Shown here piece by piece: positions 1-64,000 of a stretch of DNA of 64,000 nucleotides (its first letter is position 1; each line of letters starts with the position of its first letter). The position numbers and the translations under genes are program-made. Origin of the DNA: Blastomonas sp. AAP53 (GTDB taxonomy: Bacteria > Pseudomonadota > Alphaproteobacteria > Sphingomonadales > Sphingomonadaceae); the NCBI RefSeq assembly GCF_000331245.1, contig NZ_ANFZ01000004.1:62001-126000 (forward strand), read 5' to 3'. The notes below the pieces were generated by a model, which saw nothing but the letters and a program-made list of their open reading frames with translations, had not been told where the DNA came from and did not search any database.

Positions 1-186
1 GATCCCAAGTTCATCCCGGCCTGCACGCTGCCGCTGACCGGCAAGAACGTGGTCGACATGATCATTACCGACCTGTGCGTGTTCCAGCGCCCCGATCACG
101 ACAGCCCATTCAAGCTGATCGAACTGGCCCCGGGCGTCACGGCAGAGGATGTCGCGGCCAAGACGACGGCACATTATACCACGTGA
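1..186 (+). CDS. scoB: 3-oxoacid (succinyl-CoA:acetoacetate) CoA-transferase subunit B, 3' end only
   Basis: The window opens inside this gene. The last 61 codons read in frame from base 1 and end at TGA 184-186. The visible tail (DPKFIPACTLPLTGKNVVDM, then ITDLCVFQ, ending in TTAHYTT) is typical of the C-terminus of subunit B of 3-oxoacid CoA-transferases, which move CoA from succinyl-CoA to acetoacetate in ketone-body and PHB use. The subunit B active-site glutamate lies upstream, outside the window. The stop overlaps the GTG start of the next gene (GTGA), so the two are probably co-transcribed. A related beta-ketoadipate CoA-transferase (PcaJ) cannot be excluded from the tail alone. Confidence 0.8.
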   Translation, partial: DPKFIPACTLPLTGKNVVDMIITDLCVFQRPDHDSPFKLIELAPGVTAEDVAAKTTAHYTT

Positions 187-1085
187 AGCGCGGCACGAAG
201 CTGGGCCTGGGCGCGCTGCTGGCCGCACTGGGCGGCTTCGGAGCTTATGCTGCCACGACGTCGCCGCCACTGCTGCTGAGCCAGCTCGATGCCGTCATGG
301 GTGGCGGCAAGGGGGCTGCTCTGGTCGCCGAGGCGGTACCGTTCGGCGACCACGGCCAGACGCTCGATGTCTGGCGCGCCGCCGATGCCAGGGATGGCGA
401 CAAGCGCCCGGTCTTGATCTTCTGGCACGGCGGAGGCTGGGTGAAAGGCGCGCGCGCCGATTACGCCTTTGCCGGGCGTGCCTTTGCCCGGCAGGGGTTT
501 GTGGTCGTCGTGCCCGATTACCGCAAGGTGCCGCAGGTGCGCTTCCCCGCGTTCATCGAGGACGGGGCCGATGCGGTCGCCTGGACCCGCGACAATATCG
601 CCCGCTTCGGCGGCGATCCCGATACCATCGGCTTTTCCGGCCATTCGGCGGGCGCGCATACCGCGGTGCTGCTGGCGCTCGATCCGCGCTGGCTGACCGC
701 GGCGGGCGTCGATCCCGGCATCGTCAAGGCGGTGGTGGGATTGAGCGGGCCGTATGATTTCTACCCGTTCACCACCAAACGCTCGATCGATGCCATGGCG
801 GACTATCCCCAGCCCGATGTGACGCAGCCGATCACCTTCGCGCGGGCCGATGCGCCGCCGATGCTGCTGATCACCAGCAGCAACGATACCACGGTGCGCC
901 CGCGCAATGCCATCAACCTGCATGCGCGGCTCAAGCAGGAGGGGGCGGTGGCCGAGTTGATCAACTATCGGGGGCTCGATCACGAAGAGGTGGTGATGGC
1001 ATTGTCCAAGCCGTTCCGCGGCAAGGGACCGGTGCTCGCCGACAGCACCCGCTTCCTCAAGCAGCACCTGAAACGTCCGGAGTAA
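183..1085 (+). CDS. secreted alpha/beta hydrolase (BD-FAE / carboxylesterase-like)
   Basis: About 300 residues. The GTG start at 183 was chosen because it overlaps the upstream TGA by 4 bp and places a hydrophobic signal-like segment (LGLGALLAALGGFGAYA) at the N-terminus. An alpha/beta hydrolase domain follows, with the oxyanion-hole HGGGW motif and the nucleophile elbow GFSGHSAGAH (GxSxG). A probable acid lies near the SNDTTVRP segment, and the late His is in the LDHEEVV region. This matches the esterase/lipase group that hydrolyses small carboxyl esters. A periplasmic location is inferred from the leader. The natural substrate cannot be told from sequence. The longer in-frame extension upstream to 75 overlaps the CoA-transferase and is unlikely to be translated. 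Confidence 0.85.
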   Translation: MKRGTKLGLGALLAALGGFGAYAATTSPPLLLSQLDAVMGGGKGAALVAEAVPFGDHGQTLDVWRAADARDGDKRPVLIFWHGGGWVKGARADYAFAGRAFARQGFVVVVPDYRKVPQVRFPAFIEDGADAVAWTRDNIARFGGDPDTIGFSGHSAGAHTAVLLALDPRWLTAAGVDPGIVKAVVGLSGPYDFYPFTTKRSIDAMADYPQPDVTQPITFARADAPPMLLITSSNDTTVRPRNAINLHARLKQEGAVAELINYRGLDHEEVVMALSKPFRGKGPVLADSTRFLKQHLKRPE

Positions 1086-1087
1086 CC

Positions 1088-1777
1088 ATGGCGTACGCAT
1101 TGTTCACCGCGAACCGCAATTATTCGAGCTGGTCGCTGCGGCCATGGCTGCTGATGCATGCGCTCGATATTCCGTTCGATGACCGGCTGGTGCCCTTTGC
1201 CGGGCCGGACAACGCGGAAGAGTTTCGCGCCTTCGCGCCCAACGGCAAGGTCCCGTGTCTGCACGACGATGGCGTGATCGTCTGGGATTCGCTCGCCATC
1301 ACCGAATATCTGGCCGAACGCCATGCCGGCGTCTGGCCGAGCGATCCAGTCGCACGGGCCTGGGCGCGGTGTGCGGCGGCCGAGATGCACTCGGGCTTTT
1401 CGGCGCTGCGTAACATCTGCCCGATGAGCGTGGGTGTCCGCGCCGACCTGATCGCCATTCCTGCTGCCCTGCAAGCCGATATCGACCGGATTTCAGAGCT
1501 GTTCACCGAAGGGCTTGATCGGTTTGGCGGCCCCTGGTTGGCAGGCGCCGAGTTCAGCGCGGTCGACGCGTTCTTCGCTCCGGTCGCCTTCCGGGTGCGC
1601 AGCTTCGGCCTGATCCTGTCCGATGCCGCCAATGGCTGGCTCGGACGGGTGCTGGGTCACCCGGCGATGATGGAATGGGAAGCAATGGCGCTCGCAGAGA
1701 CCTGGCGTGACCCGGCGCATGAAGATGAAATTGCGGCAGTTGCAACAATCTCGGCGGATTATCGGGCGACGGCCTGA
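1088..1777 (+). CDS. glutathione S-transferase family protein
   Basis: 229 residues, with ATG 1088 two bases after the hydrolase stop and a GGAG ribosome site upstream. The N-terminal thioredoxin-fold domain carries NYSSWSLRPWLLMHALDIPF, typical of a GST subgroup in which the early Ser of SSWSLR is the likely glutathione-activating residue. The segment NGKVPCLHDDG gives the cis-Pro of the G-site, and WDSLAITEYLAE is the conserved alpha-3 start. The C-terminal half is the all-helical GST domain. Cytosolic conjugation or detoxification is the family role. Substrate is unknown. It is probably in one operon with the preceding hydrolase. Confidence 0.88.
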   Translation: MAYALFTANRNYSSWSLRPWLLMHALDIPFDDRLVPFAGPDNAEEFRAFAPNGKVPCLHDDGVIVWDSLAITEYLAERHAGVWPSDPVARAWARCAAAEMHSGFSALRNICPMSVGVRADLIAIPAALQADIDRISELFTEGLDRFGGPWLAGAEFSAVDAFFAPVAFRVRSFGLILSDAANGWLGRVLGHPAMMEWEAMALAETWRDPAHEDEIAAVATISADYRATA

Positions 1778-1799
1778 GCGATCTGCGCGGATCTGCCGA

Positions 1800-2186
1800 T
1801 CATTTGATCCGCTTGCCGTTCCACACCGCCCCTTCGACATATTCATAGTCGCAATACGACCAGATTCCGGTCCAGCCGGTGCCCGCACTGTTCAGCTCGA
1901 AGCGGATGCGGCCCCAATAGCGGCTGCCCATCTTCTGCGTGTCGCAGGCGTAGTCAGACGCGGACTCTACCCAGAACCCTTCGATCACACCATTTTCGAT
2001 CTTGCCGGTGATGCGGCCGTCGTCGGTGACGTACGATCCGCTGATGCTGCCCTGCTTGTCCTCGGCAAGCCGAACGATGCCAAAGTCGGTATCCCAGCTG
2101 CCGGTCACCGCAGGGACTGCGGCCTGCGCCATCGCGGCAGCGGATAGCAGGGTCAGCACGGACATAGTCTTGAAGGCTGTGGGCAT
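1800..2186 (-). CDS. small secreted protein of unknown function
   Basis: 128 residues with a clear Sec signal peptide (MPTAFKTMSVLTLLSAAAMAQA, cleavage near AQA/AV). The ATG at 2186 is preceded by an AGGAGA ribosome site. The mature part is a short beta-rich domain with VTGSWDTDFG, then GSYVTDDGRITGKIENG and a Cys pair (DYACDT, WSYCDYEY) that could form a disulfide in the periplasm. The alternating GSW / G-x-Y / G-x-I pattern suggests a small lipocalin-like or META-like barrel, but no family was recognised. It is monocistronic, lying between a convergent GST gene and a divergent hydrolase gene. Confidence 0.7.
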   Translation of the reverse strand: MPTAFKTMSVLTLLSAAAMAQAAVPAVTGSWDTDFGIVRLAEDKQGSISGSYVTDDGRITGKIENGVIEGFWVESASDYACDTQKMGSRYWGRIRFELNSAGTGWTGIWSYCDYEYVEGAVWNGKRIK

Positions 2187-2462
2187 AGACGGGCTCTCCT
2201 GTTGTTTTCAAAAAAAACGTGAGGAACAATGGCCAGAGCGTAGCAGGTCTGCCGGGCAGTGTTGTGACACTTGGCACACAGGTCAAGCGCCTATCGCAGG
2301 CCTTGCTGCGCGGCCATGAACCGGTGATCCGGACAGGATCGTCGACGGGCTGAATCCGGCAGGCTTGCTCTTAAGCATTTTACAGGGCAAAACATGTAAA
2401 GTGGCTGACATGCGGGCGATAATGCATGAGAGCCGGGGCGCAATTTTACTATCGGAGACAGC

Positions 2463-3782
2463 ATGAAGCACTGGCTGCGAAGTCCTGCTGTATGGACGGC
2501 CAGCGGCATTGCGGCAGGCGCGTTGCTGATCGGCCTCAACGTGTCGCGCGGCGGCGGGGTCGTCACCGGTACACCCGCGATCGCGGCGCAGGCCAGCCAG
2601 CCGCTGATCGACGACAACAACCTGCCGCTTGCGCCGGAGCGCTGGCAGGGCAAGGTCGATTACGCCGCGCTCGACGGGCGCATCCAGCGGATGATGCAAG
2701 ATCCCGAGATGGTCGGCCTGGCGGTGGCGACGGTGGAGAACGGCCGGCTGGCATTCGTCAACGGCTATGGCTTTGCCGATCGCGAGGCGGGATTGCCGGT
2801 GACGCCGGATACCGTCTTCCGCTGGGCTTCGGTGTCGAAGGGTGTCGCGGGGACCTTGGCCTACAGGCTGGCCGAGCAGGGCAAGCTCAGCCTGTCCGCA
2901 CCGCTTGCCACGTTCAATACCAGCCTGAAACTTGCAGGCGGCGCAGAGAACCGGTTGGCTATTCCGGATCTGCTGGCGCACCGGCTGGGGCTGGCGCGCA
3001 ATGCCTATGACGGCAAGCTGGAATCGGGTGACTCGGCGCCGATGCTGCGCAACATGCTGTCGACCGTGCCGCAGCAGTGCCTGCCGGGCGACTGCCACAG
3101 CTACCAGAACGTCGCTTATGATGCGTTCAGCGAGATCGTCGGCAATGCGACCAACATGCCGTATGAAATGGCGGTGACGCAGCTGCTGTTCGCTCCATTG
3201 GGCATGAAGAGTGCAGGGCTGGGCATGACCAACCTCACCGGCGCGCGCAACTGGGCGCGGCCTTATCGACGCGGCGGGGTGCAGGTACTGTCCGATGCCT
3301 ATTTCCGCGTGCCCGCCGCCGCCGGGGTGAGTTCGAACATCGTGGACCTTTCACGCTGGATGCAGGCGCAGATGGGGCAGTCGCCGCAGGTCGTTTCGGC
3401 CAATGTTCGCGCCGAAATCCACCGCCCTCGCGTCGCCACCTATCGCGGCGGACGCAGCGGGCCGGATTCGCTGATCATCAGCCACGGCTATGGCCAGGGC
3501 TGGCGCAGCCATATCTATGACGGCCACTGGCTGGTCGGCCATGGCGGCGCAGTCAACGGCTATCGCGCGGCGATGTGGTTCGATCCCGCCACGCAGACCG
3601 GTATCGTGATGCTGTGGAACAGCGGCTCGACCCGGCCCTTCCGCCTGCCGTACGAGTTTTTCGACCAGATCTATGGCCGCCCGTACAGCGACTGGCTGGA
3701 GATGGACAAGGACCCGCGCATGATGGCCCCCCAGGCCATGCCGCCCGCGCAGATCGCCAATGCGGTGACCACCGCCGACTGA
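2463..3782 (+). CDS. serine hydrolase, class C beta-lactamase / D-Ala-D-Ala carboxypeptidase-like
   Basis: 439 residues with a GGAGAC ribosome site ahead of ATG 2463. The N-terminus carries a hydrophobic segment (VWTASGIAAGALLIGLNVS), so the protein is exported or membrane-anchored. The penicillin-binding fold is marked by the SxxK motif in WASVSKGVAG (nucleophile Ser, general-base Lys), by SYQNVAYDAF (Tyr-x-Asn motif) and by GHGGAVNGYRA (the HxG triad near the end). These are the three active-site motifs of class C beta-lactamases and the many esterases of that family. Cell-wall peptide or ester hydrolysis is possible. A true AmpC role is not implied. It stands alone between GST genes. Confidence 0.88.
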   Translation: MKHWLRSPAVWTASGIAAGALLIGLNVSRGGGVVTGTPAIAAQASQPLIDDNNLPLAPERWQGKVDYAALDGRIQRMMQDPEMVGLAVATVENGRLAFVNGYGFADREAGLPVTPDTVFRWASVSKGVAGTLAYRLAEQGKLSLSAPLATFNTSLKLAGGAENRLAIPDLLAHRLGLARNAYDGKLESGDSAPMLRNMLSTVPQQCLPGDCHSYQNVAYDAFSEIVGNATNMPYEMAVTQLLFAPLGMKSAGLGMTNLTGARNWARPYRRGGVQVLSDAYFRVPAAAGVSSNIVDLSRWMQAQMGQSPQVVSANVRAEIHRPRVATYRGGRSGPDSLIISHGYGQGWRSHIYDGHWLVGHGGAVNGYRAAMWFDPATQTGIVMLWNSGSTRPFRLPYEFFDQIYGRPYSDWLEMDKDPRMMAPQAMPPAQIANAVTTAD

Positions 3783-3834
3783 ATTCGACGTTTCCAATCA
3801 TAACAACAACCAGAACCGACCGGAGAGACCTGCC

Positions 3835-4470
3835 ATGAGCGTTGTGCTGCACCATCTTGAATATTCGCGTTCCACCCGGGTCATCTGGCTGCTGGAGGAA
3901 ATGGGAACGCCCTACGAGATGGTGCGGCACCAGCGCGACCCGCAAACCTTTCGCGCCCCGCCCGAGCTGGCGCAAGTCCATCCGCTGTCAAAGGCGCCGA
4001 CGGTGATCATCGATGGCCATGTGATGGTCGAATCGGGCGCGATCATCGAATATCTGATCGAACGTTTCGGCAGCGAGACGCTGGCGCCGGCCAATGCCAA
4101 GGATCGCCCGGCCTATCTCGAATGGCTTCATTTTGCCGAAGGCACGATGTCCGGCCCGATCATCTTCACCGCGCTGGGCCCACGCTTTGGCGGTCTGGGG
4201 CCGATGCTGGGCGGTTTTCTGGGGGCGGAGGTCACCAAGCTGCTCGACCATGCCGACAAGGCGGTGACCGATCACGAGTTCCTGGTCGGCGACCGGTTGA
4301 GCGGCGCAGACATCAACATGGCCTATCTGCTCGAAGTCGCCGATGCCAGCAAGCTGCTGGGCGAGCGTCCGGCGCTCAGGGCCTATCTGCAGCGGCTGCG
4401 CGAGCGCCCGGCGTACCAGAAGTCGATCGAGATCGGCGGCCCGATGATCTTTGCCGCAATGGGCGGCTGA
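3835..4470 (+). CDS. glutathione S-transferase family protein
   Basis: 211 residues. ATG 3835 follows a GGAGAG ribosome site. The N-terminal domain reads LHHLEYSRSTRVIWLLEE (Ser of SRSTR is the likely catalytic residue), HPLSKAPTVIIDG supplies the cis-Pro G-site loop and VESGAIIEYLIERFG starts helix 3. The C-terminal helical domain contains LVGDRLSGADINMAY, the conserved Asp N-cap box of GSTs. It is a different subfamily from the GST at 1.1-1.8 kb, so it is not a tandem duplicate. Cytosolic, substrate unknown. It converges on the pxpC gene with a 15-bp gap. Confidence 0.88.
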   Translation: MSVVLHHLEYSRSTRVIWLLEEMGTPYEMVRHQRDPQTFRAPPELAQVHPLSKAPTVIIDGHVMVESGAIIEYLIERFGSETLAPANAKDRPAYLEWLHFAEGTMSGPIIFTALGPRFGGLGPMLGGFLGAEVTKLLDHADKAVTDHEFLVGDRLSGADINMAYLLEVADASKLLGERPALRAYLQRLRERPAYQKSIEIGGPMIFAAMGG

Positions 4471-4485
4471 TCGTCCCGAGGTCTG

Positions 4486-5427
4486 TCAGGCGAGCGCCAG
4501 GCCGGGCAACCATTCGGCCCACAGCCCGATCTTTTCCGCGTGGATCTGCTCGCCCTGTTCTGGCTGGACCGGCACCAGCAGCATCGTCGCATTGGGTGCC
4601 AGCTGGCCGATCAGGTGGCGGTCGGCCCGGATGACCTGGCCGATGCGGGGATAGCCGCCGGTGGTCTGGCCTTCGCAGCCGATCAGGTACGGCATGCCAT
4701 CGGGCGGGCACTGGATGATGCCGGGGAAGACCGCGCCGCTGCGGATCGGCGCTGCGGAATTGAGGTCGATCGCCGTACCCTGCAGTTTCAGCCCCATGCG
4801 GCTGGAGCGTGACGACACGCGCCAGCGCTTGCGCGCCAGTGCCGCCATGCCCAGCGCCAGCCGCTCGCTTTCCGGCCCCGCCACCACGCGCAGCACGAAG
4901 CCGTGCCCGAAAAAGGGTTGCAGTTCGGCCGGTGTCACGAGGTCTGCGACAATGGTGTCGCCATGGTCGGTCGGGATGACATCGCCATCAGCCAGTGCGC
5001 GGCCTTCCATCCCGCCAAAGCCGGCTCCGATCAGCGTGGATTGCGACCCCAGGACAGGGGCGAGCGCGATCGGCGCGGACAGCGCCAGATAGACCCGGCA
5101 TCCCGCCCAGACCCGGCCGATGGAGATGGTGTCGCCCGCCTTGAGCTGGAGCGTGTGGTGCGGCTCGGCCTCTTCGCCGTTGATCTCGACCTGACAGGGG
5201 GCGCCGGTGACAGCCACCGCCATGGCGTGGTCGGCGCGAAATTCTGCCGGCCCCAGCGTGATCTCGATCGCGGCAGCATCATAAGGCTTGCCCACCAGCC
5301 GGTTGGCGAGCGCAAGGCTCAGGGTATCGGCTGCGCCGCCCGATGGCACGGCCAGTCGGCGCAACGAACGGAACGGTCCTGCCTGAATGCTCGACTGCAG
5401 CCCGGCCTTGATGACGGTGATGCTCAT
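4486..5427 (-). CDS. pxpC: 5-oxoprolinase subunit C (biotin-dependent carboxyltransferase-like, KipA family)
   Basis: 313 residues starting at ATG 5427 (MSITVIKAGLQSSIQAGPF), which overlaps the pxpB stop by 4 bp. The family markers are the N-terminal GLQSSIQ segment, VPSGGAADTLSLALANRLVG and the late QCPPDGMPYLIGCEGQTTGG, all typical of the KipA/PxpC cyclophilin-like fold. With PxpA and PxpB it forms the prokaryotic ATP-dependent 5-oxoprolinase, which opens pyroglutamate to glutamate and repairs a damage product of glutamine and glutathione. It is the last gene of the operon. Some annotations call members of this family urea amidolyase-like, but the A-B-C context argues for PxpC. Confidence 0.9.
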   Translation of the reverse strand: MSITVIKAGLQSSIQAGPFRSLRRLAVPSGGAADTLSLALANRLVGKPYDAAAIEITLGPAEFRADHAMAVAVTGAPCQVEINGEEAEPHHTLQLKAGDTISIGRVWAGCRVYLALSAPIALAPVLGSQSTLIGAGFGGMEGRALADGDVIPTDHGDTIVADLVTPAELQPFFGHGFVLRVVAGPESERLALGMAALARKRWRVSSRSSRMGLKLQGTAIDLNSAAPIRSGAVFPGIIQCPPDGMPYLIGCEGQTTGGYPRIGQVIRADRHLIGQLAPNATMLLVPVQPEQGEQIHAEKIGLWAEWLPGLALA

Positions 5428-6083
5428 GCCGCGCCCCCCGTCCGCCGGGTTAGCTCGCTCGAATCGATCCGCTCGAAGCGCACCGGTTGCCCGGCCTTGA
5501 GCAGGGCAGGCGAAGGCGCATGCGCATCGAAAAGGGTCTCGGCGATCCGCCCGATGATCGGCCACCCGCCGGGCCCTGCATGCGGATACAGCCCGCAATG
5601 CTGGCCCAGCAGCCCGACCGACCCAGCCTCGACATGCGCGCGCGGGTCGGACAGGCGCGGGATATCAGGCGTTGTAGCGTCGCACACCAGATAGGCAAAA
5701 CCCGGCTGAAAGCCCAGCATGGCGACCCGCCAGTCCTGCGCCATGTGCCACGCGGGCAGCGCATCGGTCGTCAGGCCCAGCAGTTCGGCGACGATATCGG
5801 CATCATGCGCCCAGGGCTGTTCGTAGCAGATGTGCAGCGTCGCCGCTGAAGGGCTGGCCGAAGCGGTGTCTTCACTGTTGCCTTCGAGCAGGGCGAGCGC
5901 GGTCGTTTTCGCGGCATCGAGCGTGCGTTGCTGCGGGTTCCAGCTGAGCGACAGGCTATCCAACCCCGGCACGATATCATCCCAGCCCTGCGCCTCTGCC
6001 GCCATCGCCAAGGCTGCGACCCGATCGGGCGGCAGCGCCTGGATCATCAGCCAGTCATCGGCGCAGAAGATCGGCTGGGACAT
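5424..6083 (-). CDS. pxpB: 5-oxoprolinase subunit B (KipI family)
   Basis: 219 residues from ATG 6083. The N-terminal FCADDWLMIQALPPDR strand corresponds to the usual GD-x-ALLVEF start of the family, so the first Met is preferred although it overlaps the end of pxpA by 29 bp. The C-terminal half contains WRVAMLGFQPGFAYL, then AGSVGLLGQHCGLYP and GGWPIIGRIAETLFD, the strongly conserved KipI/PxpB signature. It is the partner of PxpC in the 5-oxoprolinase complex. In Bacillus, KipI also inhibits a sporulation kinase, a role not expected here. It is in the middle of the pxpA-B-C operon and coupled to pxpC by an ATGA overlap. Confidence 0.9.
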   Translation of the reverse strand: MSQPIFCADDWLMIQALPPDRVAALAMAAEAQGWDDIVPGLDSLSLSWNPQQRTLDAAKTTALALLEGNSEDTASASPSAATLHICYEQPWAHDADIVAELLGLTTDALPAWHMAQDWRVAMLGFQPGFAYLVCDATTPDIPRLSDPRAHVEAGSVGLLGQHCGLYPHAGPGGWPIIGRIAETLFDAHAPSPALLKAGQPVRFERIDSSELTRRTGGAA

Positions 6084-6846
6084 CGGGCATCTCTCCGGGT
6101 GCTCTTATCGTGATGCCTATGATTGCCATCTCCCCAGCGATCCGCAAAGCGGTTTGTTCCGATCCGGGACTGTCGGAATGGATGCACAAGGTTTGCGCCA
6201 TAACATGGATCAGGCTGCCGTCCTGTGCGCGCAGCGGCTGGCCGGTGGCGATGGCGATCGCCTGGGCAGCGCGGGCATCGTCGCCTGTGATCAGCGCGCC
6301 TGGGGCGTTGCGCGGGATCAGGCGGCGCGCGGGCGTATAGCCCCGATCGACAAAGCCCTCCGGGATGAAGCGCGCGCCCACGGCTTGTGCGGCCGCATCG
6401 CCCGCGCCGTGCGCAAGACCAACCTGCGCTAGCTGCGGGAAGGCGGTGTGCAGCGCGCCTGTGACTGACAGCGCCAACTCGGGCCGGTCGGCCAGGTCGT
6501 TGTACAGCGCGCCGTGCGGCTTGATGTGGGTGAGGGGAATGCTTTCGGCCCGTGCGATGGCCTGCAGCGCGCGCACCTGTGCGACCAGCGACTCGATCAG
6601 ATCGGGCAGGGGGATGGCGAGCGAGGTCCGGCCAAAGCCTGCACGATCAGGGTAGGAGGGGTGCGCGCCTGCTGCCACCCCGGCATCGCGCGCGGCGCGC
6701 AGCATCACCGCCATGCTCTGCTCGTCGCCGGCATGGCCGCCGCAGGCGATGTTGCAGCTCGATATGTGCTGCATCAGCGCGATGTCGCGGCGCTGCTCAT
6801 CCGGCTCCTCGCCCAGATCGGCGTTGAGATCGATCCAGCCGGTCAT
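6055..6846 (-). CDS. pxpA: 5-oxoprolinase subunit A (LamB/YcsF family)
   Basis: 263 residues from ATG 6846 (MTGWIDLNADLGEEPDEQRR). This start was chosen because it overlaps the stop of the upstream transporter gene as ATGA. The protein carries the full LamB/YcsF signature: DLNADLGE, SCNIACGGHAGDEQSM, AHPSYPDRAGFGR, HIKPHGALYNDLA and EGFVDRGYTPARRLIPR. The conserved Asp, His and Glu residues line the proposed metal and substrate pocket. It is the catalytic-type subunit of ATP-dependent 5-oxoprolinase, with PxpB and PxpC encoded just downstream. Cytosolic. A leftover upstream in-frame extension belongs to the transporter coding region and is not used. Confidence 0.92.
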   Translation of the reverse strand: MTGWIDLNADLGEEPDEQRRDIALMQHISSCNIACGGHAGDEQSMAVMLRAARDAGVAAGAHPSYPDRAGFGRTSLAIPLPDLIESLVAQVRALQAIARAESIPLTHIKPHGALYNDLADRPELALSVTGALHTAFPQLAQVGLAHGAGDAAAQAVGARFIPEGFVDRGYTPARRLIPRNAPGALITGDDARAAQAIAIATGQPLRAQDGSLIHVMAQTLCIHSDSPGSEQTALRIAGEMAIIGITIRAPGEMPDVPADLLRR

Positions 6847-8072
6847 GGCCACACGCCCGCAGCGCGTAGGATCAGCCGGAGCCCGAGCCCCGTGCACACT
6901 AGCACCACTACAGCGCCCGCCACGTTTGCTAGCGGGCCGTTGGCAAGCGCCCCCAGGCTGGCACGGCGCGAGGCAACCCACAGAAGGAAGGCGGCGAGGA
7001 TCGGCAGCAACAGCCCGTTGGCCGACTGTGCGATCAGAATCAGCTCGACCGGATTGACCGAGAAGACGGCGAACACCGTGCCGATGGCGATCACCGCCAG
7101 CGCGGTGCGCTTGAAGATGCGCGTGCGACGCTCTGGATTGCCGCTGCTCCCCAGCATCTCGGCGAGCACATAGCCGGTGGCAAGCGGCGCGGTGAGCGCG
7201 GAACTGAACCCGGCGCCGACCAGCCCCAGCGCGAAGACAATCCGGGCGGACGATCCGAACAGCGCCTCCAGTCGCAGCGCAACATCGTCGAGCGGGCCGG
7301 CGCCGGTGCCTTGCATCGCGGCGGTGGCGGCGCCCATGATCACCACGGCCATCGAGAGCAATCCGCCCAGTGTCACCGAGACGGCGGTGTCCCTATTGGA
7401 CGCCGCCAGCCCCGCGCGGTCCGCGCTGAACTGGCTGCGCACCGACGCTGCATGAAGGAACAGGTTGTACGGCACCACGGTCGTCCCGATCAGCGCGATC
7501 GCGGTGAACACGCTGGCGCTGGGCAGGCTGGGGATCAGCCCGCGCGCAGCGGCGCTCCAGTCGACATCGATCACCGCCAGCCCGCCGATGAACGCCAGCG
7601 ACATCGCCAGCACCAGCGCAATCAGCAGCTTTTCAAGCCAGGCAGGCTTGCCGATGATCACCAGTATGGCCGCCAATGCTCCGACCGCCAGCGCACGCAG
7701 CGGTGCTGCGAGCGTGTCGTCACCCATCCCCAGCAGCGCCAGCCCCAGCCCGGTGCCGCTGATATTGCCCGCCTGATAGGCCGAATTGCCGATGGCGAGC
7801 GCAGCGAAGATCAGCGCTGCCATCGCCCATCGCACGGGCGGGCTGGGGGCAGCGGCCAGCGTCGCCTCGGCCAGCCCCTGGCTGGTCACGATCGCCACGC
7901 GCGCTGCCATGTTCTGCAAAATGATCGTGGCAATTGTTGCGAACACCAGTGCCCACAGCAAGGCATAGCCAAAGCCGATCCCTGCGCTGGCGCACGCGGT
8001 GACCGTGCCGGGGCCGATAAAGGCCGCGGTCACCAGCATGGCAGGGCCGGGGCGATAGCCGGCGGTCGTCAC
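6843..8072 (-). CDS. NRAMP-fold membrane transporter lacking the canonical metal-binding motifs, linked to pxpABC
   Basis: About 409 residues with roughly 11 hydrophobic segments, all NRAMP-like. In metal transporters TM1 carries DPGN and TM6 carries MPHN. Here the equivalents are AAFIGPGTVTA (GPGT) and IGTTVVPYNLFLHA (VPYN), so the Asp, Asn, Met and His of the metal site are all replaced. The start GTG 8072 was chosen because it overlaps the dioxygenase stop (GTGA). ATG 8099 is an alternative. The gene overlaps pxpA by 4 bp. Bacillus subtilis has an NRAMP-like gene (ycsG) in its ycsF-kipI-kipA region, as I recall. Uptake of 5-oxoproline or a related amino compound is an inference from context. 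Manganese or iron transport looks unlikely. Confidence 0.82.
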   Translation of the reverse strand: MTTAGYRPGPAMLVTAAFIGPGTVTACASAGIGFGYALLWALVFATIATIILQNMAARVAIVTSQGLAEATLAAAPSPPVRWAMAALIFAALAIGNSAYQAGNISGTGLGLALLGMGDDTLAAPLRALAVGALAAILVIIGKPAWLEKLLIALVLAMSLAFIGGLAVIDVDWSAAARGLIPSLPSASVFTAIALIGTTVVPYNLFLHAASVRSQFSADRAGLAASNRDTAVSVTLGGLLSMAVVIMGAATAAMQGTGAGPLDDVALRLEALFGSSARIVFALGLVGAGFSSALTAPLATGYVLAEMLGSSGNPERRTRIFKRTALAVIAIGTVFAVFSVNPVELILIAQSANGLLLPILAAFLLWVASRRASLGALANGPLANVAGAVVVLVCTGLGLRLILRAAGVWP

Positions 8073-8740
8073 CAGCCCCAGGGTCTTTCGCGGTACCATT
8101 TGGTGATGACGTACTTCGTCCCCTCGCGCACCTTCATGCCATGGTGGATGGTGGCAGGGTTCAGGCTGCCATCGGGCCGCCGGTTATTCCAGGCGACCAA
8201 CTTTCCGGTCTCGGGCTGGATCGACTTGCCGATGGTCTTGAACCGCGTTGCGCCGCCTGCGATCGGCTCGTTGAGATAGATCATGAACGTCCAGGTCCGT
8301 TGCCCCGCAACGCTCGTGAACCGTTCGAAGTCCTCGCCGCCCGGCTCGAAATAGTCGGTATGCGCCTTGAACTCCTGCCCCACGGCATAACGCTGGCCCT
8401 GCATCGTCTCGCCGAACGGCAGGTCGATGCCCGACAGTGCACTCAACCGCTGGTCGAGCGCGATGACGTCGGGGTCATCGCCGCGCATGTCGCACGTTTC
8501 GGAGGTACGGAAATAATGGTCGCCATTCGGGTCGGCGATGGTCGAAGGGCGGCGGTCGGCATCGATCTTGGCGACAAAGCGCGCGCATTCCTCTGCCGAA
8601 AGAAAATTGCGCAGGATGAACAGCTCCATGCGCGGCGTCGGCACCTTCTGGATGCCCGGAATCGTCATCAGCGCGGCGATATTGCACTGGTTGCTGGCGG
8701 TCTCGCTGTCGCTCATCGTCCCCATTCGCATCGCAGCCAT
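8069..8740 (-). CDS. 2-oxoglutarate/Fe(II) dioxygenase, prolyl 4-hydroxylase family
   Basis: 223 residues from ATG 8740. The C-terminal double-stranded beta-helix domain shows the iron triad: HTDYF (His and Asp of HxD) and the distal His in PATIHHGMKVREGTKYV. The Lys that follows is the 2-oxoglutarate carboxylate ligand. The ending ITKWYRERPW is typical of the P4Hc domain. The substrate may be a peptidyl or free prolyl residue, but this cannot be fixed. The gene directly precedes and overlaps the NRAMP-like transporter and the 5-oxoprolinase genes on the same strand. A metabolic link to proline-like compounds is therefore conceivable, but only as inference. Confidence 0.85.
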   Translation of the reverse strand: MAAMRMGTMSDSETASNQCNIAALMTIPGIQKVPTPRMELFILRNFLSAEECARFVAKIDADRRPSTIADPNGDHYFRTSETCDMRGDDPDVIALDQRLSALSGIDLPFGETMQGQRYAVGQEFKAHTDYFEPGGEDFERFTSVAGQRTWTFMIYLNEPIAGGATRFKTIGKSIQPETGKLVAWNNRRPDGSLNPATIHHGMKVREGTKYVITKWYRERPWGW

Positions 8741-8828
8741 TGCCTGCCCCCCAGATAGCCAGCAAGCGCAGCGCGCTCAAGGCGCAAACGGCTGGCGCGG
8801 CAAGGGATTGGCGGCTAAATGATCGCCC

Positions 8829-9206
8829 ATGCGGCGGCACCCCCGATCCACCTCCGGCCAGACCGGTTTCAGCCTGCTCGAAATGCTGGTCGCGCTGGCG
8901 GTATTCTCGATCGCGGCGCTGGCGCTGATCAAGCTGCAGGGGGCCAGCCTGATGCAGACCGCAGAGCTCGACAGCCGCCTGTACAGCGAGATCATGGTGC
9001 GCAATCTGGCGGTCGAGGCGTTGACCGACCCCAACCCGCCTCCGCTCGGCGATAGCCAGGGTTCGGCCACCAATGCGGGGCGCAATTTCACCTGGCGGCG
9101 CACGACGACCGTGATGGAAGGCGGTGAACTGCTCAAGGTCGATGTCGCTGTGAAGCAGGCGGCCGGGCCAGAGGTGACGCTCAGCGTGATCAGGCCGGTG
9201 TTGTGA
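8829..9206 (+). CDS. gspI: type II secretion minor pseudopilin GspI
   Basis: 125 residues, ATG 8829. The type IV prepilin signature GFSLLEML follows a 13-residue leader with Gly at -1 and Glu at +5. The hydrophobic helix continues LEMLVALAVFSIAALALIKL, then comes a short globular domain with YSEIMVRNLAVEAL typical of GspI. It would be cut by the prepilin peptidase and form the tip of the pseudopilus with GspJ and GspK. It starts a tightly overlapping trio (gspI-gspJ-gspK). The remaining gsp genes are not adjacent: the upstream neighbour is a divergent dioxygenase. Confidence 0.88.
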   Translation: MRRHPRSTSGQTGFSLLEMLVALAVFSIAALALIKLQGASLMQTAELDSRLYSEIMVRNLAVEALTDPNPPPLGDSQGSATNAGRNFTWRRTTTVMEGGELLKVDVAVKQAAGPEVTLSVIRPVL

Positions 9207-9949
9207 GCCACGATCTGACCCACCTCGGTTTGTCCCGAACCCCTCGGCTGGCTGGCAAGCCAGCCGCTCGGGATACACTTCTCGGCAGGGCCGAGACGTC
9301 GAGGGACGTTGCGCATGCGCCCCTCGACTTCGCTCGGGGACGCGGAGAGGTAAGTGCCTCGGCACGCCCAAATGGCTTCACCCTTGTCGAGATGATGGTT
9401 GCATTGTTCATCTTCGGCATGATCGCCAGCGCATCGGTGCTGCTGCTCCGCCAGACCGTCGAGGCCGAGGCGCGCAGCGCGGTGCGGCTGGAAGAGATGG
9501 GCGATATCCGCCGGTTTTCCGCCATCATGGCGCAGGACATGACGCTGATGCTGCCGCGCCCGTCGCGCGATGCTGCCGGCAGTGACCGGGTCGCCCTGAT
9601 GAGCGGCGATGGCCTGTTGCTCGGCTTTTCGCGGCAGGTGCCGCAGATCGACCCGCAGCCCGGCAGCTCCAGCCTTCAGAGGGTCGAGTGGTCGGTGAGC
9701 GATGGCAGGCTGACGCGCGCGATCGCACCCAAGGCCGATGGCGCGACGACCCAGGCCGGTGTTCAGATCCTCGAGGGAATCGCTTCGGCGAGGCTGCGGT
9801 TTCGCGACAGGCAGGGCGTGTGGCAGGCGGACTGGCGACCCCAGCGTACCGACGAACTGCCGATCGCAGTTGAACTGACTCTCGTGCAGACCGGCAACGC
9901 AGCGCGACCGCTGGTGCTGCAGTTCCTCGTCGCAGGCGGCGGGGCATGA
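9203..9949 (+). CDS. gspJ: type II secretion minor pseudopilin GspJ with unusually long leader
   Basis: 248 residues from GTG 9203, which overlaps the gspI stop (GTGA). The prepilin motif GFTLVEMMVALFIFGMIAS begins only at residue 58, with Gly at -1 and Glu at +5, whereas leaders are usually below about 20 residues. The extra leader codons coincide with a palindromic repeat inserted at about 9231-9350. No ATG, GTG or TTG in frame was found between the repeat and the motif. The mature domain (LEEMGDIRRFSAIMAQDMT, and later WSVSDGRLTRA) is GspJ-like. It is the tip component of the T2SS pseudopilus. It overlaps gspK by ATGA. Confidence 0.85.
   Translation: MSHDLTHLGLSRTPRLAGKPAARDTLLGRAETSRDVAHAPLDFARGRGEVSASARPNGFTLVEMMVALFIFGMIASASVLLLRQTVEAEARSAVRLEEMGDIRRFSAIMAQDMTLMLPRPSRDAAGSDRVALMSGDGLLLGFSRQVPQIDPQPGSSSLQRVEWSVSDGRLTRAIAPKADGATTQAGVQILEGIASARLRFRDRQGVWQADWRPQRTDELPIAVELTLVQTGNAARPLVLQFLVAGGGA
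9231..9350. repeat. palindromic intergenic-type repeat inside the 5' end of gspJ
   Basis: This stretch contains nested inverted repeats: GGCTGGCT...AGCCAGCC, CTCGGCAGGGCCGAG, and GTCGAGGGAC paired with CCCTCGACTTCGCTCGGG. The last pair recurs almost unchanged at 16431-16505 inside the 5' end of ccmH. The sequence is read through in frame as gspJ leader codons. Such GTCGAGGGAC/CTTCGCTCGGGA palindromes look like REP-type elements that normally sit between genes. Confidence 0.7.
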
Positions 9950-10947
9950 GCGCGCCACGTCTCCGCATCGCCCGGTCCGAACGCGGGATCGCCTTGCTCA
10001 GCGTGCTGCTGCTGGTCGCGGTGATGGCGATCGTCACCACGCTGATTCTCGACCGGGTGAACCTTGCGGTGCGGCTGGCGGGCAATGCCGACGCTGCCGA
10101 CCGCGCCCGCTTTGTCGCATTGGGTGCCGAAAGCCTGGCAGCGCGCCAGATCAAGCGACAGCTGGACCTCAGCCCTGCGCGAACGGTGAATGCCGGCGGC
10201 TGGATCGGCGCGCCCATGGTGCTGCCGATCGATGACGGCACGGGCGCCATCGTGACCGCCACCGTGCGCGATGGCGGCAACTGTTTCAACCTCAACTCGG
10301 TGGTCGAAGGCGAGCCGGGCAGTCTGGCCGCGCGGCCCGTCGGCATCGGTCAGTTCGCCGGGCTGATGCAGGCGCTGGGCGTGGCATCCGACGAGGCCCG
10401 CGGGCTGGCCGATGCGCTGGCCGACTGGATCGATACCGACCAGCAGCCCTTGCCAGCCGGAGCCGAAGACCAGTTCTACAGCCAGCAGGACCAGCCGTAT
10501 CGCACCGCCGGGAGGCTGCTGGGCGACAAGGGTGAGGTGCAGGCACTGCGGGGCATGACGCCGCAACTGTACGCCCGGCTGGAGCCGTGGATCTGTGCGC
10601 TGCCCGATGCGGTGCTCTCGCCGATCAACGTCAACACGTTGTTGCCCGAACAGGCCCCGCTGATCATGATGCTCGCCCCCGGCAAGATCCCGCTCGACCG
10701 CGCGCGCAGCCTGATCGCGGAGCGTCCGCCGCTGGGCTATGCGCGGATCGCGGACTTCTGGCGGCCGCTGGCGCTGCAATCGCAGACCTTCGGGCCAGAG
10801 ATCGAATCGCAGCCGCAGATCGTCAGCCGTTGGTTCGAGCTGGATCTGGTGATCGCCCAGGGCGAAAGCCGTTGGCGGCAGACCAGCCTGCTCGATGCGC
10901 AGCTGACCCCGGCACGGATCATTTCGCGCAGGGTTGGCGAGCCTTGA
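9946..10947 (+). CDS. gspK: type II secretion minor pseudopilin GspK
   Basis: 333 residues, ATG 9946 overlapping the gspJ stop. The leader SERG is followed by IALLSVLLLVAVMAIVTTLI, a prepilin-like helix with Ser instead of Glu at +5, as expected for GspK. The large globular part contains FNLNSVVEGE, GLADALADWIDTDQQPLP, LRGMTPQLYARLEPWICALP and SPINVNTLLPEQAPLIMML, all GspK hallmarks of the helical domain that caps the pseudopilus. It forms the tip complex with GspI and GspJ. It ends the trio; a possible hairpin terminator lies at 11061-11097 before the tRNA. Confidence 0.9.
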   Translation: MSAPRLRIARSERGIALLSVLLLVAVMAIVTTLILDRVNLAVRLAGNADAADRARFVALGAESLAARQIKRQLDLSPARTVNAGGWIGAPMVLPIDDGTGAIVTATVRDGGNCFNLNSVVEGEPGSLAARPVGIGQFAGLMQALGVASDEARGLADALADWIDTDQQPLPAGAEDQFYSQQDQPYRTAGRLLGDKGEVQALRGMTPQLYARLEPWICALPDAVLSPINVNTLLPEQAPLIMMLAPGKIPLDRARSLIAERPPLGYARIADFWRPLALQSQTFGPEIESQPQIVSRWFELDLVIAQGESRWRQTSLLDAQLTPARIISRRVGEP

Positions 10948-11060
10948 GGCGGCTGCTAATTTAATTTCGTTTTGATGACGATTGATCCTCATTTCCCCTT
11001 GCATTGCAGCCCTGATTTGTAAGATAGCGAGCGCCTTCAATCGTCGCTTGACGATCGTTG

Positions 11061-11098
11061 CCACGCGCTCCTAAGGAGCGCCTCCGCGTGGCGTGTGC
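11061..11098. terminator. strong hairpin downstream of gspK / upstream of tRNA-His
   Basis: An outer stem CCACGCG/CGCGTGG encloses the palindrome GCGCTCCTAAGGAGCGC, so two alternative hairpins can form. No T-run follows, so factor-independent termination is uncertain. It could equally be a repeat or a tRNA 5' leader structure. Confidence 0.4.
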
Positions 11099-11106
11099 AG
11101 TGTGTG

Positions 11107-11183
11107 GCGACCGTAGCTCAGTTGGTTAGAGCGCCGGTTTGTGGTACCGGAGGTCGGGGGTTCGAGACCCCTCGGTCGCCCCA
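11107..11183 (+). tRNA. tRNA-His (anticodon GTG)
   Basis: A complete cloverleaf can be drawn: acceptor GCGACCG/CGGTCGC, D arm GCTC...GAGC with AGTTGGTTA loop, anticodon stem CCGGT/ACCGG with loop TTGTGGT (anticodon GTG), T arm GGGGG/CCCCT with TTCGAGA loop, then C73 and an encoded CCA. A G directly 5' of the acceptor (11106) supplies the G-1 that is unique to histidine tRNAs and pairs with C73. Confidence 0.96.
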
Positions 11184-11248
11184 TCTGCCCTTGAAATCGA
11201 GGCTTTCCAGCCTCCGCCGCGTCATGACCAGCCGGGGGAGACGGGCGC

Positions 11249-12316
11249 GTGCAAAGCTATTGGGATCTGCCGGACTTTGATGAGCACGAGGCCGTGCAGT
11301 ATGTGCACGACCGCGCATCGGGTCTTTCGGCGATCATCGCCATCCATTCGACCAAGCTGGGCCCCGCAGGCGGCGGCACGCGCTTCTGGCATTATGCCGA
11401 CAAGGGCCGCGCCGTCACCGACGCGCTGCGCCTGTCGCGCGGCATGAGCTACAAGAACGCGATGGCCGGCCTGCCGATGGGCGGCGGCAAGGCAGTTATT
11501 CTGGCAGACAGCGACAACCGCAAGACCCCCGAGATGCTCGCCGCGTTCGGTGACGCCATCGAGGCGCTGGGCGGGCGTTACGTGACTGCCGAAGATATCG
11601 GCATGTCGGATGCCGACATGGTCGCGATCAGCCAGCGCACCAGGTTCGTCTCTGGCCTGCCGGTGCAGGATGCGAATTCCGCAGGCGGCGACCCGGGTCC
11701 GTTCACCGCCAAGGGCATCTTCCTGGGCGTCAAGGCGGCCGTCGCGTTCAAGCTGGGCAGTGACCGGCTGAAAGATGTTCGGGTCGCGGTGCAGGGAACC
11801 GGCAGCGTCGGCGGCGGACTCGCCCGGCTGCTGGCGGCAGAAGGCGCAAAGCTGATTCTGGCGGATGTGAACGCAGAGCGCGCTCAGACGCTGGCCGACG
11901 AACTGGGCGCTGAAACCGTGCCCGCCGATCGCATCATGCAGGTGGAGGCGGACGTGTTCAGCCCGAATGCGCTGGGTGCGGTCCTCGATTCGGAAAGCAT
12001 CGAAAAGCTCAACGTCGGTATCGTTGCCGGCGGCGCGAACAACCAGCTGGCGCGCCCGCACCATGGCGACATGCTGATCGACCGCGACATTCTTTATGCC
12101 CCCGATTACGTGATCAATGCAGGCGGCATCATCTCGGTCGCTTTGGAATATTTCGCGCAAGCCGAAGGCCGCGCCGCGCAGGTGGCAGAGGTGCACGCGC
12201 GTCTCACCGGCATCCCGCAGCGCCTGACCGGCATCTGGCAGGAAAGCCGCACGACCGGCGAATCCCCGGCGACCGTGGCCGACCGCATGGCGCAAAAGCT
12301 GATCGGGCGCGGTTGA
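11249..12316 (+). CDS. Glu/Leu/Phe/Val dehydrogenase family amino-acid dehydrogenase
   Basis: 355 residues. GTG 11249 lies 8 bp after a GGGGGAG ribosome site. The N-terminal dimerisation/catalytic domain carries STKLGPAGGGTRFW and SYKNAMAGLPMGGGKAV, with the catalytic Lys in the last motif and the conserved GGGKAV loop. The Rossmann half begins VRVAVQGTGSVGGGLARLL (NAD-binding GxGxxG). The later NAGGIISVALEYF is typical of leucine, phenylalanine and valine dehydrogenases. It reversibly deaminates a branched-chain or aromatic amino acid to the 2-oxoacid. Substrate choice among Leu, Val and Phe cannot be made here. It stands alone, downstream of tRNA-His. Confidence 0.9.
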   Translation: MQSYWDLPDFDEHEAVQYVHDRASGLSAIIAIHSTKLGPAGGGTRFWHYADKGRAVTDALRLSRGMSYKNAMAGLPMGGGKAVILADSDNRKTPEMLAAFGDAIEALGGRYVTAEDIGMSDADMVAISQRTRFVSGLPVQDANSAGGDPGPFTAKGIFLGVKAAVAFKLGSDRLKDVRVAVQGTGSVGGGLARLLAAEGAKLILADVNAERAQTLADELGAETVPADRIMQVEADVFSPNALGAVLDSESIEKLNVGIVAGGANNQLARPHHGDMLIDRDILYAPDYVINAGGIISVALEYFAQAEGRAAQVAEVHARLTGIPQRLTGIWQESRTTGESPATVADRMAQKLIGRG

Positions 12317-12345
12317 GTCACGGTTATTGTTTCTCGCTAACACCT

Positions 12346-12370
12346 CCGCTTAGCCTGAGCCTGTCGAAGG
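12346..12370. repeat. half copy of a sphingomonad-type palindromic repeat
   Basis: The sequence CTTAGCCTGAGCCTGTCGAAGG resembles half of a common REP-type palindrome (its complement reads CCTTCGACAGGCTCAGG). A related fragment, CTCAGGCTGAGCGG, lies near 23250. It sits in the 182-bp gap before ccmC, which otherwise shows no gene. Confidence 0.4.
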
Positions 12371-12558
12371 CCCCGCTACACGGACAGCGTGGCCGCGCGG
12401 CTTCCGACGACACGGGCTGCGCTGGATGAGCGGAGAGGGGTTCAGCGGAATATCTGCATCTCCCATCACGCAAATTCCCTTGAGGCTGTGCCAGCATCGT
12501 GGCAACAAGGGACGACGCCGATATGCCTCGGCGCAAGGAAGCTGACGCACTTTTGCTC

Positions 12559-13290
12559 ATGCACGGTTTTGCCAATCCTACGCGCTTTCTGTCGATAGCC
12601 CGTCCGCTGACTCCGGCGCTGATGGTCACGGGTGTGATCATGGTCGCCACTGGCCTGTTCCTGGGCCTGTTCAACGCGCCTGCAGACCGGTTGATGGGCG
12701 AAACGGTGCGAATCCTGTACATTCACGTGCCCGCCGCATGGCTGGGCATGGCTGGATGGACCAGCATTGCCATCGCCAGCCTGGTCGAACTTGTCTGGCG
12801 GCACCCGCTGGCGGGAATCGCTGCGCGCGCGTCAGCCCTGCCTGGCGCCTTTTTCTGCGCGATCTGCCTGGCCACCGGTTCGATCTGGGCGCGGCCGACC
12901 TGGGGCACCTGGTGGGTGTGGGACGGGCGGCTGACCTCGATGCTCGTGCTGCTGTTCCTGTACCTCGGCTATATGGCGCTCGCCGATGCCAGCCAGAAGG
13001 ATGCCGCCGCCGGGCGCACCGGTGCGGGCCGGGTCGCCGCGATCTTCGGGCTTGTCGGCGCGGTCAACGTGCCGATCATCAACCGCTCGGTCGTATGGTG
13101 GAACAGCCTGCACCAGCCGGCCAGCATCACCATGGGCAAGTCGGCCATTGATCCGGCGTTCCTGTGGCCGCTGGGCATGGCCGTCATCGGATTTTCGCTG
13201 ATCTTCGGCGCCATCGTGCTGATGCGCATGCGCACCCTGCTCGCCGATATCCGCATCGAGGCGCGGATGCGCAGGCTGGCAGCGGCATGA
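12559..13290 (+). CDS. ccmC: heme exporter / cytochrome c maturation protein CcmC
   Basis: About 243 residues from ATG 12559 (MHGFANPTRFL). Upstream in-frame starts at 12523 and 12499 are possible. There are six membrane spans. The tryptophan-rich heme-handling motif TWGTWWVWDGRLTS is intact and flanked by periplasmic histidines (YIHVPAAWLG, and a further NRSVVWWNSLHQPAS). CcmC loads heme onto CcmE in the inner membrane as part of System I. It opens the cluster ccmC-D-E-F-G-H, each gene overlapping the next. ccmA and ccmB are not in the window. Confidence 0.93.
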   Translation: MHGFANPTRFLSIARPLTPALMVTGVIMVATGLFLGLFNAPADRLMGETVRILYIHVPAAWLGMAGWTSIAIASLVELVWRHPLAGIAARASALPGAFFCAICLATGSIWARPTWGTWWVWDGRLTSMLVLLFLYLGYMALADASQKDAAAGRTGAGRVAAIFGLVGAVNVPIINRSVVWWNSLHQPASITMGKSAIDPAFLWPLGMAVIGFSLIFGAIVLMRMRTLLADIRIEARMRRLAAA

Positions 13291-13415
13291 CCCAGTGGAC
13301 CTATGTCATTTTGTCCTATGCGCTCGGGATCAGTGGCACAATTGGCCTGATCGGCTATTGCTGGGTCGCATTGCGCCGCGCAGAAGCGCGGCTTGATGCG
13401 CTCAAGCGCAAGTGA
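13287..13415 (+). CDS. ccmD: heme exporter protein CcmD
   Basis: 42 residues, ATG 13287 overlapping the ccmC stop (ATGA). One membrane span (YVILSYALGISGTIGLIGYCWVAL) is followed by a short basic tail (RRAEARLDALKRK), the usual CcmD layout. It stabilises the CcmC-CcmE heme complex. Its small size and position between ccmC and ccmE identify it. Confidence 0.88.
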   Translation: MTQWTYVILSYALGISGTIGLIGYCWVALRRAEARLDALKRK

Positions 13416-13432
13416 ACCGGACACATTTCCCA

Positions 13433-13897
13433 ATGCCCAGCCCGATGAAAGCCAAGCACCAGCGTCTCGTACTGATCTGCATCGCCTTTGTCGGCCTGAT
13501 CGCCGCCGGGCTGATTGCGGCTTATGCGCTGCGCGATCAGGCGAGCTATTTCTATACCCCAGGCGACATCGCAGAAAAGGGCGTCGAGCCGGGCCAGGCG
13601 ATCCGCCTTGGTGGCATGGTGCAGACCGGATCGATCAAGACCCGTGCCGATGGCGTGACCATCGATTTCATTGTCGAGGACGGCAAGGGTACCGTTCCGG
13701 TCCGCTTCACCGGCATTACCCCCGACCTGTTCGTAGAAGGCTCGGGCGTTGTTGCCGAAGGCCGCATGGACAAGGCCGGCTTCTTCGTCGCCGACAACCT
13801 GCTCGCCAAGCATGACGAGAATTACGTGCCGCGCGAGATGCGCGACATGACCAAGGCGGATGTCAAAGAGGTAGCGGGTACGGTGCAGCAGCCATGA
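13433..13897 (+). CDS. ccmE: cytochrome c maturation heme chaperone CcmE
   Basis: About 154 residues from ATG 13433. GTG 13412 overlapping the ccmD stop and ATG 13445 are alternative starts. One N-terminal membrane anchor (LVLICIAFVGLIAAGLIAAYAL) is followed by an OB-fold domain with FYTPGDIAEKG, GGMVQTGSIK, TVPVRFTGITPDLF and EGRMDKAGFFVADNLLAKHDENY. The His of AKHDENY is the residue that binds heme covalently. The protein is periplasmic, receives heme from CcmC and passes it to CcmF. It overlaps ccmF by ATGA. Confidence 0.93.
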   Translation: MPSPMKAKHQRLVLICIAFVGLIAAGLIAAYALRDQASYFYTPGDIAEKGVEPGQAIRLGGMVQTGSIKTRADGVTIDFIVEDGKGTVPVRFTGITPDLFVEGSGVVAEGRMDKAGFFVADNLLAKHDENYVPREMRDMTKADVKEVAGTVQQP

Positions 13898-15873
13898 TTG
13901 CGGAAATCGCGCTTGCGCTGCTGTGGCTTGCCGCTGCTCTGGCGGTACTTCAACTGGGGCTGGGCAGCTATGCGCTGACCGCGCGCGGCGCAGAATTCCT
14001 GCGTGCGATCCGCCCGATTGCGGTGGTGCAGGGGTTGCTGGTGGCCACCGCCTTCGCGCTGCTCATCGTGCTGTTCCTGCGCACCGACCTGTCGGTCAAG
14101 CTGGTCGCGGCCAACAGCCATTCGCTCAAGCCGATCATCTACAAGGTGGCGGGAGCCTGGGGCAACCATGAAGGCTCGATGCTGCTGTGGGTGACCGTGA
14201 TGGGGCTGGCGGGCAGCTTTGTCGCCCTGCTCGAACGGCGGCTCAACGAGCGCACGATGGTAGCGACGCTGGCGGGCCAGGCGTTTGTGAGCCTTGGCTT
14301 CTACGCCTTCATGCTGTTCTCCTCGAACCCGTTCGAGCGGCTGAATCCCGCGCCAGTGGAGGGCAATGGCCTCAACCCGCTGCTGCAGGACCCCGGCCTC
14401 GCCTTCCATCCGCCGACGCTCTACATCGGCTATGTCGGGCTTTCGATCGCGTTCTCGTTCGCCATCGGCGCGCTGGTCACCCGCGATGTCGGCCCGGCCT
14501 TTGCCCGTGCGATGCGGCCCTGGGTGATGGGCGCATGGATTTTCCTGACGCTCGGCATCACCGCAGGATCGTGGTGGGCCTATTACGAGCTCGGCTGGGG
14601 CGGCTGGTGGTTTTGGGATCCTGTCGAGAACGCCTCGCTGATGCCGTGGCTCGCGGCGACTGCGCTGCTCCACTCCGTGAGCGTGCTCGCGACGCGCAAT
14701 GCGCTGAAAGCCTGGACGGTGATGCTCGCGGTGGTTGCGTTCTCGATGTCGATGGTCGGTACCTTCCTGGTGCGCTCGGGCATTCTGACCAGCGTGCATG
14801 CCTTTGCGGTCGACCCGGAGCGTGGCAGCTTCATCCTGGCCTTGCTGGCGATCTATATCGGCGGCGCACTGGCGCTGTTCGGGCTGCGTGCCTCGACTGT
14901 GACCGAAGGCGCGCGCTTCCATCTGTTCAGCCGCGAAGGCGCGCTGGTGATGAACAACGTGCTGCTCGTCGGCGTGCTGGGCATCGTGCTGATGGGCACG
15001 CTCTATCCGCTGGTGACCGAAGCGTTCGGCACCAAGGTTTCGGTGGGCCCGCCCTATTTCAATCCGGTGAGCGCGATCTTCGTCTTCCCGATGCTCATCA
15101 TCATGGCCGCCGGCCCGCTGATGCGCTGGCGGTCGGACAATGGCCGCAAGCTCACCAACCTGATGGCCGCGCCCGCGCTGGCCGCCGCCGCCGCACTGGC
15201 GCTGGTGGTGGTGTTTGCAGGCGATATCAATCTGCTGCCGCTGCTGGGGCTGGTGTTTGCCGCAGGCCTTGCGATCGCGAGCGTGCTGCCGCTGTGGAAG
15301 CGCAATTTGCGGCGCACACCAGCGCACATTTACGGCATGGTGATCGCGCACCTGGGAATCGCGGTGGCGCTCGCCGGCATGGCGTCGGAAAGCGCGTTCA
15401 ACACCGAAAAGCTGGTGGCCAGCGAGTTCGGCCAGAGCCACAAGGTGGGCCCCTGGAACATCGAACTGCAGGGCGTCAAGCCGGTGGCAGGGGCCAACTG
15501 GACCGCGCTGGAGGCAAGGCTGGTCGCGCGCTATGGCGACAGCAATGTGCAGACCGTTCTGGCTCCGCAGTCGCGCATGTTCTCATCGCCGCCGACCGCG
15601 ACCAACGAAGCGGCACTGCTGACTCGCTGGAACGGGCAGCTCTATGTCGTGCTGGGTGAAGAGGGCGAAGATGGCCGCTGGCAGCTGCGCCTGTGGTGGA
15701 AGCCGTTCGTGCCGTTGATCTGGTATGGCGGATTGATGATCGGCTTGGGCGGCATCCTGGCGCTGGTCGGACGCACTTCGCGCGATCGTCGTCGCAAGGA
15801 CCAGCCCGAGTTCGAACCGCTGGCCGAGCCCGCTGAGCCGACTCCCGCCGGAGGCCGTGAGGCGCTGGCATGA
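13894..15873 (+). CDS. ccmF: heme lyase subunit CcmF
   Basis: 659 residues with about 15 membrane spans. The WWD motif reads WGGWWFWDPVENASLMPWL, and the periplasmic heme-ligand histidines sit in TALLHSVSVL and nearby LTSVHAFAVD. The N-terminal NSHSLKPIIYKVAGAWGNHEG segment is also diagnostic. With CcmH it attaches heme to the CxxCH motif of apocytochromes c in the periplasm. It overlaps both ccmE and ccmG by 4 bp. A long reading frame on the opposite strand is a GC-rich shadow. Confidence 0.95.
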   Translation: MIAEIALALLWLAAALAVLQLGLGSYALTARGAEFLRAIRPIAVVQGLLVATAFALLIVLFLRTDLSVKLVAANSHSLKPIIYKVAGAWGNHEGSMLLWVTVMGLAGSFVALLERRLNERTMVATLAGQAFVSLGFYAFMLFSSNPFERLNPAPVEGNGLNPLLQDPGLAFHPPTLYIGYVGLSIAFSFAIGALVTRDVGPAFARAMRPWVMGAWIFLTLGITAGSWWAYYELGWGGWWFWDPVENASLMPWLAATALLHSVSVLATRNALKAWTVMLAVVAFSMSMVGTFLVRSGILTSVHAFAVDPERGSFILALLAIYIGGALALFGLRASTVTEGARFHLFSREGALVMNNVLLVGVLGIVLMGTLYPLVTEAFGTKVSVGPPYFNPVSAIFVFPMLIIMAAGPLMRWRSDNGRKLTNLMAAPALAAAAALALVVVFAGDINLLPLLGLVFAAGLAIASVLPLWKRNLRRTPAHIYGMVIAHLGIAVALAGMASESAFNTEKLVASEFGQSHKVGPWNIELQGVKPVAGANWTALEARLVARYGDSNVQTVLAPQSRMFSSPPTATNEAALLTRWNGQLYVVLGEEGEDGRWQLRLWWKPFVPLIWYGGLMIGLGGILALVGRTSRDRRRKDQPEFEPLAEPAEPTPAGGREALA

Positions 15874-16397
15874 AGCATTGGGCCATCTGGTTGCCGCTGG
15901 CGCTGTTCGGCGTGCTGTTTGCGGTGTTTGCATCGGGGCTGATCGCGCCGGGGGACCGGACGATCGTGTCGCAGATGATCGGCAAGCCATTGCCCGATTT
16001 CGACCTACCGCAGGCGGTGCCGGATCGCCCGGCGGTCGCTCGTGCGGACTTTGCCGATGGCAAGCCCAAGCTGCTCAACGTCTTTGCCAGCTGGTGCGTG
16101 CCGTGCGTGGCCGAAGCGCCGTATCTGCAGCAGCTCGCCGATGCCGGGGTTCCGATCTACGGCGTTGCCATCCGCGATCGGTCGCCCGATGTGCAGGCGT
16201 TCCTGGCGCGCAACGGCAACCCCTACGCGCGCATCGGCGCGGACGATGTCAGCAAGATCCAGTTCGATCTGGGCTCTTCGGGTGTGCCCGAGACGTTCGT
16301 CATCGATGGCAAGGGTATCATTCGCTACCAGCATATCGGCGATATCCGGCCCGAGCACGTGCCCATGATCCTGCAGAAGCTGAAGGAAGCGCAGTGA
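15870..16397 (+). CDS. ccmG: thiol:disulfide oxidoreductase CcmG/DsbE
   Basis: 175 residues. A membrane anchor (WAIWLPLALFGVLFAVFASGL) is followed by a thioredoxin fold with FASWCVPCVAEAPYL (active-site CxxC in a WCVPC context) and the cis-Pro segment GVPETFVIDG. The family also shows GKPLPDFDLP near the start. It reduces apocytochrome c or CcmH cysteines before heme attachment. Its stop is overlapped by a GTG that opens the following frame. Confidence 0.93.
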   Translation: MKHWAIWLPLALFGVLFAVFASGLIAPGDRTIVSQMIGKPLPDFDLPQAVPDRPAVARADFADGKPKLLNVFASWCVPCVAEAPYLQQLADAGVPIYGVAIRDRSPDVQAFLARNGNPYARIGADDVSKIQFDLGSSGVPETFVIDGKGIIRYQHIGDIRPEHVPMILQKLKEAQ

Positions 16398-16921
16398 TCG
16401 TGCACGCTGTTTGCGCCCCTCATCCGTCTGTCCCGAGCGTGTCGAGGGACCTTTCGCAGCGGTTGCGCGCACGTCCCTCGACTTCGCTCGGGAACGCGGT
16501 GAGGGTATTGCTTATCATGTTCGTTGCGGCCTTCATGGTTCCCGCATCAGCCCAGGACACGCTCCCGCCCGCGCCTTATGCCTACAAGCAGCTCGATGAC
16601 CCCGCCAAGGAAAAGTCCGCGCAGGATCTGATGATGACCTTGCGCTGCCTGACCTGCCAGAGTCAGTCGATTGCCGACTCGGACGCGCCGATGGCGGGCG
16701 ACATGCGCCATCAGGTGCGCCAGCGGATCGAGGCAGGCGAAGACCCGGAGGCGATCCGCGCGTGGCTGATCGAACGTTATGGCGACTGGGTGTCCTATGA
16801 GCCGCAAGTCACCGCGATGACCTGGCCGCTGTTCGCCGCGCCGATCGTGCTGCTGCTGATCGCAGCCCTGCTGCTGCGCAAACGTTTTGGCCGGGCACGG
16901 GCCGCTGGAGACAAGAGCTGA
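16394..16921 (+). CDS. ccmH: cytochrome c maturation protein CcmH (N-terminal, CcmH/CycL/Ccl2 type)
   Basis: 175 codons from GTG 16394 (GTGA overlap with ccmG). A shorter GTG start at 16499 gives 140 residues. A signal peptide (VLLIMFVAAFMVPASAQ) precedes the apocytochrome-binding domain with TLRCLTCQSQSIADSDAPMAGDMR, where LRCxxCQ is the redox-active pair. The C-terminus has one membrane span (WPLFAAPIVLLLIAALLL). A palindromic repeat lies between the two candidate starts, so the original start may have been separated from the gene body by insertion. It acts with CcmF as apocytochrome thiol reductant. Confidence 0.9.
   Translation: MIVHAVCAPHPSVPSVSRDLSQRLRARPSTSLGNAVRVLLIMFVAAFMVPASAQDTLPPAPYAYKQLDDPAKEKSAQDLMMTLRCLTCQSQSIADSDAPMAGDMRHQVRQRIEAGEDPEAIRAWLIERYGDWVSYEPQVTAMTWPLFAAPIVLLLIAALLLRKRFGRARAAGDKS
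16431..16505. repeat. palindromic repeat inside the 5' end of ccmH
   Basis: TCCCGAGCG...GTCGAGGGAC is mirrored by GTCCCTCGACTTCGCTCGGGA, giving a long imperfect hairpin. The right arm continues with ACGCGG-GAGG as in the copy at 9231-9350 in gspJ. It sits in frame between GTG 16394 and the CcmH signal peptide. Confidence 0.75.
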
Positions 16922-17622
16922 TGGCCTGGGTTATCGTCGCGCTGGTCGCGATTTGCATCATGGCCGGCATGATCTGGCTGGGCAAGCTGCCGCGCAAGGC
17001 GTGGGAACTGGCTGGCGCGGCCTTGTTCATCGGCATCGCGGGCTATGCCTGGCAGGGCCAGCCCTCGCTTGCCGGATCGCCCAAGGAACCTGTCGAGAAG
17101 CTGGGCATGTTCGACGAGGACCTCGCCAAGCAGCGCGATGGCATGGGCGGCAATTTCGGTGATGCCCGCGCCTGGCTGGTGCTGGCCGATGCGCAGAGCC
17201 GCCAGGGCAAGTTCGCCACGGCCGCCACAGCGCTCAGCAAAGGCCTCGAGACCTATCCCGACGATGTCGACCTGTGGGTCGCGCTCGGCAATGCGCTGGT
17301 CGGACACAGCAACGGCCTGCTGACCCCGGCATCGCAATTTGCCTATCAGAAGGCGGCAACGCTGGCTCCGGATCATCCGGCCCCCCCGTTCTTTCTGGGG
17401 CTCGCGCTCGCGACATCGGGTCAATTGCAGCAGGCGCGGACGATCTGGGCCGAGCTTCTCGAGCGTTCGCCGCCCGAGGCGGAATGGCGCGAAGACCTCA
17501 CCGGACGACTCGCGCGGATCGATAGCCTGATCGCTCAGCAGAACGGCGCGCCCGCACCCGGCATGCCCGGATCAGTCCCACCGTCGGACGGGCCAGCGCA
17601 ACCCGTTGAATCGCAACCGTAA
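16921..17622 (+). CDS. CcmI/CycH-like TPR protein, cytochrome c biogenesis
   Basis: 233 residues from ATG 16921, sharing a base with the ccmH stop (TGATG). There are two N-terminal membrane spans (VIVALVAICIMAGMIWLG and AGAALFIGIAGYAW), then a periplasmic TPR region with DARAWLVLADAQSRQGKFATA, LETYPDDVDLWVALGNAL and FFLGLALATSGQLQQARTIW. This matches the CcmI (CycH, CcmH C-terminal) apocytochrome chaperone. The position at the end of the ccm cluster supports that role. The Pro/Gly-rich tail is low complexity. Confidence 0.85.
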   Translation: MAWVIVALVAICIMAGMIWLGKLPRKAWELAGAALFIGIAGYAWQGQPSLAGSPKEPVEKLGMFDEDLAKQRDGMGGNFGDARAWLVLADAQSRQGKFATAATALSKGLETYPDDVDLWVALGNALVGHSNGLLTPASQFAYQKAATLAPDHPAPPFFLGLALATSGQLQQARTIWAELLERSPPEAEWREDLTGRLARIDSLIAQQNGAPAPGMPGSVPPSDGPAQPVESQP

Positions 17623-17709
17623 ACCATCCTTTGCGATTATATTGCACCGCATCATGGCGCATGCTAATCCGCGTGCCATTGCCGATTTGGCGATAGGCGA
17701 AAGGGGACG

Positions 17710-17757
17710 ATGAGCGCAGGCGGCCTTGGCTTCATGCGTTCGCACACTGCCCGATGA
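17710..17757 (+). CDS. 15-residue upstream micro-ORF coupled to kup
   Basis: ATG 17710 follows a strong AAGGGG ribosome site and reads [15 protein letters not shown] before TGA 17755-17757. That TGA overlaps the kup start ATG 17754 as ATGA. kup itself has no good ribosome site directly ahead, so translation of kup may depend on this leader. No homology is claimed. It could instead be a relic of a longer kup N-terminus. Confidence 0.45.
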
Positions 17758-19727
17758 TTACAGACACTCCTTCAGAAACGCCGCCGCAGCCGCAAACCGC
17801 CGGATCCATGGCAGGTGAGCAGGTCGCGCAGCAGGCGGGCAACGCTGATACCCACAGCAGTTCGGTGGCTTTGCTGGCGTTCGGCGCGATCGGCATCGTC
17901 TTCGGCGATATCGGCACCAGCCCGATTTACGCTTTCCGCGAAACCTTTGCCGGGCATCATCCGCTCACCCCTGATCGCGAACACATCTTCGGTGTCGTGA
18001 GCCTGATCTTCTGGTCGATGACCTTGGTCGTCGGCGTCCAGTATGTCAGCATCCTGATGCGCGCCGACAACAAGGGGCAGGGCGGCAGCCTGGCACTCGT
18101 CGCGCTGATCTCGCGCAGCATCGGGCGGACCAGCTATGGCTGGCTGCTGATCCTGCTCGGGGTATTCGCCACAGCACTATTCTACGGCGACAGCATGATC
18201 ACGCCTGCCATTTCGGTGCTGTCGGCGGTCGAGGGGCTGACTGTGGTCAACCCCGGCCTGCAACCTCTGGTCATCCCGATCGCGGTCGGCCTGCTTGTCT
18301 TCCTGTTCTTCATCCAGTCGCGCGGCACGGCCAAGATCGGGACGCTGTTTGCGCCGATCATGGTATTGTACTTTGCCACCATCACGGCGCTCGGTGTCTA
18401 TCAGATCGCCTTCAACCCGCAGATTCTGCTCGCGCTGAACCCCTGGTACGCGGTGCGTTTCTTCATCAACGATGGCTGGTTTGCGTTCCTGGCGCTGGGT
18501 TCGGTCGTGCTGGCGGTGACCGGCGCAGAGGCGCTGTATTCGGACATGGGCCATTTCGGCCGCGGACCGTTGCGCCTGTCCTGGTTCGGCTTTGTCATGC
18601 CCGCGCTGCTGATCAACTATTTCGGCCAGGGCGCGATGATCATCGGCATGACCCCGGAGGTAGCGGTTGAGACGATCAAGAACCCGTTCTTCCTGCTCGC
18701 GCCCGATATCCTGCGCCTGCCTCTGGTCCTGCTGGCGACCTGTGCGACGTTCATCGCCAGCCAGGCGGTCATCTCGGGCGCATTCTCGATCACCCACCAG
18801 GCGATCCAGCTGGGCTATATCCCGCGCCTGTCGATCAAGCACACCAGCGCGTCGGAAAGCGGCCAGATCTACATTCCGCTGATCAACTGGGTGCTCATGA
18901 TCGCGGTGCTGCTGCTGGTGCTGACCTTCCAGAGCTCGAGCAACCTGGCGGCCGCCTATGGCATCGCGGTGACTGGTGCGATGCTGATCGACACCTGCCT
19001 GATGGCGGTGCTGCTGATCGCGATGTGGAAATGGAAGCTGTGGATGGCAATTCCCGTCATCGTCACCTTCGTCGTGGTGGATGGCGCCTATTTCCTCGCC
19101 AACGCGACCAAGATTCCCGATGGTGGGTGGTTCCCTCTGGTCATCGGTGCGTTCACCTTCACGTTGCTGACCACCTGGGCGCGCGGGCGCAACCTGATGC
19201 GCGAGACGATGATCGAAAGCGCATTGCCGATCGAGGTGTTCGTCAAGTCGGCACAGGGATCGGCCACCCGGGTCAAGGGCACCGCGATTTTCATGGCGTC
19301 GGCCACCACCGGCGTGCCGACCGCACTGCTGCACAACATGAAGCACAATAAGGTGATCCATGACCGCGTGGTCATCCTCACCGTGCAGATCATGGAAGTG
19401 CCCTATGTCACCGAGGCCAACCGTTTCCATGTCGAAAGCCTGGGCCACGGCTTTTATCGCATGATCCTGCGCTATGGCTTCATGCAGTCGACCGATGTGC
19501 CTGCTGCGCTCAAGGACGTGAAGGACCTGTGCGGTGGCAAGTTCGAGATGCTGCAGACCAGCTTCTTCCTCTCGCGCCAGACGCTGCTCACCGCCGAAAG
19601 GCCCGGCATGCCTGTATGGCGCGAGAAGATCTTCGCCTGGATGCTGCGCAACTCAGCCAGCCCGATGGAGTTCTTCAACCTGCCGTCGAACCGTGTGGTC
19701 GAACTGGGCAGCCAGCTGGAAATCTGA
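17754..19727 (+). CDS. kup: low-affinity potassium uptake transporter Kup
   Basis: 657 residues with about 12 membrane spans and a soluble C-terminal domain. The Kup/HAK/KT signature [19 protein letters not shown] is near residue 45, followed by [15 protein letters not shown] and [19 protein letters not shown]. These are the TM1-TM4 motifs that carry the conserved Asp/Gly residues of this potassium-proton symporter family. The C-terminal segment includes VFMRSDP-like positions with divergent sequence and ends [16 protein letters not shown]. It acts in the inner membrane and is constitutive in most bacteria. Translation may be coupled to the upstream micro-ORF. Confidence 0.95.
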
Positions 19728-19738
19728 GGGGATCGGCC

Positions 19739-20038
19739 ATGATCGTGATTGCAGGCTTCTATCGTTTTCCGGTCGATCAGCTTGACGTGGTCAAGCCCGC
19801 GATGGCGCGGATGATCGAACTGAGCCGCGCAGAGCCGGGCTGCGGCCATTACGCCTTTGCGCACGATGTGGTGGAGCCCGGGCTGATCCGGGTCAGCGAA
19901 TCCTGGAAGGATGAAGCTGCGTTCAAGGCGCATGCCACCAGCGAGCATATGGCCGAATGGCGCGCTGCCAGCGCTGCGCACGGTATCTACGACCGCACGA
20001 TCACAGGCTATGAGGTCAGCGCCGAACGCCCGCTTTGA
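19739..20038 (+). CDS. antibiotic biosynthesis monooxygenase (ABM) domain protein
   Basis: 99 residues from ATG 19739, 11 bp after kup and probably co-transcribed. It is a single ferredoxin-like ABM domain: VIAGFYRFPVDQLDVVKPAMARM, then SRAEPGCGHYAFAHD and VSESWKDEAAFKAHATSEHMAEW, with the final His typical of the fold. Family members are quinone or antibiotic monooxygenases, or heme-degrading relatives. Here the substrate is unknown. Confidence 0.85.
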   Translation: MIVIAGFYRFPVDQLDVVKPAMARMIELSRAEPGCGHYAFAHDVVEPGLIRVSESWKDEAAFKAHATSEHMAEWRAASAAHGIYDRTITGYEVSAERPL

Positions 20039-20042
20039 GGTC

Positions 20043-20065
20043 CCCCTTCCCTGCGAGGGAAGGGG
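20043..20065. terminator. hairpin between convergent genes
   Basis: A perfect 10-bp stem CCCCTTCCCT/AGGGAAGGGG with a 3-base loop sits between the ABM gene and the convergent nitronate monooxygenase gene. No clear T-run follows on either strand. It is either a weak bidirectional terminator or a repeat. Confidence 0.45.
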
Positions 20066-20094
20066 AGGCTCAGTCCGTCAATGATATTGGCGAA

Positions 20095-21069
20095 TCAGTA
20101 GTTCGAACGCGCCAGCAGCGATTCCTTGGCGGCGTTATATTCGCGGGTCAGGCGTCCGACCATGTCGGCGACGGTGTCGACCTTATCGACCGCGCCGATG
20201 CCCTGGCCGCTGCCCCAGATGTCGCGCCATGCCTTGGCCTCGGTGTTGCCGCCCGAGCCGAAGTTCATCGTGCTGTAATCGCCCTTGGGCAGGTTGTCGG
20301 GGTCGAGCCCGGCATTGACGATCGACTGGCGCAGATAATTGCCCGAGACACCGGTGAACAGGTCCGAATAGACGATGTCCGAAGCCTTGCCTTCGACGAT
20401 GCCGTTCTTGTAGCCCTCGTCCGCGCGGGCCTCTGCCGTCGCGATGAAGGCCGAGCCGATATAGGCGAAGTCCGCTCCCATCGCCTGCGCCGCCAGAATG
20501 GCAGCCCCGTTGGCGATCGAGCCTGACAGCGCGACCGGACCAGTGAACCACTGGCGGATTTCCTGCATCAGCGCGAAGGGCGAGATCGTGCCGGCATGGC
20601 CGCCTGCGCCGGCGGCGACCGGGATCAGGCCGTCCGCTCCTTTTTCGACCGCCTTGCGGGCGAAGCGGTCGTTGATGACGTCGTGCATGGTGATGCCGCC
20701 CCAGTCGTGCACTGCCTTGTTCAGGTCTTCGCGCGCGCCCAGCGAGGTGATGATCATCGGCACCTGCCACTTGGCGCAGGTCATCAGGTCGGCCTCGAGC
20801 CGGTCGTTCGATTTGTGGACAATCTGGTTGACCGCATAAGGCGCAGCGGGCGCATCAGGGTTGTCGCGGTTGTACTCGGCCAGTTCCTCGGTGATCTGGT
20901 GCAGCCATTCGTCAAGCTGCGCCTGGGGCCGCGCGTTCAGCGCCGGAAACGATCCGATCACACCCGCCTTGCATTGCGCAATGACGAGCTCGGGGCCGGA
21001 AATGATGAAGAGCGGCGACCCGATGACGGGCAGGCGCAGTTTGTCGCAAAGCGGTGATGGCATGGTCAT
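20095..21069 (-). CDS. NAD(P)H-dependent flavin oxidoreductase / nitronate monooxygenase family
   Basis: 324 residues, ATG 21069. It is an FMN-binding TIM barrel with PVIGSPLFIISGPELVIAQCKAGVIGSFPA at the N-terminus, GADGLIPVAAGAGGHAG (the conserved Gly-rich phosphate loop and His) and ALSGSIANGAAILAAQAMGADFAYIGSAFIAT near the C-terminus. These match nitronate monooxygenases and related enoyl reductase-like flavoproteins. It may oxidise alkyl nitronates. Other roles of this family cannot be excluded. Monocistronic on the minus strand, convergent with kup-ABM. Confidence 0.88.
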   Translation of the reverse strand: MTMPSPLCDKLRLPVIGSPLFIISGPELVIAQCKAGVIGSFPALNARPQAQLDEWLHQITEELAEYNRDNPDAPAAPYAVNQIVHKSNDRLEADLMTCAKWQVPMIITSLGAREDLNKAVHDWGGITMHDVINDRFARKAVEKGADGLIPVAAGAGGHAGTISPFALMQEIRQWFTGPVALSGSIANGAAILAAQAMGADFAYIGSAFIATAEARADEGYKNGIVEGKASDIVYSDLFTGVSGNYLRQSIVNAGLDPDNLPKGDYSTMNFGSGGNTEAKAWRDIWGSGQGIGAVDKVDTVADMVGRLTREYNAAKESLLARSNY

Positions 21070-21169
21070 GCCCGCGACATTAGCTTAGGTTTATGGGGTG
21101 TCCAGAGGCATTCTTAATCATCCGATTAAGTTTTGAATGAAAACGGCTTGGGCCATTCAAAATCCTCCC

Positions 21170-21299
21170 CGAGCTTGCTCGGGGAGGGGGGCCGTTCGCG
21201 CAGCGAATGGTGGAGGGGCTCTGTGCCGACGGTTGCTAAGAGCCCCTCCACCATCCTTCGGATGGTCCCCTTCCCCCAGTCAAGCTGGGGGAGGATTTA
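21170..21299. repeat. paired inverted palindromic repeat (BIME-like) downstream of leuA
   Basis: Two arms of about 60 bp lie in opposite orientation. The left arm begins AATCCTCCCCGAGCTTG and the right arm, read on the minus strand, begins AATCCTCCCCCAGCTTG. Both continue to GATGGTGGAGGGGCTCT or a close variant. Each arm also forms its own hairpin. The pair fills the gap between the nitronate monooxygenase start and the leuA stop. It has no coding capacity and could help terminate leuA. Confidence 0.7.
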
Positions 21300-21304
21300 A
21301 GCGA

Positions 21305-22969
21305 TCAAATCTCCTCGAGCGCGCTCAGGACAGCCTTGATCGAGGCGGTCGCGACGTCTTCATCCACGCCGACCCCGAAGCAGGGCGAGCGCCCATCGAC
21401 CGCGCATTCGACATAGGCCGCGGCGCGCGCCTTGGAGCCCGCGCCGATCGCGTGTTCGCGGTAATCGGCGATATCGATGGCAATGCCCAAAGCCGCCGAC
21501 AGCGCGTCGACCACGCCCGAGATCAGGCCGTTGCCGCGCCCGCTGACCGGAATTTCCTTGCCGCCCGCGATGATGCGTCCGACGAACAGCCGGTCGTTGC
21601 CTGCCTTGCGCTCTTCATAATCGACCAGCCGGTACTTGCCTTCACCGTCGAGCCGATAGCGCGTCTGGAACGCCTGCCAGATGTCGCTCGAAGACAGCTC
21701 CATGCTCCTGGCATCGGCCAGCGCCTGCACGGTCTTGCTGAAATCGGCCTGCAGGCGCTTGGGCAGCTTGAGGCCCTGATCCTGCTCGAGCACCCAGGCG
21801 ACGCCGCCCTTGCCGCTTTGCGAATTCACACGGATCACCGCTTCATACGACCGCCCGATATCGGCAGGGTCGAGCGGCAGATAGGGCACCTGCCAATATT
21901 CGTCGTTGCGCATCTCTTGCGCGGCAAAGCCCTTCTTGATCGCATCCTGATGGCTGCCCGAGAACGCGGTGAACACCAGTTCGCCCGCATAAGGGTGCCG
22001 CTCGGGGACCTTGAGCTGGTTGCAATATTCCACCGTCTTGACGATCTCGTCCATGTCCGAGAAATCGAGGCCGGGGTGCATGCCCTGCGTGTACATGTTG
22101 AGCCCCAGGGCGACGAGATCGACATTGCCGGTGCGCTCGCCATTGCCGAACAGGCAGCCTTCGATGCGGTCCGCGCCTGCCATCAGGCCCAGTTCGGCCG
22201 CGGCAATGCCGGAGCCACGATCATTGTGCGGGTGCAGGCTGATCACCACGCAATCGCGCTTGCTGATATGGCGGCACATCCATTCGATCTGGTCGGCATA
22301 GATATTGGGGCTGGAGGCCTCGACCGTCGCGGGCAGGTTGAGGATCAGCGGCTTTTCCGGTGTCGGCTGCAACACCTCCATCACCGCCTCGCACACCTCC
22401 AGGCTGAAATCGAGTTCGGCGGTGGAGAAGGTTTCCGGCGAATATTCGAAATGCCAGTCGGTCTGCGGGTACTTGGCCGCCTGCTCCTTGAGGATGTTCG
22501 CGCCTTCGACCGCGATCGCCTTCACGCCGGCGCGGTCGAGCCCGAACACGATTTCGCGCCAGGCGGGCGAGACGGCGTTGTACAGGTGCACGATCGCACG
22601 GTGGACGCCCGCCAGGCTCTCGAATGTCTTTTCGATCAGGTCGCGGCGCGACTGGGTGAGCACCTGCACGGTGACGTCGGCGGGGATATTGCCCTCATCG
22701 ACCAGCCCGCGGATGAAATTGAATTCGGTCTCGCCGGCAGAGGGGAAGCCGACCTCGATCTCCTTGAGGCCGATCTTGACCAGCAGATCGAAGAACCGCT
22801 GCTTCTTGGCCGCGTCCATCGGATCGATCAGCGCCTGGTTGCCGTCGCGCATGTCGGTGGAAAGCCAGCGCGGCGGCGCGGTGATCACCGCATCGGGCCA
22901 GGTCCGGTTCGGCAGGTCGACGCGGGGAAAGGGTCGGTATTTTTGCGAAGGATCGTTGAGCATCGGCAT
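21305..22969 (-). CDS. leuA: 2-isopropylmalate synthase
   Basis: 554 residues from ATG 22969 ([20 protein letters not shown]); ATG 22963 is also possible. The HMGL-like TIM barrel opens with [17 protein letters not shown] (metal-binding Asp and Arg) and shows [58 protein letters not shown] with the HPHND metal motif. The C-terminal LeuA dimer domain gives leucine feedback sensitivity in the family. It makes 2-isopropylmalate from acetyl-CoA and 2-oxoisovalerate, the first committed step of leucine synthesis. The length class matches the actinobacterial/yeast-like LeuA type. A leucine leader-peptide attenuator lies upstream. Confidence 0.95.
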
Positions 22970-23061
22970 GGCTGAGAGGCGCCCCTGTTGGAATGATGGT
23001 GCGTTAAGGGTGGCCAGCACGGAGCGCAACCGGTGATCGGTGCGGCGGTAGCTGGCGGGTG

Positions 23062-23121
23062 AAAAAGCCCTTAGGCGTGGCGCGCCAAAGAGGCGCACAC
23101 GGTCGGTACACGCCTAAGGGC
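23062..23121 (-). promoter_or_regulatory. leuA transcription attenuator (rho-independent terminator)
   Basis: On the minus strand, GCCCTTAGGCGTG (23121-23109) pairs with CACGCCTAAGGGC (23079-23067) as a perfect 13-bp stem followed by TTTTT (23066-23062). It lies 93 bp before the leuA start. The leader-peptide stop codon falls inside the 5' arm, and the 5' arm can also fold on itself (CACGCC...GGCGTG). This allows an alternative structure when a ribosome stalls. This is the expected architecture for leucine-sensitive attenuation. Confidence 0.88.
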
Positions 23122-23161
23122 GTGTAAGTCGCAGTCCAAGAAGGAGGGCCGATCCGGTCAT
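23114..23161 (-). CDS. leuL: leu operon leader peptide
   Basis: A 15-codon frame on the minus strand reads MTGSALLLGLRLTRP and stops at TAG 23116-23114. Five of seven consecutive codons are Leu (CTC CTT CTT, GGA, CTG, CGA, CTT). The stop lies in the 5' arm of the attenuator terminator. Ribosome stalling at the Leu codons under leucine starvation would prevent the terminator stem and allow leuA transcription. The ribosome site is weak. A second overlapping ATG (MTLTL) lies just upstream. Confidence 0.85.
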   Translation of the reverse strand: MTGSALLLGLRLTRP

Positions 23162-23282
23162 AATGTCAGCGTCATTGCGGGAATGAGCGGAATTGCGCAA
23201 CAAAAAAATGGTGAGCAGCGAATGCGCGATGGGGAATATCACGCGTCCGCTCAGGCTGAGCGGGGTGGGTAAGGGCAAGGCA

Positions 23283-23309
23283 CCCTCCCCGGCGCGCTGC
23301 CGGGGAGGG
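23283..23309. terminator. GC-rich hairpin between the leuA leader and yceI
   Basis: The stem CCCTCCCCGGC/GCCGGGGAGGG has a 5-base loop. It lies 27 bp past the yceI stop on the minus strand, so it may end yceI transcription, although the following sequence (TGCC) is not T-rich. On the plus strand it is followed by TTTT. Confidence 0.5.
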
Positions 23310-23335
23310 GTTTTGCCGAGGACGTCTACTTGCGC

Positions 23336-23959
23336 TTACTGCTTTTCGAAAGCGACGCTGATGTCGAGCTCGACCTCGTCGCTGACCATCGGCAGCGCGT
23401 AATTGATGCCGAAGTCGCTGCGCTTGATGGTGGTGTCGGCTTCAAAGCCAACGGTGGCCTTCTTGTTGAAGGGGTTGGCGCCCGCGCCGGTGAATTCCGC
23501 GTCGAGCACGACTTCCTTGGTCACGCCGTTCAGCGTCAGGTTGCCGGTGATCTTGGCGGTGGTGCCGGTTGCGACGACCTTGGTCGACACGAAGCGCGCG
23601 TCCGCAGGCGCAGGACCGAAGAAGTCGGGCTTGCCGCCGTCCTTGCCCGCGCGCAGCAGGTGGCTGGTGAGACCCGAGCTGGCGGTGGTCACCTTGCCGA
23701 CGGGGATGGTGACATCGACGGTCGCGGCATTGGGGTTGGCCGGATCGATGGTCAGTGTGCCTGCGACATCACCGAAGATGCCGAAATAGTCGTTGAAGCC
23801 GAAATGGTTGACTTCCCAACCGATCAGCGAGTGGCCGGGGTCGGTCTTGTAGGTTCCGGCGGTGACGCGGGTCGCGTCCTTCTGGCCGGGCAGCTGCATG
23901 CCCTGGCCGATCAGCGGCGTGGCGGCGACGAGAGCGAGGATAGCGAGAGTCTTGCGCAT
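23336..23959 (-). CDS. YceI family periplasmic lipid-binding-like protein
   Basis: 207 residues from ATG 23959, with AAGGAG just upstream. The signal peptide MRKTLAILALVAATPLIGQG is followed by the YceI lipocalin-like domain: AGTYKTDPGHSLIGWEVNHFGFNDYFGIFGDVAG, SHLLRAGKDGGKPDFFG, ITGNLTLNGVTKEVVLDAEF and RSDFGINYALPMVSDEVELDIS. The family binds polyisoprenoids or amphiphiles in the periplasm, and some members are stress-induced. It lies downstream of bioA on the same strand but has its own ribosome site and an 88-bp gap, so co-transcription is uncertain. Confidence 0.92.
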   Translation of the reverse strand: MRKTLAILALVAATPLIGQGMQLPGQKDATRVTAGTYKTDPGHSLIGWEVNHFGFNDYFGIFGDVAGTLTIDPANPNAATVDVTIPVGKVTTASSGLTSHLLRAGKDGGKPDFFGPAPADARFVSTKVVATGTTAKITGNLTLNGVTKEVVLDAEFTGAGANPFNKKATVGFEADTTIKRSDFGINYALPMVSDEVELDISVAFEKQ

Positions 23960-24047
23960 GACGAACTCCTTGAGGCGGGGGGATAGGAAACCGGAAACTG
24001 GGTCTCGCATCGCTTCAAGTCAATCGTTCATCCGCGCAACACAGCGT

Positions 24048-25301
24048 TTACGTTCTGCCATCCAGACCGGCACGGACCACGGCATAGATCCGGTCCAGCT
24101 GCTCGGCGGTGATGCAATAGGGCGGCATGACATAGACCGTGTTGCCCAATGGACGGATGAGTACGCCATTTGCCTTGCCGAATGCACCCAGATGCACGGC
24201 CCAGTTAGACAGGTAACCGCTGGCATCGGAGTGCAGGTCGAACGCGGCGATCGTGCCGCATTGACGCGTGCCGGCAACCTGAGGGTGGCCCGCGATATCT
24301 GCCAGCGCGCGTGTCTGCATCGCCGCCAGATCATCGATCCGCTGCTGCACCGGCTCGTCGCGCCAGATCGCCAGATTCTCGACCGCTGCGGCGCAGGCGA
24401 TGGGGTTGGCGGTGTAGCTGCTCGAATGGAAGAAGCAGTCGGCGCGGTCCTGCGACCAGTGCGCCATGAAGATTTCCTCGCGCGCCAATGTCACCGCCAA
24501 TGGCACCGACCCACCGGTCAGGCCCTTGGACAGGCACAGGATATCTGGGATCACGCCCGCCTGCTCGCACGCCAGCATCGTGCCGGTGCGGCCCCAGCCG
24601 GTCATCACCTCGTCAGCGATGAACAGCACATCATGGGCCGCGCAGATCGCCGCCATCTGCGCCAGCACATGCGCCGGATACATCAGCATGCCGCCCGCGC
24701 CCAGCACCAAAGGCTCGCCGATGAACGCTGCTGCGCCTGCCTTGCACGCCGCCTCGAGCGCATCGAACGTCGCCTGTTCGGCCCCTTCAGCCGGGAAGGG
24801 GACGGCGGTCACATCGAACAGCAACGGCGCATAGGGGCGGTTGAACACGCCGCGCGCGCCTACCGACATCGCGCCGATGGTGTCGCCGTGATAGCTGTGT
24901 TCCATCACGATGATGCCCTGGCGCGGTTGCTTTCGGTTGTGCCAGTAACCCAGCGCCATCTTCAGCGCGACCTCGACCGCCGTGGAGCCGGAATCGCTGA
25001 AGAACACGCGGGTCAGCGGCTCGGGCGTGATGTCGATCAGCCCGCTCGCCAGCGTTTCGGCGGGCGCGTGCGTCCAGCCGGCAAAGATGATCTGGTCGAG
25101 CTTCGCGCTCTGCGCAGCGATCGCGGCCATGATGCGCGGGTGCGCATGGCCGTGCGTCGTCACCCACCAGCTGGAGATCGCATCGATCCATTGGCGGCCA
25201 TCGGCGCTGTGCAGCACCGCACCTTGCCCGCGTTCGATCAGCGGTATTTCCTCGCCCAGACCATGCTGGGTGAAGGGGTGCCAGACGGGGGAGGGGGTCA
25301 T
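24048..25301 (-). CDS. bioA: adenosylmethionine-8-amino-7-oxononanoate aminotransferase
   Basis: 417 residues from ATG 25301, overlapping the bioD stop (ATGA). It is a class III PLP aminotransferase with WWVTTHGHAHPRIM, FFSDSGSTAVEVALKMALGYW, MEHSYHGDTIGAMSVG, LFIADEVMTGWGRTGTMLACE and LCLSKGLTGGSVPLAVTL, where the Lys of SKGLTGG forms the Schiff base. It converts KAPA to DAPA with SAM as amino donor, the third step of biotin ring assembly. It is the last gene of bioF-D-A. bioB and bioC are not nearby. Confidence 0.94.
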   Translation of the reverse strand: MTPSPVWHPFTQHGLGEEIPLIERGQGAVLHSADGRQWIDAISSWWVTTHGHAHPRIMAAIAAQSAKLDQIIFAGWTHAPAETLASGLIDITPEPLTRVFFSDSGSTAVEVALKMALGYWHNRKQPRQGIIVMEHSYHGDTIGAMSVGARGVFNRPYAPLLFDVTAVPFPAEGAEQATFDALEAACKAGAAAFIGEPLVLGAGGMLMYPAHVLAQMAAICAAHDVLFIADEVMTGWGRTGTMLACEQAGVIPDILCLSKGLTGGSVPLAVTLAREEIFMAHWSQDRADCFFHSSSYTANPIACAAAVENLAIWRDEPVQQRIDDLAAMQTRALADIAGHPQVAGTRQCGTIAAFDLHSDASGYLSNWAVHLGAFGKANGVLIRPLGNTVYVMPPYCITAEQLDRIYAVVRAGLDGRT

Positions 25302-25915
25302 GCGAAATCGGCGATATCGAACCCGGCGGCAAAACCGGCACGCAGGGTCTCGGGCGTCAGTTCGGGCAGCATGTCCAGCCGGCCCAGGCGGCGCACGCCC
25401 GAGATTGCCGGGATGGTCGCCTCGCTGTCGGGCATGGCATCGCCGATAAAGGCAATGCCGTGGATCGGCACCTGGCGGGCGCGCAATGCCTCTATCGTCA
25501 TCAGGCTGTGGTTGATCGTGCCGAGCGCCGTGCGCGCGCAGACGATCACCGGGATCTGCCAGCGCGCGAAGATATCGGCATACAACACCGTGCGCGTCAC
25601 CGGCACCAGCGCGCCGCCTGCGCCTTCGATGACCAGAGGTGCATCGATGGTAGGCGGGTTCAAGGCATCGGTATCGATTTCCACGCCGTCGATCTCGGAG
25701 GCGAGGTGCGGCGAGGCGGGCGTCACCAGACGCCAGGCTTCGGGCAGCGTCGATTCCGGCACCATGCGTTCGATGAAGGCGGTGTCGGTCCCGCCCTCCA
25801 GCCCGGATTGCACCGGTTTCCAATAGCGGGCCTTCAACGCCTGAACGAGGGCGGCACTGAACACCGACTTGCCGATATCGGTGTCGGTACCTGTCACAAC
25901 AAAACGCGGTTTCAT
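25298..25915 (-). CDS. bioD: dethiobiotin synthetase
   Basis: 205 residues, ATG 25915 overlapping the bioF stop. The P-loop FVVTGTDTDIGKSVFSAAL is the BioD signature. YWKPVQSGLEGGTDT carries the substrate-binding Lys and Ser, and VIEGAGGALVPVTRT is the conserved E-G-A-G-G motif. It closes the ureido ring of DAPA with CO2 and ATP. It acts between BioA and BioB and is translationally coupled on both sides. Confidence 0.94.
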   Translation of the reverse strand: MKPRFVVTGTDTDIGKSVFSAALVQALKARYWKPVQSGLEGGTDTAFIERMVPESTLPEAWRLVTPASPHLASEIDGVEIDTDALNPPTIDAPLVIEGAGGALVPVTRTVLYADIFARWQIPVIVCARTALGTINHSLMTIEALRARQVPIHGIAFIGDAMPDSEATIPAISGVRRLGRLDMLPELTPETLRAGFAAGFDIADFA

Positions 25916-27051
25916 GCGGGGATCATGATCCTGTCGAGTGATTCGGAGAGCGCGCCGATATCACCCTTTGTCACGTTGCGGGTAATCGAAATTCTGAGGC
26001 GTGCCGTGCCCTGCGGTACCGTCGGCGGGCGGATGCCGCGAATGTCGAAACCCTGGCGCTGCAGCGCGGCGGCAATTCGCATCGTGCGGCCATCCTCGCC
26101 GATGATGACAGGCAGGATCTGTGTATCCGATGGCGCAGCGCCCAGCCGGGGAGCGAGAAGATCGCGCGCCTGGGCCACCCGTGCGAACAGGTCTTCGCGC
26201 CAGTCGTCATGCGCTGCGACCAAGGTAATCGCGCGGCGGGTCATGTGCGCGACCAGTGGCGAGGGCGCGGTGGAAAAGATGAACGGGCGGGCGCGGTTGA
26301 CCAGAAAATCGATGATCACGCGGGGCGCGCAGATCAGCGCGCCTTCGCAACCCAGCGCCTTGCCGCAGGTGTGCAGCGTGATGACGTTCGGCTGGCCGGC
26401 CAGCGCATGGGCCAGGCCGGCGCCAGCAGGACCGAATACGCCGGTGGCGTGCGCCTCGTCGACCACCAGCACGGCATCGTGCCGCGCAGCGACATCGGCC
26501 AGATCGCCGAGCGGCGCGCGGTCGCCGTCCATGCTGTAGAGGCTCTCGACTGCGATCCAGACGCGCCCGGTGCCGCCCGCCAGCCGCCAGGCGATGATCG
26601 CATCGTCAAAGGCCTGCGGGTCGTTATGGGCAGCGGGCCGACATTCGGCGCGCCCCAGCTTCATGCCGTCGTGCGCGCTCGCGTGGATCAGCGCGTCATG
26701 TACCACCAGATCGCCGCGCTGCGGCAGCGTGGCGAACAGCGCGGCATTGGCGGCAAAGCCGGTCGCGAAGAACAGCGCGGCCTCGCTGCCGAAATGCGCT
26801 GCGGCTTCGGCCTCCAGCGCCTCGTGCGCTGCATGGTTGCCACGCAACAGCCGCGATCCGCCCGAGCCTGCGGGCAGGCCCAGCGCCATGCCCTCGCGCA
26901 AGGCATCATGCAGCAGGGTGGATCCAGCCAGTCCCAGATAATCGTTCGAGGCAAAATCCTTGCCCTCGCGGGGCCCAAGCGCACGCAATCTCGAACCCCT
27001 TTTCAGGGATTCGAGTTGCGCGGCATGGTCCTCGAAAAAGGGCGTGGTCAA
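25912..27051 (-). CDS. bioF: 8-amino-7-oxononanoate synthase
   Basis: 379 residues. The most upstream start is TTG 27051, 7 bp after the ilvC stop. No good ribosome site is visible, so the exact start is unsure. The alpha-oxoamine synthase signature is present: FASNDYLGLAGS, GSGGSRLLRGNHAAHEALE, VDEAHATGVFGPAGAGLAH and TLHTCGKALGCEGALI, the last containing the PLP Lys. It condenses pimeloyl-ACP or pimeloyl-CoA with L-alanine. It leads bioF-D-A and follows ilvC so closely that it may be read through from the ilv genes. Confidence 0.92.
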   Translation of the reverse strand: MTTPFFEDHAAQLESLKRGSRLRALGPREGKDFASNDYLGLAGSTLLHDALREGMALGLPAGSGGSRLLRGNHAAHEALEAEAAAHFGSEAALFFATGFAANAALFATLPQRGDLVVHDALIHASAHDGMKLGRAECRPAAHNDPQAFDDAIIAWRLAGGTGRVWIAVESLYSMDGDRAPLGDLADVAARHDAVLVVDEAHATGVFGPAGAGLAHALAGQPNVITLHTCGKALGCEGALICAPRVIIDFLVNRARPFIFSTAPSPLVAHMTRRAITLVAAHDDWREDLFARVAQARDLLAPRLGAAPSDTQILPVIIGEDGRTMRIAAALQRQGFDIRGIRPPTVPQGTARLRISITRNVTKGDIGALSESLDRIMIPA

Positions 27052-27058
27052 GAACGGC

Positions 27059-28081
<1,023 letters not shown>

Positions 28082-28103
28082 CTAGTCATTCCCTGTCTTT
28101 ACC

Positions 28104-28228
28104 TCCTCTCCCTTCAGGGGAGAGGATACCGAAACTTGGCAGCTCGCTGCCTAGTGGAGGTTGGAGAGGGCCGTTCAGCCCCTCTCCCTGGCGCTTCGCG
28201 CCCTCCCTCTCCCCTGCAGGGAGAGGGG
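28104..28228. repeat. palindromic repeat cluster between ilvH and ilvC
   Basis: Several hairpins are packed here: CCTCTCCCTTCAGGGGAGAGG, GGCGCTTCGCGCC, and CCCTCTCCCCTGCAGGGAGAGGG. The outer ends are mutually inverted, like the 21170-21299 element, and GTGGAGGTTGGAGAGGG echoes its GGTGGAGGGGC. No open reading frame is supported. It may affect how far ilvI-ilvH transcripts continue into ilvC. Confidence 0.65.
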
Positions 28229-28233
28229 TAATA

Positions 28234-28749
28234 CTAGCCCGCCTCGGCCCCCCGGGTCATGGCAACAACGCCAGTGCGGGCGACCTCGACCAGCCCGACC
28301 TCGCGCATCAGCGCAATGAACTGGTTGATTTTCTCGACCGATCCGGAAATCTCGAAGACGAAGCTGCTGGTGCTGGTATCGACCGGGCGGGCGCGGAAGA
28401 TGTCTGCCAGGCGCAGCGCCTCGATCCGGTGCTCGCCCGCGCCTGCGACCTTGACCAATGCCAGTTCGCGCTCGACATGCGGTCCCAGCTCGGTGAGGTC
28501 GGCGACGCGGTGGACGGCGACCAGGCGGTCGAGCTGCGCAATGATCTGGTCAATCACCGCAGGCGGGCTCACGGTGACGATGGTGATGCGGCTGGTGGCG
28601 TGATCCTCGCTGATATCGGCCACCGTCAGGCTTTCGATATTATAGCCGCGCGCGGTGAACATGCCCGCGATCTTGGCGAGGATGCCCGCCTCGTTGTCAA
28701 CGGTCACGGTCAGAACGTGCCGTTCGGATGCCTGTTGCTGGATGTGCAT
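28234..28749 (-). CDS. ilvH: acetolactate synthase small (regulatory) subunit
   Basis: 171 residues from ATG 28749 (MHIQQQASERHVLTVTVDN). The ACT domain reads VDNEAGILAKIAGMFTARGYNIESLTVADI, followed by the second conserved block [19 protein letters not shown] and a C-terminal regulatory domain with RPVDTSTSSFVFEISGS. It binds valine and controls the large subunit. It follows ilvI after 115 bp that contain a hairpin. Confidence 0.95.
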   Translation of the reverse strand: MHIQQQASERHVLTVTVDNEAGILAKIAGMFTARGYNIESLTVADISEDHATSRITIVTVSPPAVIDQIIAQLDRLVAVHRVADLTELGPHVERELALVKVAGAGEHRIEALRLADIFRARPVDTSTSSFVFEISGSVEKINQFIALMREVGLVEVARTGVVAMTRGAEAG

Positions 28750-28771
28750 GGGGCGATCTTTCAGAAGGGGT

Positions 28772-28830
28772 GAAAGCCGATGCTGCCCGGGGCAGAATGC
28801 CGCGCTAGCAGGTCGGACAAATCGGCTTTC
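28772..28830. other. hairpin between ilvI and ilvH
   Basis: The outer stem GAAAGCCGAT/ATCGGCTTTC encloses the inner hairpin CTGCCCGGGGCAG. It lies in the otherwise empty 115-bp gap between ilvI and ilvH. There is no T-run on the minus strand, so it looks like an RNA stability or processing element rather than a terminator. Confidence 0.45.
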
Positions 28831-28864
28831 GCCAATGGGACGGCACGGGGAGGGCAGAACCGCA

Positions 28865-30613
28865 TCAGACGAGGGCCTTTGCTTCGTCTTCCATGGTCCC
28901 GGCAACCTCGTCGCCATACAGGATCATGTCGGTGTGCGCCGCGCCCGAAGGGATCATCGGCAGGCAGTTGGCGAGCTTGGCGACGCGGCAGTCGACCATC
29001 ACTGGCCCGGGATGATCGATCATCGCCTGAATGCCCGCGTCGAGTTCTGCCTGGTCGGAAATGCGGATGCCCTTCCAGCCATAGGCCTCTGCCAGCGCGA
29101 CGAAATCGGGCAGCGCATCGGAATAGCTTTCCGAATAGCGGCTTTCATAGGTCAGCTGCTGCCACTGGCGCACCATGCCCATATATTCGTTGTTGAGGAT
29201 GAAGATCTTGACCGGCAGGCGGTATTGCGTCGCGGTGCCCAGCTCCTGGATGTTCATCTGGATCGAGGCCTCACCCGCGATATCGATACACAGCGCACCC
29301 GGATTGCCCAGTTGCGCGCCAATCGCGGCGGGCAGGCCATAGCCCATGGTGCCCAGGCCCCCCGACGTCAGCCACTTGTTGGGTTGTTCGAAGCGGAAAT
29401 ACTGCGCCGCCCACATCTGGTGCTGGCCAACCTCGGTCGAGATGATCGGGCTCTGATCCTTGGTCAGCGCATACAGCCGTTCGATGGCGAGCTGCGGCAT
29501 GATTTCGGAAGCGCTGGGCGGATAGGCCAGGCATTCGCGCGTCCGCCAGCCGGCGATCCGCGCCTGCCATTCGGACAGGTCGTTGGGCGCATGGCCCATC
29601 GCGTTCAGCGCATCGATGATCTGACGCAGCACCGTCGCGCAATCGCCGATGATGCCCAGGTCCACCCGCACCGTCTTGTTGATCGACGACCGGTCGATAT
29701 CGATGTGGATCTTCTTCGACGTCGGCGAGAAGGCATCGAGCCGTCCGGTGACGCGGTCGTCGAAGCGCGCACCGACGCAGATCACCAGATCGGCGCGGTT
29801 CATCGTCATGTTGGCTTCATAGGTGCCGTGCATGCCCAGCATGCCCAGCCAGTCGGGATGCTCGGACGGAAACGCGCCCAGGCCCATCAGCGTCGAGGTG
29901 ACCGGCGCGCCGGTCATCCCCTGCAGTTCGCGCAGCAGCGTGCTCGCCTCGGGCCCTGCATTGATGACGCCGCCGCCCGAATAGATCACCGGGCTGGTCG
30001 CCTCTGCGATCATGCGCGCTGCGGTCGCGATATCGTCTGCCGTGCCTTCCTTGACCGGCGCATAGCGCAGGTTGGGGCGGGCAGGGGTGTCCGTGTCATG
30101 CGGCGCGCTGGCGACCTGGACATCCTTGGGAATGTCGATCAGCACCGGGCCGGGGCGGCCCTGGGTCGCGATGTGAAACGCTTCGCGCACCGTCGATGCG
30201 AGCTTTGCCGGGTCCTTCACCAGATAATTGTGCTTGGTGCAGTGGCGGGTGATGCCGATGGTGTCGGCTTCCTGAAAGGCATCGGTGCCGATGAGGTTGG
30301 TCGCGACCTGGCCGGTGATGACGACCATCGGGATCGAATCCATCAGCGCATCGGTAATGCCGGTGACCGCATTGGTCGCACCAGGGCCAGAGGTGACCAG
30401 CACGACGCCGGGCTTTCCGGTGGCGCGGGCATAGCCCTCTGCCGCATGCGCTGCCGCCTGCTCGTGCCGCACCAGAATGTGGCGCAGCGAAGGGTGCCCG
30501 AAGATCGCGTCGTAAATCGGCAGCACCGCGCCGCCAGGATAGCCGAAGATCACCTCGACGCCCTGTTCGACCAGCGTTTCAACCAATATCTGCGCGCCGC
30601 TCAATTCGGGCAT
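28865..30613 (-). CDS. ilvI: acetolactate synthase large subunit
   Basis: 582 residues, ATG 30613. A ThDP enzyme with [17 protein letters not shown] and [21 protein letters not shown] (the cofactor-activating Glu is in the HEQ motif), a central FAD-binding domain, and the C-terminal ThDP/Mg motif [21 protein letters not shown]...[12 protein letters not shown]. Here the usual GDGSF reads AGEAS, so the Asp of the GDG motif is shifted to IDIAGEAS. It makes acetolactate or acetohydroxybutyrate for Val, Leu and Ile. An attenuator-like hairpin lies just upstream. Confidence 0.94.
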
Positions 30614-30633
30614 GATGAAAGCCTTACTTCTTC

Positions 30634-30666
30634 AAAAAACGTGGGCCCGCTTAGACAATACGGGCC
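30634..30666 (-). promoter_or_regulatory. terminator-like hairpin ahead of ilvI (possible attenuator)
   Basis: On the minus strand GGCCCG (30666-30661) pairs with CGGGCC (30649-30644) across an 11-base loop, and six T residues follow (30639-30634), 20 bp before the ilvI start. This position is typical for attenuation. No leader peptide with a run of branched-chain codons was found, so the signal it would sense is unclear. Confidence 0.5.
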
Positions 30667-30723
30667 AACGTTGCAAAACCATAAGCTGCCAACCGTCTTG
30701 CGCCGATCGACACTAGCGAAAAT

Positions 30724-30754
30724 CAACCCGGCGCAGGAAACCCGCGCCGGGTTG
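30724..30754 (-). terminator. rho-independent terminator after miaA
   Basis: An 11-bp stem CAACCCGGCGC/GCGCCGGGTTG with a 9-base loop lies about 85 bp past the miaA stop and is followed on the minus strand by ATTTTCG. It would separate miaA from ilvI. Confidence 0.65.
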
Positions 30755-30838
30755 GTGAAAAGTGTGACGTGTCGAAGGACGCTGGCAGCAACGTCGTGAC
30801 CCATTCGCTCTAAGAGACATAAAATGCTGCGTCAATAC

Positions 30839-31804
30839 CTAATTGTGAAACAAAATATCAAAATCTACGTTATCACTATCCGAAAGTGCTTCCGTATACC
30901 GTTTCCAGCTCTCCGGTGGCTGGTTGCGGAACCATGTGTATTGGCGTTTGGCATATTGCCGGGTCGCCAGCTGGCCCTGTGCGAGACACTCGGCGTGCCC
31001 GATCTCGCCGCGCAGCAGCTTTGCAACCTCAGGCACACCGATGGCGCGCATCACCGGCAGATCGGGCGACAGCTGCCGCGTCAGCAGCGTTTCCACCTCG
31101 GCCAGCGCCCCAGCCTCCAGCATCAGCGCGAATCGCTGGTCACAGCGTTCGAGCAGCCAGTCGCGCGGCGGTTGCAGCACCAGCGGGCGCAGCGTGATCT
31201 GGTCGCCGATGCCGCCCACCTTGCGGGCCTGCCAGTGCGTGATCGGCTGCCCGGTGGAGCGCACGACCTCGAGCGCACGGGCGACGCGCGTGGTGTCCGC
31301 CGCGTTGAGCCGCGCCGCGCTCGCCGGGTCTTCGCGGGCAAGCGCGGCATGGGTCTGGTCGACCGGCATCGCGCGGACGGCCTCGCGGATCGCGGGATCG
31401 ATTTCGGGAATGGGGGCGATGCCGTGCAGCAGCGTCTGGAGATACAGGCCGGTACCCCCCACAAGGATCGGCAATGCGCCCACTGCATGCACCGCTGCGA
31501 TCTCGGCGCGGGCGTCCGCTGCCCAGCGTGCGGCGGAGCAGGCCTGGGCGCCATCGATATAGCCGAACAGCCGGTGGTCGATCCCGCCCATCTCCACATC
31601 GCTGGGTCTGGCCGACAGGATCGCAAGATCGGCATAGACCTGCGCGCTGTCGGCATTGATGATCACCGCGCGCTCGCCGCGTTGCTCCAGCCAGCGCGCA
31701 TAGGCGACCGCCAATCCGCTCTTGCCGCTGGCGGTGGGTCCGGCAATAAGCGCCACCGCCGGACGGCTGTGTCCGGCTGCATCGGGGGAAGTATTTGTGC
31801 CCAT
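30839..31804 (-). CDS. miaA: tRNA dimethylallyltransferase
   Basis: 321 residues from ATG 31804; GTG 31810 is an alternative. The P-loop VALIAGPTASGKSGLAVAYA and the following INADSAQVYADLAILSARPS (catalytic Asp) are diagnostic. Also present are GGTGLYLQTLLHGIAPIPEID and the C-terminal AKRQYTWFRNQ. It adds the dimethylallyl group to A37 of tRNAs that read UNN codons. Its start overlaps the start of serB on the other strand, so each promoter must lie inside the neighbour's coding region. Confidence 0.95.
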   Translation of the reverse strand: MGTNTSPDAAGHSRPAVALIAGPTASGKSGLAVAYARWLEQRGERAVIINADSAQVYADLAILSARPSDVEMGGIDHRLFGYIDGAQACSAARWAADARAEIAAVHAVGALPILVGGTGLYLQTLLHGIAPIPEIDPAIREAVRAMPVDQTHAALAREDPASAARLNAADTTRVARALEVVRSTGQPITHWQARKVGGIGDQITLRPLVLQPPRDWLLERCDQRFALMLEAGALAEVETLLTRQLSPDLPVMRAIGVPEVAKLLRGEIGHAECLAQGQLATRQYAKRQYTWFRNQPPESWKRYTEALSDSDNVDFDILFHN

Positions 31805-32675
31805 AGCCACGCTGATAGCAGCAGAGCCCCTCCCAGCGGGAGAGCTAAACGCTGCCGCCGACAGATTGCATCACGCCGGCCTGGTGGTCGGGGCGAACCA
31901 TTGGATCGAACCCGGGCTGGTAGGCGAGTTGCGCTTCACCGGCGATCTTGCCAGCGCCAATGCTGCGCTCGATCCGCTGCGTGGCGTTGCCGATGTGCTG
32001 GTGCTGGACGAAGCCGTACGATCACCCCGCCTGCTGATGTCCGACATGGACAGCACGATGATCGCCAACGAGTGCATCGACGAGCTGGCCGATTATGCCG
32101 GCGTCAAGCCGCAGGTCGCCGAGATCACCGAACGCGCGATGCAGGGCGAGCTTGATTTCGAGGCGGCGCTGCGTGAACGCGTCGCGCTGCTCAAGGGGTT
32201 GAGCGAGCATGTCATCGCCGATTGCCTGGTCCAGCGCATCCGCCCGATGCCCGGCGCGCGGACTTTGGTGCGCACCCTGTCGCAGCGCGGCGCGGATTGC
32301 GTGCTGGTCTCGGGCGGCTTTCATTCCTTTGCCGATGTCATCGGCGCGGAGCTGGGCTTCCACGCGGTGTTCGCCAACCGGCTGGTGATCGAGCATGGCC
32401 ATATGACCGGCGAGCTGGAGGGCGGCATCGTCGATGCTGCGCGCAAGGCGGCGATCCTGATGGACCAGTCTGCCCGGCAGGGGCTTGCGCCGGAGCAGGT
32501 GATCGCGCTGGGCGATGGCGCCAACGATATCCCGATGCTGAAGGCGGCAGGGGCGGGAATCGCCTATCACGCCAAGCCCGCAGCCATCGCCGCCGCCGAC
32601 GCGCATATCGCGCATGGCGACTGGACGGCGCTGCTCCACGCATTGGGCATCCCGCGCAGTGAGTGGAGCGATTAG
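31797..32675 (+). CDS. serB: phosphoserine phosphatase
   Basis: 292 residues from GTG 31797. This is the best in-frame start, because no ATG occurs before the catalytic motif. HAD motif I reads LLMSDMDSTMIANECIDELAD (DxDxT). Motif II Ser is in VLVSGGFHSFADVIG, and motif III/IV are AARKAAILMD and VIALGDGANDIPMLKAAG. The N-terminal region is a short ACT-like domain as in E. coli SerB. It makes serine from phosphoserine. A strong terminator follows at 32686. Confidence 0.93.
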   Translation: MPIATLIAAEPLPAGELNAAADRLHHAGLVVGANHWIEPGLVGELRFTGDLASANAALDPLRGVADVLVLDEAVRSPRLLMSDMDSTMIANECIDELADYAGVKPQVAEITERAMQGELDFEAALRERVALLKGLSEHVIADCLVQRIRPMPGARTLVRTLSQRGADCVLVSGGFHSFADVIGAELGFHAVFANRLVIEHGHMTGELEGGIVDAARKAAILMDQSARQGLAPEQVIALGDGANDIPMLKAAGAGIAYHAKPAAIAAADAHIAHGDWTALLHALGIPRSEWSD

Positions 32676-32685
32676 GCCCATGGAA

Positions 32686-32726
32686 AAGGGGTGCGGCGAT
32701 CGCTCGCCGCACCCCTTCGTGCTTTT
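32686..32726. terminator. bidirectional terminator between serB and SDR gene
   Basis: A perfect 14-bp stem AAGGGGTGCGGCGA/TCGCCGCACCCCTT with a 4-base loop, followed on the plus strand by CGTGCTTTT. It sits between the convergent serB and SDR genes. Confidence 0.85.
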
Positions 32727-32744
32727 CAGCCGTGAACCCGAAGA

Positions 32745-33641
32745 TCAGCCCTGCAGCAGGCGCATGATTGTCATCGCCTGTTCGCTGCCCGACTGGGGGA
32801 CGGTCTCGCCGGTGCGGTCGGTGATCTTGTCGAAGATGCGCGCGACGCCTTCGGCGGTGCGCTCGCCCTCGGGAAGCGCCGCGCCCTGGGTCATCGTGAC
32901 ATAGGCCGCGTGGAACGCACCTGCGCCTGCGCCGATGATCATGTTGGTCGGCGCGTCTTCCGACACCAGATAGACGGCGGCGGGAACGACGTTCTCGGGC
33001 TTGAACTGGGCGAAGGCTTCGGGCGGGAAGATGTCTTCGGTCATGCGCGTGCCGGCGACCGGCGCCAGCGTGTTGACCTTGATGTTGTTCTTCGCGCCTT
33101 CAAGATACAGCGTCTTGGTGAGGCCGGCGAGGCCGAGCTTGGCCGCGCCATAATTTGCCTGGCCGAAGTTGCCATAGAGGCCGGTCGACGATGCGGTCAT
33201 CAGGATGCGGCCATAGTTCTGCTCGCGCATGGTTTCCCACACCGCCTTGGTGCAGTTGGCCGAGCCCAGCAGGTGAACCTTCACCACCAGATCGAAATCG
33301 GAAGGCTCCATCTTGGCAAAGCTCTTGTCGCGCAGGATGCCGGCGTTGTTGATCAGGACGTGCACGCCGCCCCAGGCTTCCTTGGCCTTGGCGACCATTT
33401 CGACCATCTGCTCGTATTCGGTGACGTTCCCGCCATTGGCCATGGCCTCGCCGCCAGCGGCCTTGATCTCTTCGACCACCTTCGCGGCCGCATCCGAGGT
33501 GCCGGTGCCGTCGCGGGCACCGCCCAGATCGTTGACGACGACCTTGGCGCCGCGCGCGGCGAGATCGAGCGCATAGGCGCGGCCCAGGCCGCCGCCTGCG
33601 CCGGTGACAATGGCAACGCGGTCCTTGAAACTGATGGTCAT
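32745..33641 (-). CDS. SDR family dehydrogenase (MFE-2 / 3-hydroxyacyl-CoA dehydrogenase-like)
   Basis: 298 residues from ATG 33641 (MTISFKDRVAIVTGAGGG). The cofactor motif GAGGGLGRAYAL, then VVVNDLGGARDGTG, LINNAGILRDKSF and the catalytic MTASSTGLYGNFGQANYGAAKLGL (Ser, Tyr, Lys) are complete. The VNDLGG and ILRDKSF segments are characteristic of the dehydrogenase domain of peroxisomal multifunctional enzyme type 2 and its bacterial homologues, so beta-oxidation of an acyl-CoA is likely. Monocistronic; the substrate range is unknown. Confidence 0.9.
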   Translation of the reverse strand: MTISFKDRVAIVTGAGGGLGRAYALDLAARGAKVVVNDLGGARDGTGTSDAAAKVVEEIKAAGGEAMANGGNVTEYEQMVEMVAKAKEAWGGVHVLINNAGILRDKSFAKMEPSDFDLVVKVHLLGSANCTKAVWETMREQNYGRILMTASSTGLYGNFGQANYGAAKLGLAGLTKTLYLEGAKNNIKVNTLAPVAGTRMTEDIFPPEAFAQFKPENVVPAAVYLVSEDAPTNMIIGAGAGAFHAAYVTMTQGAALPEGERTAEGVARIFDKITDRTGETVPQSGSEQAMTIMRLLQG

Positions 33642-33804
33642 GGCAAGCATCCTCTCGAACATGGTTTACACGGGGCGCGCGACAAATCCGCGCGGAATGG
33701 CGCGGGTTTTAGCCATGTTGCGCCGCTTGGCAAGCACCAAGCTGTGCCCGCAGAGGCTCAGGCGCGATTGACGTTCGCGTAAAGCCAGGGTGACGTTACG
33801 GCGA

Positions 33805-34500
33805 TCAGGCCAGTTCGCTGTCCAGCGCATATCCGGCAGAGCGCACCGTGCGGATGATATCGGGCTGGCCATGCGCGTTGAGCGCCTTGCGCAGCCGCCG
33901 GATGTGCACGTCGACGGTGCGAATCTCGATATCGCTGTCGTGCCCCCAGACGCTGTCGAGCAGGCGCTCGCGCGAGAACACCCAGCCGGGATGCTCGAGG
34001 AAGTGGCGCAGCAGGCGGAACTCGGTGGGGCCGAGCGGAATGGTCTGCCCGGCGCGCTTCACCTTGTAGCCCACGGTATCCATCTCGATATCGGCAAAGC
34101 TCAAGGCCTCGCCCGCCAGCGCCGGACGCACGCGGCGCAGCACCGCATTGACGCGCGCAATCAGCTCGCGCGGAGAAAAGGGCTTGGTGACATAATCGTC
34201 CGCGCCGATATCCAGCCCGCGCACCCGGTCTTCCTCTTCGCCGCGTGCCGACATCATGATGATCGGGATGTTCGAGGTATCGTTGTCGCGGCGCAGGCGG
34301 CGGCAGACCTCGATGCCCGACAGGTTTTCGATCATCCAGTCGAGCAGCACGATATCGGGCCGCTCCTCGCGCGCGATCAGCATGGCCTCTTCGCCATCGG
34401 GGGTGTGGCTGACGCGAAAGCCTTGTTTGTCGAAGTGCCAGGACACCAGCTCGGAGAGCGCCATGTCGTCTTCAACCAGCAGCAGATGAGGAGTCGTCAT
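33805..34500 (-). CDS. phoB: phosphate regulon response regulator PhoB
   Basis: 231 residues. The receiver domain begins LLLVEDDMALSELVSWHFDKQG, with the phospho-acceptor Asp in IVLLDWMIENLSG and the switch Lys in DDYVTKPFSPREL. The OmpR-type winged helix includes LGPTEFRLLRHFLEHPGWVFSRERLLDSVWG and VDVHIRRLRKALN. It activates Pho-box promoters when phosphorylated by PhoR. It ends the pst-phoU-phoB series, 33 bp after phoU. Confidence 0.95.
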   Translation of the reverse strand: MTTPHLLLVEDDMALSELVSWHFDKQGFRVSHTPDGEEAMLIAREERPDIVLLDWMIENLSGIEVCRRLRRDNDTSNIPIIMMSARGEEEDRVRGLDIGADDYVTKPFSPRELIARVNAVLRRVRPALAGEALSFADIEMDTVGYKVKRAGQTIPLGPTEFRLLRHFLEHPGWVFSRERLLDSVWGHDSDIEIRTVDVHIRRLRKALNAHGQPDIIRTVRSAGYALDSELA

Positions 34501-34533
34501 CGTGTGTGTGCTTTCTGTAACAAAAATTCCGGA

Positions 34534-35244
34534 TCAATCGGCTCCGGGGGCCAGTGCATCATCGCCGCGCTCGCGTTCGTTCATCGACTGGCCGGTCACC
34601 GCGAAATAGACCATCTCGGACACGTTGGTGGCGTGGTCGCCGATGCGCTCGAGATTCTTGGCGATGAACAGCAGGTGCGTGCCCGCGCCGACATGCTCGG
34701 GGTTCGAAATCATGTGCGCGATCAGCGCGCGGAAGATGCTGTTGTAGAAATCATCGACCGTCTTGTCCTGCGCGCAGACCGCGACCGCGAGATCGGCGTC
34801 GCGCCTGGCAAACGCGGTAAAGGCATCATCGACCAGCTGACGTGTCGCATCGGCCATCGCAGGCAACAGGCGGGCGGCATCGATATGCTGCGCCGGATCG
34901 ATCAGGGCGACCCGCTTGGCGATATTCTTGGCATAATCGCCGATGCGTTCGACCACGCCCGAAATCTTGAGCGCCGCGACCAGTTCGCGCAGATCGTCGG
35001 CCATCGGGGCACGCAGCGCGATGGTCTGGATTACCATCCGGTCGATCTGCTCTTCCAGCGCATCGATGCGCTTGTCGCCTTCGACCACCTGACGCGCCAG
35101 ATCGAGATCATGGTTGGTCAGCGCGGTCATCGCGCCTTCGACCGCCTTTTCCGCGCGTCCGCCGATTTCGGCGATCAGTCCGCGCAGCGTGGCAAGGTCG
35201 CCGTCAAAGGCCTTGAGCGTGTGTTCGTTCTGGCTGTGGTTCAT
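34534..35244 (-). CDS. phoU: phosphate transport system regulator PhoU
   Basis: 236 residues from ATG 35244; an in-frame TTG lies just before. Two PhoU three-helix repeats are seen. The conserved blocks are IDALEEQIDRMVIQTIALRAPMADDLRELVAALK with ERIGDYAKNIAKRV, and later FIAKNLERIGDHATNVSEMVYF. These E/D-x-x-x-D clusters bind metals in PhoU proteins. It couples PstSCAB status to PhoR signalling. It lies between pstB and phoB. Confidence 0.95.
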   Translation of the reverse strand: MNHSQNEHTLKAFDGDLATLRGLIAEIGGRAEKAVEGAMTALTNHDLDLARQVVEGDKRIDALEEQIDRMVIQTIALRAPMADDLRELVAALKISGVVERIGDYAKNIAKRVALIDPAQHIDAARLLPAMADATRQLVDDAFTAFARRDADLAVAVCAQDKTVDDFYNSIFRALIAHMISNPEHVGAGTHLLFIAKNLERIGDHATNVSEMVYFAVTGQSMNERERGDDALAPGAD

Positions 35245-35334
35245 CAAATTATCCAGTTCATCGCGGTGCCGGAGAGGGCGGTCAGGGGCAGTGTCGCCTC
35301 ATTTGCCTGTCCGGACGCTTAAGCATGTAGGGCA

Positions 35335-36135
35335 TCAGCCATAACGGCCAGTGATGTAATCGCGGGTCCGTTCTTCACGCGGGTTGGTGAAGATATCGGA
35401 GGTGTCGCCGTATTCTACCATGGTTCCCAGGTGGAAAAACGCTGTCTTCTGTGAAACACGCGCGGCCTGCTGCATGTTGTGCGTCACGATGACGATCGCA
35501 TAACGCCCGCGCAATTCGTGGATCAGTTCCTCGATTTTCGCCGTGGCGATGGGGTCGAGCGCCGAGCACGGTTCGTCCATCAGGATGACCTCGGGATCGA
35601 CCGCGATGGCGCGGGCGATGCACAGCCGCTGCTGCTGGCCGCCGGAGAGCGCCGTGCCGCTGTCCGAAAGCCGGTCCTTCACCTCGTTCCACAGGCCTGC
35701 GCGCACCAGCGAGTTCTCGACGATCTGGTCGAGCTCGGCCTTGTTGGGGGCAAGGCCGTGAATGCGCGCGCCATAGGCGACATTGTCATAGATCGACTTG
35801 GGGAAAGGGTTGGGCTTCTGGAACACCATGCCGACGCGCGCGCGCAGCTGGACGACGTCCATCTTGCTCGAATAGATATTCTCTCCGTCGAGCGTGATGT
35901 CGCCTTCCACCCGCGCGATCGGAATCGTGTCGTTCATCCGGTTGAGCGTGCGCAGGAAGGTCGATTTGCCGCAACCCGAAGGGCCGATGAACGCGACGAC
36001 ATTGTCCATGTCGATGTCGATCGAGACACCCTTGATGGCCTGCTTGTCGCCGTAGAAGACCTTGACGTCGCGCGCGGACATCTTGGGGTTGGTGCTGGAT
36101 GTGGCGGTATTGTCGAGCATGGATCGGGTTACCAT
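35335..36135 (-). CDS. pstB: phosphate ABC transporter ATP-binding protein
   Basis: 266 residues from ATG 36135, overlapping the pstA stop by 7 bp; ATG 36120 is also possible. Walker A is [21 protein letters not shown], the signature motif is [17 protein letters not shown], and Walker B is [17 protein letters not shown] with H-loop VTHNMQQA. The NRMND segment is typical of PstB. It powers high-affinity phosphate import with PstC and PstA. Confidence 0.96.
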
Positions 36136-37424
36136 CGCGTTTCAAAGCGGTTGCGCAGATAGACGGCAATCGCATTCATGGTGAGCAGGAAGACGAGCAG
36201 GACGATGATTGCGGCGGACGTCTTTTCGACAAAGCCGCGGTTGACCTCGTCCGACCACAGGAAGATCTGCACCGGCAGCACCGTGGCAGGATCGGTCAGA
36301 CCATCGGGCGGGGTGGTGGTGAAGGCGCGCATGCCGATCATCAGCAGCGGCGCGGTTTCGCCCAGCGCGCGCGCCATGCCGATGATCGTGCCGGTCATGA
36401 TGCCGGGGATCGCCAGCGGCAGCACGTGGTGGAACACGACCTGCACCGGGCTGGCACCCACGCCCATCGCGGCCTCGCGGATCGAGGGCGGCACGGCCTT
36501 GATGGCGTTGCGCGCGGCGATGACGATCACCGGCATCGTCATCAGCGCGAGCGTCAGACCGCCGACGATCGCGGCAGAGCGCGGCATCGAGAAGAACTGC
36601 AGGAACACCGCCAGACCCAGCAGGCCGAAGATGATCGAAGGGACGGCGGCCAGGTTGTTGATCGATACCTCGATGAGGTCGGTCAGCCAGTTCTTGGAGG
36701 CATATTCTTCCAGATAGACGGCTGCGAGCACACCGACGGGGAAGGCTAGGAACAGCGTGACCACCATCGTGATCAGCGACCCTTTGAGCGCGCCCCAGAT
36801 GCCGACCTGCGCCGGATCGGTGCCATCAGAGCCCGTGAGGAAGCGCCAGTTGAACGTCTGGCGCACTTCGCCCGCCTTGCGCAGCGTGGCGTAATCGGCC
36901 TCTGCTTCGGGCGTCGAATTGTCCTTGGCGGCGCGGTCGATATCGCTGGAGGTGGGCAGCCAGACCTTTGTCTTGCTCATCACCAGATTGGGATTTTCGG
37001 TCAGCTGGTCGCGCAGCGCCGTCCATGCAGTGCTCGCGAAAAAGCGCGCGCCATCCTCGCCATATTGCGCCTGCACGGCGTTGTCGAAGATGCGGCGCAC
37101 ATCGATCGAGGCCATGGTTGCGGCGAGGCGCGGCTGGGTGAGCTGCTCGGGCGAGATGCTGCCGGTGGCGGCGGGCAGATCGACGGTCAGCGTTGCCTCG
37201 GTGCTGATGAAGCCTTTCGCGCCGTTGCCGACCATCACCACCAGCAGGAAGGCGAGGAACAACGACGACAGGGCGACCGCGCCTAGACCCATCCATTTGA
37301 AGCGCCGTTCGGCCGCATAGCGGCGGGCGATGCGCTTTTGCATGGCCTCACCCATCCAGTCGGTCTTGGTGCGACCGGTGGCAGGGGTTTGCGGGTTTGC
37401 AGGCATGATGGCGGCCTCAGTCAT
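36129..37424 (-). CDS. pstA: phosphate ABC transporter permease PstA, long form
   Basis: 431 residues from ATG 37424, overlapping pstC by 8 bp. After the first membrane span ([15 protein letters not shown]) there is a periplasmic insert of about 170 residues before the permease core. Ordinary PstA is about 290 residues. The insert corresponds to the DUF3333-type region known from alphaproteobacterial PstA proteins. The core contains [15 protein letters not shown] and the EAA loop [27 protein letters not shown]. It forms the channel with PstC. Confidence 0.94.
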
Positions 37425-38793
37425 AGGCTTCCCGATACTTCTTGACAATCTGGAGCGCGACGATGTTGAGCAACAGCGTCACGATGAACAGGGTGAGGCC
37501 GAGCGCAAAGGCCGCCAGCGTCATCGGGCTGTTGAAATCGGTATCGCCGGTCAGCAGCTGCACGATCTGGGTGGTGACGGTGGTGACGCTTGCAAAGGGA
37601 TTGGCGGTGAGATTGGCAGCAAGCCCTGCGGCCATCACCACGATCATCGTCTCGCCGATCGCGCGGCTGACCGCGAGCAGTACGCCGCCGACCACGCCGG
37701 GGAGCGCTGCAGGGATCAGCACCTGCTTGATCGTCTCGCTCTTGGTTGCACCCATCGCCAGCGATCCGTCGCGCATGCTGCCGGGGACCGCGGCGATGCT
37801 GTCATCGGCCATCGATGAGACGAACGGGATGATCATCACGCCCATCACCAGCCCTGCGGCCAAAGCCGATTCGGACGAGGCGTCGGTGATGCCGATCGCC
37901 ACGGCGAAGCTGCGCAGCGCAGGCGCCACGGTCAGCGCGGCGAAATAGCCGTACACGACGGTGGGGACGCCTGCGAGGATCTCGAGGATCGGCTTCATCC
38001 ACTTGCGGACGTTGGCGCTGGCATATTGGGTGAGGTAGATCGCGCTCATCAGACCGAGCGGGATCGCCACCAGCATCGCGATGATCGCGCCGATGAACAC
38101 CGTGCCCCAGAACAATGGCACCGCACCGAAGCCGGTGGCTTGGCCATCGACGACCTTGTCCGACGGGTTCCATTGCAGCCCGAACAGGAATTCGAACGGC
38201 GAGACGAGGTTGAAGAAGCGCACCGTCTCGAAGATCAATGAGGCGACGATGCCGAGCGTCGCCAGAATGGCGATCAGCGATGCGAGCAGCAGCGCCAGCA
38301 TCACGGTCCGTTCCACCTGGGTCCGCGCGCGAAAATCGGGGCGAATGCGGGTGAAGGCATAAGCCGCTCCTGCAAAGCACAGCAGGAACGCGGCGAGCGC
38401 GCCGATCATCGCATAATTGCGGTCGGCATCGGCGTAGAGCGGTGCCAGTTCGCGCGCGGCGTCGTTGAACACCTTGACGTCGGGATTGCGCGAGAGCGAG
38501 CGCGCTTCGGACAGGATCGCGGCGCGTTCGAACGCATCGGTCGGCAGCTGCGCGGCGAGCGGGCTTTCCAGCACCGCATAGCTGCCCAGGGCAGGGGCAA
38601 CGGTGCTCCACACCAGCATGAACAATATGGCGGGGACCACCGCCCACATCGCGGCGTACCAGCCGTGATAGCTGGGCAGCGAATGGACGCTGGCGGCGCC
38701 CTGCTGGATGAAGCGTCCGGCGCGGGCGCGCGCGAACACCCAAGTGATCAGGCCAAGGCCGGCGATCAGGAACAGGATGGCGGTGCTGGTCAT
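37417..38793 (-). CDS. pstC: phosphate ABC transporter permease PstC, long form
   Basis: 458 residues, ATG 38793. It has extra N-terminal membrane spans and a soluble loop (ARSLSRNPDVKVFNDAARELA) before the permease domain, and is about 140 residues longer than E. coli PstC. The core shows PLGLMSAIYLTQYASANVRKWMKPILEILAGVPTVVYG and the EAA loop GSMRDGSLAMGATKSETIKQVLIPAALPG. It pairs with PstA in the membrane. It follows pstS after 7 bp. Confidence 0.94.
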   Translation of the reverse strand: MTSTAILFLIAGLGLITWVFARARAGRFIQQGAASVHSLPSYHGWYAAMWAVVPAILFMLVWSTVAPALGSYAVLESPLAAQLPTDAFERAAILSEARSLSRNPDVKVFNDAARELAPLYADADRNYAMIGALAAFLLCFAGAAYAFTRIRPDFRARTQVERTVMLALLLASLIAILATLGIVASLIFETVRFFNLVSPFEFLFGLQWNPSDKVVDGQATGFGAVPLFWGTVFIGAIIAMLVAIPLGLMSAIYLTQYASANVRKWMKPILEILAGVPTVVYGYFAALTVAPALRSFAVAIGITDASSESALAAGLVMGVMIIPFVSSMADDSIAAVPGSMRDGSLAMGATKSETIKQVLIPAALPGVVGGVLLAVSRAIGETMIVVMAAGLAANLTANPFASVTTVTTQIVQLLTGDTDFNSPMTLAAFALGLTLFIVTLLLNIVALQIVKKYREAYD

Positions 38794-38800
38794 GATGGGC

Positions 38801-39850
38801 CTATTTCAGCTCTGCGCCGTCGAGCGCGGTGAGCGACTGGATGCGGCCCAGCATGTCGGTGCGGACCTTGTCGGGCGCCGCGATCAGGCCGATGCGGGTC
38901 AGATAGCCTTCATTCTCGCCGCCGCGCAGGAACTCGGCGACGAATTCGCGCAGGCCGGGAATGACGTCGACGTGCTTTTTCTTCACGTAGATGTACAGCG
39001 TGCGTGCGCCAGGATATTCGCCGCTTTCGATGGTCGCATACGACGGCTCGACCCCGCCGATCGGCACGCCGCGCACCGTGTCGGCATTGTCGGCCAGATA
39101 GCTGTAGCTGAAGATGCCGACCGCATCGGGGTTGGTCGAGAGCTTCTGGACGATCAGGTTATCGTTCTCGCCGGTGTCGGTATAGGCCTGGTCGGTCCGC
39201 ACCGAATGGCAGATTTCCTCGAACTTGTCCTTGTTGCTGTCCGACAGTGCCTTGACCGCAGGATCGGCCTTGCAGCCCTTTTCCATGATGATCTCTTCCA
39301 GCGCGTCGCGCGTGCCGGATGTGGAGGGCGGGCCGAAGATGTTGATCCGCGTGTCGGGCAGGGCCGGGTTGATCGCGGGCCAGCGCACGGCGGTGTTGGG
39401 GCCCTTGCCGAAAGGCTGGGCGGCGAGCGCGGTGTAGAATTCCTCCACCGTCAGCGAGATCTTGGGGCCGTTCTTCGATTGGGCAAGCGCAATGCCGTCA
39501 AAGCCGATGACGATCTCGATCACGCCGTCGACGCCATTGGCGATGCAGCGTTCGAACTCGCTCTTCTTCATGCGGCGCGAGGCGTTGACGATATCGGGCG
39601 TATTGGCGCCCACGCCCGCGCAGAACAGTTCCACGCCGCCGCCGGTGCCGGTCGATTCGAGGATCGGGGAGCGCCGCTCGGGATCGAAGTTGACGAATTC
39701 CTCCGACACCTTCTTGGCGAACGGGAATACGGTCGAGGAGCCGACGATGCGGATCTCGCTCCGGCTGCTACCCTCGTTCGTCGAGGCAGGGTCCTGGCAT
39801 CCTGCCAGCGCCAAGGCTGGAAGGCAGGCAAAGACAAGCTTCCTGATCAA
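38801..39850 (-). CDS. pstS: phosphate-binding lipoprotein PstS
   Basis: 349 residues from TTG 39850, preceded by GAGAGGGG. This start places a short lipoprotein signal LIRKLVFACLPALALAGC, with the lipobox Cys at residue 18, at the N-terminus; the longer upstream frame lacks that logic. The periplasmic binding domain starts IRIVGSSTVFPFAKKVSEEF, has STGTGGGVELFCAG (phosphate loop) and GPPSTSGTRDALEEI. It captures phosphate for PstCAB. A Pho box lies 150 bp upstream. Confidence 0.93.
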   Translation of the reverse strand: MIRKLVFACLPALALAGCQDPASTNEGSSRSEIRIVGSSTVFPFAKKVSEEFVNFDPERRSPILESTGTGGGVELFCAGVGANTPDIVNASRRMKKSEFERCIANGVDGVIEIVIGFDGIALAQSKNGPKISLTVEEFYTALAAQPFGKGPNTAVRWPAINPALPDTRINIFGPPSTSGTRDALEEIIMEKGCKADPAVKALSDSNKDKFEEICHSVRTDQAYTDTGENDNLIVQKLSTNPDAVGIFSYSYLADNADTVRGVPIGGVEPSYATIESGEYPGARTLYIYVKKKHVDVIPGLREFVAEFLRGGENEGYLTRIGLIAAPDKVRTDMLGRIQSLTALDGAELK

Positions 39851-39997
39851 AACTGAAACCCCTCTCTGGGCGATGAAATGCCGCCGTATGTCCAGCAATG
39901 GCTGGCGATGGCGCCGGGCAGGACAGAATCGCGCGATGCGGTGCATGTCCTTTGGCCCCCTCAGGCCTTTGCCGTTAGGCAGGGGCGGTTGCCCGAA

Positions 39998-40026
39998 GAT
40001 GACAAACGGATGACGTTTTTATGACA
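39998..40026 (-). promoter_or_regulatory. Pho box ahead of pstS
   Basis: On the minus strand TGTCATA-AAAA-CGTCATC-CGTT-TGTCATC gives three 7-bp direct repeats at an 11-bp period, matching PhoB half-sites. It lies between phoR and pstS. It would drive pstSCAB-phoU-phoB under phosphate limitation. phoR itself lies upstream of it and is not downstream of this box. Confidence 0.85.
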
Positions 40027-40055
40027 CGGCCCCGGTCAGGGGCTGGCAAGTCGGT

Positions 40056-41354
40056 TCAGGCGGGGACCGCAGCCTCGCCTGTCGTGTTGCCCGTCTCGGT
40101 CTGTGGCCCGCGCGGATCGGCGGGCAGGGTGATGGTAATCGTCGTGCCGCGCTGCACCACGCTGTCGATTTCCAGCCGTCCGCGATGGCGCTCGACAATA
40201 TGTTTGACGATCGACAATCCCAGGCCGGTTCCGCCGATGGCGCGGCTGCGGCTGGAATCGACTCGATAGAATCGCTCGGTCAGGCGCGGCAGATGCTCCG
40301 GCGCGATGCCTTCGCCGCAATCGCTCACCGACAGCCGCACCAGCGCGGAATTGCGCGATGTACGCAGCCGCATCGTCACCGGCGTGCCGGGCTGGCCGTA
40401 TTTCATGCTGTTCGACACCAGATTGTGCAGCAACTGCGAAAGCTGCGCCCGGTCGCCGCGCAAGGGGGGCAGATCGGGCCCGACATCGACGACGATATCC
40501 GCGCCGCGATCAGGCTGGCTGTGGCGCAGCACCGTCTGCACCTCGTGCATCAGATCGGGCAGGTCGATCGGCGTATCGGGCACGCGGAACTTCTCCGCCT
40601 CGATCCGCGACAGCGAAATGAGGTCGTCGATCAGCTTCTGCATCCGGTTGGCTTCGCGGAACATGACGTTGAGAAAACGTGCGCGGGTGTCCGGGTCCTC
40701 GCCCGCTTCCTTGTCTTCCAGCGTCTCGATGAAACCCTTGATCGATGCGAGCGGCGTGCGCAGTTCGTGGCTGGCATTGGCGACGAAATCGGTCCGCATC
40801 CGCTCCACGGCATAGACGCCCGAGCGGTCCCACAGGTGCAGGATGCGCTCGCCGTCGGGCATGTCGCGCACCAGCATTTCCCAACGCTGGTCGCGGCTGC
40901 CGATGCCGACCAGCTGGATCGGCCCCTCGTTGGTCTGCAGGCTTTCGGCGAGCAGATCGGCGGCGGCCGGATGGCGAATGACCAGGCGGATGTCCTCGCC
41001 CACGCAATATTCGCCCAGCAGCTTGCGCGCGGCACTGTTGGCACGGCGCACCGTGGTGCCGGTCAGCACCAGCACGGGATCGGCGAGGCCATCGATGAAG
41101 CCGGTAAAGTCGCGATGCTGGCTGATCGGCTTGATTTCGGGCTCGCGGATCGGGGCGGCGGCCTGGGGATTGTACTTCGCCGGGCTGGACAGGTCGGCCA
41201 TCGCGACGATCGCGACGAGTCCCGCAGCAAAGCAGATCATTGCCTGTTCTATGCCATTGCTGCCGAACTGGCTGATCGCCACCCCTGCGCCGAGCAACGC
41301 CGTCGCAAGAAGAAATCGACCGCCGTTCAGGCCCGTTTCGCTGGCGTCTCCCAT
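40056..41354 (-). CDS. phoR: phosphate regulon sensor histidine kinase PhoR
   Basis: 432 residues. Two short N-terminal membrane spans (FLLATALLGAGVAIS and MICFAAGLVAIVAMA) are followed by a PAS-like region (LADPVLVLTGTTVRRANSAARKLLG), then the H-box FVANASHELRTPLASIKGFIETLED with the phospho-His. The ATPase domain follows with NLVSNSMKYG and GGTGLGLSIVKHIVERHRG. It senses PstSCAB-PhoU status and phosphorylates PhoB. Placing phoR before pstS and phoB at the far end of the cluster is typical of alphaproteobacteria. Confidence 0.95.
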   Translation of the reverse strand: MGDASETGLNGGRFLLATALLGAGVAISQFGSNGIEQAMICFAAGLVAIVAMADLSSPAKYNPQAAAPIREPEIKPISQHRDFTGFIDGLADPVLVLTGTTVRRANSAARKLLGEYCVGEDIRLVIRHPAAADLLAESLQTNEGPIQLVGIGSRDQRWEMLVRDMPDGERILHLWDRSGVYAVERMRTDFVANASHELRTPLASIKGFIETLEDKEAGEDPDTRARFLNVMFREANRMQKLIDDLISLSRIEAEKFRVPDTPIDLPDLMHEVQTVLRHSQPDRGADIVVDVGPDLPPLRGDRAQLSQLLHNLVSNSMKYGQPGTPVTMRLRTSRNSALVRLSVSDCGEGIAPEHLPRLTERFYRVDSSRSRAIGGTGLGLSIVKHIVERHRGRLEIDSVVQRGTTITITLPADPRGPQTETGNTTGEAAVPA

Positions 41355-41545
41355 AGGCGCTGGCCTATACCAGCGTTCCGCTCAGCACGCCATTGATGAT
41401 CCGTGGTAACGCGCAATTTACCCTCGGGCGGCATCCTGTCCCGCAGAAGGACAGGCGATCAAATGGCTTGCCTTGGCGCAACGAAGCTTCTTTAGTTGAA
41501 ATCAAATATGTGTCTGCACGGGTGGGGCACAAAGAAAGTACAGGC

Positions 41546-41974
41546 ATGAGCGGTCAAGACGGCATTCCGGGTGAAGGCAGGCATGATGATGCCGCCAAGG
41601 GTAGCGAGCGCGGTGTGGCGACACGCCGCACGCTGCTGATCGGGGCGGTGGCAACCTCTGCCGTGGTCAGCATCCGCCCGGCGCTGGCGCAGACCGCAGG
41701 GTCGGTGCTCAACTGCCAAATTCCGGTGCCCGAGCGCGGCAAGGGCATGTTCATTGATCCCACGGGCAAGCTGGTATCGCCCGATACGCCGGGCGCCTTT
41801 CCGCCATCGCCGCGCGATTTCACCGGAGAAGAGGTGCGCAAGGCTCTGCAGGGCCGCAATCTGCCCGGCACCACGCGCGAACAGTCGCAGGCGTATCTCA
41901 ACTATATCCGCAAGCTGCAGAACGGGCAGAGCGGCTTTACCTGCTACGCCTCGCTGCAGATGCCGCGCCGCTGA
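41546..41974 (+). CDS. Tat-like secreted protein of unknown function at the kinase/PqqD locus
   Basis: 142 residues from ATG 41546. The N-terminal region carries a twin-arginine-like segment (ATRRTLLIGAVATSAVVS, cleavage near ALAQ/T). The mature part is about 95 residues with two Cys (LNCQIPVP and FTCYASLQ), a Pro-rich middle (PDTPGAFPPSPRDF) and a basic end MPRR. No family was recognised. It is the first gene of a run with the PqqD-like, HprK-like and nucleotidyltransferase genes, 21 bp ahead of the PqqD-like gene. It may be the exported product or partner of that system, which is inference from position only. Confidence 0.72.
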   Translation: MSGQDGIPGEGRHDDAAKGSERGVATRRTLLIGAVATSAVVSIRPALAQTAGSVLNCQIPVPERGKGMFIDPTGKLVSPDTPGAFPPSPRDFTGEEVRKALQGRNLPGTTREQSQAYLNYIRKLQNGQSGFTCYASLQMPRR

Positions 41975-41995
41975 TCCTCGCTGACGGGCCATTGC

Positions 41996-42304
41996 ATGCC
42001 ATCCGCTTATGCCGCACTGCCTGCCAGCGCCCTCAAGCGCGTCACGCTGGGCGGGCTTGAAGCGATCTACCATCTGCCTTCGGGGATTACCCATCTGCTG
42101 GCCGAGCCGGTGCCCGACTTGCTTGATACGCTCGCCGCGCAGGCACCGGGCCGGTACCTCACGGCCGGCGAGGTTCTGGGCCTGATTCGCGAGCGATTCG
42201 ATGTGGCTGGCGACGATCCCACAGAGCAGCCGCAAAACGTGCTGGCCGAGCGGCTGGCAGAGCTCGCGGCGCTGGGTCTGGTCGCGGTGATGCACCATGC
42301 GTGA
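41996..42304 (+). CDS. PqqD-like peptide chaperone (HPr-rel-A system type)
   Basis: 102 residues, ATG 41996. The fold pattern is PqqD-like: an N-terminal beta region (TLGGLEAIYHLPSGITHLL), a helix with VPDLLDTLAAQAP, then YLTAGEVLGLIRERFDV and a winged end with NVLAERLAELAALGLVAVM. PqqD-like domains (RiPP recognition elements) bind leader peptides of modified peptides. A small PqqD-like gene beside an HprK-related kinase matches, as I recall, the TIGRFAM-defined HPr-rel-A gene neighbourhood, whose function is unknown. Recognition of a peptide substrate is inferred. Confidence 0.7.
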   Translation: MPSAYAALPASALKRVTLGGLEAIYHLPSGITHLLAEPVPDLLDTLAAQAPGRYLTAGEVLGLIRERFDVAGDDPTEQPQNVLAERLAELAALGLVAVMHHA

Positions 42305-42400
42305 CACGCTTGCATCAGCGCGATGCAAATCTGCATCGGCCAGGCTCTAAGCCCCTGTTTCCATTTTGTCCGCGCCCGCCCTCGCGATATGGCGCGAGGC

Positions 42401-43294
42401 ATGCGCCACTCCTGTTCCATCGCTGTAGGCCCGGCCCGATTCCGCATCGGCAGTGACTGGCGCGCGCCGATCGATCAGCTGCGTCAGCTGTATGCCGATT
42501 ATCCGATGGAACAGTCGGTCCCGGACTTTACCGTGCGGTTGCAGGCGACATCGGTGCTGCGCCGCGTGATCCGTCCGCAGGTGGCGATCGCAGGCGACTT
42601 CACGTTGCCCGATGCTGCGCCGCTGCCGCTCGAACAGGGGTTGCTGGCTGCCGAGATGGCGATGAACCTGCAGATGGCCCTGGGCTGGCGCCGGCACCTG
42701 CTGCTGCATGCCAGCGCGGTATCGCGCAATGGCCGCGCAGTGATCATGACCGGGGTCTCGGGGGCGGGAAAGTCCACGCTCTCTGCGCTGCTGGGCGAAC
42801 GCGGCTGGCGATTCCTGGGTGACGAGTTCGTGCTGATCGATCCTGATACCGGCAACATCGCGCCGTTCCCGCGCCCGATCAGTCTCAAGAACGAGTCCAT
42901 CGCCTCGATGGAACGAGAGGTCGATGATGACACGCGGTTCGGCCCGGTCATGCATGATACGCCCAAGGGCACGATCCGCCACCTGCGCCCACGCGCGGAA
43001 TGGGTCGAGCAGATGGCGCGTGAGACGCGCCCTGCGCTGCTGCTGTTCCCGCGCTTCGGCTATGCCCGCGCGGTGCGCCGGGTCGACGAGGCGGAGAGCT
43101 TCGTCCGGCTCACTCAGGCATCGACCAATTATGTCGCTCTGGGCGAGCGCGGGTTCGATGCGCTCACTGGTCTGGTTCGCTCGGTGCGCGCCTGCGCGAT
43201 CGACTATGCCGATGGTGAGGAGGGGGCCGAGTTGGTCGAGCGGCTCTGGTCCGAGCAGGGCACCAGACTGGGCGACCGGGCCGCCGCCGCATGA
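42401..43294 (+). CDS. HprK-related kinase A
   Basis: 297 residues from ATG 42401; ATG 42389 and a longer frame from 42323 are alternatives. The HprK-like core shows LLLHASAVS (His about 103), the P-loop GVSGAGKST (118-126) and FLGDEFVLID (Asp about 141), the same order of catalytic His, P-loop and acid as HPr kinase/phosphorylase. The N-terminal domain (VGPARFRIGSDWRAPIDQLRQLY) differs from true HprK. No HPr gene is adjacent. Relatives in lasso-peptide clusters phosphorylate precursor peptides, so a peptide or protein substrate is possible here. It overlaps the nucleotidyltransferase gene by ATGA. Confidence 0.82.
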   Translation: MRHSCSIAVGPARFRIGSDWRAPIDQLRQLYADYPMEQSVPDFTVRLQATSVLRRVIRPQVAIAGDFTLPDAAPLPLEQGLLAAEMAMNLQMALGWRRHLLLHASAVSRNGRAVIMTGVSGAGKSTLSALLGERGWRFLGDEFVLIDPDTGNIAPFPRPISLKNESIASMEREVDDDTRFGPVMHDTPKGTIRHLRPRAEWVEQMARETRPALLLFPRFGYARAVRRVDEAESFVRLTQASTNYVALGERGFDALTGLVRSVRACAIDYADGEEGAELVERLWSEQGTRLGDRAAAA

Positions 43295-44328
43295 CCGATG
43301 GCTGGTCGGTTGCGCGCGCGCTGACCGATCCGGCATCGGTGGCCGGTCTCGATTCGACCGGCTGGACGCAGCTGCTGTCTGCTGCGCGGGCACTCTCGTT
43401 GATCGGGACGCTGGCGGAAGTTCTTGCCGATGCGCCGCTCCCGCCCGATGCTGCCCGCGTCCTCGCGGATGTGCGTCATTCCAACGTCACCGGCCAGCGC
43501 CAGGCCTTGTGGGAGGCCGAAAGCGCGCGCATGGCACTGGCCGATTATCCGGGCCGGGTGGTGCTGCTCAAGGGCACGGCCTTTGCCGCCGCCGGATATG
43601 ACGCCGCATTGGGCCGGTCAATCGGCGATCTCGACATATTGGTGGCGCGCGACGGGCTCGATCAGGTCGAGGCGCTGCTGCTCAAGGCCGGCTGGGAGTG
43701 GGTCAAGCCCGATCCCTATGATGACGCCTATTACCGCCAGTGGATGCACGAGTTGCCGCCACTGATCCATGCGACGCGCGACCGGATGATCGACGTCCAC
43801 CATACCATCCTGCCGCTGACGGCGGGGCCGACGCCCGATGCCGCTGCGCTGATCGCCGATGCGCGGGCGCTGCCGTCGGGGCTGTATGTGCTGTCACCCG
43901 CCGACATCATCTGCCACGCCGCGGCGCACCTCATCGCCGATGGCGACCTATCGGGCGGCATGCGCAACCTGTGGGATATCGACCGGCTGGTGCGCCAGTT
44001 CATCGTGGAGGAATCGGGTTTCTCGGACACGCTGGCCGAGCGTGCGAAGCTGCATGGGCTGACCGATGCGGTGGGGCGGGCGCTGAGGCTGTCGGCGCAG
44101 CTGTTCGGCACGCCGATCGTTTTCAGGCAGGCGCAGGGGGGCAGCGGGTCGGTGCCTGCCATCGACTCGCTGTTCCTGCGCCGGATCACCGCCGTCGATG
44201 GCTGGGGACGCAAGACCCGCAAGCTCACCCGCCAGGCGTTCTACATCCGCTCGCACCTGCTGCGCATGCCGCCCGCGATGCTGGCGCGGCACCTGTGGAC
44301 CAAGTGGCGCAAGGGCCACCGGGGTTAA
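43291..44328 (+). CDS. nucleotidyltransferase family protein (NTP_transf_5 type)
   Basis: 345 residues, ATG 43291 overlapping the kinase stop. The minimal nucleotidyltransferase core is VVLLKGTAFAAAGY (Lys about 94), followed by GRSIGDLDILVARDGL, where Asp 113 and Asp 115 are the metal-binding pair of the DxD motif. Further on come MIDVHHTIL and LSPADIICHAAAHLIADGD. This matches the uncharacterised nucleotidyltransferase family often found beside HprK-like kinases and in polysaccharide or peptide-modification loci. It probably transfers a nucleotide to a product of this locus. It converges on the GNAT gene with a 4-bp overlap. Confidence 0.8.
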   Translation: MTDGWSVARALTDPASVAGLDSTGWTQLLSAARALSLIGTLAEVLADAPLPPDAARVLADVRHSNVTGQRQALWEAESARMALADYPGRVVLLKGTAFAAAGYDAALGRSIGDLDILVARDGLDQVEALLLKAGWEWVKPDPYDDAYYRQWMHELPPLIHATRDRMIDVHHTILPLTAGPTPDAAALIADARALPSGLYVLSPADIICHAAAHLIADGDLSGGMRNLWDIDRLVRQFIVEESGFSDTLAERAKLHGLTDAVGRALRLSAQLFGTPIVFRQAQGGSGSVPAIDSLFLRRITAVDGWGRKTRKLTRQAFYIRSHLLRMPPAMLARHLWTKWRKGHRG

Positions 44329-44747
44329 TCCTGCAGCCTGCGCCCCATGCTGATGCGGGGTTCTTCGGCATAGCCAAGGCGCGCATAAAAGGCTGCGACC
44401 GCTTCGTTGGTATCGCGCACCTGCAGGTTCACCTTGGCGCATCCCAGTGCGCGCAGCGCCGCCTCGGCCGTCCGAACCAGCCGTGTGCCCAGGCCATGAC
44501 GTTGCTCGCCGGGCAGCACTGCGACCGAATACAGCCAGCCACGATGCCCGTCATATCCCGCCATGATGGTGCCCACGACCTGCTCGCCCAGCAGGGCAAC
44601 CCAGAAGAGTTCGGGCTGGAACGCCAGTTTTTGTGGGATGGCGACCCGTGCGTGGTTGTGCGGTGGGTCGTCCGGAAAACAGGCGTCCCAGAGCGCCTCG
44701 ACGCCGGAAAAATTGCGTGGATCGAACCGGCGTATGGTTATCGGCAA
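44325..44747 (-). CDS. GNAT family N-acetyltransferase
   Basis: 140 residues from TTG 44747, overlapping the gph stop by 10 bp. No ATG start is available. The acetyl-CoA loop is SVAVLPGEQRHGLGTRLVRTAEAAL (Q/RxxGxG/A), followed by KVNLQVRDTNEAVAAFYARLGYAE, which resembles the YpeA/RimI-like group. The substrate is unknown. It is co-directional with gph and probably co-transcribed. Confidence 0.85.
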   Translation of the reverse strand: MPITIRRFDPRNFSGVEALWDACFPDDPPHNHARVAIPQKLAFQPELFWVALLGEQVVGTIMAGYDGHRGWLYSVAVLPGEQRHGLGTRLVRTAEAALRALGCAKVNLQVRDTNEAVAAFYARLGYAEEPRISMGRRLQD

Positions 44748-45427
44748 GCAATCCGCTCCAGTATCGGAATGAACTCGTCATAATGATCGATGATCGCATC
44801 GGCGCCCAGTTCGTCGACCGGCTGGTGCAGAAAGCCGAAGCTCACCGCGACGCAGGGGATGCCCGCATTATGCGCGGCCATCACGTCGTAGATGCTGTCG
44901 CCGATGAAGGCGGCGGGCGTGACACCTGGTTCACCGCCGCAGCGGCGGATCATCTCGTCGATCGGTGCGCGGTCGGGCTTGGATTTGCCCTTGCCCATGG
45001 TATCGCCGCCGATGACGCAGGCGAAACGGTCGATCAGGCCGACCTCGGTGAGCAGCTTGACCGCGAACCGTTCGTACTTGTTGGTGACGATGGTCATCTT
45101 CACCCCCATCGCATCGAACCGCGCCATCGCGTCGAGCAGGCCCGGATAGGGCGGGGACCCTGTCCCCAGATTTTCGCCATAATGGTCGAGCAGGATCGGC
45201 AGGTACTGGCGCAAGGCTTCCGGATCGGTGTTGCCCGAACGCTCCAGGCCGACCTGCAGCATGTGCTTGGCACCCAGGCCGACCATCGGTTTGATCTCGT
45301 CCTGGCTCAGTGCCGGCAGCCCTGCCAGCGCTAGTGTATGGTTGACCGATACGGTCAGTTCCGGGCTGGTGTCGAGCAATGTGCCATCGAGATCAAAGCC
45401 AATGATTTGGTAGGGAAAGTCTGTCAT
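44738..45427 (-). CDS. gph: phosphoglycolate phosphatase-like HAD hydrolase
   Basis: 229 residues from ATG 45427. HAD motif I reads IIGFDLDGTLLDTSPELTVSVNHTL, motif II Thr is in KMTIVTNKYERFA, and motifs III and IV are KGKSKPDRAPIDE and AAFIGDSIYDVMAAHNAGI. The GLPALSQDEIKPMVGLGAKHML cap matches Gph (2-phosphoglycolate phosphatase). Related beta-phosphoglucomutase-like enzymes share the fold, so the name is probable rather than certain. It is divergent from glmU. Confidence 0.85.
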   Translation of the reverse strand: MTDFPYQIIGFDLDGTLLDTSPELTVSVNHTLALAGLPALSQDEIKPMVGLGAKHMLQVGLERSGNTDPEALRQYLPILLDHYGENLGTGSPPYPGLLDAMARFDAMGVKMTIVTNKYERFAVKLLTEVGLIDRFACVIGGDTMGKGKSKPDRAPIDEMIRRCGGEPGVTPAAFIGDSIYDVMAAHNAGIPCVAVSFGFLHQPVDELGADAIIDHYDEFIPILERIACR

Positions 45428-45521
45428 GGGAGCCTGCATCGCCCGAAAAAGGTGGAAGATGCAAGCGGTTCGTGGCAAGGGTTTGTTCGATCTGCTTTGG
45501 GAAACGCGGAGAACGTAGAGT

Positions 45522-46880
45522 ATGGGTGAGCAGGCGCTGGCTGCGATCATTTTGGCGGCGGGCCAGGGCACACGGATGAAGTCCGATCTGCACAAGGTGC
45601 TCCACCCTGTTGCCGGCCTTCCGATGCTGCATCACCTGCTGGAAAGCCTGAGCGCGGCGGGGGCCGCACGTCAGGTCGTCGTTGTGGGAGCACGGCGCGA
45701 GCAGGTGGAGGCATCGGTGGCTGGCCGGTCTGTGCAGACTGCGCACCAGGCCGAGCAACTGGGCACCGCTCATGCGGCGCTTCAGGCGAAAGACGCCTTG
45801 GCCGACTTCGACGGCGTGGCGATTGTCTGCTTCGGCGACACGCCCTTCCTCAGGCCTGACACCATAAGCCGCCTGACCGATAGATTGTCCGCGCCCGATG
45901 CGCCGCGCGTCGCGGTGCTGGGTTTCGTTCCCGATGACGCCAAGGCCTATGGGCGGATCATCGCCGACGAGCAGGGCAGCATTGCCAAGATGGTCGAGTT
46001 CAAGGATGCCAGCGAGACCGAACGCGCAGTAAAGCTGTGCAATTCGGGCGTCACCGCCGTGCGCACCGCCGATCTGTGGCCGCTGCTCGAACGCGTCGGC
46101 AACGACAATGCGGCGGGTGAATACTACCTTCCCGATATCGTCATGCTGGCGCTGGCCGATGGGGATCGCGCCGTGGTGGTCGAGACCGATCCCGACGAGC
46201 TGATCGGCATCAACAGCCGCGCCGAACTCGCCGAAGCCGAAGCCATCTGGCAGGCGCGCCGCCGCGCGCAGGCGATGGCCGATGGTGCCAGCCTGATCGC
46301 GCCCGATACGGTCTGGTTCGCGCATGATACCGTCGTCGGCCGCGATGTGGTGATCGAGCCCAATGTCGTCTTTGGCCCCGGCGTGACCATTGCCGACAAT
46401 GTCGTGATCCACGCGTTCAGCCATCTCGAAGGCGCGACCATCGCCAGCGGTTGTTCGGTCGGCCCGTTCGCGCGGCTGCGCCCCGGCGCGGAGATGCAGG
46501 AAGGCGCCAAGGTCGGCAATTTCGTCGAGATGAAGAAGGCCGTACTGGGCCCCGGCGCCAAGGCCAGCCACTTGACCTATCTGGGCGATGCGACTGTTGG
46601 CGCGAACGCCAATATCGGCGCGGGCACGATTACCTGCAATTATGACGGCTATTTCAAATACCAGACGGTGATCGGCGAAAACGCGTTCATCGGATCGAAC
46701 AGCGCGCTGATCGCCCCGGTGAAGATCGGCCGCGATGCGATCGTCGCAGCGGGCAGCGCAGTCTCGCGCGATGTCGCCGATGGCGAACTTCGCATGGTCC
46801 GCGCCGAGCAGCTCGTCAAACCCGGCTGGGCTGACCGCTTCCACGATGCGATGCGCAGAAAGAAGCGCGAGGGCAAGTGA
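45522..46880 (+). CDS. glmU: bifunctional UDP-GlcNAc pyrophosphorylase / glucosamine-1-phosphate acetyltransferase
   Basis: 452 residues. The uridylyltransferase domain starts AAIILAAGQGTRMKSDLHKVLHPVAG with the Arg and Lys of the nucleotide loop, and VAIVCFGDTPFLRPDTI follows. The C-terminal left-handed beta-helix shows hexapeptide repeats and GPGAKASHLTYLGDATVGANANIGAGTITCNYDG, the acetyltransferase active site. It makes UDP-GlcNAc for peptidoglycan and LPS. It is separated from glmS by a toxin-antitoxin module. Confidence 0.95.
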   Translation: MGEQALAAIILAAGQGTRMKSDLHKVLHPVAGLPMLHHLLESLSAAGAARQVVVVGARREQVEASVAGRSVQTAHQAEQLGTAHAALQAKDALADFDGVAIVCFGDTPFLRPDTISRLTDRLSAPDAPRVAVLGFVPDDAKAYGRIIADEQGSIAKMVEFKDASETERAVKLCNSGVTAVRTADLWPLLERVGNDNAAGEYYLPDIVMLALADGDRAVVVETDPDELIGINSRAELAEAEAIWQARRRAQAMADGASLIAPDTVWFAHDTVVGRDVVIEPNVVFGPGVTIADNVVIHAFSHLEGATIASGCSVGPFARLRPGAEMQEGAKVGNFVEMKKAVLGPGAKASHLTYLGDATVGANANIGAGTITCNYDGYFKYQTVIGENAFIGSNSALIAPVKIGRDAIVAAGSAVSRDVADGELRMVRAEQLVKPGWADRFHDAMRRKKREGK

Positions 46881-47038
46881 GGCGGCATCCGCTTCTACCA
46901 GTATTCATTGTCTGCATGCTCGTGTTCGCGCTGATTGCGTTGACGGTGTGGCGCGCGATCAAGTGCGAGGCGTCTGGAGGCGCGCTGACCTCGACGATAC
47001 GCCTCGGCCAGTGCATGCAGCTTGACATGATATCATGA
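46877..47038 (+). CDS. 53-residue single-span membrane protein after glmU
   Basis: GTG 46877 overlaps the glmU stop (GTGA). The frame gives a basic start (VRRHPLLP), one membrane span (VFIVCMLVFALIALTVW), then RAIKCEASGGALTSTIRLGQ with two further Cys and a stop at 47036-47038. The stop falls inside the operator-like AT-rich region of the toxin-antitoxin module, so the original 3' end may have been altered when that module arrived. No family was recognised. Support is the coupled start and the hydrophobic segment. Confidence 0.5.
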   Translation: MRRHPLLPVFIVCMLVFALIALTVWRAIKCEASGGALTSTIRLGQCMQLDMIS

Positions 47039-47058
47039 TATGATATCAGTATATCATT
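47022..47058 (+). promoter_or_regulatory. promoter and operator of the vapBC module
   Basis: A consensus -35 TTGACA (47022-47027) is followed after 16 bp by TATCAG (47044-47049). The region is filled with palindromes: ATGATATCAT (47027-47036), TGATATCA (47041-47048) and GATAT-CAGT-ATATC (47042-47055). These are likely binding sites for the ribbon-helix-helix antitoxin. The predicted transcript would begin almost at the ATG 47059, so that first ORF may be leaderless. Confidence 0.72.
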
Positions 47059-47208
47059 ATGCCCAGTATCCTCGCCGACCTTCCTCAAGATGACATCGAA
47101 TGGCTCGACCAGCTGGCTGCCGTGCCGGGCAAGTCGCGGATGCAGGTTTTGAGCGTGGTTGTAAGGTGGTGTTGTCAGCAGAACGAGGGCCAGCCATGCG
47201 AATCCTGA
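47059..47208 (+). CDS. truncated antitoxin-like (ribbon-helix-helix) protein upstream of vapB
   Basis: 49 residues (MPSILADLPQDDIEWLDQLA, then AVPGKSRMQVLSVVVRW). It aligns without gaps of note to the first 43 residues of the following antitoxin, sharing the ILxxxPxxDIxxLDxxAAxxxKSR pattern. It lacks the toxin-binding tail. The end (CCQQNEGQPCES) overlaps the next start by 13 bp. It is either a decayed duplicate or a DNA-binding-only regulator. The codons remain open from the module's promoter. Confidence 0.6.
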   Translation: MPSILADLPQDDIEWLDQLAAVPGKSRMQVLSVVVRWCCQQNEGQPCES

Positions 47209-47441
47209 CCGAAATTCCCGACGAAGATATCCAGAAGCTCGACGCTATTGCTGCCAAGGGTAAGAAGTCGCGGGCAGCCACGATCCGCGATGCCGTGAAG
47301 CTTTATCTCGTGCAGAACAGCGAGGATCGAAGCTGGATAGAGCGTGGGGCTGGATATTGGAAGGGACGCGACGATATTGGCGATGCCATCGAATATCAGC
47401 GGGCGATGCGCGAGGATCGTCGCCCTTATGATGATATTTGA
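47196..47441 (+). CDS. vapB: VapB-type ribbon-helix-helix antitoxin
   Basis: 81 residues from ATG 47196 with CGAGGG upstream. The N-terminal RHH domain (RILTEIPDEDIQKLDAIAAK, GKKSRAATIRDAVKLYL) binds operator DNA, and the acidic/aromatic tail (SWIERGAGYWKGRDDIGDAIEYQRAMREDRRP) would fold over the toxin. It is followed after 3 bp by the PIN toxin gene. The type II pairing supports the VapB name, though the family is broad. Confidence 0.82.
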   Translation: MRILTEIPDEDIQKLDAIAAKGKKSRAATIRDAVKLYLVQNSEDRSWIERGAGYWKGRDDIGDAIEYQRAMREDRRPYDDI

Positions 47442-47444
47442 ACC

Positions 47445-47810
47445 GTGTCTGACCCGTTTTTCGATACCAACATCCTGATCGACTGGTTGTGGGACAAAGC
47501 CCCCGCAATTGCCGAGCTTTCCCGGTACAGCCGTCACAGGATCAGTCGGATCGTGTGGACTGAAATTCTGGCGGGCGAGCCCTTGGAAAGGCGCGATACC
47601 ATCCGGCAATTGATATCGTCGTTCGATGTGGTGGAAATTGATGCGCGGATCGCAACTGCAGCGGCCGATATCCGATATCGGACAAAAATGAAGCTGATGG
47701 ACGCCTATATCCTCGCTACCGCGCAGGTGAACGGCGCTATTCTCATTACACGAAATACCAAGGATTTTCCCGCAGAGATGCCGGGCATCCGCGTTCCCTA
47801 CCAGCTTTGA
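47445..47810 (+). CDS. vapC: VapC-type PIN-domain toxin
   Basis: 121 residues from GTG 47445. The PIN acidic set is complete: Asp7 (FFDTNILID), Glu40 (VWTEILAG), Asp86 (KLMDAYILATA) and Asp107 (TRNTKDF). It is a Mg2+-dependent RNase that blocks translation when free of VapB. It lies 15 bp ahead of glmS, so read-through from the module into glmS is possible. Confidence 0.88.
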   Translation: MSDPFFDTNILIDWLWDKAPAIAELSRYSRHRISRIVWTEILAGEPLERRDTIRQLISSFDVVEIDARIATAAADIRYRTKMKLMDAYILATAQVNGAILITRNTKDFPAEMPGIRVPYQL

Positions 47811-47825
47811 AAGGCCCTTTGTTGC

Positions 47826-49649
47826 ATGTGCGGTATCGTTGGAATCCTTGCCCGTCGTGATGTCGTTGCCGATCTGGTCGATGGCCTGAAGCGGATGGAA
47901 TATCGCGGTTATGACTCGTCGGGCGTGTGCACGGTGCACGATGGGCAGCTGGTGCGCAGGCGTGCCGAGGGCAAGCTGCGCAACCTGGTCGATGTGCTGG
48001 CAAAGGATCCGGCACCAGGCCATGTCGGCATCGCGCACACCCGCTGGGCGACGCACGGCGCGCCGACCACGTCGAACGCGCACCCGCATGCCACCGCCGA
48101 GGTGGCTTTGGTCCACAATGGCATCATCGAGAACTTCAAGTCCCTGCGCGATGCGCTGATCGCGCGCGGGCGGGTGTTCGAGAGCGAGACCGATACCGAA
48201 GTCGTCGCGCACCTGGTGAGCGAACGGGTCGAGGCGGGCGACAGCCCGCAGGACGCGGTCAAGGCGGTGCTGCCGCAGCTGCGCGGTGCGTTCGCGCTCG
48301 CCATCGCCTTCCGCCAGCACCCCGATCTGCTGATCGGCGCGCGGCTCGGCTCGCCGCTGGTGCTCGGCTATGGAGACGATGAGACCTATCTGGGATCGGA
48401 CGCGCTGGCGCTCGCCCCGCTGACGCAGCGCATCGCCTATCTCGAGGAGGGCGACTGGGTGGTGCTGACCCGCGAGGGCGCGCAGGTCTATGATGCCGAC
48501 AATGCGCCGGTGGAGCGCGAGATCACGCTGTCGGGCGTCACCGGCGCATTGATCGACAAGGGCAACCACCGCCACTTCATGCAGAAGGAGATCTTCGAGC
48601 AGCCGGTGGTCGTGGCGCAGACGCTGCAAAGCTATATCCGCTCGGTCGAGCAGAAGGTGGCGCTGCCGCAGATGGACTTCGAACTGTCCGACATCGACCG
48701 GGTGACGATCATCGCCTGCGGCACTGCATCCTATGTCGGGATGATCGGCAAATACTGGATCGAGAGCCTCGCGCGCGTTCCGGTCGAGGTCGATGTCGCG
48801 TCGGAGTTCCGTTACCGCGACCCGGTGCTGAGCCCCGGCATGCTGGGCGTGGTCGTCTCGCAATCGGGCGAAACCGCCGATACGCTGGCGGCGCTGCGCC
48901 ACATGAAGGCGGGCGGGGTGACCACCGCCGGGATCATCAACGTGCCGACCAGCTCGATGGCGCGCGAGGTCGATCTGCTGCTGCCGACGCATGCCGGTCC
49001 CGAGATCGGGGTGGCCTCGACCAAGGCGTTCACCTGCCAGCTGGCGGTGATGGCGGCGCTCGCGGTCAATCTGGCGCGCGCCAAGGGACGGCTGAGCCAG
49101 GCGGAGGAAGCCGAGATCGTGCGTCACCTGATCGAGGCGCCGGCGGCGATCAATGCGGCGCTGGCGCACGATGCCGAGATCGAGGCGATGGCGCACACTA
49201 TCGCGCAGGCGCGCGATGTGCTGTATCTGGGGCGCGGGCCCGATTATGCGCTGGCGCTGGAAGGCGCGCTGAAGCTCAAGGAAATCAGCTATATCCATGC
49301 TGAGGGCTATGCCGCGGGCGAGATGAAGCACGGCCCCATCGCGCTGATCGACGAGGCGGTGCCGATCATCGTCATCGCACCCTCTGGCCCGCTGTTTGAA
49401 AAGACGGTGAGCAACATGCAGGAGGTGCGCGCGCGCGGCGGCAAGGTGGTGCTGATCTCGGACGCGCAAGGGCTGGCCGAAGCGGGCGAGGGGTGCCTCG
49501 CCACCATCGAGATGCCACGCGTTCACCCGCTGATCGCGCCGCTCGTCTATGCCGTGCCGGTCCAGCTGCTCGCCTATCACGTCGCCGTCGCCAAGGGCAC
49601 CGACGTCGATCAGCCGCGCAACCTGGCCAAGTCGGTCACCGTGGAGTGA
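47826..49649 (+). CDS. glmS: glutamine-fructose-6-phosphate aminotransferase (isomerizing)
   Basis: 607 residues, ATG 47826. The Ntn glutaminase domain starts MCGIVGILARRDVVADLVDGL with catalytic Cys2, and continues YRGYDSSGV and HTRWATHGAPTTSNAHPH. Two SIS domains bind the sugar: ACGTASYVGMIGKYWIE, SQSGETADTLAALRHMK and the C-terminal YAGEMKHGPIALID-like AAGEMKHGPIAL, ending LAKSVTVE. It supplies GlcN-6-P for cell-wall synthesis. It is usually near glmU, which here lies on the other side of vapBC. No glmS ribozyme is seen or expected. Confidence 0.96.
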   Translation: MCGIVGILARRDVVADLVDGLKRMEYRGYDSSGVCTVHDGQLVRRRAEGKLRNLVDVLAKDPAPGHVGIAHTRWATHGAPTTSNAHPHATAEVALVHNGIIENFKSLRDALIARGRVFESETDTEVVAHLVSERVEAGDSPQDAVKAVLPQLRGAFALAIAFRQHPDLLIGARLGSPLVLGYGDDETYLGSDALALAPLTQRIAYLEEGDWVVLTREGAQVYDADNAPVEREITLSGVTGALIDKGNHRHFMQKEIFEQPVVVAQTLQSYIRSVEQKVALPQMDFELSDIDRVTIIACGTASYVGMIGKYWIESLARVPVEVDVASEFRYRDPVLSPGMLGVVVSQSGETADTLAALRHMKAGGVTTAGIINVPTSSMAREVDLLLPTHAGPEIGVASTKAFTCQLAVMAALAVNLARAKGRLSQAEEAEIVRHLIEAPAAINAALAHDAEIEAMAHTIAQARDVLYLGRGPDYALALEGALKLKEISYIHAEGYAAGEMKHGPIALIDEAVPIIVIAPSGPLFEKTVSNMQEVRARGGKVVLISDAQGLAEAGEGCLATIEMPRVHPLIAPLVYAVPVQLLAYHVAVAKGTDVDQPRNLAKSVTVE

Positions 49650-49661
49650 GGTAACAGCGCG

Positions 49662-50051
49662 ATGTCAGCAGAATCGATCACGGTTGCAGGTGGCTGCCAT
49701 TGCGGTGCGGTTCGGTTCGAGGCGGAGGTACCGCGCACCGTCCGTCTGCTCTCGTGCAACTGCTCGATGTGCGCCAAGACAGGCTTTCTCCATCTCATCG
49801 TGCCGCACGCGGATTTGCGTCTGATATCGGGCGGTGAAAGCCTGACGAGCTATCGGTTCGGCACCGGTCGGGCCGAGCATCTGTTCTGCCGGATCTGCGG
49901 GATCCGCAGCTTCTATCAGCCGCGTTCGCACCCCGAAGCCTGGTCGGTTGATCTGCGGTGCCTCGATGAAGGACACGGATTGGCCACCGAGATCGAGGCA
50001 TTCGATGGGCTCAACTGGGAGTCGGCGCGCGCCGCCTTGGCCGACGATTGA
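49662..50051 (+). CDS. GFA / CENP-V fold zinc protein
   Basis: 129 residues, ATG 49662, 12 bp after glmS. The zinc ligands are GGCHCGAVRF (CxC), LLSCNCSMCAKTG (CxCxxC) and HLFCRICGIRSFY (CxxCG), the full set of the GFA family. Members include glutathione-dependent formaldehyde-activating enzyme, but most have unknown function. Cytosolic and probably co-transcribed with glmS. Confidence 0.88.
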   Translation: MSAESITVAGGCHCGAVRFEAEVPRTVRLLSCNCSMCAKTGFLHLIVPHADLRLISGGESLTSYRFGTGRAEHLFCRICGIRSFYQPRSHPEAWSVDLRCLDEGHGLATEIEAFDGLNWESARAALADD

Positions 50052-50177
50052 TTTGCAAATCCTGCAAGTGCATGGAAGACAATTGCACTTGTACGTCAGC
50101 AATTATGACCTATTTGCGTCCTCAGAGAGCAGGATGTCTGCACGGCCAATTCCAAAACACTTTCTCAGGAGTTCGTC

Positions 50178-50246
50178 ATGCGTATTGCATTCAATCTGGC
50201 TGCTGCCTTCGTGAGCAGCGCCGTCATCATGCTGGCCGTTATCTGA
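50178..50246 (+). CDS. 22-residue hydrophobic peptide
   Basis: ATG 50178 has AGGAG 7 bp upstream and reads MRIAFNLAAAFVSSAVIMLA then VI before TGA 50244-50246. It looks like a signal peptide or a tiny membrane peptide cut short. Sphingomonad-type short exported proteins begin in a similar way, so this may be a remnant. Two hairpins follow directly. Confidence 0.4.
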   Translation: MRIAFNLAAAFVSSAVIMLAVI

Positions 50247-50253
50247 TTTCAAA

Positions 50254-50324
50254 TACCACCGGACAACCGGTGGTACGGCCGGTTCGCCATCGCCTGCAGC
50301 CCGCAATGATTGCCGGCTGCAGGC
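50254..50324. terminator. two hairpins in the GFA to GGDEF-EAL gap
   Basis: The first stem is TACCACCGG/CCGGTGGTA with an ACAA loop (50254-50275). The second is GCCTGCAGCC/GGCTGCAGGC (50292-50324). Neither has a T-run. They occupy the 367-bp gap between the GFA gene and the c-di-GMP enzyme; apart from the 22-residue ORF nothing else is seen there. Confidence 0.5.
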
Positions 50325-50418
50325 AAGGTGCTCCCCAGGCAATCCCAGCCCGCCATCGACACAAAACGTAAAGCACCGCGGTTACCGTTCGCTAACTTTG
50401 TTTGGCTATGTCGCCGGG

Positions 50419-52770
50419 GTGAGCAAGACCAAACACAGCCCATCAGCCGCGCGTGATCTGCCGGTCATGGCCATTCTTGGCCTGCGCGATAGCGCCGATG
50501 GTGATTGGGACCATTTCCGCGCGATCCAGTATACCGGCCTTGCCCGTTACTCGAACCTGCGTGTCGTCACCAATCTGGTGCTGGGCCTGATGGTCTGCCA
50601 GCTTTTCAGCGGCTTCGTTCCGCTGTGGCAGCTGGCGGGCTGGATGGCGATGCTGGGCGCTGCACTCTTTTTTCCGACAATCGTTTACCGCCAGAGCGGC
50701 ATGGTCAATCACGATCACGTTGCCCGTCGTTTCGTGCTGCAGCTCGTCGCGGCGACCAGCCTGATTGCGTTCGTCTGGTGCATCCCCATTTTGGTGTTCG
50801 CGCCTTTGGCAGGCGACCTTGAACTCGCCACCGTCTGGACGATCCTGGCGGCGCTGGTCGTTGCGGGAACGCTGCTGCTCAACGCGTTGCCGCTGGGTGC
50901 GTTCATGTTCAACCTGGTGCTGATGTCTGCCTCGATTGTTGCCTATTGGCAGGCAGGCAACATGGTGACCGTGGGTGCGATCACCAGCTTCTCGATCCTT
51001 CTGGCGCTGTCTGGGTTTGAAAACGCGCGCGGTTACCTGATGTTCAAGCTGTCCGAACATGGCCTGGCCGAAAAGGACGAGGTGGTCAGCCTGTTGCTTC
51101 GCGAGTTCGAAGAGGGGGATGCTGACTGGCTCTGGCAGATCGACTCCGCACGCCGCATCATCAACGCCAGCCCACGCTTCGCCTTTGCCGTCGGACGCGA
51201 GGTCAGCGAGATCGAAGGCATGCCGCTGACCCAGCTGATTGCCGGCAAGCTGTGGGAGGGGGGCAACCTTCCCCCCAGCCTGCATATCCTGTCCGACAAG
51301 CTAACCAAGCGCGAGAGCTTCTCCAACCTTGTCGTCAAGGTTCATGGCGCGGACAAGACATTCTGGTGGGAATTGTCAGCCTCGCCGCGATATGATGACA
51401 ACGGCACCTTCACCGGTTTCCGTGGTGTCGGGTCCGATGTCACCGAAAGCCGCGAGAGCGCCGAGAAGATCGCACGGCTTGCCCGCTACGACACGCTCAC
51501 CGGACTGCCCAACCGCCTGCAATTGACCGAGGCGCTCGACCGCGCGCTCAAGGAATGCGAGCAGTGGAACTGCCGCTGCGGGTTCCTCATGATCGACCTC
51601 GACCGGTTCAAGTCGGTCAACGATACGCTGGGTCATCTGGTCGGGGACCGGCTGCTCGCGCAGGTCTCGCTGCGGCTGCGTTCGCTGATGGGCAAGGACG
51701 AGATGTGCGGCCGGCTGGGCGGAGACGAGTTTGCCGTGGTGATGCGCGATACCGGCGATGGCCAGCGTATCGGCGATATCGCCGAACGCATCATCGACGT
51801 GCTGTCGCAGCCATATGAAGTCGATCAGCACACGCTGTTCATCGGTGCCAGCATCGGCTCTGCGCATGGCCTGCGCGACGGCCGCACGGTCGAAACGCTG
51901 ATGCGCAGCGCCGACCTTGCGCTCTATCGGTCAAAGGACGAGGGCGGCGGTCGCCATAACGTCTACGAGCCGCAACTGCACAGTCATGCCGAAGAGCGCC
52001 GGGTCATGGAAATGGCGTTGCGCAAGGCATTGGAGAAGGACGAGTTCACGCTCGCCTTCCAGCCGGTGGTCGATGCAGGCAGCGAATCCCTGGTCGCGTT
52101 CGAGGCGCTGCTGCGCTGGCACAACCCGGAATTCGGGCAGGTATCGCCGGCGCGTTTCATCCCCCTTGCCGAAGATGCGCGCCTGGTCGTGCCGATTGGC
52201 AACTGGGTGCTGCACCGCGCCTGCCGCGAAGCGGTGACCTGGCCCGCCAATATGCGCGTTGCCGTCAACGTTTCGGCCGAGCAGCTGTACGAGCCGGATT
52301 TCGTCGACACCGTGGTCGAGGCACTGTCTGAGGCCGGGCTGCCTCCGCAGCGGCTTGAGCTGGAAGTGACCGAGAGCGTGTTCCTGCGCGAAGGGTCACG
52401 CGCCGGCGAAACGCTGGACCGCATTCTGGCGCTGGGCGTGGGCTTGTCGCTCGACGACTTTGGCACCGGCTATTCCGCGCTGGGCTATCTCAGCAAGACT
52501 CGCTTCACCACGATCAAGGTCGATCGCAGCTTCGTGCAGGGGGCCGCTCGGGGGGCGCAGGAGAGCATTGCCATCATCCGTGCCGTGGTTGCCATGGCCG
52601 ACAGCCTGGGCATGTCCACGACCGCCGAGGGCGCGGAAACCGAGCACGAGGTGCAGGTCGTCCGCAAGCTGGGCTGCAAGAAGATCCAGGGCTATTATTA
52701 CGGGCGCCCGATGATGGCGAGCGATGTCGGAGAGCTTTTCAGCGATGACCGGTCGGCGATCTACGGCTGA
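50419..52770 (+). CDS. membrane PAS-GGDEF-EAL cyclic-di-GMP enzyme
   Basis: About 783 residues from GTG 50419; TTG 50398 and ATG 50467 are alternatives. About five membrane spans form the N-terminus (NLVLGLMVCQLFSGFVPLW to VTVGAITSFSILLAL). Then come a PAS domain (WLWQIDSARRIINASPRFAF), a GGDEF domain with RYDTLTGLPNRLQL and intact LGGDEFAVVM, and an EAL domain with FEALLRWHNPEFG, NVSAEQL and LSLDDFGTGYSALGYL. Both catalytic motifs are complete, so it could both make and break c-di-GMP. It is probably a sensor for motility or biofilm control. Confidence 0.93.
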   Translation: MSKTKHSPSAARDLPVMAILGLRDSADGDWDHFRAIQYTGLARYSNLRVVTNLVLGLMVCQLFSGFVPLWQLAGWMAMLGAALFFPTIVYRQSGMVNHDHVARRFVLQLVAATSLIAFVWCIPILVFAPLAGDLELATVWTILAALVVAGTLLLNALPLGAFMFNLVLMSASIVAYWQAGNMVTVGAITSFSILLALSGFENARGYLMFKLSEHGLAEKDEVVSLLLREFEEGDADWLWQIDSARRIINASPRFAFAVGREVSEIEGMPLTQLIAGKLWEGGNLPPSLHILSDKLTKRESFSNLVVKVHGADKTFWWELSASPRYDDNGTFTGFRGVGSDVTESRESAEKIARLARYDTLTGLPNRLQLTEALDRALKECEQWNCRCGFLMIDLDRFKSVNDTLGHLVGDRLLAQVSLRLRSLMGKDEMCGRLGGDEFAVVMRDTGDGQRIGDIAERIIDVLSQPYEVDQHTLFIGASIGSAHGLRDGRTVETLMRSADLALYRSKDEGGGRHNVYEPQLHSHAEERRVMEMALRKALEKDEFTLAFQPVVDAGSESLVAFEALLRWHNPEFGQVSPARFIPLAEDARLVVPIGNWVLHRACREAVTWPANMRVAVNVSAEQLYEPDFVDTVVEALSEAGLPPQRLELEVTESVFLREGSRAGETLDRILALGVGLSLDDFGTGYSALGYLSKTRFTTIKVDRSFVQGAARGAQESIAIIRAVVAMADSLGMSTTAEGAETEHEVQVVRKLGCKKIQGYYYGRPMMASDVGELFSDDRSAIYG

Positions 52771-52793
52771 TACTCAGCCGCAGATCGACAGGT

Positions 52794-53468
52794 TCAGGCG
52801 CGTTCCAGCACCGATTGCGCCAGGGCCTCGAACAGTCGCGCTCCATCGGTTCCGCCGTGCTGCGGTTCGACCATCCGCTCAGGATGCGGCATCATGCCCA
52901 GCACGTTGCCCCTGGCATTCAGCACCCCTGCAATCGCGCGCGCTGATCCGTTGATATCCTGATTGTAGCGGAACGCCACCTGGCCTTCGCCCTCGATCCG
53001 GTCGAGCGTGTCGGCATCGGCGAAATAATTGCCATCGTGGTGCGCCACCGGAATGCGGATCGTTTCGCCCTTGCTGTAGGCGCTGGTGAAACGGCTGGAT
53101 GCGTTCTCGACGGTGAGTTCGACGGTCTGGCAGACAAAGCGGATGCCGGCATTGCGCATCAGCGCGCCGGGCAGCAGTCCCGCTTCGGTGAGAATCTGGA
53201 AGCCGTTGCAGATGCCCAGCACCGCAACGCCGCGCTCTGCGGCCTGCACCACCGCGCCAACGACCGGCGAACGCGCGGCCATCGCGCCCGAACGCAGATA
53301 ATCGCCATAGGAAAAGCCGCCAGGAACGCCGATCAGATCGAGCCCCTCGGGCAGCGTCTGTTCGCCATGCCACAGCCGGATCGGTGCATGGCCGGTGACC
53401 CGCTCGATCGCCACCGCCAGGTCGCGGTCGCAATTGGAACCGGGAAAGGTGATGACGGCCGATTTCAT
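52794..53468 (-). CDS. purQ: phosphoribosylformylglycinamidine synthase subunit PurQ
   Basis: 224 residues from ATG 53468, overlapping the purS stop. It is a class I glutamine amidotransferase with [54 protein letters not shown] (nucleophile Cys) and [12 protein letters not shown] (His and Glu of the triad). It supplies ammonia to PurL in the fourth step of purine synthesis. It is part of the split PurS-PurQ-PurL system. purL is not in the window. Confidence 0.95.
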
Positions 53469-53698
53469 GCGACGCGCTCGATCCGGTAGTTCTCGATGAC
53501 CATGTTGGCGAGTAGCTTGCGGCACATCGCGTCAATGTCATCGTCGCTGGTATCGTCGGCCAGGGTCAGCTCGATCAGCCGTCCGGCGCGGACGTCTTCG
53601 ACGCCGCCAAAGCCCAGTCCTTCCAGCGCATGGTGGATGGCACGACCCTGCGGATCAAGCACGCCGTCTTTCAGGGTCACATGGATGCGGGCCTTCAT
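53465..53698 (-). CDS. purS: phosphoribosylformylglycinamidine synthase subunit PurS
   Basis: 77 residues from ATG 53698 with an AGGAGG-like site upstream. The pattern is [43 protein letters not shown] and [16 protein letters not shown], diagnostic of PurS, the small bridging subunit between PurL and PurQ. ATGA overlap with purQ. Confidence 0.94.
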
Positions 53699-53874
53699 CG
53701 GCGTCCTCCTGGCTGAATGAATGGCCTGCCCTATACCGTGCGCCAGCGGCGGGGCAAGGGGGTGCTTGCCCTCAGTTTGGTTGGTAATGCAGCTTCTGGC
53801 ATTAACCGGCCTCAACAAAGCGCTGTAAATGCTTGTCGCATAGCCTTTCTGCACAACAGGGGGGTGGGAAACGC

Positions 53875-54024
53875 ATGGCAGGCCTGGCACTGGCAATGTT
53901 CATCGGATTGTTCGGATTCGGGCATGAAATGATGGGATGGAGCGACCCCAGCGGTAATGTGCGGCTGGGGCTGTTCATGGCTTTCATCTTCGGCATCATC
54001 AGCGGTTACCGCACCCGGGCGTAA
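53875..54024 (+). CDS. 49-residue membrane protein of unknown function
   Basis: ATG 53875 follows a long AGGGGGGTGGG purine run. Two hydrophobic stretches (LALAMFIGLFGFGHEMMGW and LGLFMAFIFGIISGY) and a short basic end (RTRA) indicate a small inner-membrane protein. The frame sits alone on the plus strand between purS and the M16 peptidase gene, where no other gene covers it. No family was recognised. Confidence 0.6.
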   Translation: MAGLALAMFIGLFGFGHEMMGWSDPSGNVRLGLFMAFIFGIISGYRTRA

Positions 54025-54039
54025 CCTGCACCGGTTGGA

Positions 54040-57000
54040 TCAGCGTGGCGCTGCGTTGGTGGTCACCGGGGATTGGCGCGATGCCAGCGCGGTGCCAGCC
54101 GCTTCATCCTCGTAAAGGGCCTGGACGAGCAAGGCTCGCTCGGGCGCCAGATAGGTGCGTGCCATCGTCAGCAGTTCATCGGCGCTGACCTTGCCGAAGG
54201 CGGTTCCGCCACTGCGGAACCGGTCGAGCCGGGCGGGCTTGCTCTGCGCGCTGTCGACCACGCCCAGCCAGGCCGAATTGCTCTTCACGCTGTTGGCGAT
54301 GTTTTCCAGGATCGGCGTGCGCGCGCGGGCCAGCTCGTCGGCCGCAATCGGCGAGGGCACGGGCGCATCCCCCAGCGCACGAGCGGGGGCCGAGAGTTCC
54401 GCCGCAATCTGCCGCACCGCCTCTGCCACCTTGTCGACATCACCCGTCGCGACATTGGTGCTGATCTGGATATAGCCATAGCCGGGGTAGATCGAAGAGG
54501 TGAACGACCGGGCGACGGGTGAATAGCTGGCGCCCAGCTGTTCGCGGATCTGGTCGGTCACCTTGATCTGCAGCAGCTCGGCCAGCAGCCTCAGCCGCAC
54601 ATCCTCGCGATAATCGCCGTCGTCGGTGGTCGGCCAGTAGAATTCGACGATCGCCTGGTCGGCCTCGCCCTTGTGGTGCAGCACGCGCGGCGCGCGGTTG
54701 GCGGTGAACTGGCGCATCCGGGCATCGCCATAATCGCGAAAATCCGCCTCGCGCTCTGCCAGCGCGCCGAACGTGGCGGCGACGGCGGCAATCGCCTCAT
54801 CCTCGTCGAAATCGCCGACCAGCCCGATCTCGATCGCGCCCTTGGCCAGCCGGTCGCCGATCGAGGCCTTGAGGTCGTCAAACGTCAGCCGCTCGAACAC
54901 CGCGCGGTCGGCCAGCGAGAAACGCGGGTCGTTGTCGGACAGGATCGCGCCGATCTGGCTGCCGATCGCGCCTTCGGGCGTGGCGTTCATGCGCGCGTAG
55001 AAATTGGGCAGATAGCTGCGGTACTGGTTGATCGCCTCGCTGCGATAGCCCGGATGGGTGGTGAACGCGGCGAGCACCTGCATCTGCAGCTTGAGGTCAT
55101 CGGGCGTGGTCGCCAGATAACCGCCGAGATAGTCCTCGCCCGACCCGAAGTTGAGCGAGACCGCACGGCCGGCGAAGATCGAATAGAGGTCGTCCAGGCT
55201 GTGCGCCTCAAGCCCGCCGCGCACGAAGATGTTCATCAGGCTGGTGGCTTCGGGGTTGTCGCGCGAGGCGAGCAGGTCGCCGCCATCGATGCGCAGCGAA
55301 ACCAGCACGCGGTTCTTGTCGAAATCGGTCTTCTTCAGGTTCAGCCGCACATTGTTGGCAAAGCGGACGGTGCGGATGCCCAGGTCCTCGATCGTGCTGT
55401 CCGCCACCACGGTGCCGGAGGACCCGAAGTCCTGATAGGCAAAGGCCTGCGCATCGCGTGTCTGCGGCTTTGCGACTTTCGTTTTCTGCGCCTCGGCAAA
55501 GGCGGTGCGCAATATGTCTGCGCCGCCTGCAGGTTCGACCTTGGTGGCAAGGTGGATCAGCGGCTTGTCGAGCGTGCCGAAATCGTTGCGCAGCGCCTTG
55601 AGCAGGATCTTGGTGGTCAGCGCATCGCGCAGCGCGACAAAGCGTTCAAGCTGGCTTTCCGGCGTGGTGACGATCATGCCATCCTTGGCCATCGCCATGA
55701 CCTGGTCGGCCAGCTGGTCATTGGGCCGTGTCTGGTGACCCAGCACGGCGTTTTCATAGCCGGTGGTAAAGTTGGCGAGCTGCTCGGCCAGTTCCGCCTT
55801 GGTGAAGCCATAGCGCAGCGCTGCGCGAACCTCGCGCTCGGCGGCGGCCAGCCCGCGCTGCCACTCGCCATCGCGGGTGGCGACGTTCAGCACCGACTGG
55901 TTGGCGATTTTGTAGACATCCGACCGCCCGATCGACGCGCCGACAAAGGGCGCGTTTTCCTGCCGGGCGATCCGCCCCAGCCTGCGCCCGACGATGTTAT
56001 AGGCCAGCGCGCGGGTGAGCTTCGCGCGGCGCGCGGCCTTGCTGTCGGGCTCTTCGACGTAGGGCGAAAAGCGGATCGCGGTGGCCACCTCGTCAATCGC
56101 GGGGTGGGTGAAGATATTCGCTTCATCGGTGCGAGCGGTGTTGATGTTGCCCAGCGGCACGTGCGGAGCCTCGCCGCGAGTGGCTTGCCAGTTGCTGAAA
56201 CTCGCCTGGATCTTTGCCTCGATCATGGCGACATCGACATCGCCCACGACCACCAGCGTGCTGCGGCCGGGCGTGTAATAGCGTTCGTAAAAGCTGCGGA
56301 AGCGCTCTGTGGGCGCGGTTTCGATCACGGCCCTGTCACCGATGGGCGAGCGGGTGGCGATGCGCGTGTCGGGCACGGTAAAGGCAAACAGCGATTCGCG
56401 GTTGCGCTGGGCGTAATTGGCGCGGGTGCGCATTTCGGAGAGGATGACGCCGCGCTCACGCTCGATCGCTTCGGGCTCAAACCGGATTTCGCTTGCGGTT
56501 TCGCGCAGCAGGTACAGCGCGGTGTCGACCGTTTCTGCCTTCACGTTGGGCAGGTCGAGCAGATAGCCGGTCTGGTCATAGCTGGTGAAGGCATTGGTAT
56601 CCGCGCCGAACTCCAGCCCCAGCCGCTCCAGAATCTTGATCATCTCGCCTTCGGGCACGTTTGTCGTGCCGTTGAACGCCATGTGCTCGATGAAATGGGC
56701 GAGGCCGCGCTCGTCTTCGGCTTCGGAGGTCGAGCCTGTGTCGATCAGCAGCCGCATGACGGCCGTGCCCGGCGGCGTCGCGTTCTTGCGGATGGCATAG
56801 CGCATGCCGTTGGGCAAAACGCCAAAGCGAACGGCAGGATCGGGGGTCAGATCGCTGGCAGCATAGCCCCAGGCAGAGGCGATGGCCGCTTCGTCGCGAA
56901 CGATCGCAGAACTTTCGCCGGGGGTGCCAGACGTCGATTCGGCAAGCGCGGATTGGGCCCAGGAAGGGGCAGGGGCCATCATCATCGCGGCAACGGCAAA

Positions 57001-57054
57001 AGCTGCCAGCGCCGACCTTGCTGTCAATACGGAACGCCGGCTGCCTCGATCCAT
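54040..57054 (-). CDS. secreted M16 family zinc metallopeptidase
   Basis: 1004 residues from ATG 57054. The signal peptide includes SALAAFAVAAMMMAPAPSWAQ. The M16A domain has the inverted zinc motif LAHFIEHMAFNG (HxxEH, residues about 120-124), and the later Glu ligand lies in the IERERGVILSEM helix. Further M16 domains follow (LDDLYSIFAGRAVSLNFGSG, and a C-terminal DQIREQLGASYSPVARS with the R/Y substrate pair). The full length fits four pitrilysin-like domains in one chain. It is a periplasmic peptidase. It separates purC from purS-purQ. Confidence 0.92.
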   Translation of the reverse strand: MDRGSRRSVLTARSALAAFAVAAMMMAPAPSWAQSALAESTSGTPGESSAIVRDEAAIASAWGYAASDLTPDPAVRFGVLPNGMRYAIRKNATPPGTAVMRLLIDTGSTSEAEDERGLAHFIEHMAFNGTTNVPEGEMIKILERLGLEFGADTNAFTSYDQTGYLLDLPNVKAETVDTALYLLRETASEIRFEPEAIERERGVILSEMRTRANYAQRNRESLFAFTVPDTRIATRSPIGDRAVIETAPTERFRSFYERYYTPGRSTLVVVGDVDVAMIEAKIQASFSNWQATRGEAPHVPLGNINTARTDEANIFTHPAIDEVATAIRFSPYVEEPDSKAARRAKLTRALAYNIVGRRLGRIARQENAPFVGASIGRSDVYKIANQSVLNVATRDGEWQRGLAAAEREVRAALRYGFTKAELAEQLANFTTGYENAVLGHQTRPNDQLADQVMAMAKDGMIVTTPESQLERFVALRDALTTKILLKALRNDFGTLDKPLIHLATKVEPAGGADILRTAFAEAQKTKVAKPQTRDAQAFAYQDFGSSGTVVADSTIEDLGIRTVRFANNVRLNLKKTDFDKNRVLVSLRIDGGDLLASRDNPEATSLMNIFVRGGLEAHSLDDLYSIFAGRAVSLNFGSGEDYLGGYLATTPDDLKLQMQVLAAFTTHPGYRSEAINQYRSYLPNFYARMNATPEGAIGSQIGAILSDNDPRFSLADRAVFERLTFDDLKASIGDRLAKGAIEIGLVGDFDEDEAIAAVAATFGALAEREADFRDYGDARMRQFTANRAPRVLHHKGEADQAIVEFYWPTTDDGDYREDVRLRLLAELLQIKVTDQIREQLGASYSPVARSFTSSIYPGYGYIQISTNVATGDVDKVAEAVRQIAAELSAPARALGDAPVPSPIAADELARARTPILENIANSVKSNSAWLGVVDSAQSKPARLDRFRSGGTAFGKVSADELLTMARTYLAPERALLVQALYEDEAAGTALASRQSPVTTNAAPR

Positions 57055-57154
57055 CTCCGCCCACTTGTTATTGGTGTGTGGCGAAAATGTTGCATGCGCG
57101 CTTCTGTCACGCAAGATGACGGAAACGTAAAGCGATCAGGCGGTTTTCCCGCGC

Positions 57155-57934
57155 TTATTTGCCCTTGCGGCGGCGGTGGCTGTCGAGGTCGAGCACCTCG
57201 TTGTCGCCGCCTTCGTTAAGCAGGCCCAGACGACGGGCGACCTCCTGATAGGCCTCGACTTCGCCGCCCAGGTCACGCCGGAAACGGTCCTTGTCGAGCT
57301 TTTCGCCGGTTTCCAGGTCCCACAGGCGGCATCCATCCGGGCTGATCTCGTCGGCCAGGATAATGCGCGAGAAATCGCCATCGAACTGACGGCCGAACTC
57401 GAGCTTGAAGTCGATCAGGCGGATGCCGATCGCGGCGAACATGCCGCACATGAAATCGTTGATGCGGATCGCCATCGACGAGATGTCCTGCATCTCTTCC
57501 TGCGTCGCCCAGCCGAAGCAGGCGATATGCTCTTCGGCGACGAGGGGATCGCCGAGCGCGTCGTCCTTGTAGCAATATTCGATCAGGGTGTGCGGCAGCG
57601 GCTGGCCTTCTTCCAGACCCAGCCGGGTGCAGATCGATCCGGCAGCGACGTTGCGCACGACCACTTCGATCGGCACGATCTCGACCTGGCGGATCAGCTG
57701 CTCGCGCATGTTGAGGCGACGGATGAAGTGCGTGGGGATGCCGATATGCGCAAGCCGCGTGAACACATATTCGCTGATGCGGTTGTTGATCACGCCCTTG
57801 CCGTTGATCGTGCCCTTCTTCTGGGCATTGAATGCGGTGGCATCATCCTTGAAATACTGGATCAGCGTGCCGGGCTCAGGTCCTTCATACAGGATCTTGG
57901 CCTTGCCTTCGTAAATCTGGCGGCGGCGGGTCAT
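57155..57934 (-). CDS. purC: phosphoribosylaminoimidazole-succinocarboxamide synthase (SAICAR synthetase)
   Basis: 259 residues from ATG 57934. The start [20 protein letters not shown] is the SAICAR synthetase signature, followed by [44 protein letters not shown] and [27 protein letters not shown]. It joins aspartate to CAIR with ATP. The minus-strand order is purC, M16 peptidase, purS, purQ. Confidence 0.95.
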
Positions 57935-58269
57935 GGCACGTATCTCCGATAGAAAGCAGGACGCCCCGGTGCGGCTACTCATGCGCGCAGTGCCGGGGCG
58001 TCGTTCAGCGCCCCTATAGCCGCAAGAGAACTTGCGCGCAATTGTGCTGTCTGCGCCTGTTTGTGGCCTGTCATGAAACCGGACAGGGAGGTGGTTTCAC
58101 CACCGATGGCAGTGTCCGCAACTGGGGAGCGCTTAAAAATGCGCGAATGGCCGATGATGGGCAGGAAGCCACCGTGCGATCTCAATACCTGTTCCTCGCA
58201 CCGAGCGGTCTTCTTTCCACTTGCGCTGATGAAGTCCGCACTCGATGCGGTGTTGGTCTGCGGCCAACC
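57935..58269. other. intergenic region between the S41 peptidase and purC
   Basis: 335 bp without a supported gene. It must hold the purC promoter on the minus strand and the end of the S41 peptidase transcript. No strong terminator or repeat was recognised. Frames crossing it overlap the peptidase gene and look non-coding. Confidence 0.6.
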
Positions 58270-60255
58270 TTACTGCCGCAATTCATAGCTCTGGCGCATA
58301 AGAAACGGTTCTCCCGCGACGCGAGTCTGCTTGGTGATCCGCAGCCGATTGCCATCGCGGGTTACTATCTTGCGCGCAATCACGGTGCGACCGTTTTCGA
58401 GGGTTTCACCTTCGAGCACGATGGTGATCGAGTCATCCTTGGCCGATGCACGCGATTCCACCACTCGCCATTGGTCTGGAGCGTTGCTGCCCATGGAAAT
58501 GGTGAGTGATTTGCCCGAACCGTCGAACACCCAAGTCTCGGATGAACGCACCGTCTTGCCGGGGCCGTCATCGAACGTCCATGCCAGCATGTGCCCGTCG
58601 CTCTGCATCACGGTTGGCAGGGTTTCGCGGGTGTCATCCGTGTAGTCGCGGTAGTCGAGCGTGCCGGTCCAATCGCCCGCCAGCACCCTTGCAGTCAAAG
58701 CTGCGGTTTCTGTGTTAGTGGTCAGCAGACCCTGCGCCACCCCAACCGTGCGGTCGCGCCCAGCTTCGAAATCAGCCAGGGTCGGCACGACCAACTGATC
58801 GACCGCGACGCCCTTGCCCAGATCAAAGCTTTCGATGGCATTTCGGTTCCAGGCTTCAGGAACGCGCACCTTGATTCCGCTGACGGGCAGCTTCAGCAGG
58901 AAAATGCGCCCTGCGGTCGGCCCTTCGGCGCTGCCGCTGCTATCCTCGCCAATCACGGTTGCGCCTGCCTTTTCCTTGAGCTGCGCGATCGCCATCGTGG
59001 TGGCCGATCCCACCCGTGGGCCGCTGAGGATGGTCAGGCGTCCGGTAAAGCGGCCCGCGTTGACCGGTTTCTGTTCGAACCGGGTGTCTTTTTCGCTGAC
59101 GACGGCGCCCTTCATTACCGGAATCCGCTCATACCAGCCATCATCGGTTCGCTTGAAGCTGTCGAGCGGCGGGTTGAACAGCGCGTCTCTATCGCCCCAG
59201 GCGCTAACATATTGTGGCAGGTCGCCATAACGTACCGCCCTCAACCGCAGTGGCTTGAACCACGTGAAGGGTTGGTCGATCAGATAGCGCCCCAGCGCCA
59301 CCGGCACATCGTCCGATCCGCCGCCATTCTTACGAAGATCGATAATCAGCTGCTCGGTGCCCGCTTCCTCCATCGCGGCGAAAAACCCGCTAAGGAAAGC
59401 TGTCGCCTGAACGGGATTGCGATAATTGACGAAGGTATCGATCCCCAGCCGTGCGACCTTGCCGTTCATCCGCCACGTGGTGCTGTTGTAAAACTCGCTG
59501 CGATACTTCGCGCCAGGCCCGGCCAGGGCTGTCCACTGCGCAAACCCGATCGGCCGGAGTGTGGCGGTGGTGGACTCAGTTCGGCCTACCAGCTTCCATT
59601 CGACCTGCCAGCTATCAGGAAAGCCGAAAAGAGCTGGGTAATTCTCGTTGAAATCATCTCCCATCAGATCACTGTCATCCGCAAGCTTGGCAGCAATCGC
59701 CTGGTCGGTGGTGCCGTCATAGGAGACCAGCGGAGCAAGCCTAAGCAGCAGCGCGGGTACCGCCATGCCATTGATACCGAGGATCTCGCTCCCCATCGGA
59801 GGCGCGCCGGCCTGCCCATCGTTCGACAGCACGATCATCCGCCCTTCGATCATCTGGAACCGCAGCGGCAGATGGGTGGGATTGTTGGTGCGGAACGCAG
59901 TCAGTTCGTCCGACATCTCCGCCTTGGTATGATCGCAGTGGATCGCAGCAAGGAGGCGCGCGACTTCGGCGTGCAACGCGAGGTCGGTGATTGGCGCAGA
60001 GACGGCGGCTTCCAGCCGCGCAAAAGCCGCGTTTATCTCGGACTTGGAGCTGTAGCGGTAAAGACCAGGGTGCACCATCTCCAACGCGCGGCGCAGCAGG
60101 ACGACGTCGCGGATAGCTTCCTCGGCGCTCAACAGGCGCGGCGCGTAACGGGGTACGACCGGCGTAGCCGCGACAGCAAGTTCGGCGACGGCTGCTTTCA
60201 AGGGAAGCGGCAGAGTGCACAGGGCGGCTGCGGCGGCGAGATTAAGGCTTTTCAT
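58270..60255 (-). CDS. secreted S41 family (tail-specific protease-like) peptidase
   Basis: 661 residues from ATG 60255. The signal peptide is SLNLAAAAALCTLPLPLKAA. An N-terminal helical domain (EMVHPGLYRYSSKSEINAAF, AAIHCDHTKAEMSD) resembles the cap of S41 enzymes. The core follows with LIIDLRKNGGGSDDVPVALGRYL, RLTILSGPRVGSATTMAIAQLKEKAG (catalytic Ser in VGSAT) and TVIGEDSSGSAEGPTAG. The C-terminal 120 residues form a separate beta domain (GDWTGTLDYRDYTD). It is probably a periplasmic peptidase, downstream of and co-directional with an AraC-type regulator. Confidence 0.86.
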   Translation of the reverse strand: MKSLNLAAAAALCTLPLPLKAAVAELAVAATPVVPRYAPRLLSAEEAIRDVVLLRRALEMVHPGLYRYSSKSEINAAFARLEAAVSAPITDLALHAEVARLLAAIHCDHTKAEMSDELTAFRTNNPTHLPLRFQMIEGRMIVLSNDGQAGAPPMGSEILGINGMAVPALLLRLAPLVSYDGTTDQAIAAKLADDSDLMGDDFNENYPALFGFPDSWQVEWKLVGRTESTTATLRPIGFAQWTALAGPGAKYRSEFYNSTTWRMNGKVARLGIDTFVNYRNPVQATAFLSGFFAAMEEAGTEQLIIDLRKNGGGSDDVPVALGRYLIDQPFTWFKPLRLRAVRYGDLPQYVSAWGDRDALFNPPLDSFKRTDDGWYERIPVMKGAVVSEKDTRFEQKPVNAGRFTGRLTILSGPRVGSATTMAIAQLKEKAGATVIGEDSSGSAEGPTAGRIFLLKLPVSGIKVRVPEAWNRNAIESFDLGKGVAVDQLVVPTLADFEAGRDRTVGVAQGLLTTNTETAALTARVLAGDWTGTLDYRDYTDDTRETLPTVMQSDGHMLAWTFDDGPGKTVRSSETWVFDGSGKSLTISMGSNAPDQWRVVESRASAKDDSITIVLEGETLENGRTVIARKIVTRDGNRLRITKQTRVAGEPFLMRQSYELRQ

Positions 60256-60324
60256 AGGGATCGCTCCAGTGGTCTGTAACGAAATCGTCTGTGTCCCGAA
60301 CTGAGGCTGCGCGCGCCTCAATGG

Positions 60325-61443
60325 TCAGATTTCTGACAATTTTTGCGATTTGAGCCGCCATTGGCTGGGGCTCATACCGGCGACATCGCGAAACGCGCGA
60401 TTGAAACTGGCCTTGGAATTGAACCCGGCCTCGAACGCGAGCGTCAGGAGATCACGCGCCTCGCCCCGCAAGGCGAGCAGGCGCTGCAATTCCGCCACAC
60501 GGCGGCGGTTGATGATCGCGTTGAAGTTGGCTCCCGCCGCTGCGCCCAGCCCTCGTGACAGGTAGGTGGTGTTGGTGCCAAAGATTCGCGCCAGCCCCGC
60601 AAGCGTGAGCGTGGGATCGCGCCACAATTCATCCTCGTCGATTCGTGCCAACCACGCGCTGCCTCGCGCGGCCCAATCACGGGTGGCGGCTGCTAGTTCG
60701 GCGGGCTCGGGCGGGGCTGCGCTCGTGACTTGTGGAAACGGGGTTTCCGAATGCCGCCAGCCACCGATGCCGAGATACAGCACCAGCACCGAAAACCCGA
60801 CATAGAGTGGGAATTGGTCGAAATAATCGCGCGCCGGATCAATCCATTTGGCGATCACGAACCCCGCCCAGATCAAGGCAACCAGCGCGAGCGCAGCGAG
60901 GAAATTGCGGATCCAGGTGGGTTCAAAATCCACACCGTCGGTGCGGTTTTCGTCGAGCCACACGCGGTAGGCTCGATAGCGGTGATAGGCGGCCGCGCTG
61001 TAGGCGGCGATACTCACCAGCGCGGCAATATCGAACGCGGGGTCGATGATCGGCGCATGGGCGATGGTGTTCCACCAGTTCTTGGTCGGCAAGGGGAATG
61101 GAAACACCGCTGCATAAGCAAGGAATTGCACGGCCACCGGCCCGAAATGTGGCCAGACGCGCACTGAGCGGGCATTGGTCAGCGTGGCGGTGTAGAGATA
61201 GAGCAGCGGCCCGAACGCCAGCGTGTAAGACAGCGGAGCGAAGCTAAGCCACGGCCACCGCTCGTAGAGTCCAGCATAGCCGATGATGTAGGGCGTCATC
61301 AGCACCGCCACGCCAAGGATGAGCAGTGCCAGCCACCGGTTCGCCGCTCGGTTGACCCGCCCAAGCCAAAGCAGTGCCGCCAGCAGCGAGCCCTGCACCG
61401 CACAAATCAAAAGCGTTATGCTCATCGGCCCGAACGAAATCAT
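60325..61443 (-). CDS. membrane-bound AraC family transcriptional regulator
   Basis: 372 residues, ATG 61443; ATG 61425 is an alternative. About seven membrane spans occupy the first 235 residues (ITLLICAVQGSLLAALLW to LYVGFSVLVLYLGIGGW). A C-terminal AraC DNA-binding domain follows: PTLTLAGLARIFGTNTTYLSRGLG as the first helix-turn-helix, and RDLLTLAFEAGFNSKASFNRAFRDVAGMSPSQWR as the second. This architecture senses a membrane or periplasmic cue. The next gene downstream is the S41 peptidase (69-bp gap), a likely target or partner. Confidence 0.9.
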   Translation of the reverse strand: MISFGPMSITLLICAVQGSLLAALLWLGRVNRAANRWLALLILGVAVLMTPYIIGYAGLYERWPWLSFAPLSYTLAFGPLLYLYTATLTNARSVRVWPHFGPVAVQFLAYAAVFPFPLPTKNWWNTIAHAPIIDPAFDIAALVSIAAYSAAAYHRYRAYRVWLDENRTDGVDFEPTWIRNFLAALALVALIWAGFVIAKWIDPARDYFDQFPLYVGFSVLVLYLGIGGWRHSETPFPQVTSAAPPEPAELAAATRDWAARGSAWLARIDEDELWRDPTLTLAGLARIFGTNTTYLSRGLGAAAGANFNAIINRRRVAELQRLLALRGEARDLLTLAFEAGFNSKASFNRAFRDVAGMSPSQWRLKSQKLSEI

Positions 61444-61811
61444 CGCTGCAGTTATGGCTTAGCGCGGGCGATTATCAAACGCGGATGTTGGTTGAACGCT
61501 TGTGAAAAAATTGGCTGCGTTGCTGGCTTGAATGGGGTCAGTAACAGAATGTCCGGTTTCTTCCCCGCTCGCACAAAAGCTGCCGATCCGCTTTCCCAAA
61601 GAAAGGCCGATGCCATCGTTCTCCGGGCTCGGCTGTGGCGTCAGGCAATCCCGCCTCGCGCAATCTTGAGCCGGGCCACCTGCTTTGCCCAGCGCAAAGG
61701 GCGGCATGGCGCTCTGATCGCCGGTTTTGAGGCGCTCTGACCGCAATTTTCCCCAGAAAACCCGGCAAAGCCTCTCGCCTTGCCGCATCCGCGCTGCTAC
61801 GCGGCAGAACT
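61444..61811. other. intergenic region between the AraC regulator and parC
   Basis: 368 bp between divergent genes, so it must contain both promoters. Short frames on both strands overlap each other and show no recognisable protein. No repeat or RNA was recognised. Confidence 0.6.
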
Positions 61812-64000
61812 ATGGCAAAAGACGCGAGCGCCGGGTCTGGCGACGACATTCCCGAAATCGAGAATACCTCGTTCGACCGTGCGTTGTCGGATCGCTATCT
61901 CGTCTATGCGCTTTCCACCATCACCGCGCGTTCGCTGCCCGATCTGCGCGATGGCCTGAAGCCGGTGCACCGCCGCCTGCTGTGGGCGATGCGGCAATTG
62001 AAGCTCGATCCGGCGAGCAGCTACAAGAAGAGCGCGCGCGTCGTCGGCGATGTCATCGGTAAGTACCACCCGCATGGTGATGCGTCAGTATATGATGCGA
62101 TGGTCCGCCTCGCGCAGGATTTCGTGCTGCGTTATCCTCTGGTCGACGGCCAGGGCAATTTCGGCAACGTCGATGGCGACAATGCGGCGGCCTATCGCTA
62201 CACCGAAGCGCGGCTGACGCGCACCGCGATCGAGCTGATGGCCGGGCTCGACGAAGGCACGGTTGCGTTCAAGCCGACCTATAATGGTGAAGAGGAAGAG
62301 CCCGAGATATTCCCCGGCCTGTTCCCCAACCTGCTCGCCAATGGCGCGAGCGGCATCGCGGTGGGCATGGCGACCTCGATTCCCTCGCACAATGCCGCCG
62401 AAGTCATCGACGCGGCGATGCTGCTGATCGACCGGCCCGACACCAGCCACGAGCAGATCATGGAGGTGTTCTGGGGCCCCGACTTTGCCACCGGCGGGCT
62501 GCTGGTGGACAGTGCCGAGACGATTTCGCAGGCCTATCGCACCGGGCGCGGTGCCTTCCGTCTGCGCGCGCGCTATTCCACTGGCAAGGATGCCGAGGGC
62601 AACTGGGAGGCCGATGGCATCGAGAAGCTGCCCGGCGGAACCTGGCAGCTGGTGCTCAGCGAAATTCCCTATCAGGTGCAGAAGGGCAAGCTGATCGAGC
62701 AGATCGCGACGCTGATCGCGGAGAAGAAGCTGCCGATCCTCGCCGACATTCGCGACGAATCGGATGAAACGATTCGCATCGTGCTCGAACCCAAGAGCCG
62801 CAATGTCGATCCCGATGTGCTCAAGGACAGTCTGTACCGGCTGACCGATCTCGAAATCCGCTTCCCGCTCAACCTCAACGTACTCGACGAGACTCGCACG
62901 CCCGGCGTGATGGGCATCAAGCCGCTGCTCGAATCGTGGCTGCGGCACCAGATCCTCATTCTGACCAACCGCAGCCGCCACCGGTTGGACAAGATTGCAG
63001 CCAGGCTGGAGCTGCTGCGCGGCTATATCATCGCCTATCTCAACCTCGACCGGGTGATCGAGATCATCCGCACCAAGGACGAGCCCAAGCCGGTGATGAT
63101 GGCCGAGTTCGAGCTGACCGACCGTCAGGCCGAAGCGATCCTCAACATGCGGCTGCGCTCGCTGCGCAAGCTGGAGGAGATGGAGCTGCGGCGCGAGCAT
63201 GACGCGCTGGTCAAGGAAGCCGAGGAGCTGGAAAAGCTGCTGGCAGACCCGGGACTGCAGAAGAAGCGGCTGAAGAAGGACCTCAAGACGCTGCGTGCGT
63301 TCTATTCGGAAACGACCGCTCTTGGCCGTCGCCGCACCGATCTGCAGGAAGCGGCCCCTGCGCGCGAGATTCCGCTCGAAGCGATGATCGAGCGCGAGCC
63401 GGTGACGGTGATCATGTCGCGGCGCGGCTGGATCAAGGCGATGAAGGGTCATGCCGACCTGGCCGTGCCGGAAATCACCAAGTTCAAGGAAGGCGATGGC
63501 CCTGCCTTTGCCTTCCATGCGCAATCGACCGACAAGTTGCTGATCGCGCTCGACAATGGCCGCTTCTATACATTGGGCGCGCAGAATCTCCCCGGCGCGC
63601 GCGGCTTTGGCGAGCCGGTACGCGGCATGCTCGACATGGAGAACGAGGCCCAGATCATCGCGCTGATGCCTTATGATCCGGCAGGCAAGCTGCTGCTTGC
63701 CGCGTCGAATGGCCGGGGCTTCCTGGCCGAGGCGCGCGAGCTGATCGCCGAGACTCGCAAGGGCCGGCAGGTCGTCAACCTCAAGCCGGGCGTCAAGCTG
63801 ATGGTCATCCGCCCGGTTCCCGCCAGTGCCGATCATGTCGCGGTGGTGGGCGAGAATCGCAAGCTAGTGGTGTTCCCCATTGCCGAGCTTCCTGTCATGG
63901 CGCGCGGTCAGGGCGTGCAACTGCAGCGCTACCGCGATGGCGCTCTGTCCGATGCGACCACGTTCCGGCTTGAAGAGGGCCTGAGCTGGACGATGGGCGG
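61812..64000 (+). CDS. parC: DNA topoisomerase IV subunit A, 5' part
   Basis: ATG 61812; 729 codons are visible and the gene runs off the window. The breakage-reunion domain shows RSLPDLRDGLKPVHRRLLWAM, GKYHPHGDASVYDAMVRLAQDF and the catalytic Tyr (about 130) in AYRYTEARLTR. The coiled-coil/tower and GyrA-type beta-pinwheel repeats follow. RQAEAILNMRLRSLRKLEE is typical of ParC. The position equal to the quinolone-linked Ser83 of GyrA is Ala 91. It decatenates daughter chromosomes with ParE. Confidence 0.94.
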   Translation, partial: MAKDASAGSGDDIPEIENTSFDRALSDRYLVYALSTITARSLPDLRDGLKPVHRRLLWAMRQLKLDPASSYKKSARVVGDVIGKYHPHGDASVYDAMVRLAQDFVLRYPLVDGQGNFGNVDGDNAAAYRYTEARLTRTAIELMAGLDEGTVAFKPTYNGEEEEPEIFPGLFPNLLANGASGIAVGMATSIPSHNAAEVIDAAMLLIDRPDTSHEQIMEVFWGPDFATGGLLVDSAETISQAYRTGRGAFRLRARYSTGKDAEGNWEADGIEKLPGGTWQLVLSEIPYQVQKGKLIEQIATLIAEKKLPILADIRDESDETIRIVLEPKSRNVDPDVLKDSLYRLTDLEIRFPLNLNVLDETRTPGVMGIKPLLESWLRHQILILTNRSRHRLDKIAARLELLRGYIIAYLNLDRVIEIIRTKDEPKPVMMAEFELTDRQAEAILNMRLRSLRKLEEMELRREHDALVKEAEELEKLLADPGLQKKRLKKDLKTLRAFYSETTALGRRRTDLQEAAPAREIPLEAMIEREPVTVIMSRRGWIKAMKGHADLAVPEITKFKEGDGPAFAFHAQSTDKLLIALDNGRFYTLGAQNLPGARGFGEPVRGMLDMENEAQIIALMPYDPAGKLLLAASNGRGFLAEARELIAETRKGRQVVNLKPGVKLMVIRPVPASADHVAVVGENRKLVVFPIAELPVMARGQGVQLQRYRDGALSDATTFRLEEGLSWTMG

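What the first reader, a model, noticed from the sequence alone, without database searches (positions are those of the whole stretch)
41546..44328. Kinase / PqqD-like / nucleotidyltransferase cassette with a Tat-like secreted protein
Four consecutive plus-strand genes combine an exported small protein, a PqqD-like (peptide-recognition) protein, an HprK-related kinase with an intact His / P-loop / Asp set, and a nucleotidyltransferase with an intact DLD motif. The same kinase and nucleotidyltransferase types occur in lasso-peptide tailoring loci, but no lasso cyclase or protease gene is present here. As I recall, TIGRFAMs names an 'HPr-rel-A system' of unknown function with this kinase and PqqD protein. 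The locus could phosphorylate and nucleotidylate a peptide or protein substrate.
Basis: partly seen in the sequence, partly recalled or inferred. Interest (0 to 1): 0.78.

Follow-up and report, generated by a model that had tools for sequence, protein, structure and literature searches.

The report
Maturation cassette for a secreted protein
Four neighbouring bacterial genes appear to form a system in which a kinase, a peptide-binding helper and a second enzyme modify a small secreted protein near its end before it leaves the cell; we propose which protein and which residue, which can now be tested directly.

Summary
The four genes are real. Two belong to the NCBIfam "HPr-rel-A system" (TIGR04352 kinase, TIGR04353 PqqD-like protein); another is a PF14907 nucleotidyltransferase. 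The new result is the fourth gene. In 65 of 81 cassette loci across Proteobacteria, a twin-arginine secreted protein lies within about 5 kb. Seven tested match no Pfam or NCBIfam family over its cut-off. Their cores mostly differ between families, but they share a tail, G-hydrophobic-[ST]-C-hydrophobic-x-S-hydrophobic (window: GFTCYASL, Ser136). In the window's family the protein occurs in exactly the 32 of 113 genomes with the kinase over cut-off, including six where it is unlinked; these six and five unlinked copies in another family all keep the tail. Outside the order, 18 of 20 cassettes examined lie near exosortase A/PEP-CTERM exopolysaccharide genes. My reading: an RRE-guided, RiPP-like pathway in which the kinase phosphorylates the tail serine and the PF14907 enzyme extends the phosphate (a relative reportedly adds hexose) before Tat export. 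Substrate identity is well supported; site, chemistry, Tat use and surface role are inferred. Nine loci carry a tail-less secreted protein instead. A new variant of a known kind, related to phosphorylated lasso peptides and Bacillota LPPs.

The parts
41546..41974 (+). Proposed substrate: small secreted protein, 142 aa (P0001)
   Evidence: Twin-arginine leader; Cys57 and Cys133 invariant in 14 aligned relatives; no Pfam/NCBIfam match; found in 32/32 genomes of its family with the kinase over cut-off vs 0/81 without
41618..41692 (+). Twin-arginine-like leader (residues 25-49, ATRRTLLIGAVATSAVVSIRPALAQ)
   Evidence: Leader HMM hit; RR in 68 of 68 hits, though the HMM seeds themselves contain RR
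41933..41956 (+). Conserved C-terminal tail GFTCYASL (residues 130-137); Ser136 at 41951-41953 is the proposed phospho-acceptor
   Evidence: [ST]CxxS[AFILMV] in 65 of 68 tails of 45 aa and 66 of 68 anywhere after the leader; shuffle rates 0.5% and 1.3%
41996..42304 (+). PqqD-like, presumed RiPP-recognition-element protein, 102 aa (P0002)
   Evidence: TIGR04353 36.8 bits, cut-off 35; 31 of 31 aligned members match TIGR04353 at E<=0.001, 6 of 31 match PF05402 PqqD at E<=0.01, the window protein not among them
42323..43294 (+). HprK-related kinase A (P0003); conserved domain begins near ATG 42401
   Evidence: TIGR04352 236.9 bits; His129, Lys150, Asp167, Glu168, Lys189, Lys215 at 100% in 81 loci
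43291..44328 (+). PF14907 nucleotidyltransferase-fold enzyme (P0004)
   Evidence: 161.2 bits; Lys94, Gly95, Arg109, Asp113, Asp115, Asp168 at 100% in 79 loci

Best explanation
The cassette matures one dedicated secreted protein, in the manner of a RiPP pathway. In the cytoplasm the PqqD-like RRE holds the precursor. The HprK-type kinase phosphorylates the invariant serine of the C-terminal G-hydrophobic-[ST]-C-hydrophobic-x-S-hydrophobic tail (Ser136 in the window). The PF14907 enzyme then builds on the phosphate, most likely adding a sugar or nucleotide. The modified protein leaves through the Tat route, and its N-terminal and tail cysteines probably pair in the periplasm. Its ancestral setting is the exosortase A/PEP-CTERM exopolysaccharide locus, so the product probably works at the cell surface or in the matrix. 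Supported by computation: conserved cassette, substrate-kinase pairing, tail motif, intact active-site residues, exopolysaccharide neighbourhood. Inferred: site, chemistry, order of steps, Tat use, disulfide and surface role.
For: Kinase-nucleotidyltransferase adjacency in 75 of 79 loci and distance correlation r=0.93 over 79 loci, permuted maximum 0.16, host kinship not removed. Leader-selected secreted proteins: 65 of 68 carry the tail in the last 45 aa against a 0.5% shuffle rate; at position +2, left free in the pattern, 66 of 66 are hydrophobic. Background: 4 of 633 other genes of 100-330 aa match, two of which (L054, L093) are substrates the leader HMM missed. Profile: in family f1 kinase-positive = substrate-positive, 32 of 113 genomes, 0 of the other 81 (Fisher 7e-29, not corrected for kinship). 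All 11 unlinked matches (six f1, five f5 genomes) keep the tail. 80 of 80 named close relatives carry the substrate with the tail and exactly two Cys in the last 105 residues. Cys count even in 64 of 65. Kinase tree: tail-type loci on both sides of the deepest drawn split, both sides supported at 99. XrtA/PEP-CTERM-type genes near 18 of 20 loci examined outside the order. Relatives: PsmK phosphorylates and PsmN adds hexoses (review PMC9266682); LppK phosphorylates a precursor serine in RRE-containing LPP clusters (PMC13381572).
Against: No chemistry was tested. Nine of 81 loci (families f45, f48, f64, f76, f84) have a different secreted protein without the tail although their kinases are over the TIGR04352 cut-off, so the tail serine cannot be the target in all members. 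L105 has no adjacent substrate and was not searched further. Of 88 order genomes with the kinase over cut-off, 32 had no match to the f1 substrate profile; many of these have tail-bearing proteins found by the leader HMM, but not every one was looked at, and the f5 and f4 matches to that profile cover mainly the leader. The tail could be a docking or structural element. Tat models were hit only below cut-off, by one of six further substrates tested, and RR was in all HMM seeds. In the window's own family none of 31 loci lies beside exopolysaccharide genes. Deleting LppN, the NTP transferase of LPPs, changed nothing in its published test. The tail pattern was written after looking at sequences.
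Confidence: 0.52

Rival explanations
1. The C-terminal tail is the docking site for the PqqD-like RRE (or for the kinase), and the modification is made elsewhere on the secreted protein.
For: RREs bind short peptides (established), and leader and tail are the parts shared across most families. Nine loci lack the tail yet keep the kinase and a secreted protein with an RR leader. AlphaFold2 puts the tail on a helix, residues 131-138, at middling confidence.
Against: Lasso and LPP precursors carry the RRE site in the N-terminal leader, and paeninodin-type kinases phosphorylate a C-terminal serine. The tail keeps one serine in 66 of 68, although the pattern itself demands it.
Confidence: 0.22
2. 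The enzymes act on another molecule (a lipid, a sugar carrier or an exopolysaccharide unit), and the secreted protein is a co-expressed partner, not the substrate.
For: Cassettes outside the order lie in exopolysaccharide clusters. PF14907 is described only as an uncharacterised nucleotidyltransferase.
Against: A PqqD-like RRE argues for a peptide substrate. The secreted protein follows the kinase in presence and absence even when unlinked. Related kinases act on precursor peptides.
Confidence: 0.15
3. The tail is purely structural (a helix tied by a disulfide to the N-terminal cysteine), and conservation reflects folding of one ancient protein family rather than modification.
For: Exactly two Cys in the last 105 residues in 80 of 80 named loci; even Cys numbers in 64 of 65.
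Against: BLAST finds no core similarity between families except among f44, f47, f52 and f63, while the tail stays; a folding constraint alone would be expected to keep more than the leader and an octapeptide (inference).
Confidence: 0.11

Closest known systems
HPr-rel-A system (NCBIfam TIGR04352 + TIGR04353)
   Same: Both window proteins pass the curated cut-offs; this is that system by name.
   Different: As far as the calls show, NCBIfam names the kinase and the PqqD protein only. The secreted substrate, its tail and the exopolysaccharide setting are described here. Text searches for HPr-rel-A, TIGR04352, TIGR04353, PF14907 and 'HprK-related kinase A' found 0 papers in the open-access library.
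LPP (linear polyphosphorylated peptide) RiPPs of Bacillota (PMC13381572; abstract, outline and passages seen)
   Same: Discrete RRE, HprK-like kinase and NTP transferase acting on a precursor, without a lasso cyclase. Precursors of 35-200 aa, so overlapping in size with the proteins here.
   Different: LPP clusters have a SpI-like leader peptidase and an MsbA-like transporter; their precursors have a conserved N-terminus and variable C-termini, and the phosphorylated serine is near the start of the core. Here a Tat-type leader is the apparent export route, no peptidase or exporter stood out as conserved (no dedicated HMM), and the conserved candidate serine is near the C-terminus. The terms Sphingo, Proteobacteria, Pseudomonadota, twin-arginine, PqqD and TIGR0435 are absent from its main text.
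Paeninodin/pseudomycoidin-type lasso peptide tailoring (PadeK, ThcoK, SyanK; PsmK, PsmN), via passages of review PMC9266682
   Same: Kinase that phosphorylates a C-terminal serine of a precursor; annotated nucleotidyltransferase reported to add hexoses to the phosphorylated serine.
   Different: No lasso cyclase recognised at this locus (38500-48000); the product is a secreted protein with paired-looking cysteines. The same genome has a lasso-like cluster on another contig.
SynChlorMet cassette (ScmC kinase-like, ScmD PqqD-like)
   Same: Weak matches of P0003 to ScmC (22.7 bits, cut-off 125) and of one of 31 PqqD members to ScmD (E=8e-5).
   Different: ScmC match far below cut-off; the ScmD cut-off was not shown. 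Other features of that cassette were not tested.

Membership tests
HPr-rel-A system | HprK-related kinase A over the TIGR04352 cut-off | tested here: met
   236.9 vs 200 bits
HPr-rel-A system | PqqD-family protein over the TIGR04353 cut-off | tested here: met
   36.8 vs 35 bits, a narrow pass
Phosphorylated lasso peptide cluster | Lasso cyclase (asparagine synthase-like) | tested here: not met
   No asparagine-synthase-like ORF recognised by eye in 38500-48000 (the amidotransferase-type ORF at 47826 reads as GlmS); the rest of the window was not examined. In the 81 neighbourhoods the conserved amidotransferase cluster is represented by an XrtA amidotransferase, TIGR03108 over cut-off
Phosphorylated lasso peptide cluster | B2-type leader protease | tested here: inconclusive
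   None recognised among the conserved neighbourhood clusters; no dedicated HMM was run
LPP RiPP | RRE + HprK-like kinase + NTP transferase | tested here: met
   RRE by PqqD family membership only
LPP RiPP | SpI-like leader peptidase and MsbA-like exporter | tested here: inconclusive
   Neither recognised as a conserved neighbour in the clustering of 81 loci; no dedicated HMM was run
LPP RiPP | Precursor phosphorylated on serine | not testable with these tools
   Needs mass spectrometry
Tat substrate | Twin-arginine motif followed by a hydrophobic stretch | tested here: met
   Window residues 27-49; RR in 68 of 68 leaders, but all HMM seeds carried RR
Tat substrate | Curated Tat-signal model over cut-off | tested here: not met
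   Sub-threshold only, in one of six further substrates; the window protein matched nothing
PqqD/RRE fold | Winged-helix RRE structure | tested here: inconclusive

The most novel reading that the evidence does not exclude
A widespread proteobacterial protein-modification pathway: dedicated Tat-exported proteins receive a phosphate-linked sugar or nucleotide on a C-terminal helix carrying the G-hydrophobic-[ST]-C-hydrophobic-x-S-hydrophobic motif, in the cytoplasm and guided by an RRE, and then serve as carriers, primers or anchors for exosortase-linked exopolysaccharide at the cell surface.
Probability: 0.22. Interest if true: 0.88.

Novelty: new variant of a known kind. Interest (0 to 1): 0.72.

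Why it matters
The HPr-rel-A system has a name but no described substrate in the papers searched. This analysis names a substrate and one residue, which makes the function testable by a single mass measurement. If right, RRE-guided phosphorylation of the lasso/LPP type also serves twin-arginine secreted proteins across Proteobacteria, and the exosortase A/exopolysaccharide loci gain a protein-modification arm.

Tried and rejected
Lasso peptide reading: rejected for this locus, as no cyclase was recognised in 38500-48000 or as a conserved neighbour. Chance-neighbour reading for the secreted protein: rejected by unlinked copies and the presence/absence match. A first leader HMM contained two wrong-frame seeds and was rebuilt; only the rebuilt one is counted. 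PDB sequence searches: with the kinase, HprK appeared only weakly, E=0.032 behind UvrA and PEPCK chains and E=0.0024 with the kinase alignment; with the nucleotidyltransferase and the substrate alignment nothing below E=0.15; with the PqqD alignment the best were designed helical proteins and CpcN. AlphaFold2 of the window substrate gave mean pLDDT 66.1, with residues 71-120 at 85-90 per ten-residue block; Foldseek against PDB found 11 matches at E<=10, best 2.3, none at E<=0.001. The unlinked copies lie beside pilus-type secretion genes (g6 genomes) or behind YCII and sigma-factor genes (f5 genomes); the two settings differ, so I drew no functional conclusion. The nine tail-less proteins: several seem to share a G-aromatic-aromatic patch, by eye only; a pattern tried for it matched only one of them, so it was not pursued.

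Full report
What is there. Gaps are 21 bases between genes 1 and 2, 18 bases to the longest kinase ORF (96 if the kinase begins at the ATG at 42401, which lines up with where relatives begin), and a 4-base overlap into gene 4. The kinase and PqqD-like protein pass the NCBIfam cut-offs of the HPr-rel-A system, the latter narrowly; gene 4 is PF14907. Gene 1 matches no family.

Conservation of the cassette. TIGR04352 is over its cut-off in 88 of 196 sampled genomes of the window's order and in 61 of 398 across the phylum (E<=1e-30). Those 61 are 13 from the order and 48 from outside the class; none came from the rest of the class (how many class members were sampled is not printed in full). I fetched 80 neighbourhoods of 14-19 kb: 60 from the order (59 with the kinase over cut-off, G006/L093 just below) and 20 of the 48 outside it. 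The nucleotidyltransferase was found in 78 of 80 and follows the kinase within 300 bases in 75 of 79 loci, window included. A PqqD-type gene, by cluster membership, lies just upstream in 68 of 81. Kinase and nucleotidyltransferase distances correlate at r=0.93 over 79 loci, permuted maximum 0.16. The presumed catalytic residues are invariant in both enzymes (that they are catalytic is by analogy).

The substrate. Clustering showed, in most groups, a small or medium secreted protein upstream with a twin-arginine leader but little other similarity (the output was cut). A leader HMM built from 19 seeds, all with RR, found 68 ORFs at E<=0.01 in 65 of 81 loci; 65 of the 68 carry [ST]CxxS[AFILMV] in their last 45 residues, against 0.5% for shuffled tails. 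Counting the whole part after the leader gives 66 of 68, shuffle rate 1.3%; the exceptions are L109 and L112. I had seen the tails before choosing seeds and writing the pattern, so three things matter more than the count. First, a position the pattern leaves free (+2) is hydrophobic in 66 of 66, and Gly stands two residues before [ST] in 52 of 66; the residue between them is mostly but not always hydrophobic. Second, among 633 other genes of 100-330 aa only 4 match, and two of these (L054, L093) are substrates that the HMM missed. Third, later sets keep it: 11 of 11 unlinked copies and 80 of 80 named loci. Between leader and tail, BLAST at E<=1e-3 finds no similarity between families except among f44, f47, f52 and f63. 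In total 65 of 81 loci have a tail-bearing substrate within about 5 kb (62, plus L045, L054 and L093), 9 have an RR-leader protein without the tail, and 7 have none adjacent (grouping used).

Presence and absence. In the order sample, 56 of 196 genomes match the f1 substrate alignment, and by my comparison of the lists all 56 also have the kinase over cut-off. The other 32 kinase-positive genomes do not match this alignment; f8, for instance, has tail-bearing proteins that only the leader HMM finds, and not every such genome was looked at. In family f1 (113 genomes by my count of the listing), the 32 genomes with the kinase over cut-off are exactly the 32 with the substrate. Five genomes of genus g6 and G053 lack it at the cassette but have it elsewhere, with tails TCFASI and SCLNSF. 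Five f5 genomes have an unlinked copy with the tail; in four of them (G029, G052, G055, G070) it is extra to the one at the cassette, and in G087 the cassette was not examined. Most of the co-occurrence is within one operon and one family, so the Fisher value of 7e-29 overstates independence; the unlinked cases carry the argument.

Anatomy of the substrate. RR is present in 68 of 68 leaders, partly by construction. In the 65 proteins with the tail, the first cysteine lies about 4-13 residues after the leader match, and cysteine numbers are even in 64 of 65. The 80 named loci have exactly two in the last 105 residues. This suggests a disulfide joining the N-terminal and tail cysteines after export (inference). 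AlphaFold2 places the window's tail on a helix at residues 131-138, in a model of modest confidence, with no PDB fold match.

Setting. I had one representative of each of ten recurrent neighbour clusters named by NCBIfam; they came from loci of f5, f8, f44, f48 and f63. Nine pass the cut-off of an XrtA/PEP-CTERM-system family: TIGR03087, 03088, 03108, 03019, 03018, 03006, exosortase A TIGR03109, PrsT TIGR02917 and PrsK TIGR02916; the chain-length determinant TIGR03007 scored just under its cut-off. By cluster membership, 18 of 20 loci outside the order, 6 of 8 in f8, 9 of 16 in f5, 0 of 31 in f1 and 0 of the other 6 in the order lie within 9 kb of such genes. Within the order a PhoR-like histidine kinase gene lies on the opposite strand upstream in 49 of 61 loci. 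The kinase tree separates the order from the rest with support 99 on both sides, and tail-bearing substrates occur on both; eight of the nine tail-less loci group together at support 94, under the starred level.

Mechanism. The nearest tested relatives are lasso-tailoring kinases and LPPs. According to the review PMC9266682 (passages seen), PadeK phosphorylates the C-terminal serine of the precursor, ThcoK and SyanK polyphosphorylate it, and in pseudomycoidin PsmN, an annotated nucleotidyltransferase, installs one or two hexoses on the phosphorylated serine, with a nucleotidyltransferase role not excluded; the original paper was not held. In LPPs (PMC13381572; abstract, outline and passages seen) LppK phosphorylates Ser3 of the core and deletion of LppN changed nothing in the heterologous host. 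By analogy I propose RRE capture, phosphorylation of the tail serine, extension by the PF14907 enzyme, and Tat export. The first half rests on close analogy plus a conserved serine near the C-terminus; the second half and the surface role are weaker.

What counts against it. Nine loci keep the enzymes with a tail-less secreted protein, so the enzymes can work on other sites. The tail may be a docking site. The Tat models score below cut-off. The window's own family has left the exopolysaccharide setting.

Literature. HPr-rel-A: 0 papers. TIGR04352, TIGR04353, PF14907, HprK-related kinase A: 0. At least three of HprK, nucleotidyltransferase, PqqD, exosortase: 0. At least three of exosortase, twin-arginine, PqqD, XrtA, HPr kinase: 0. 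PqqD + serine kinase + nucleotidyltransferase: one paper, on rumen lasso peptides (listing only). 'HprK-related kinase' or PqqD: 173 papers, of which the 25 listed hold PqqD only. Two RRE-mining papers (PMC7470986, PMC12710340; term searches of the main text only) do not mention kinase, nucleotidyltransferase, HPr, twin-arginine or exosortase. The library is open-access only and supplements were not searched, so absence there is not proof of absence in print.

Noticed in passing
L114:8749-14300 (own genome, contig C14): A lasso-like cluster on another contig of the same genome: HprK-type kinase (PF07475 39 bits), asparagine synthase-like protein whose best NCBIfam match is the lasso cyclase model but below cut-off (238 vs 525 bits), and a PF14907 protein (159 bits). 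A useful internal comparison.
   Followed up: partly
L121-L125, near position 7000: In five genus-g6 genomes the unlinked substrate gene lies beside a fumarylacetoacetate hydrolase-like gene and pilus-type secretion genes (secretin, T2SSF); domains checked in L124 only.
   Followed up: partly
L116-L120, around 3100-5600 in substrate orientation: Unlinked f5 substrate copies follow a YCII-domain gene and a sigma-70/DUF6596 gene, which might give them their own sigma-factor control; domains checked in L119 only.
   Followed up: partly
L094, L096, L097, L104, L108, L109, L111, L112, L113: Tail-less secreted proteins beside TIGR04352 kinases; several share, by eye, a G-aromatic-aromatic patch (e.g. 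CHSHGYWKN, CGGYSPGWW). They may be a second substrate class.
   Followed up: no
window 40056-41354, minus strand: A PhoR-like histidine kinase gene (HisKA, HATPase_c) lies divergently upstream; this arrangement recurs in 49 of 61 loci of the order and in 0 of 20 outside it, so phosphate control of the cassette is worth testing.
   Followed up: partly
window 47100-47810, plus strand: Ribbon-helix-helix protein and PIN-domain protein, a VapBC-like toxin-antitoxin pair.
   Followed up: no
L141: A record titled Bacillus sp. 2B10 carries a cassette like those of Sphingomonadaceae; probably a mislabelled or contaminated assembly.
   Followed up: no
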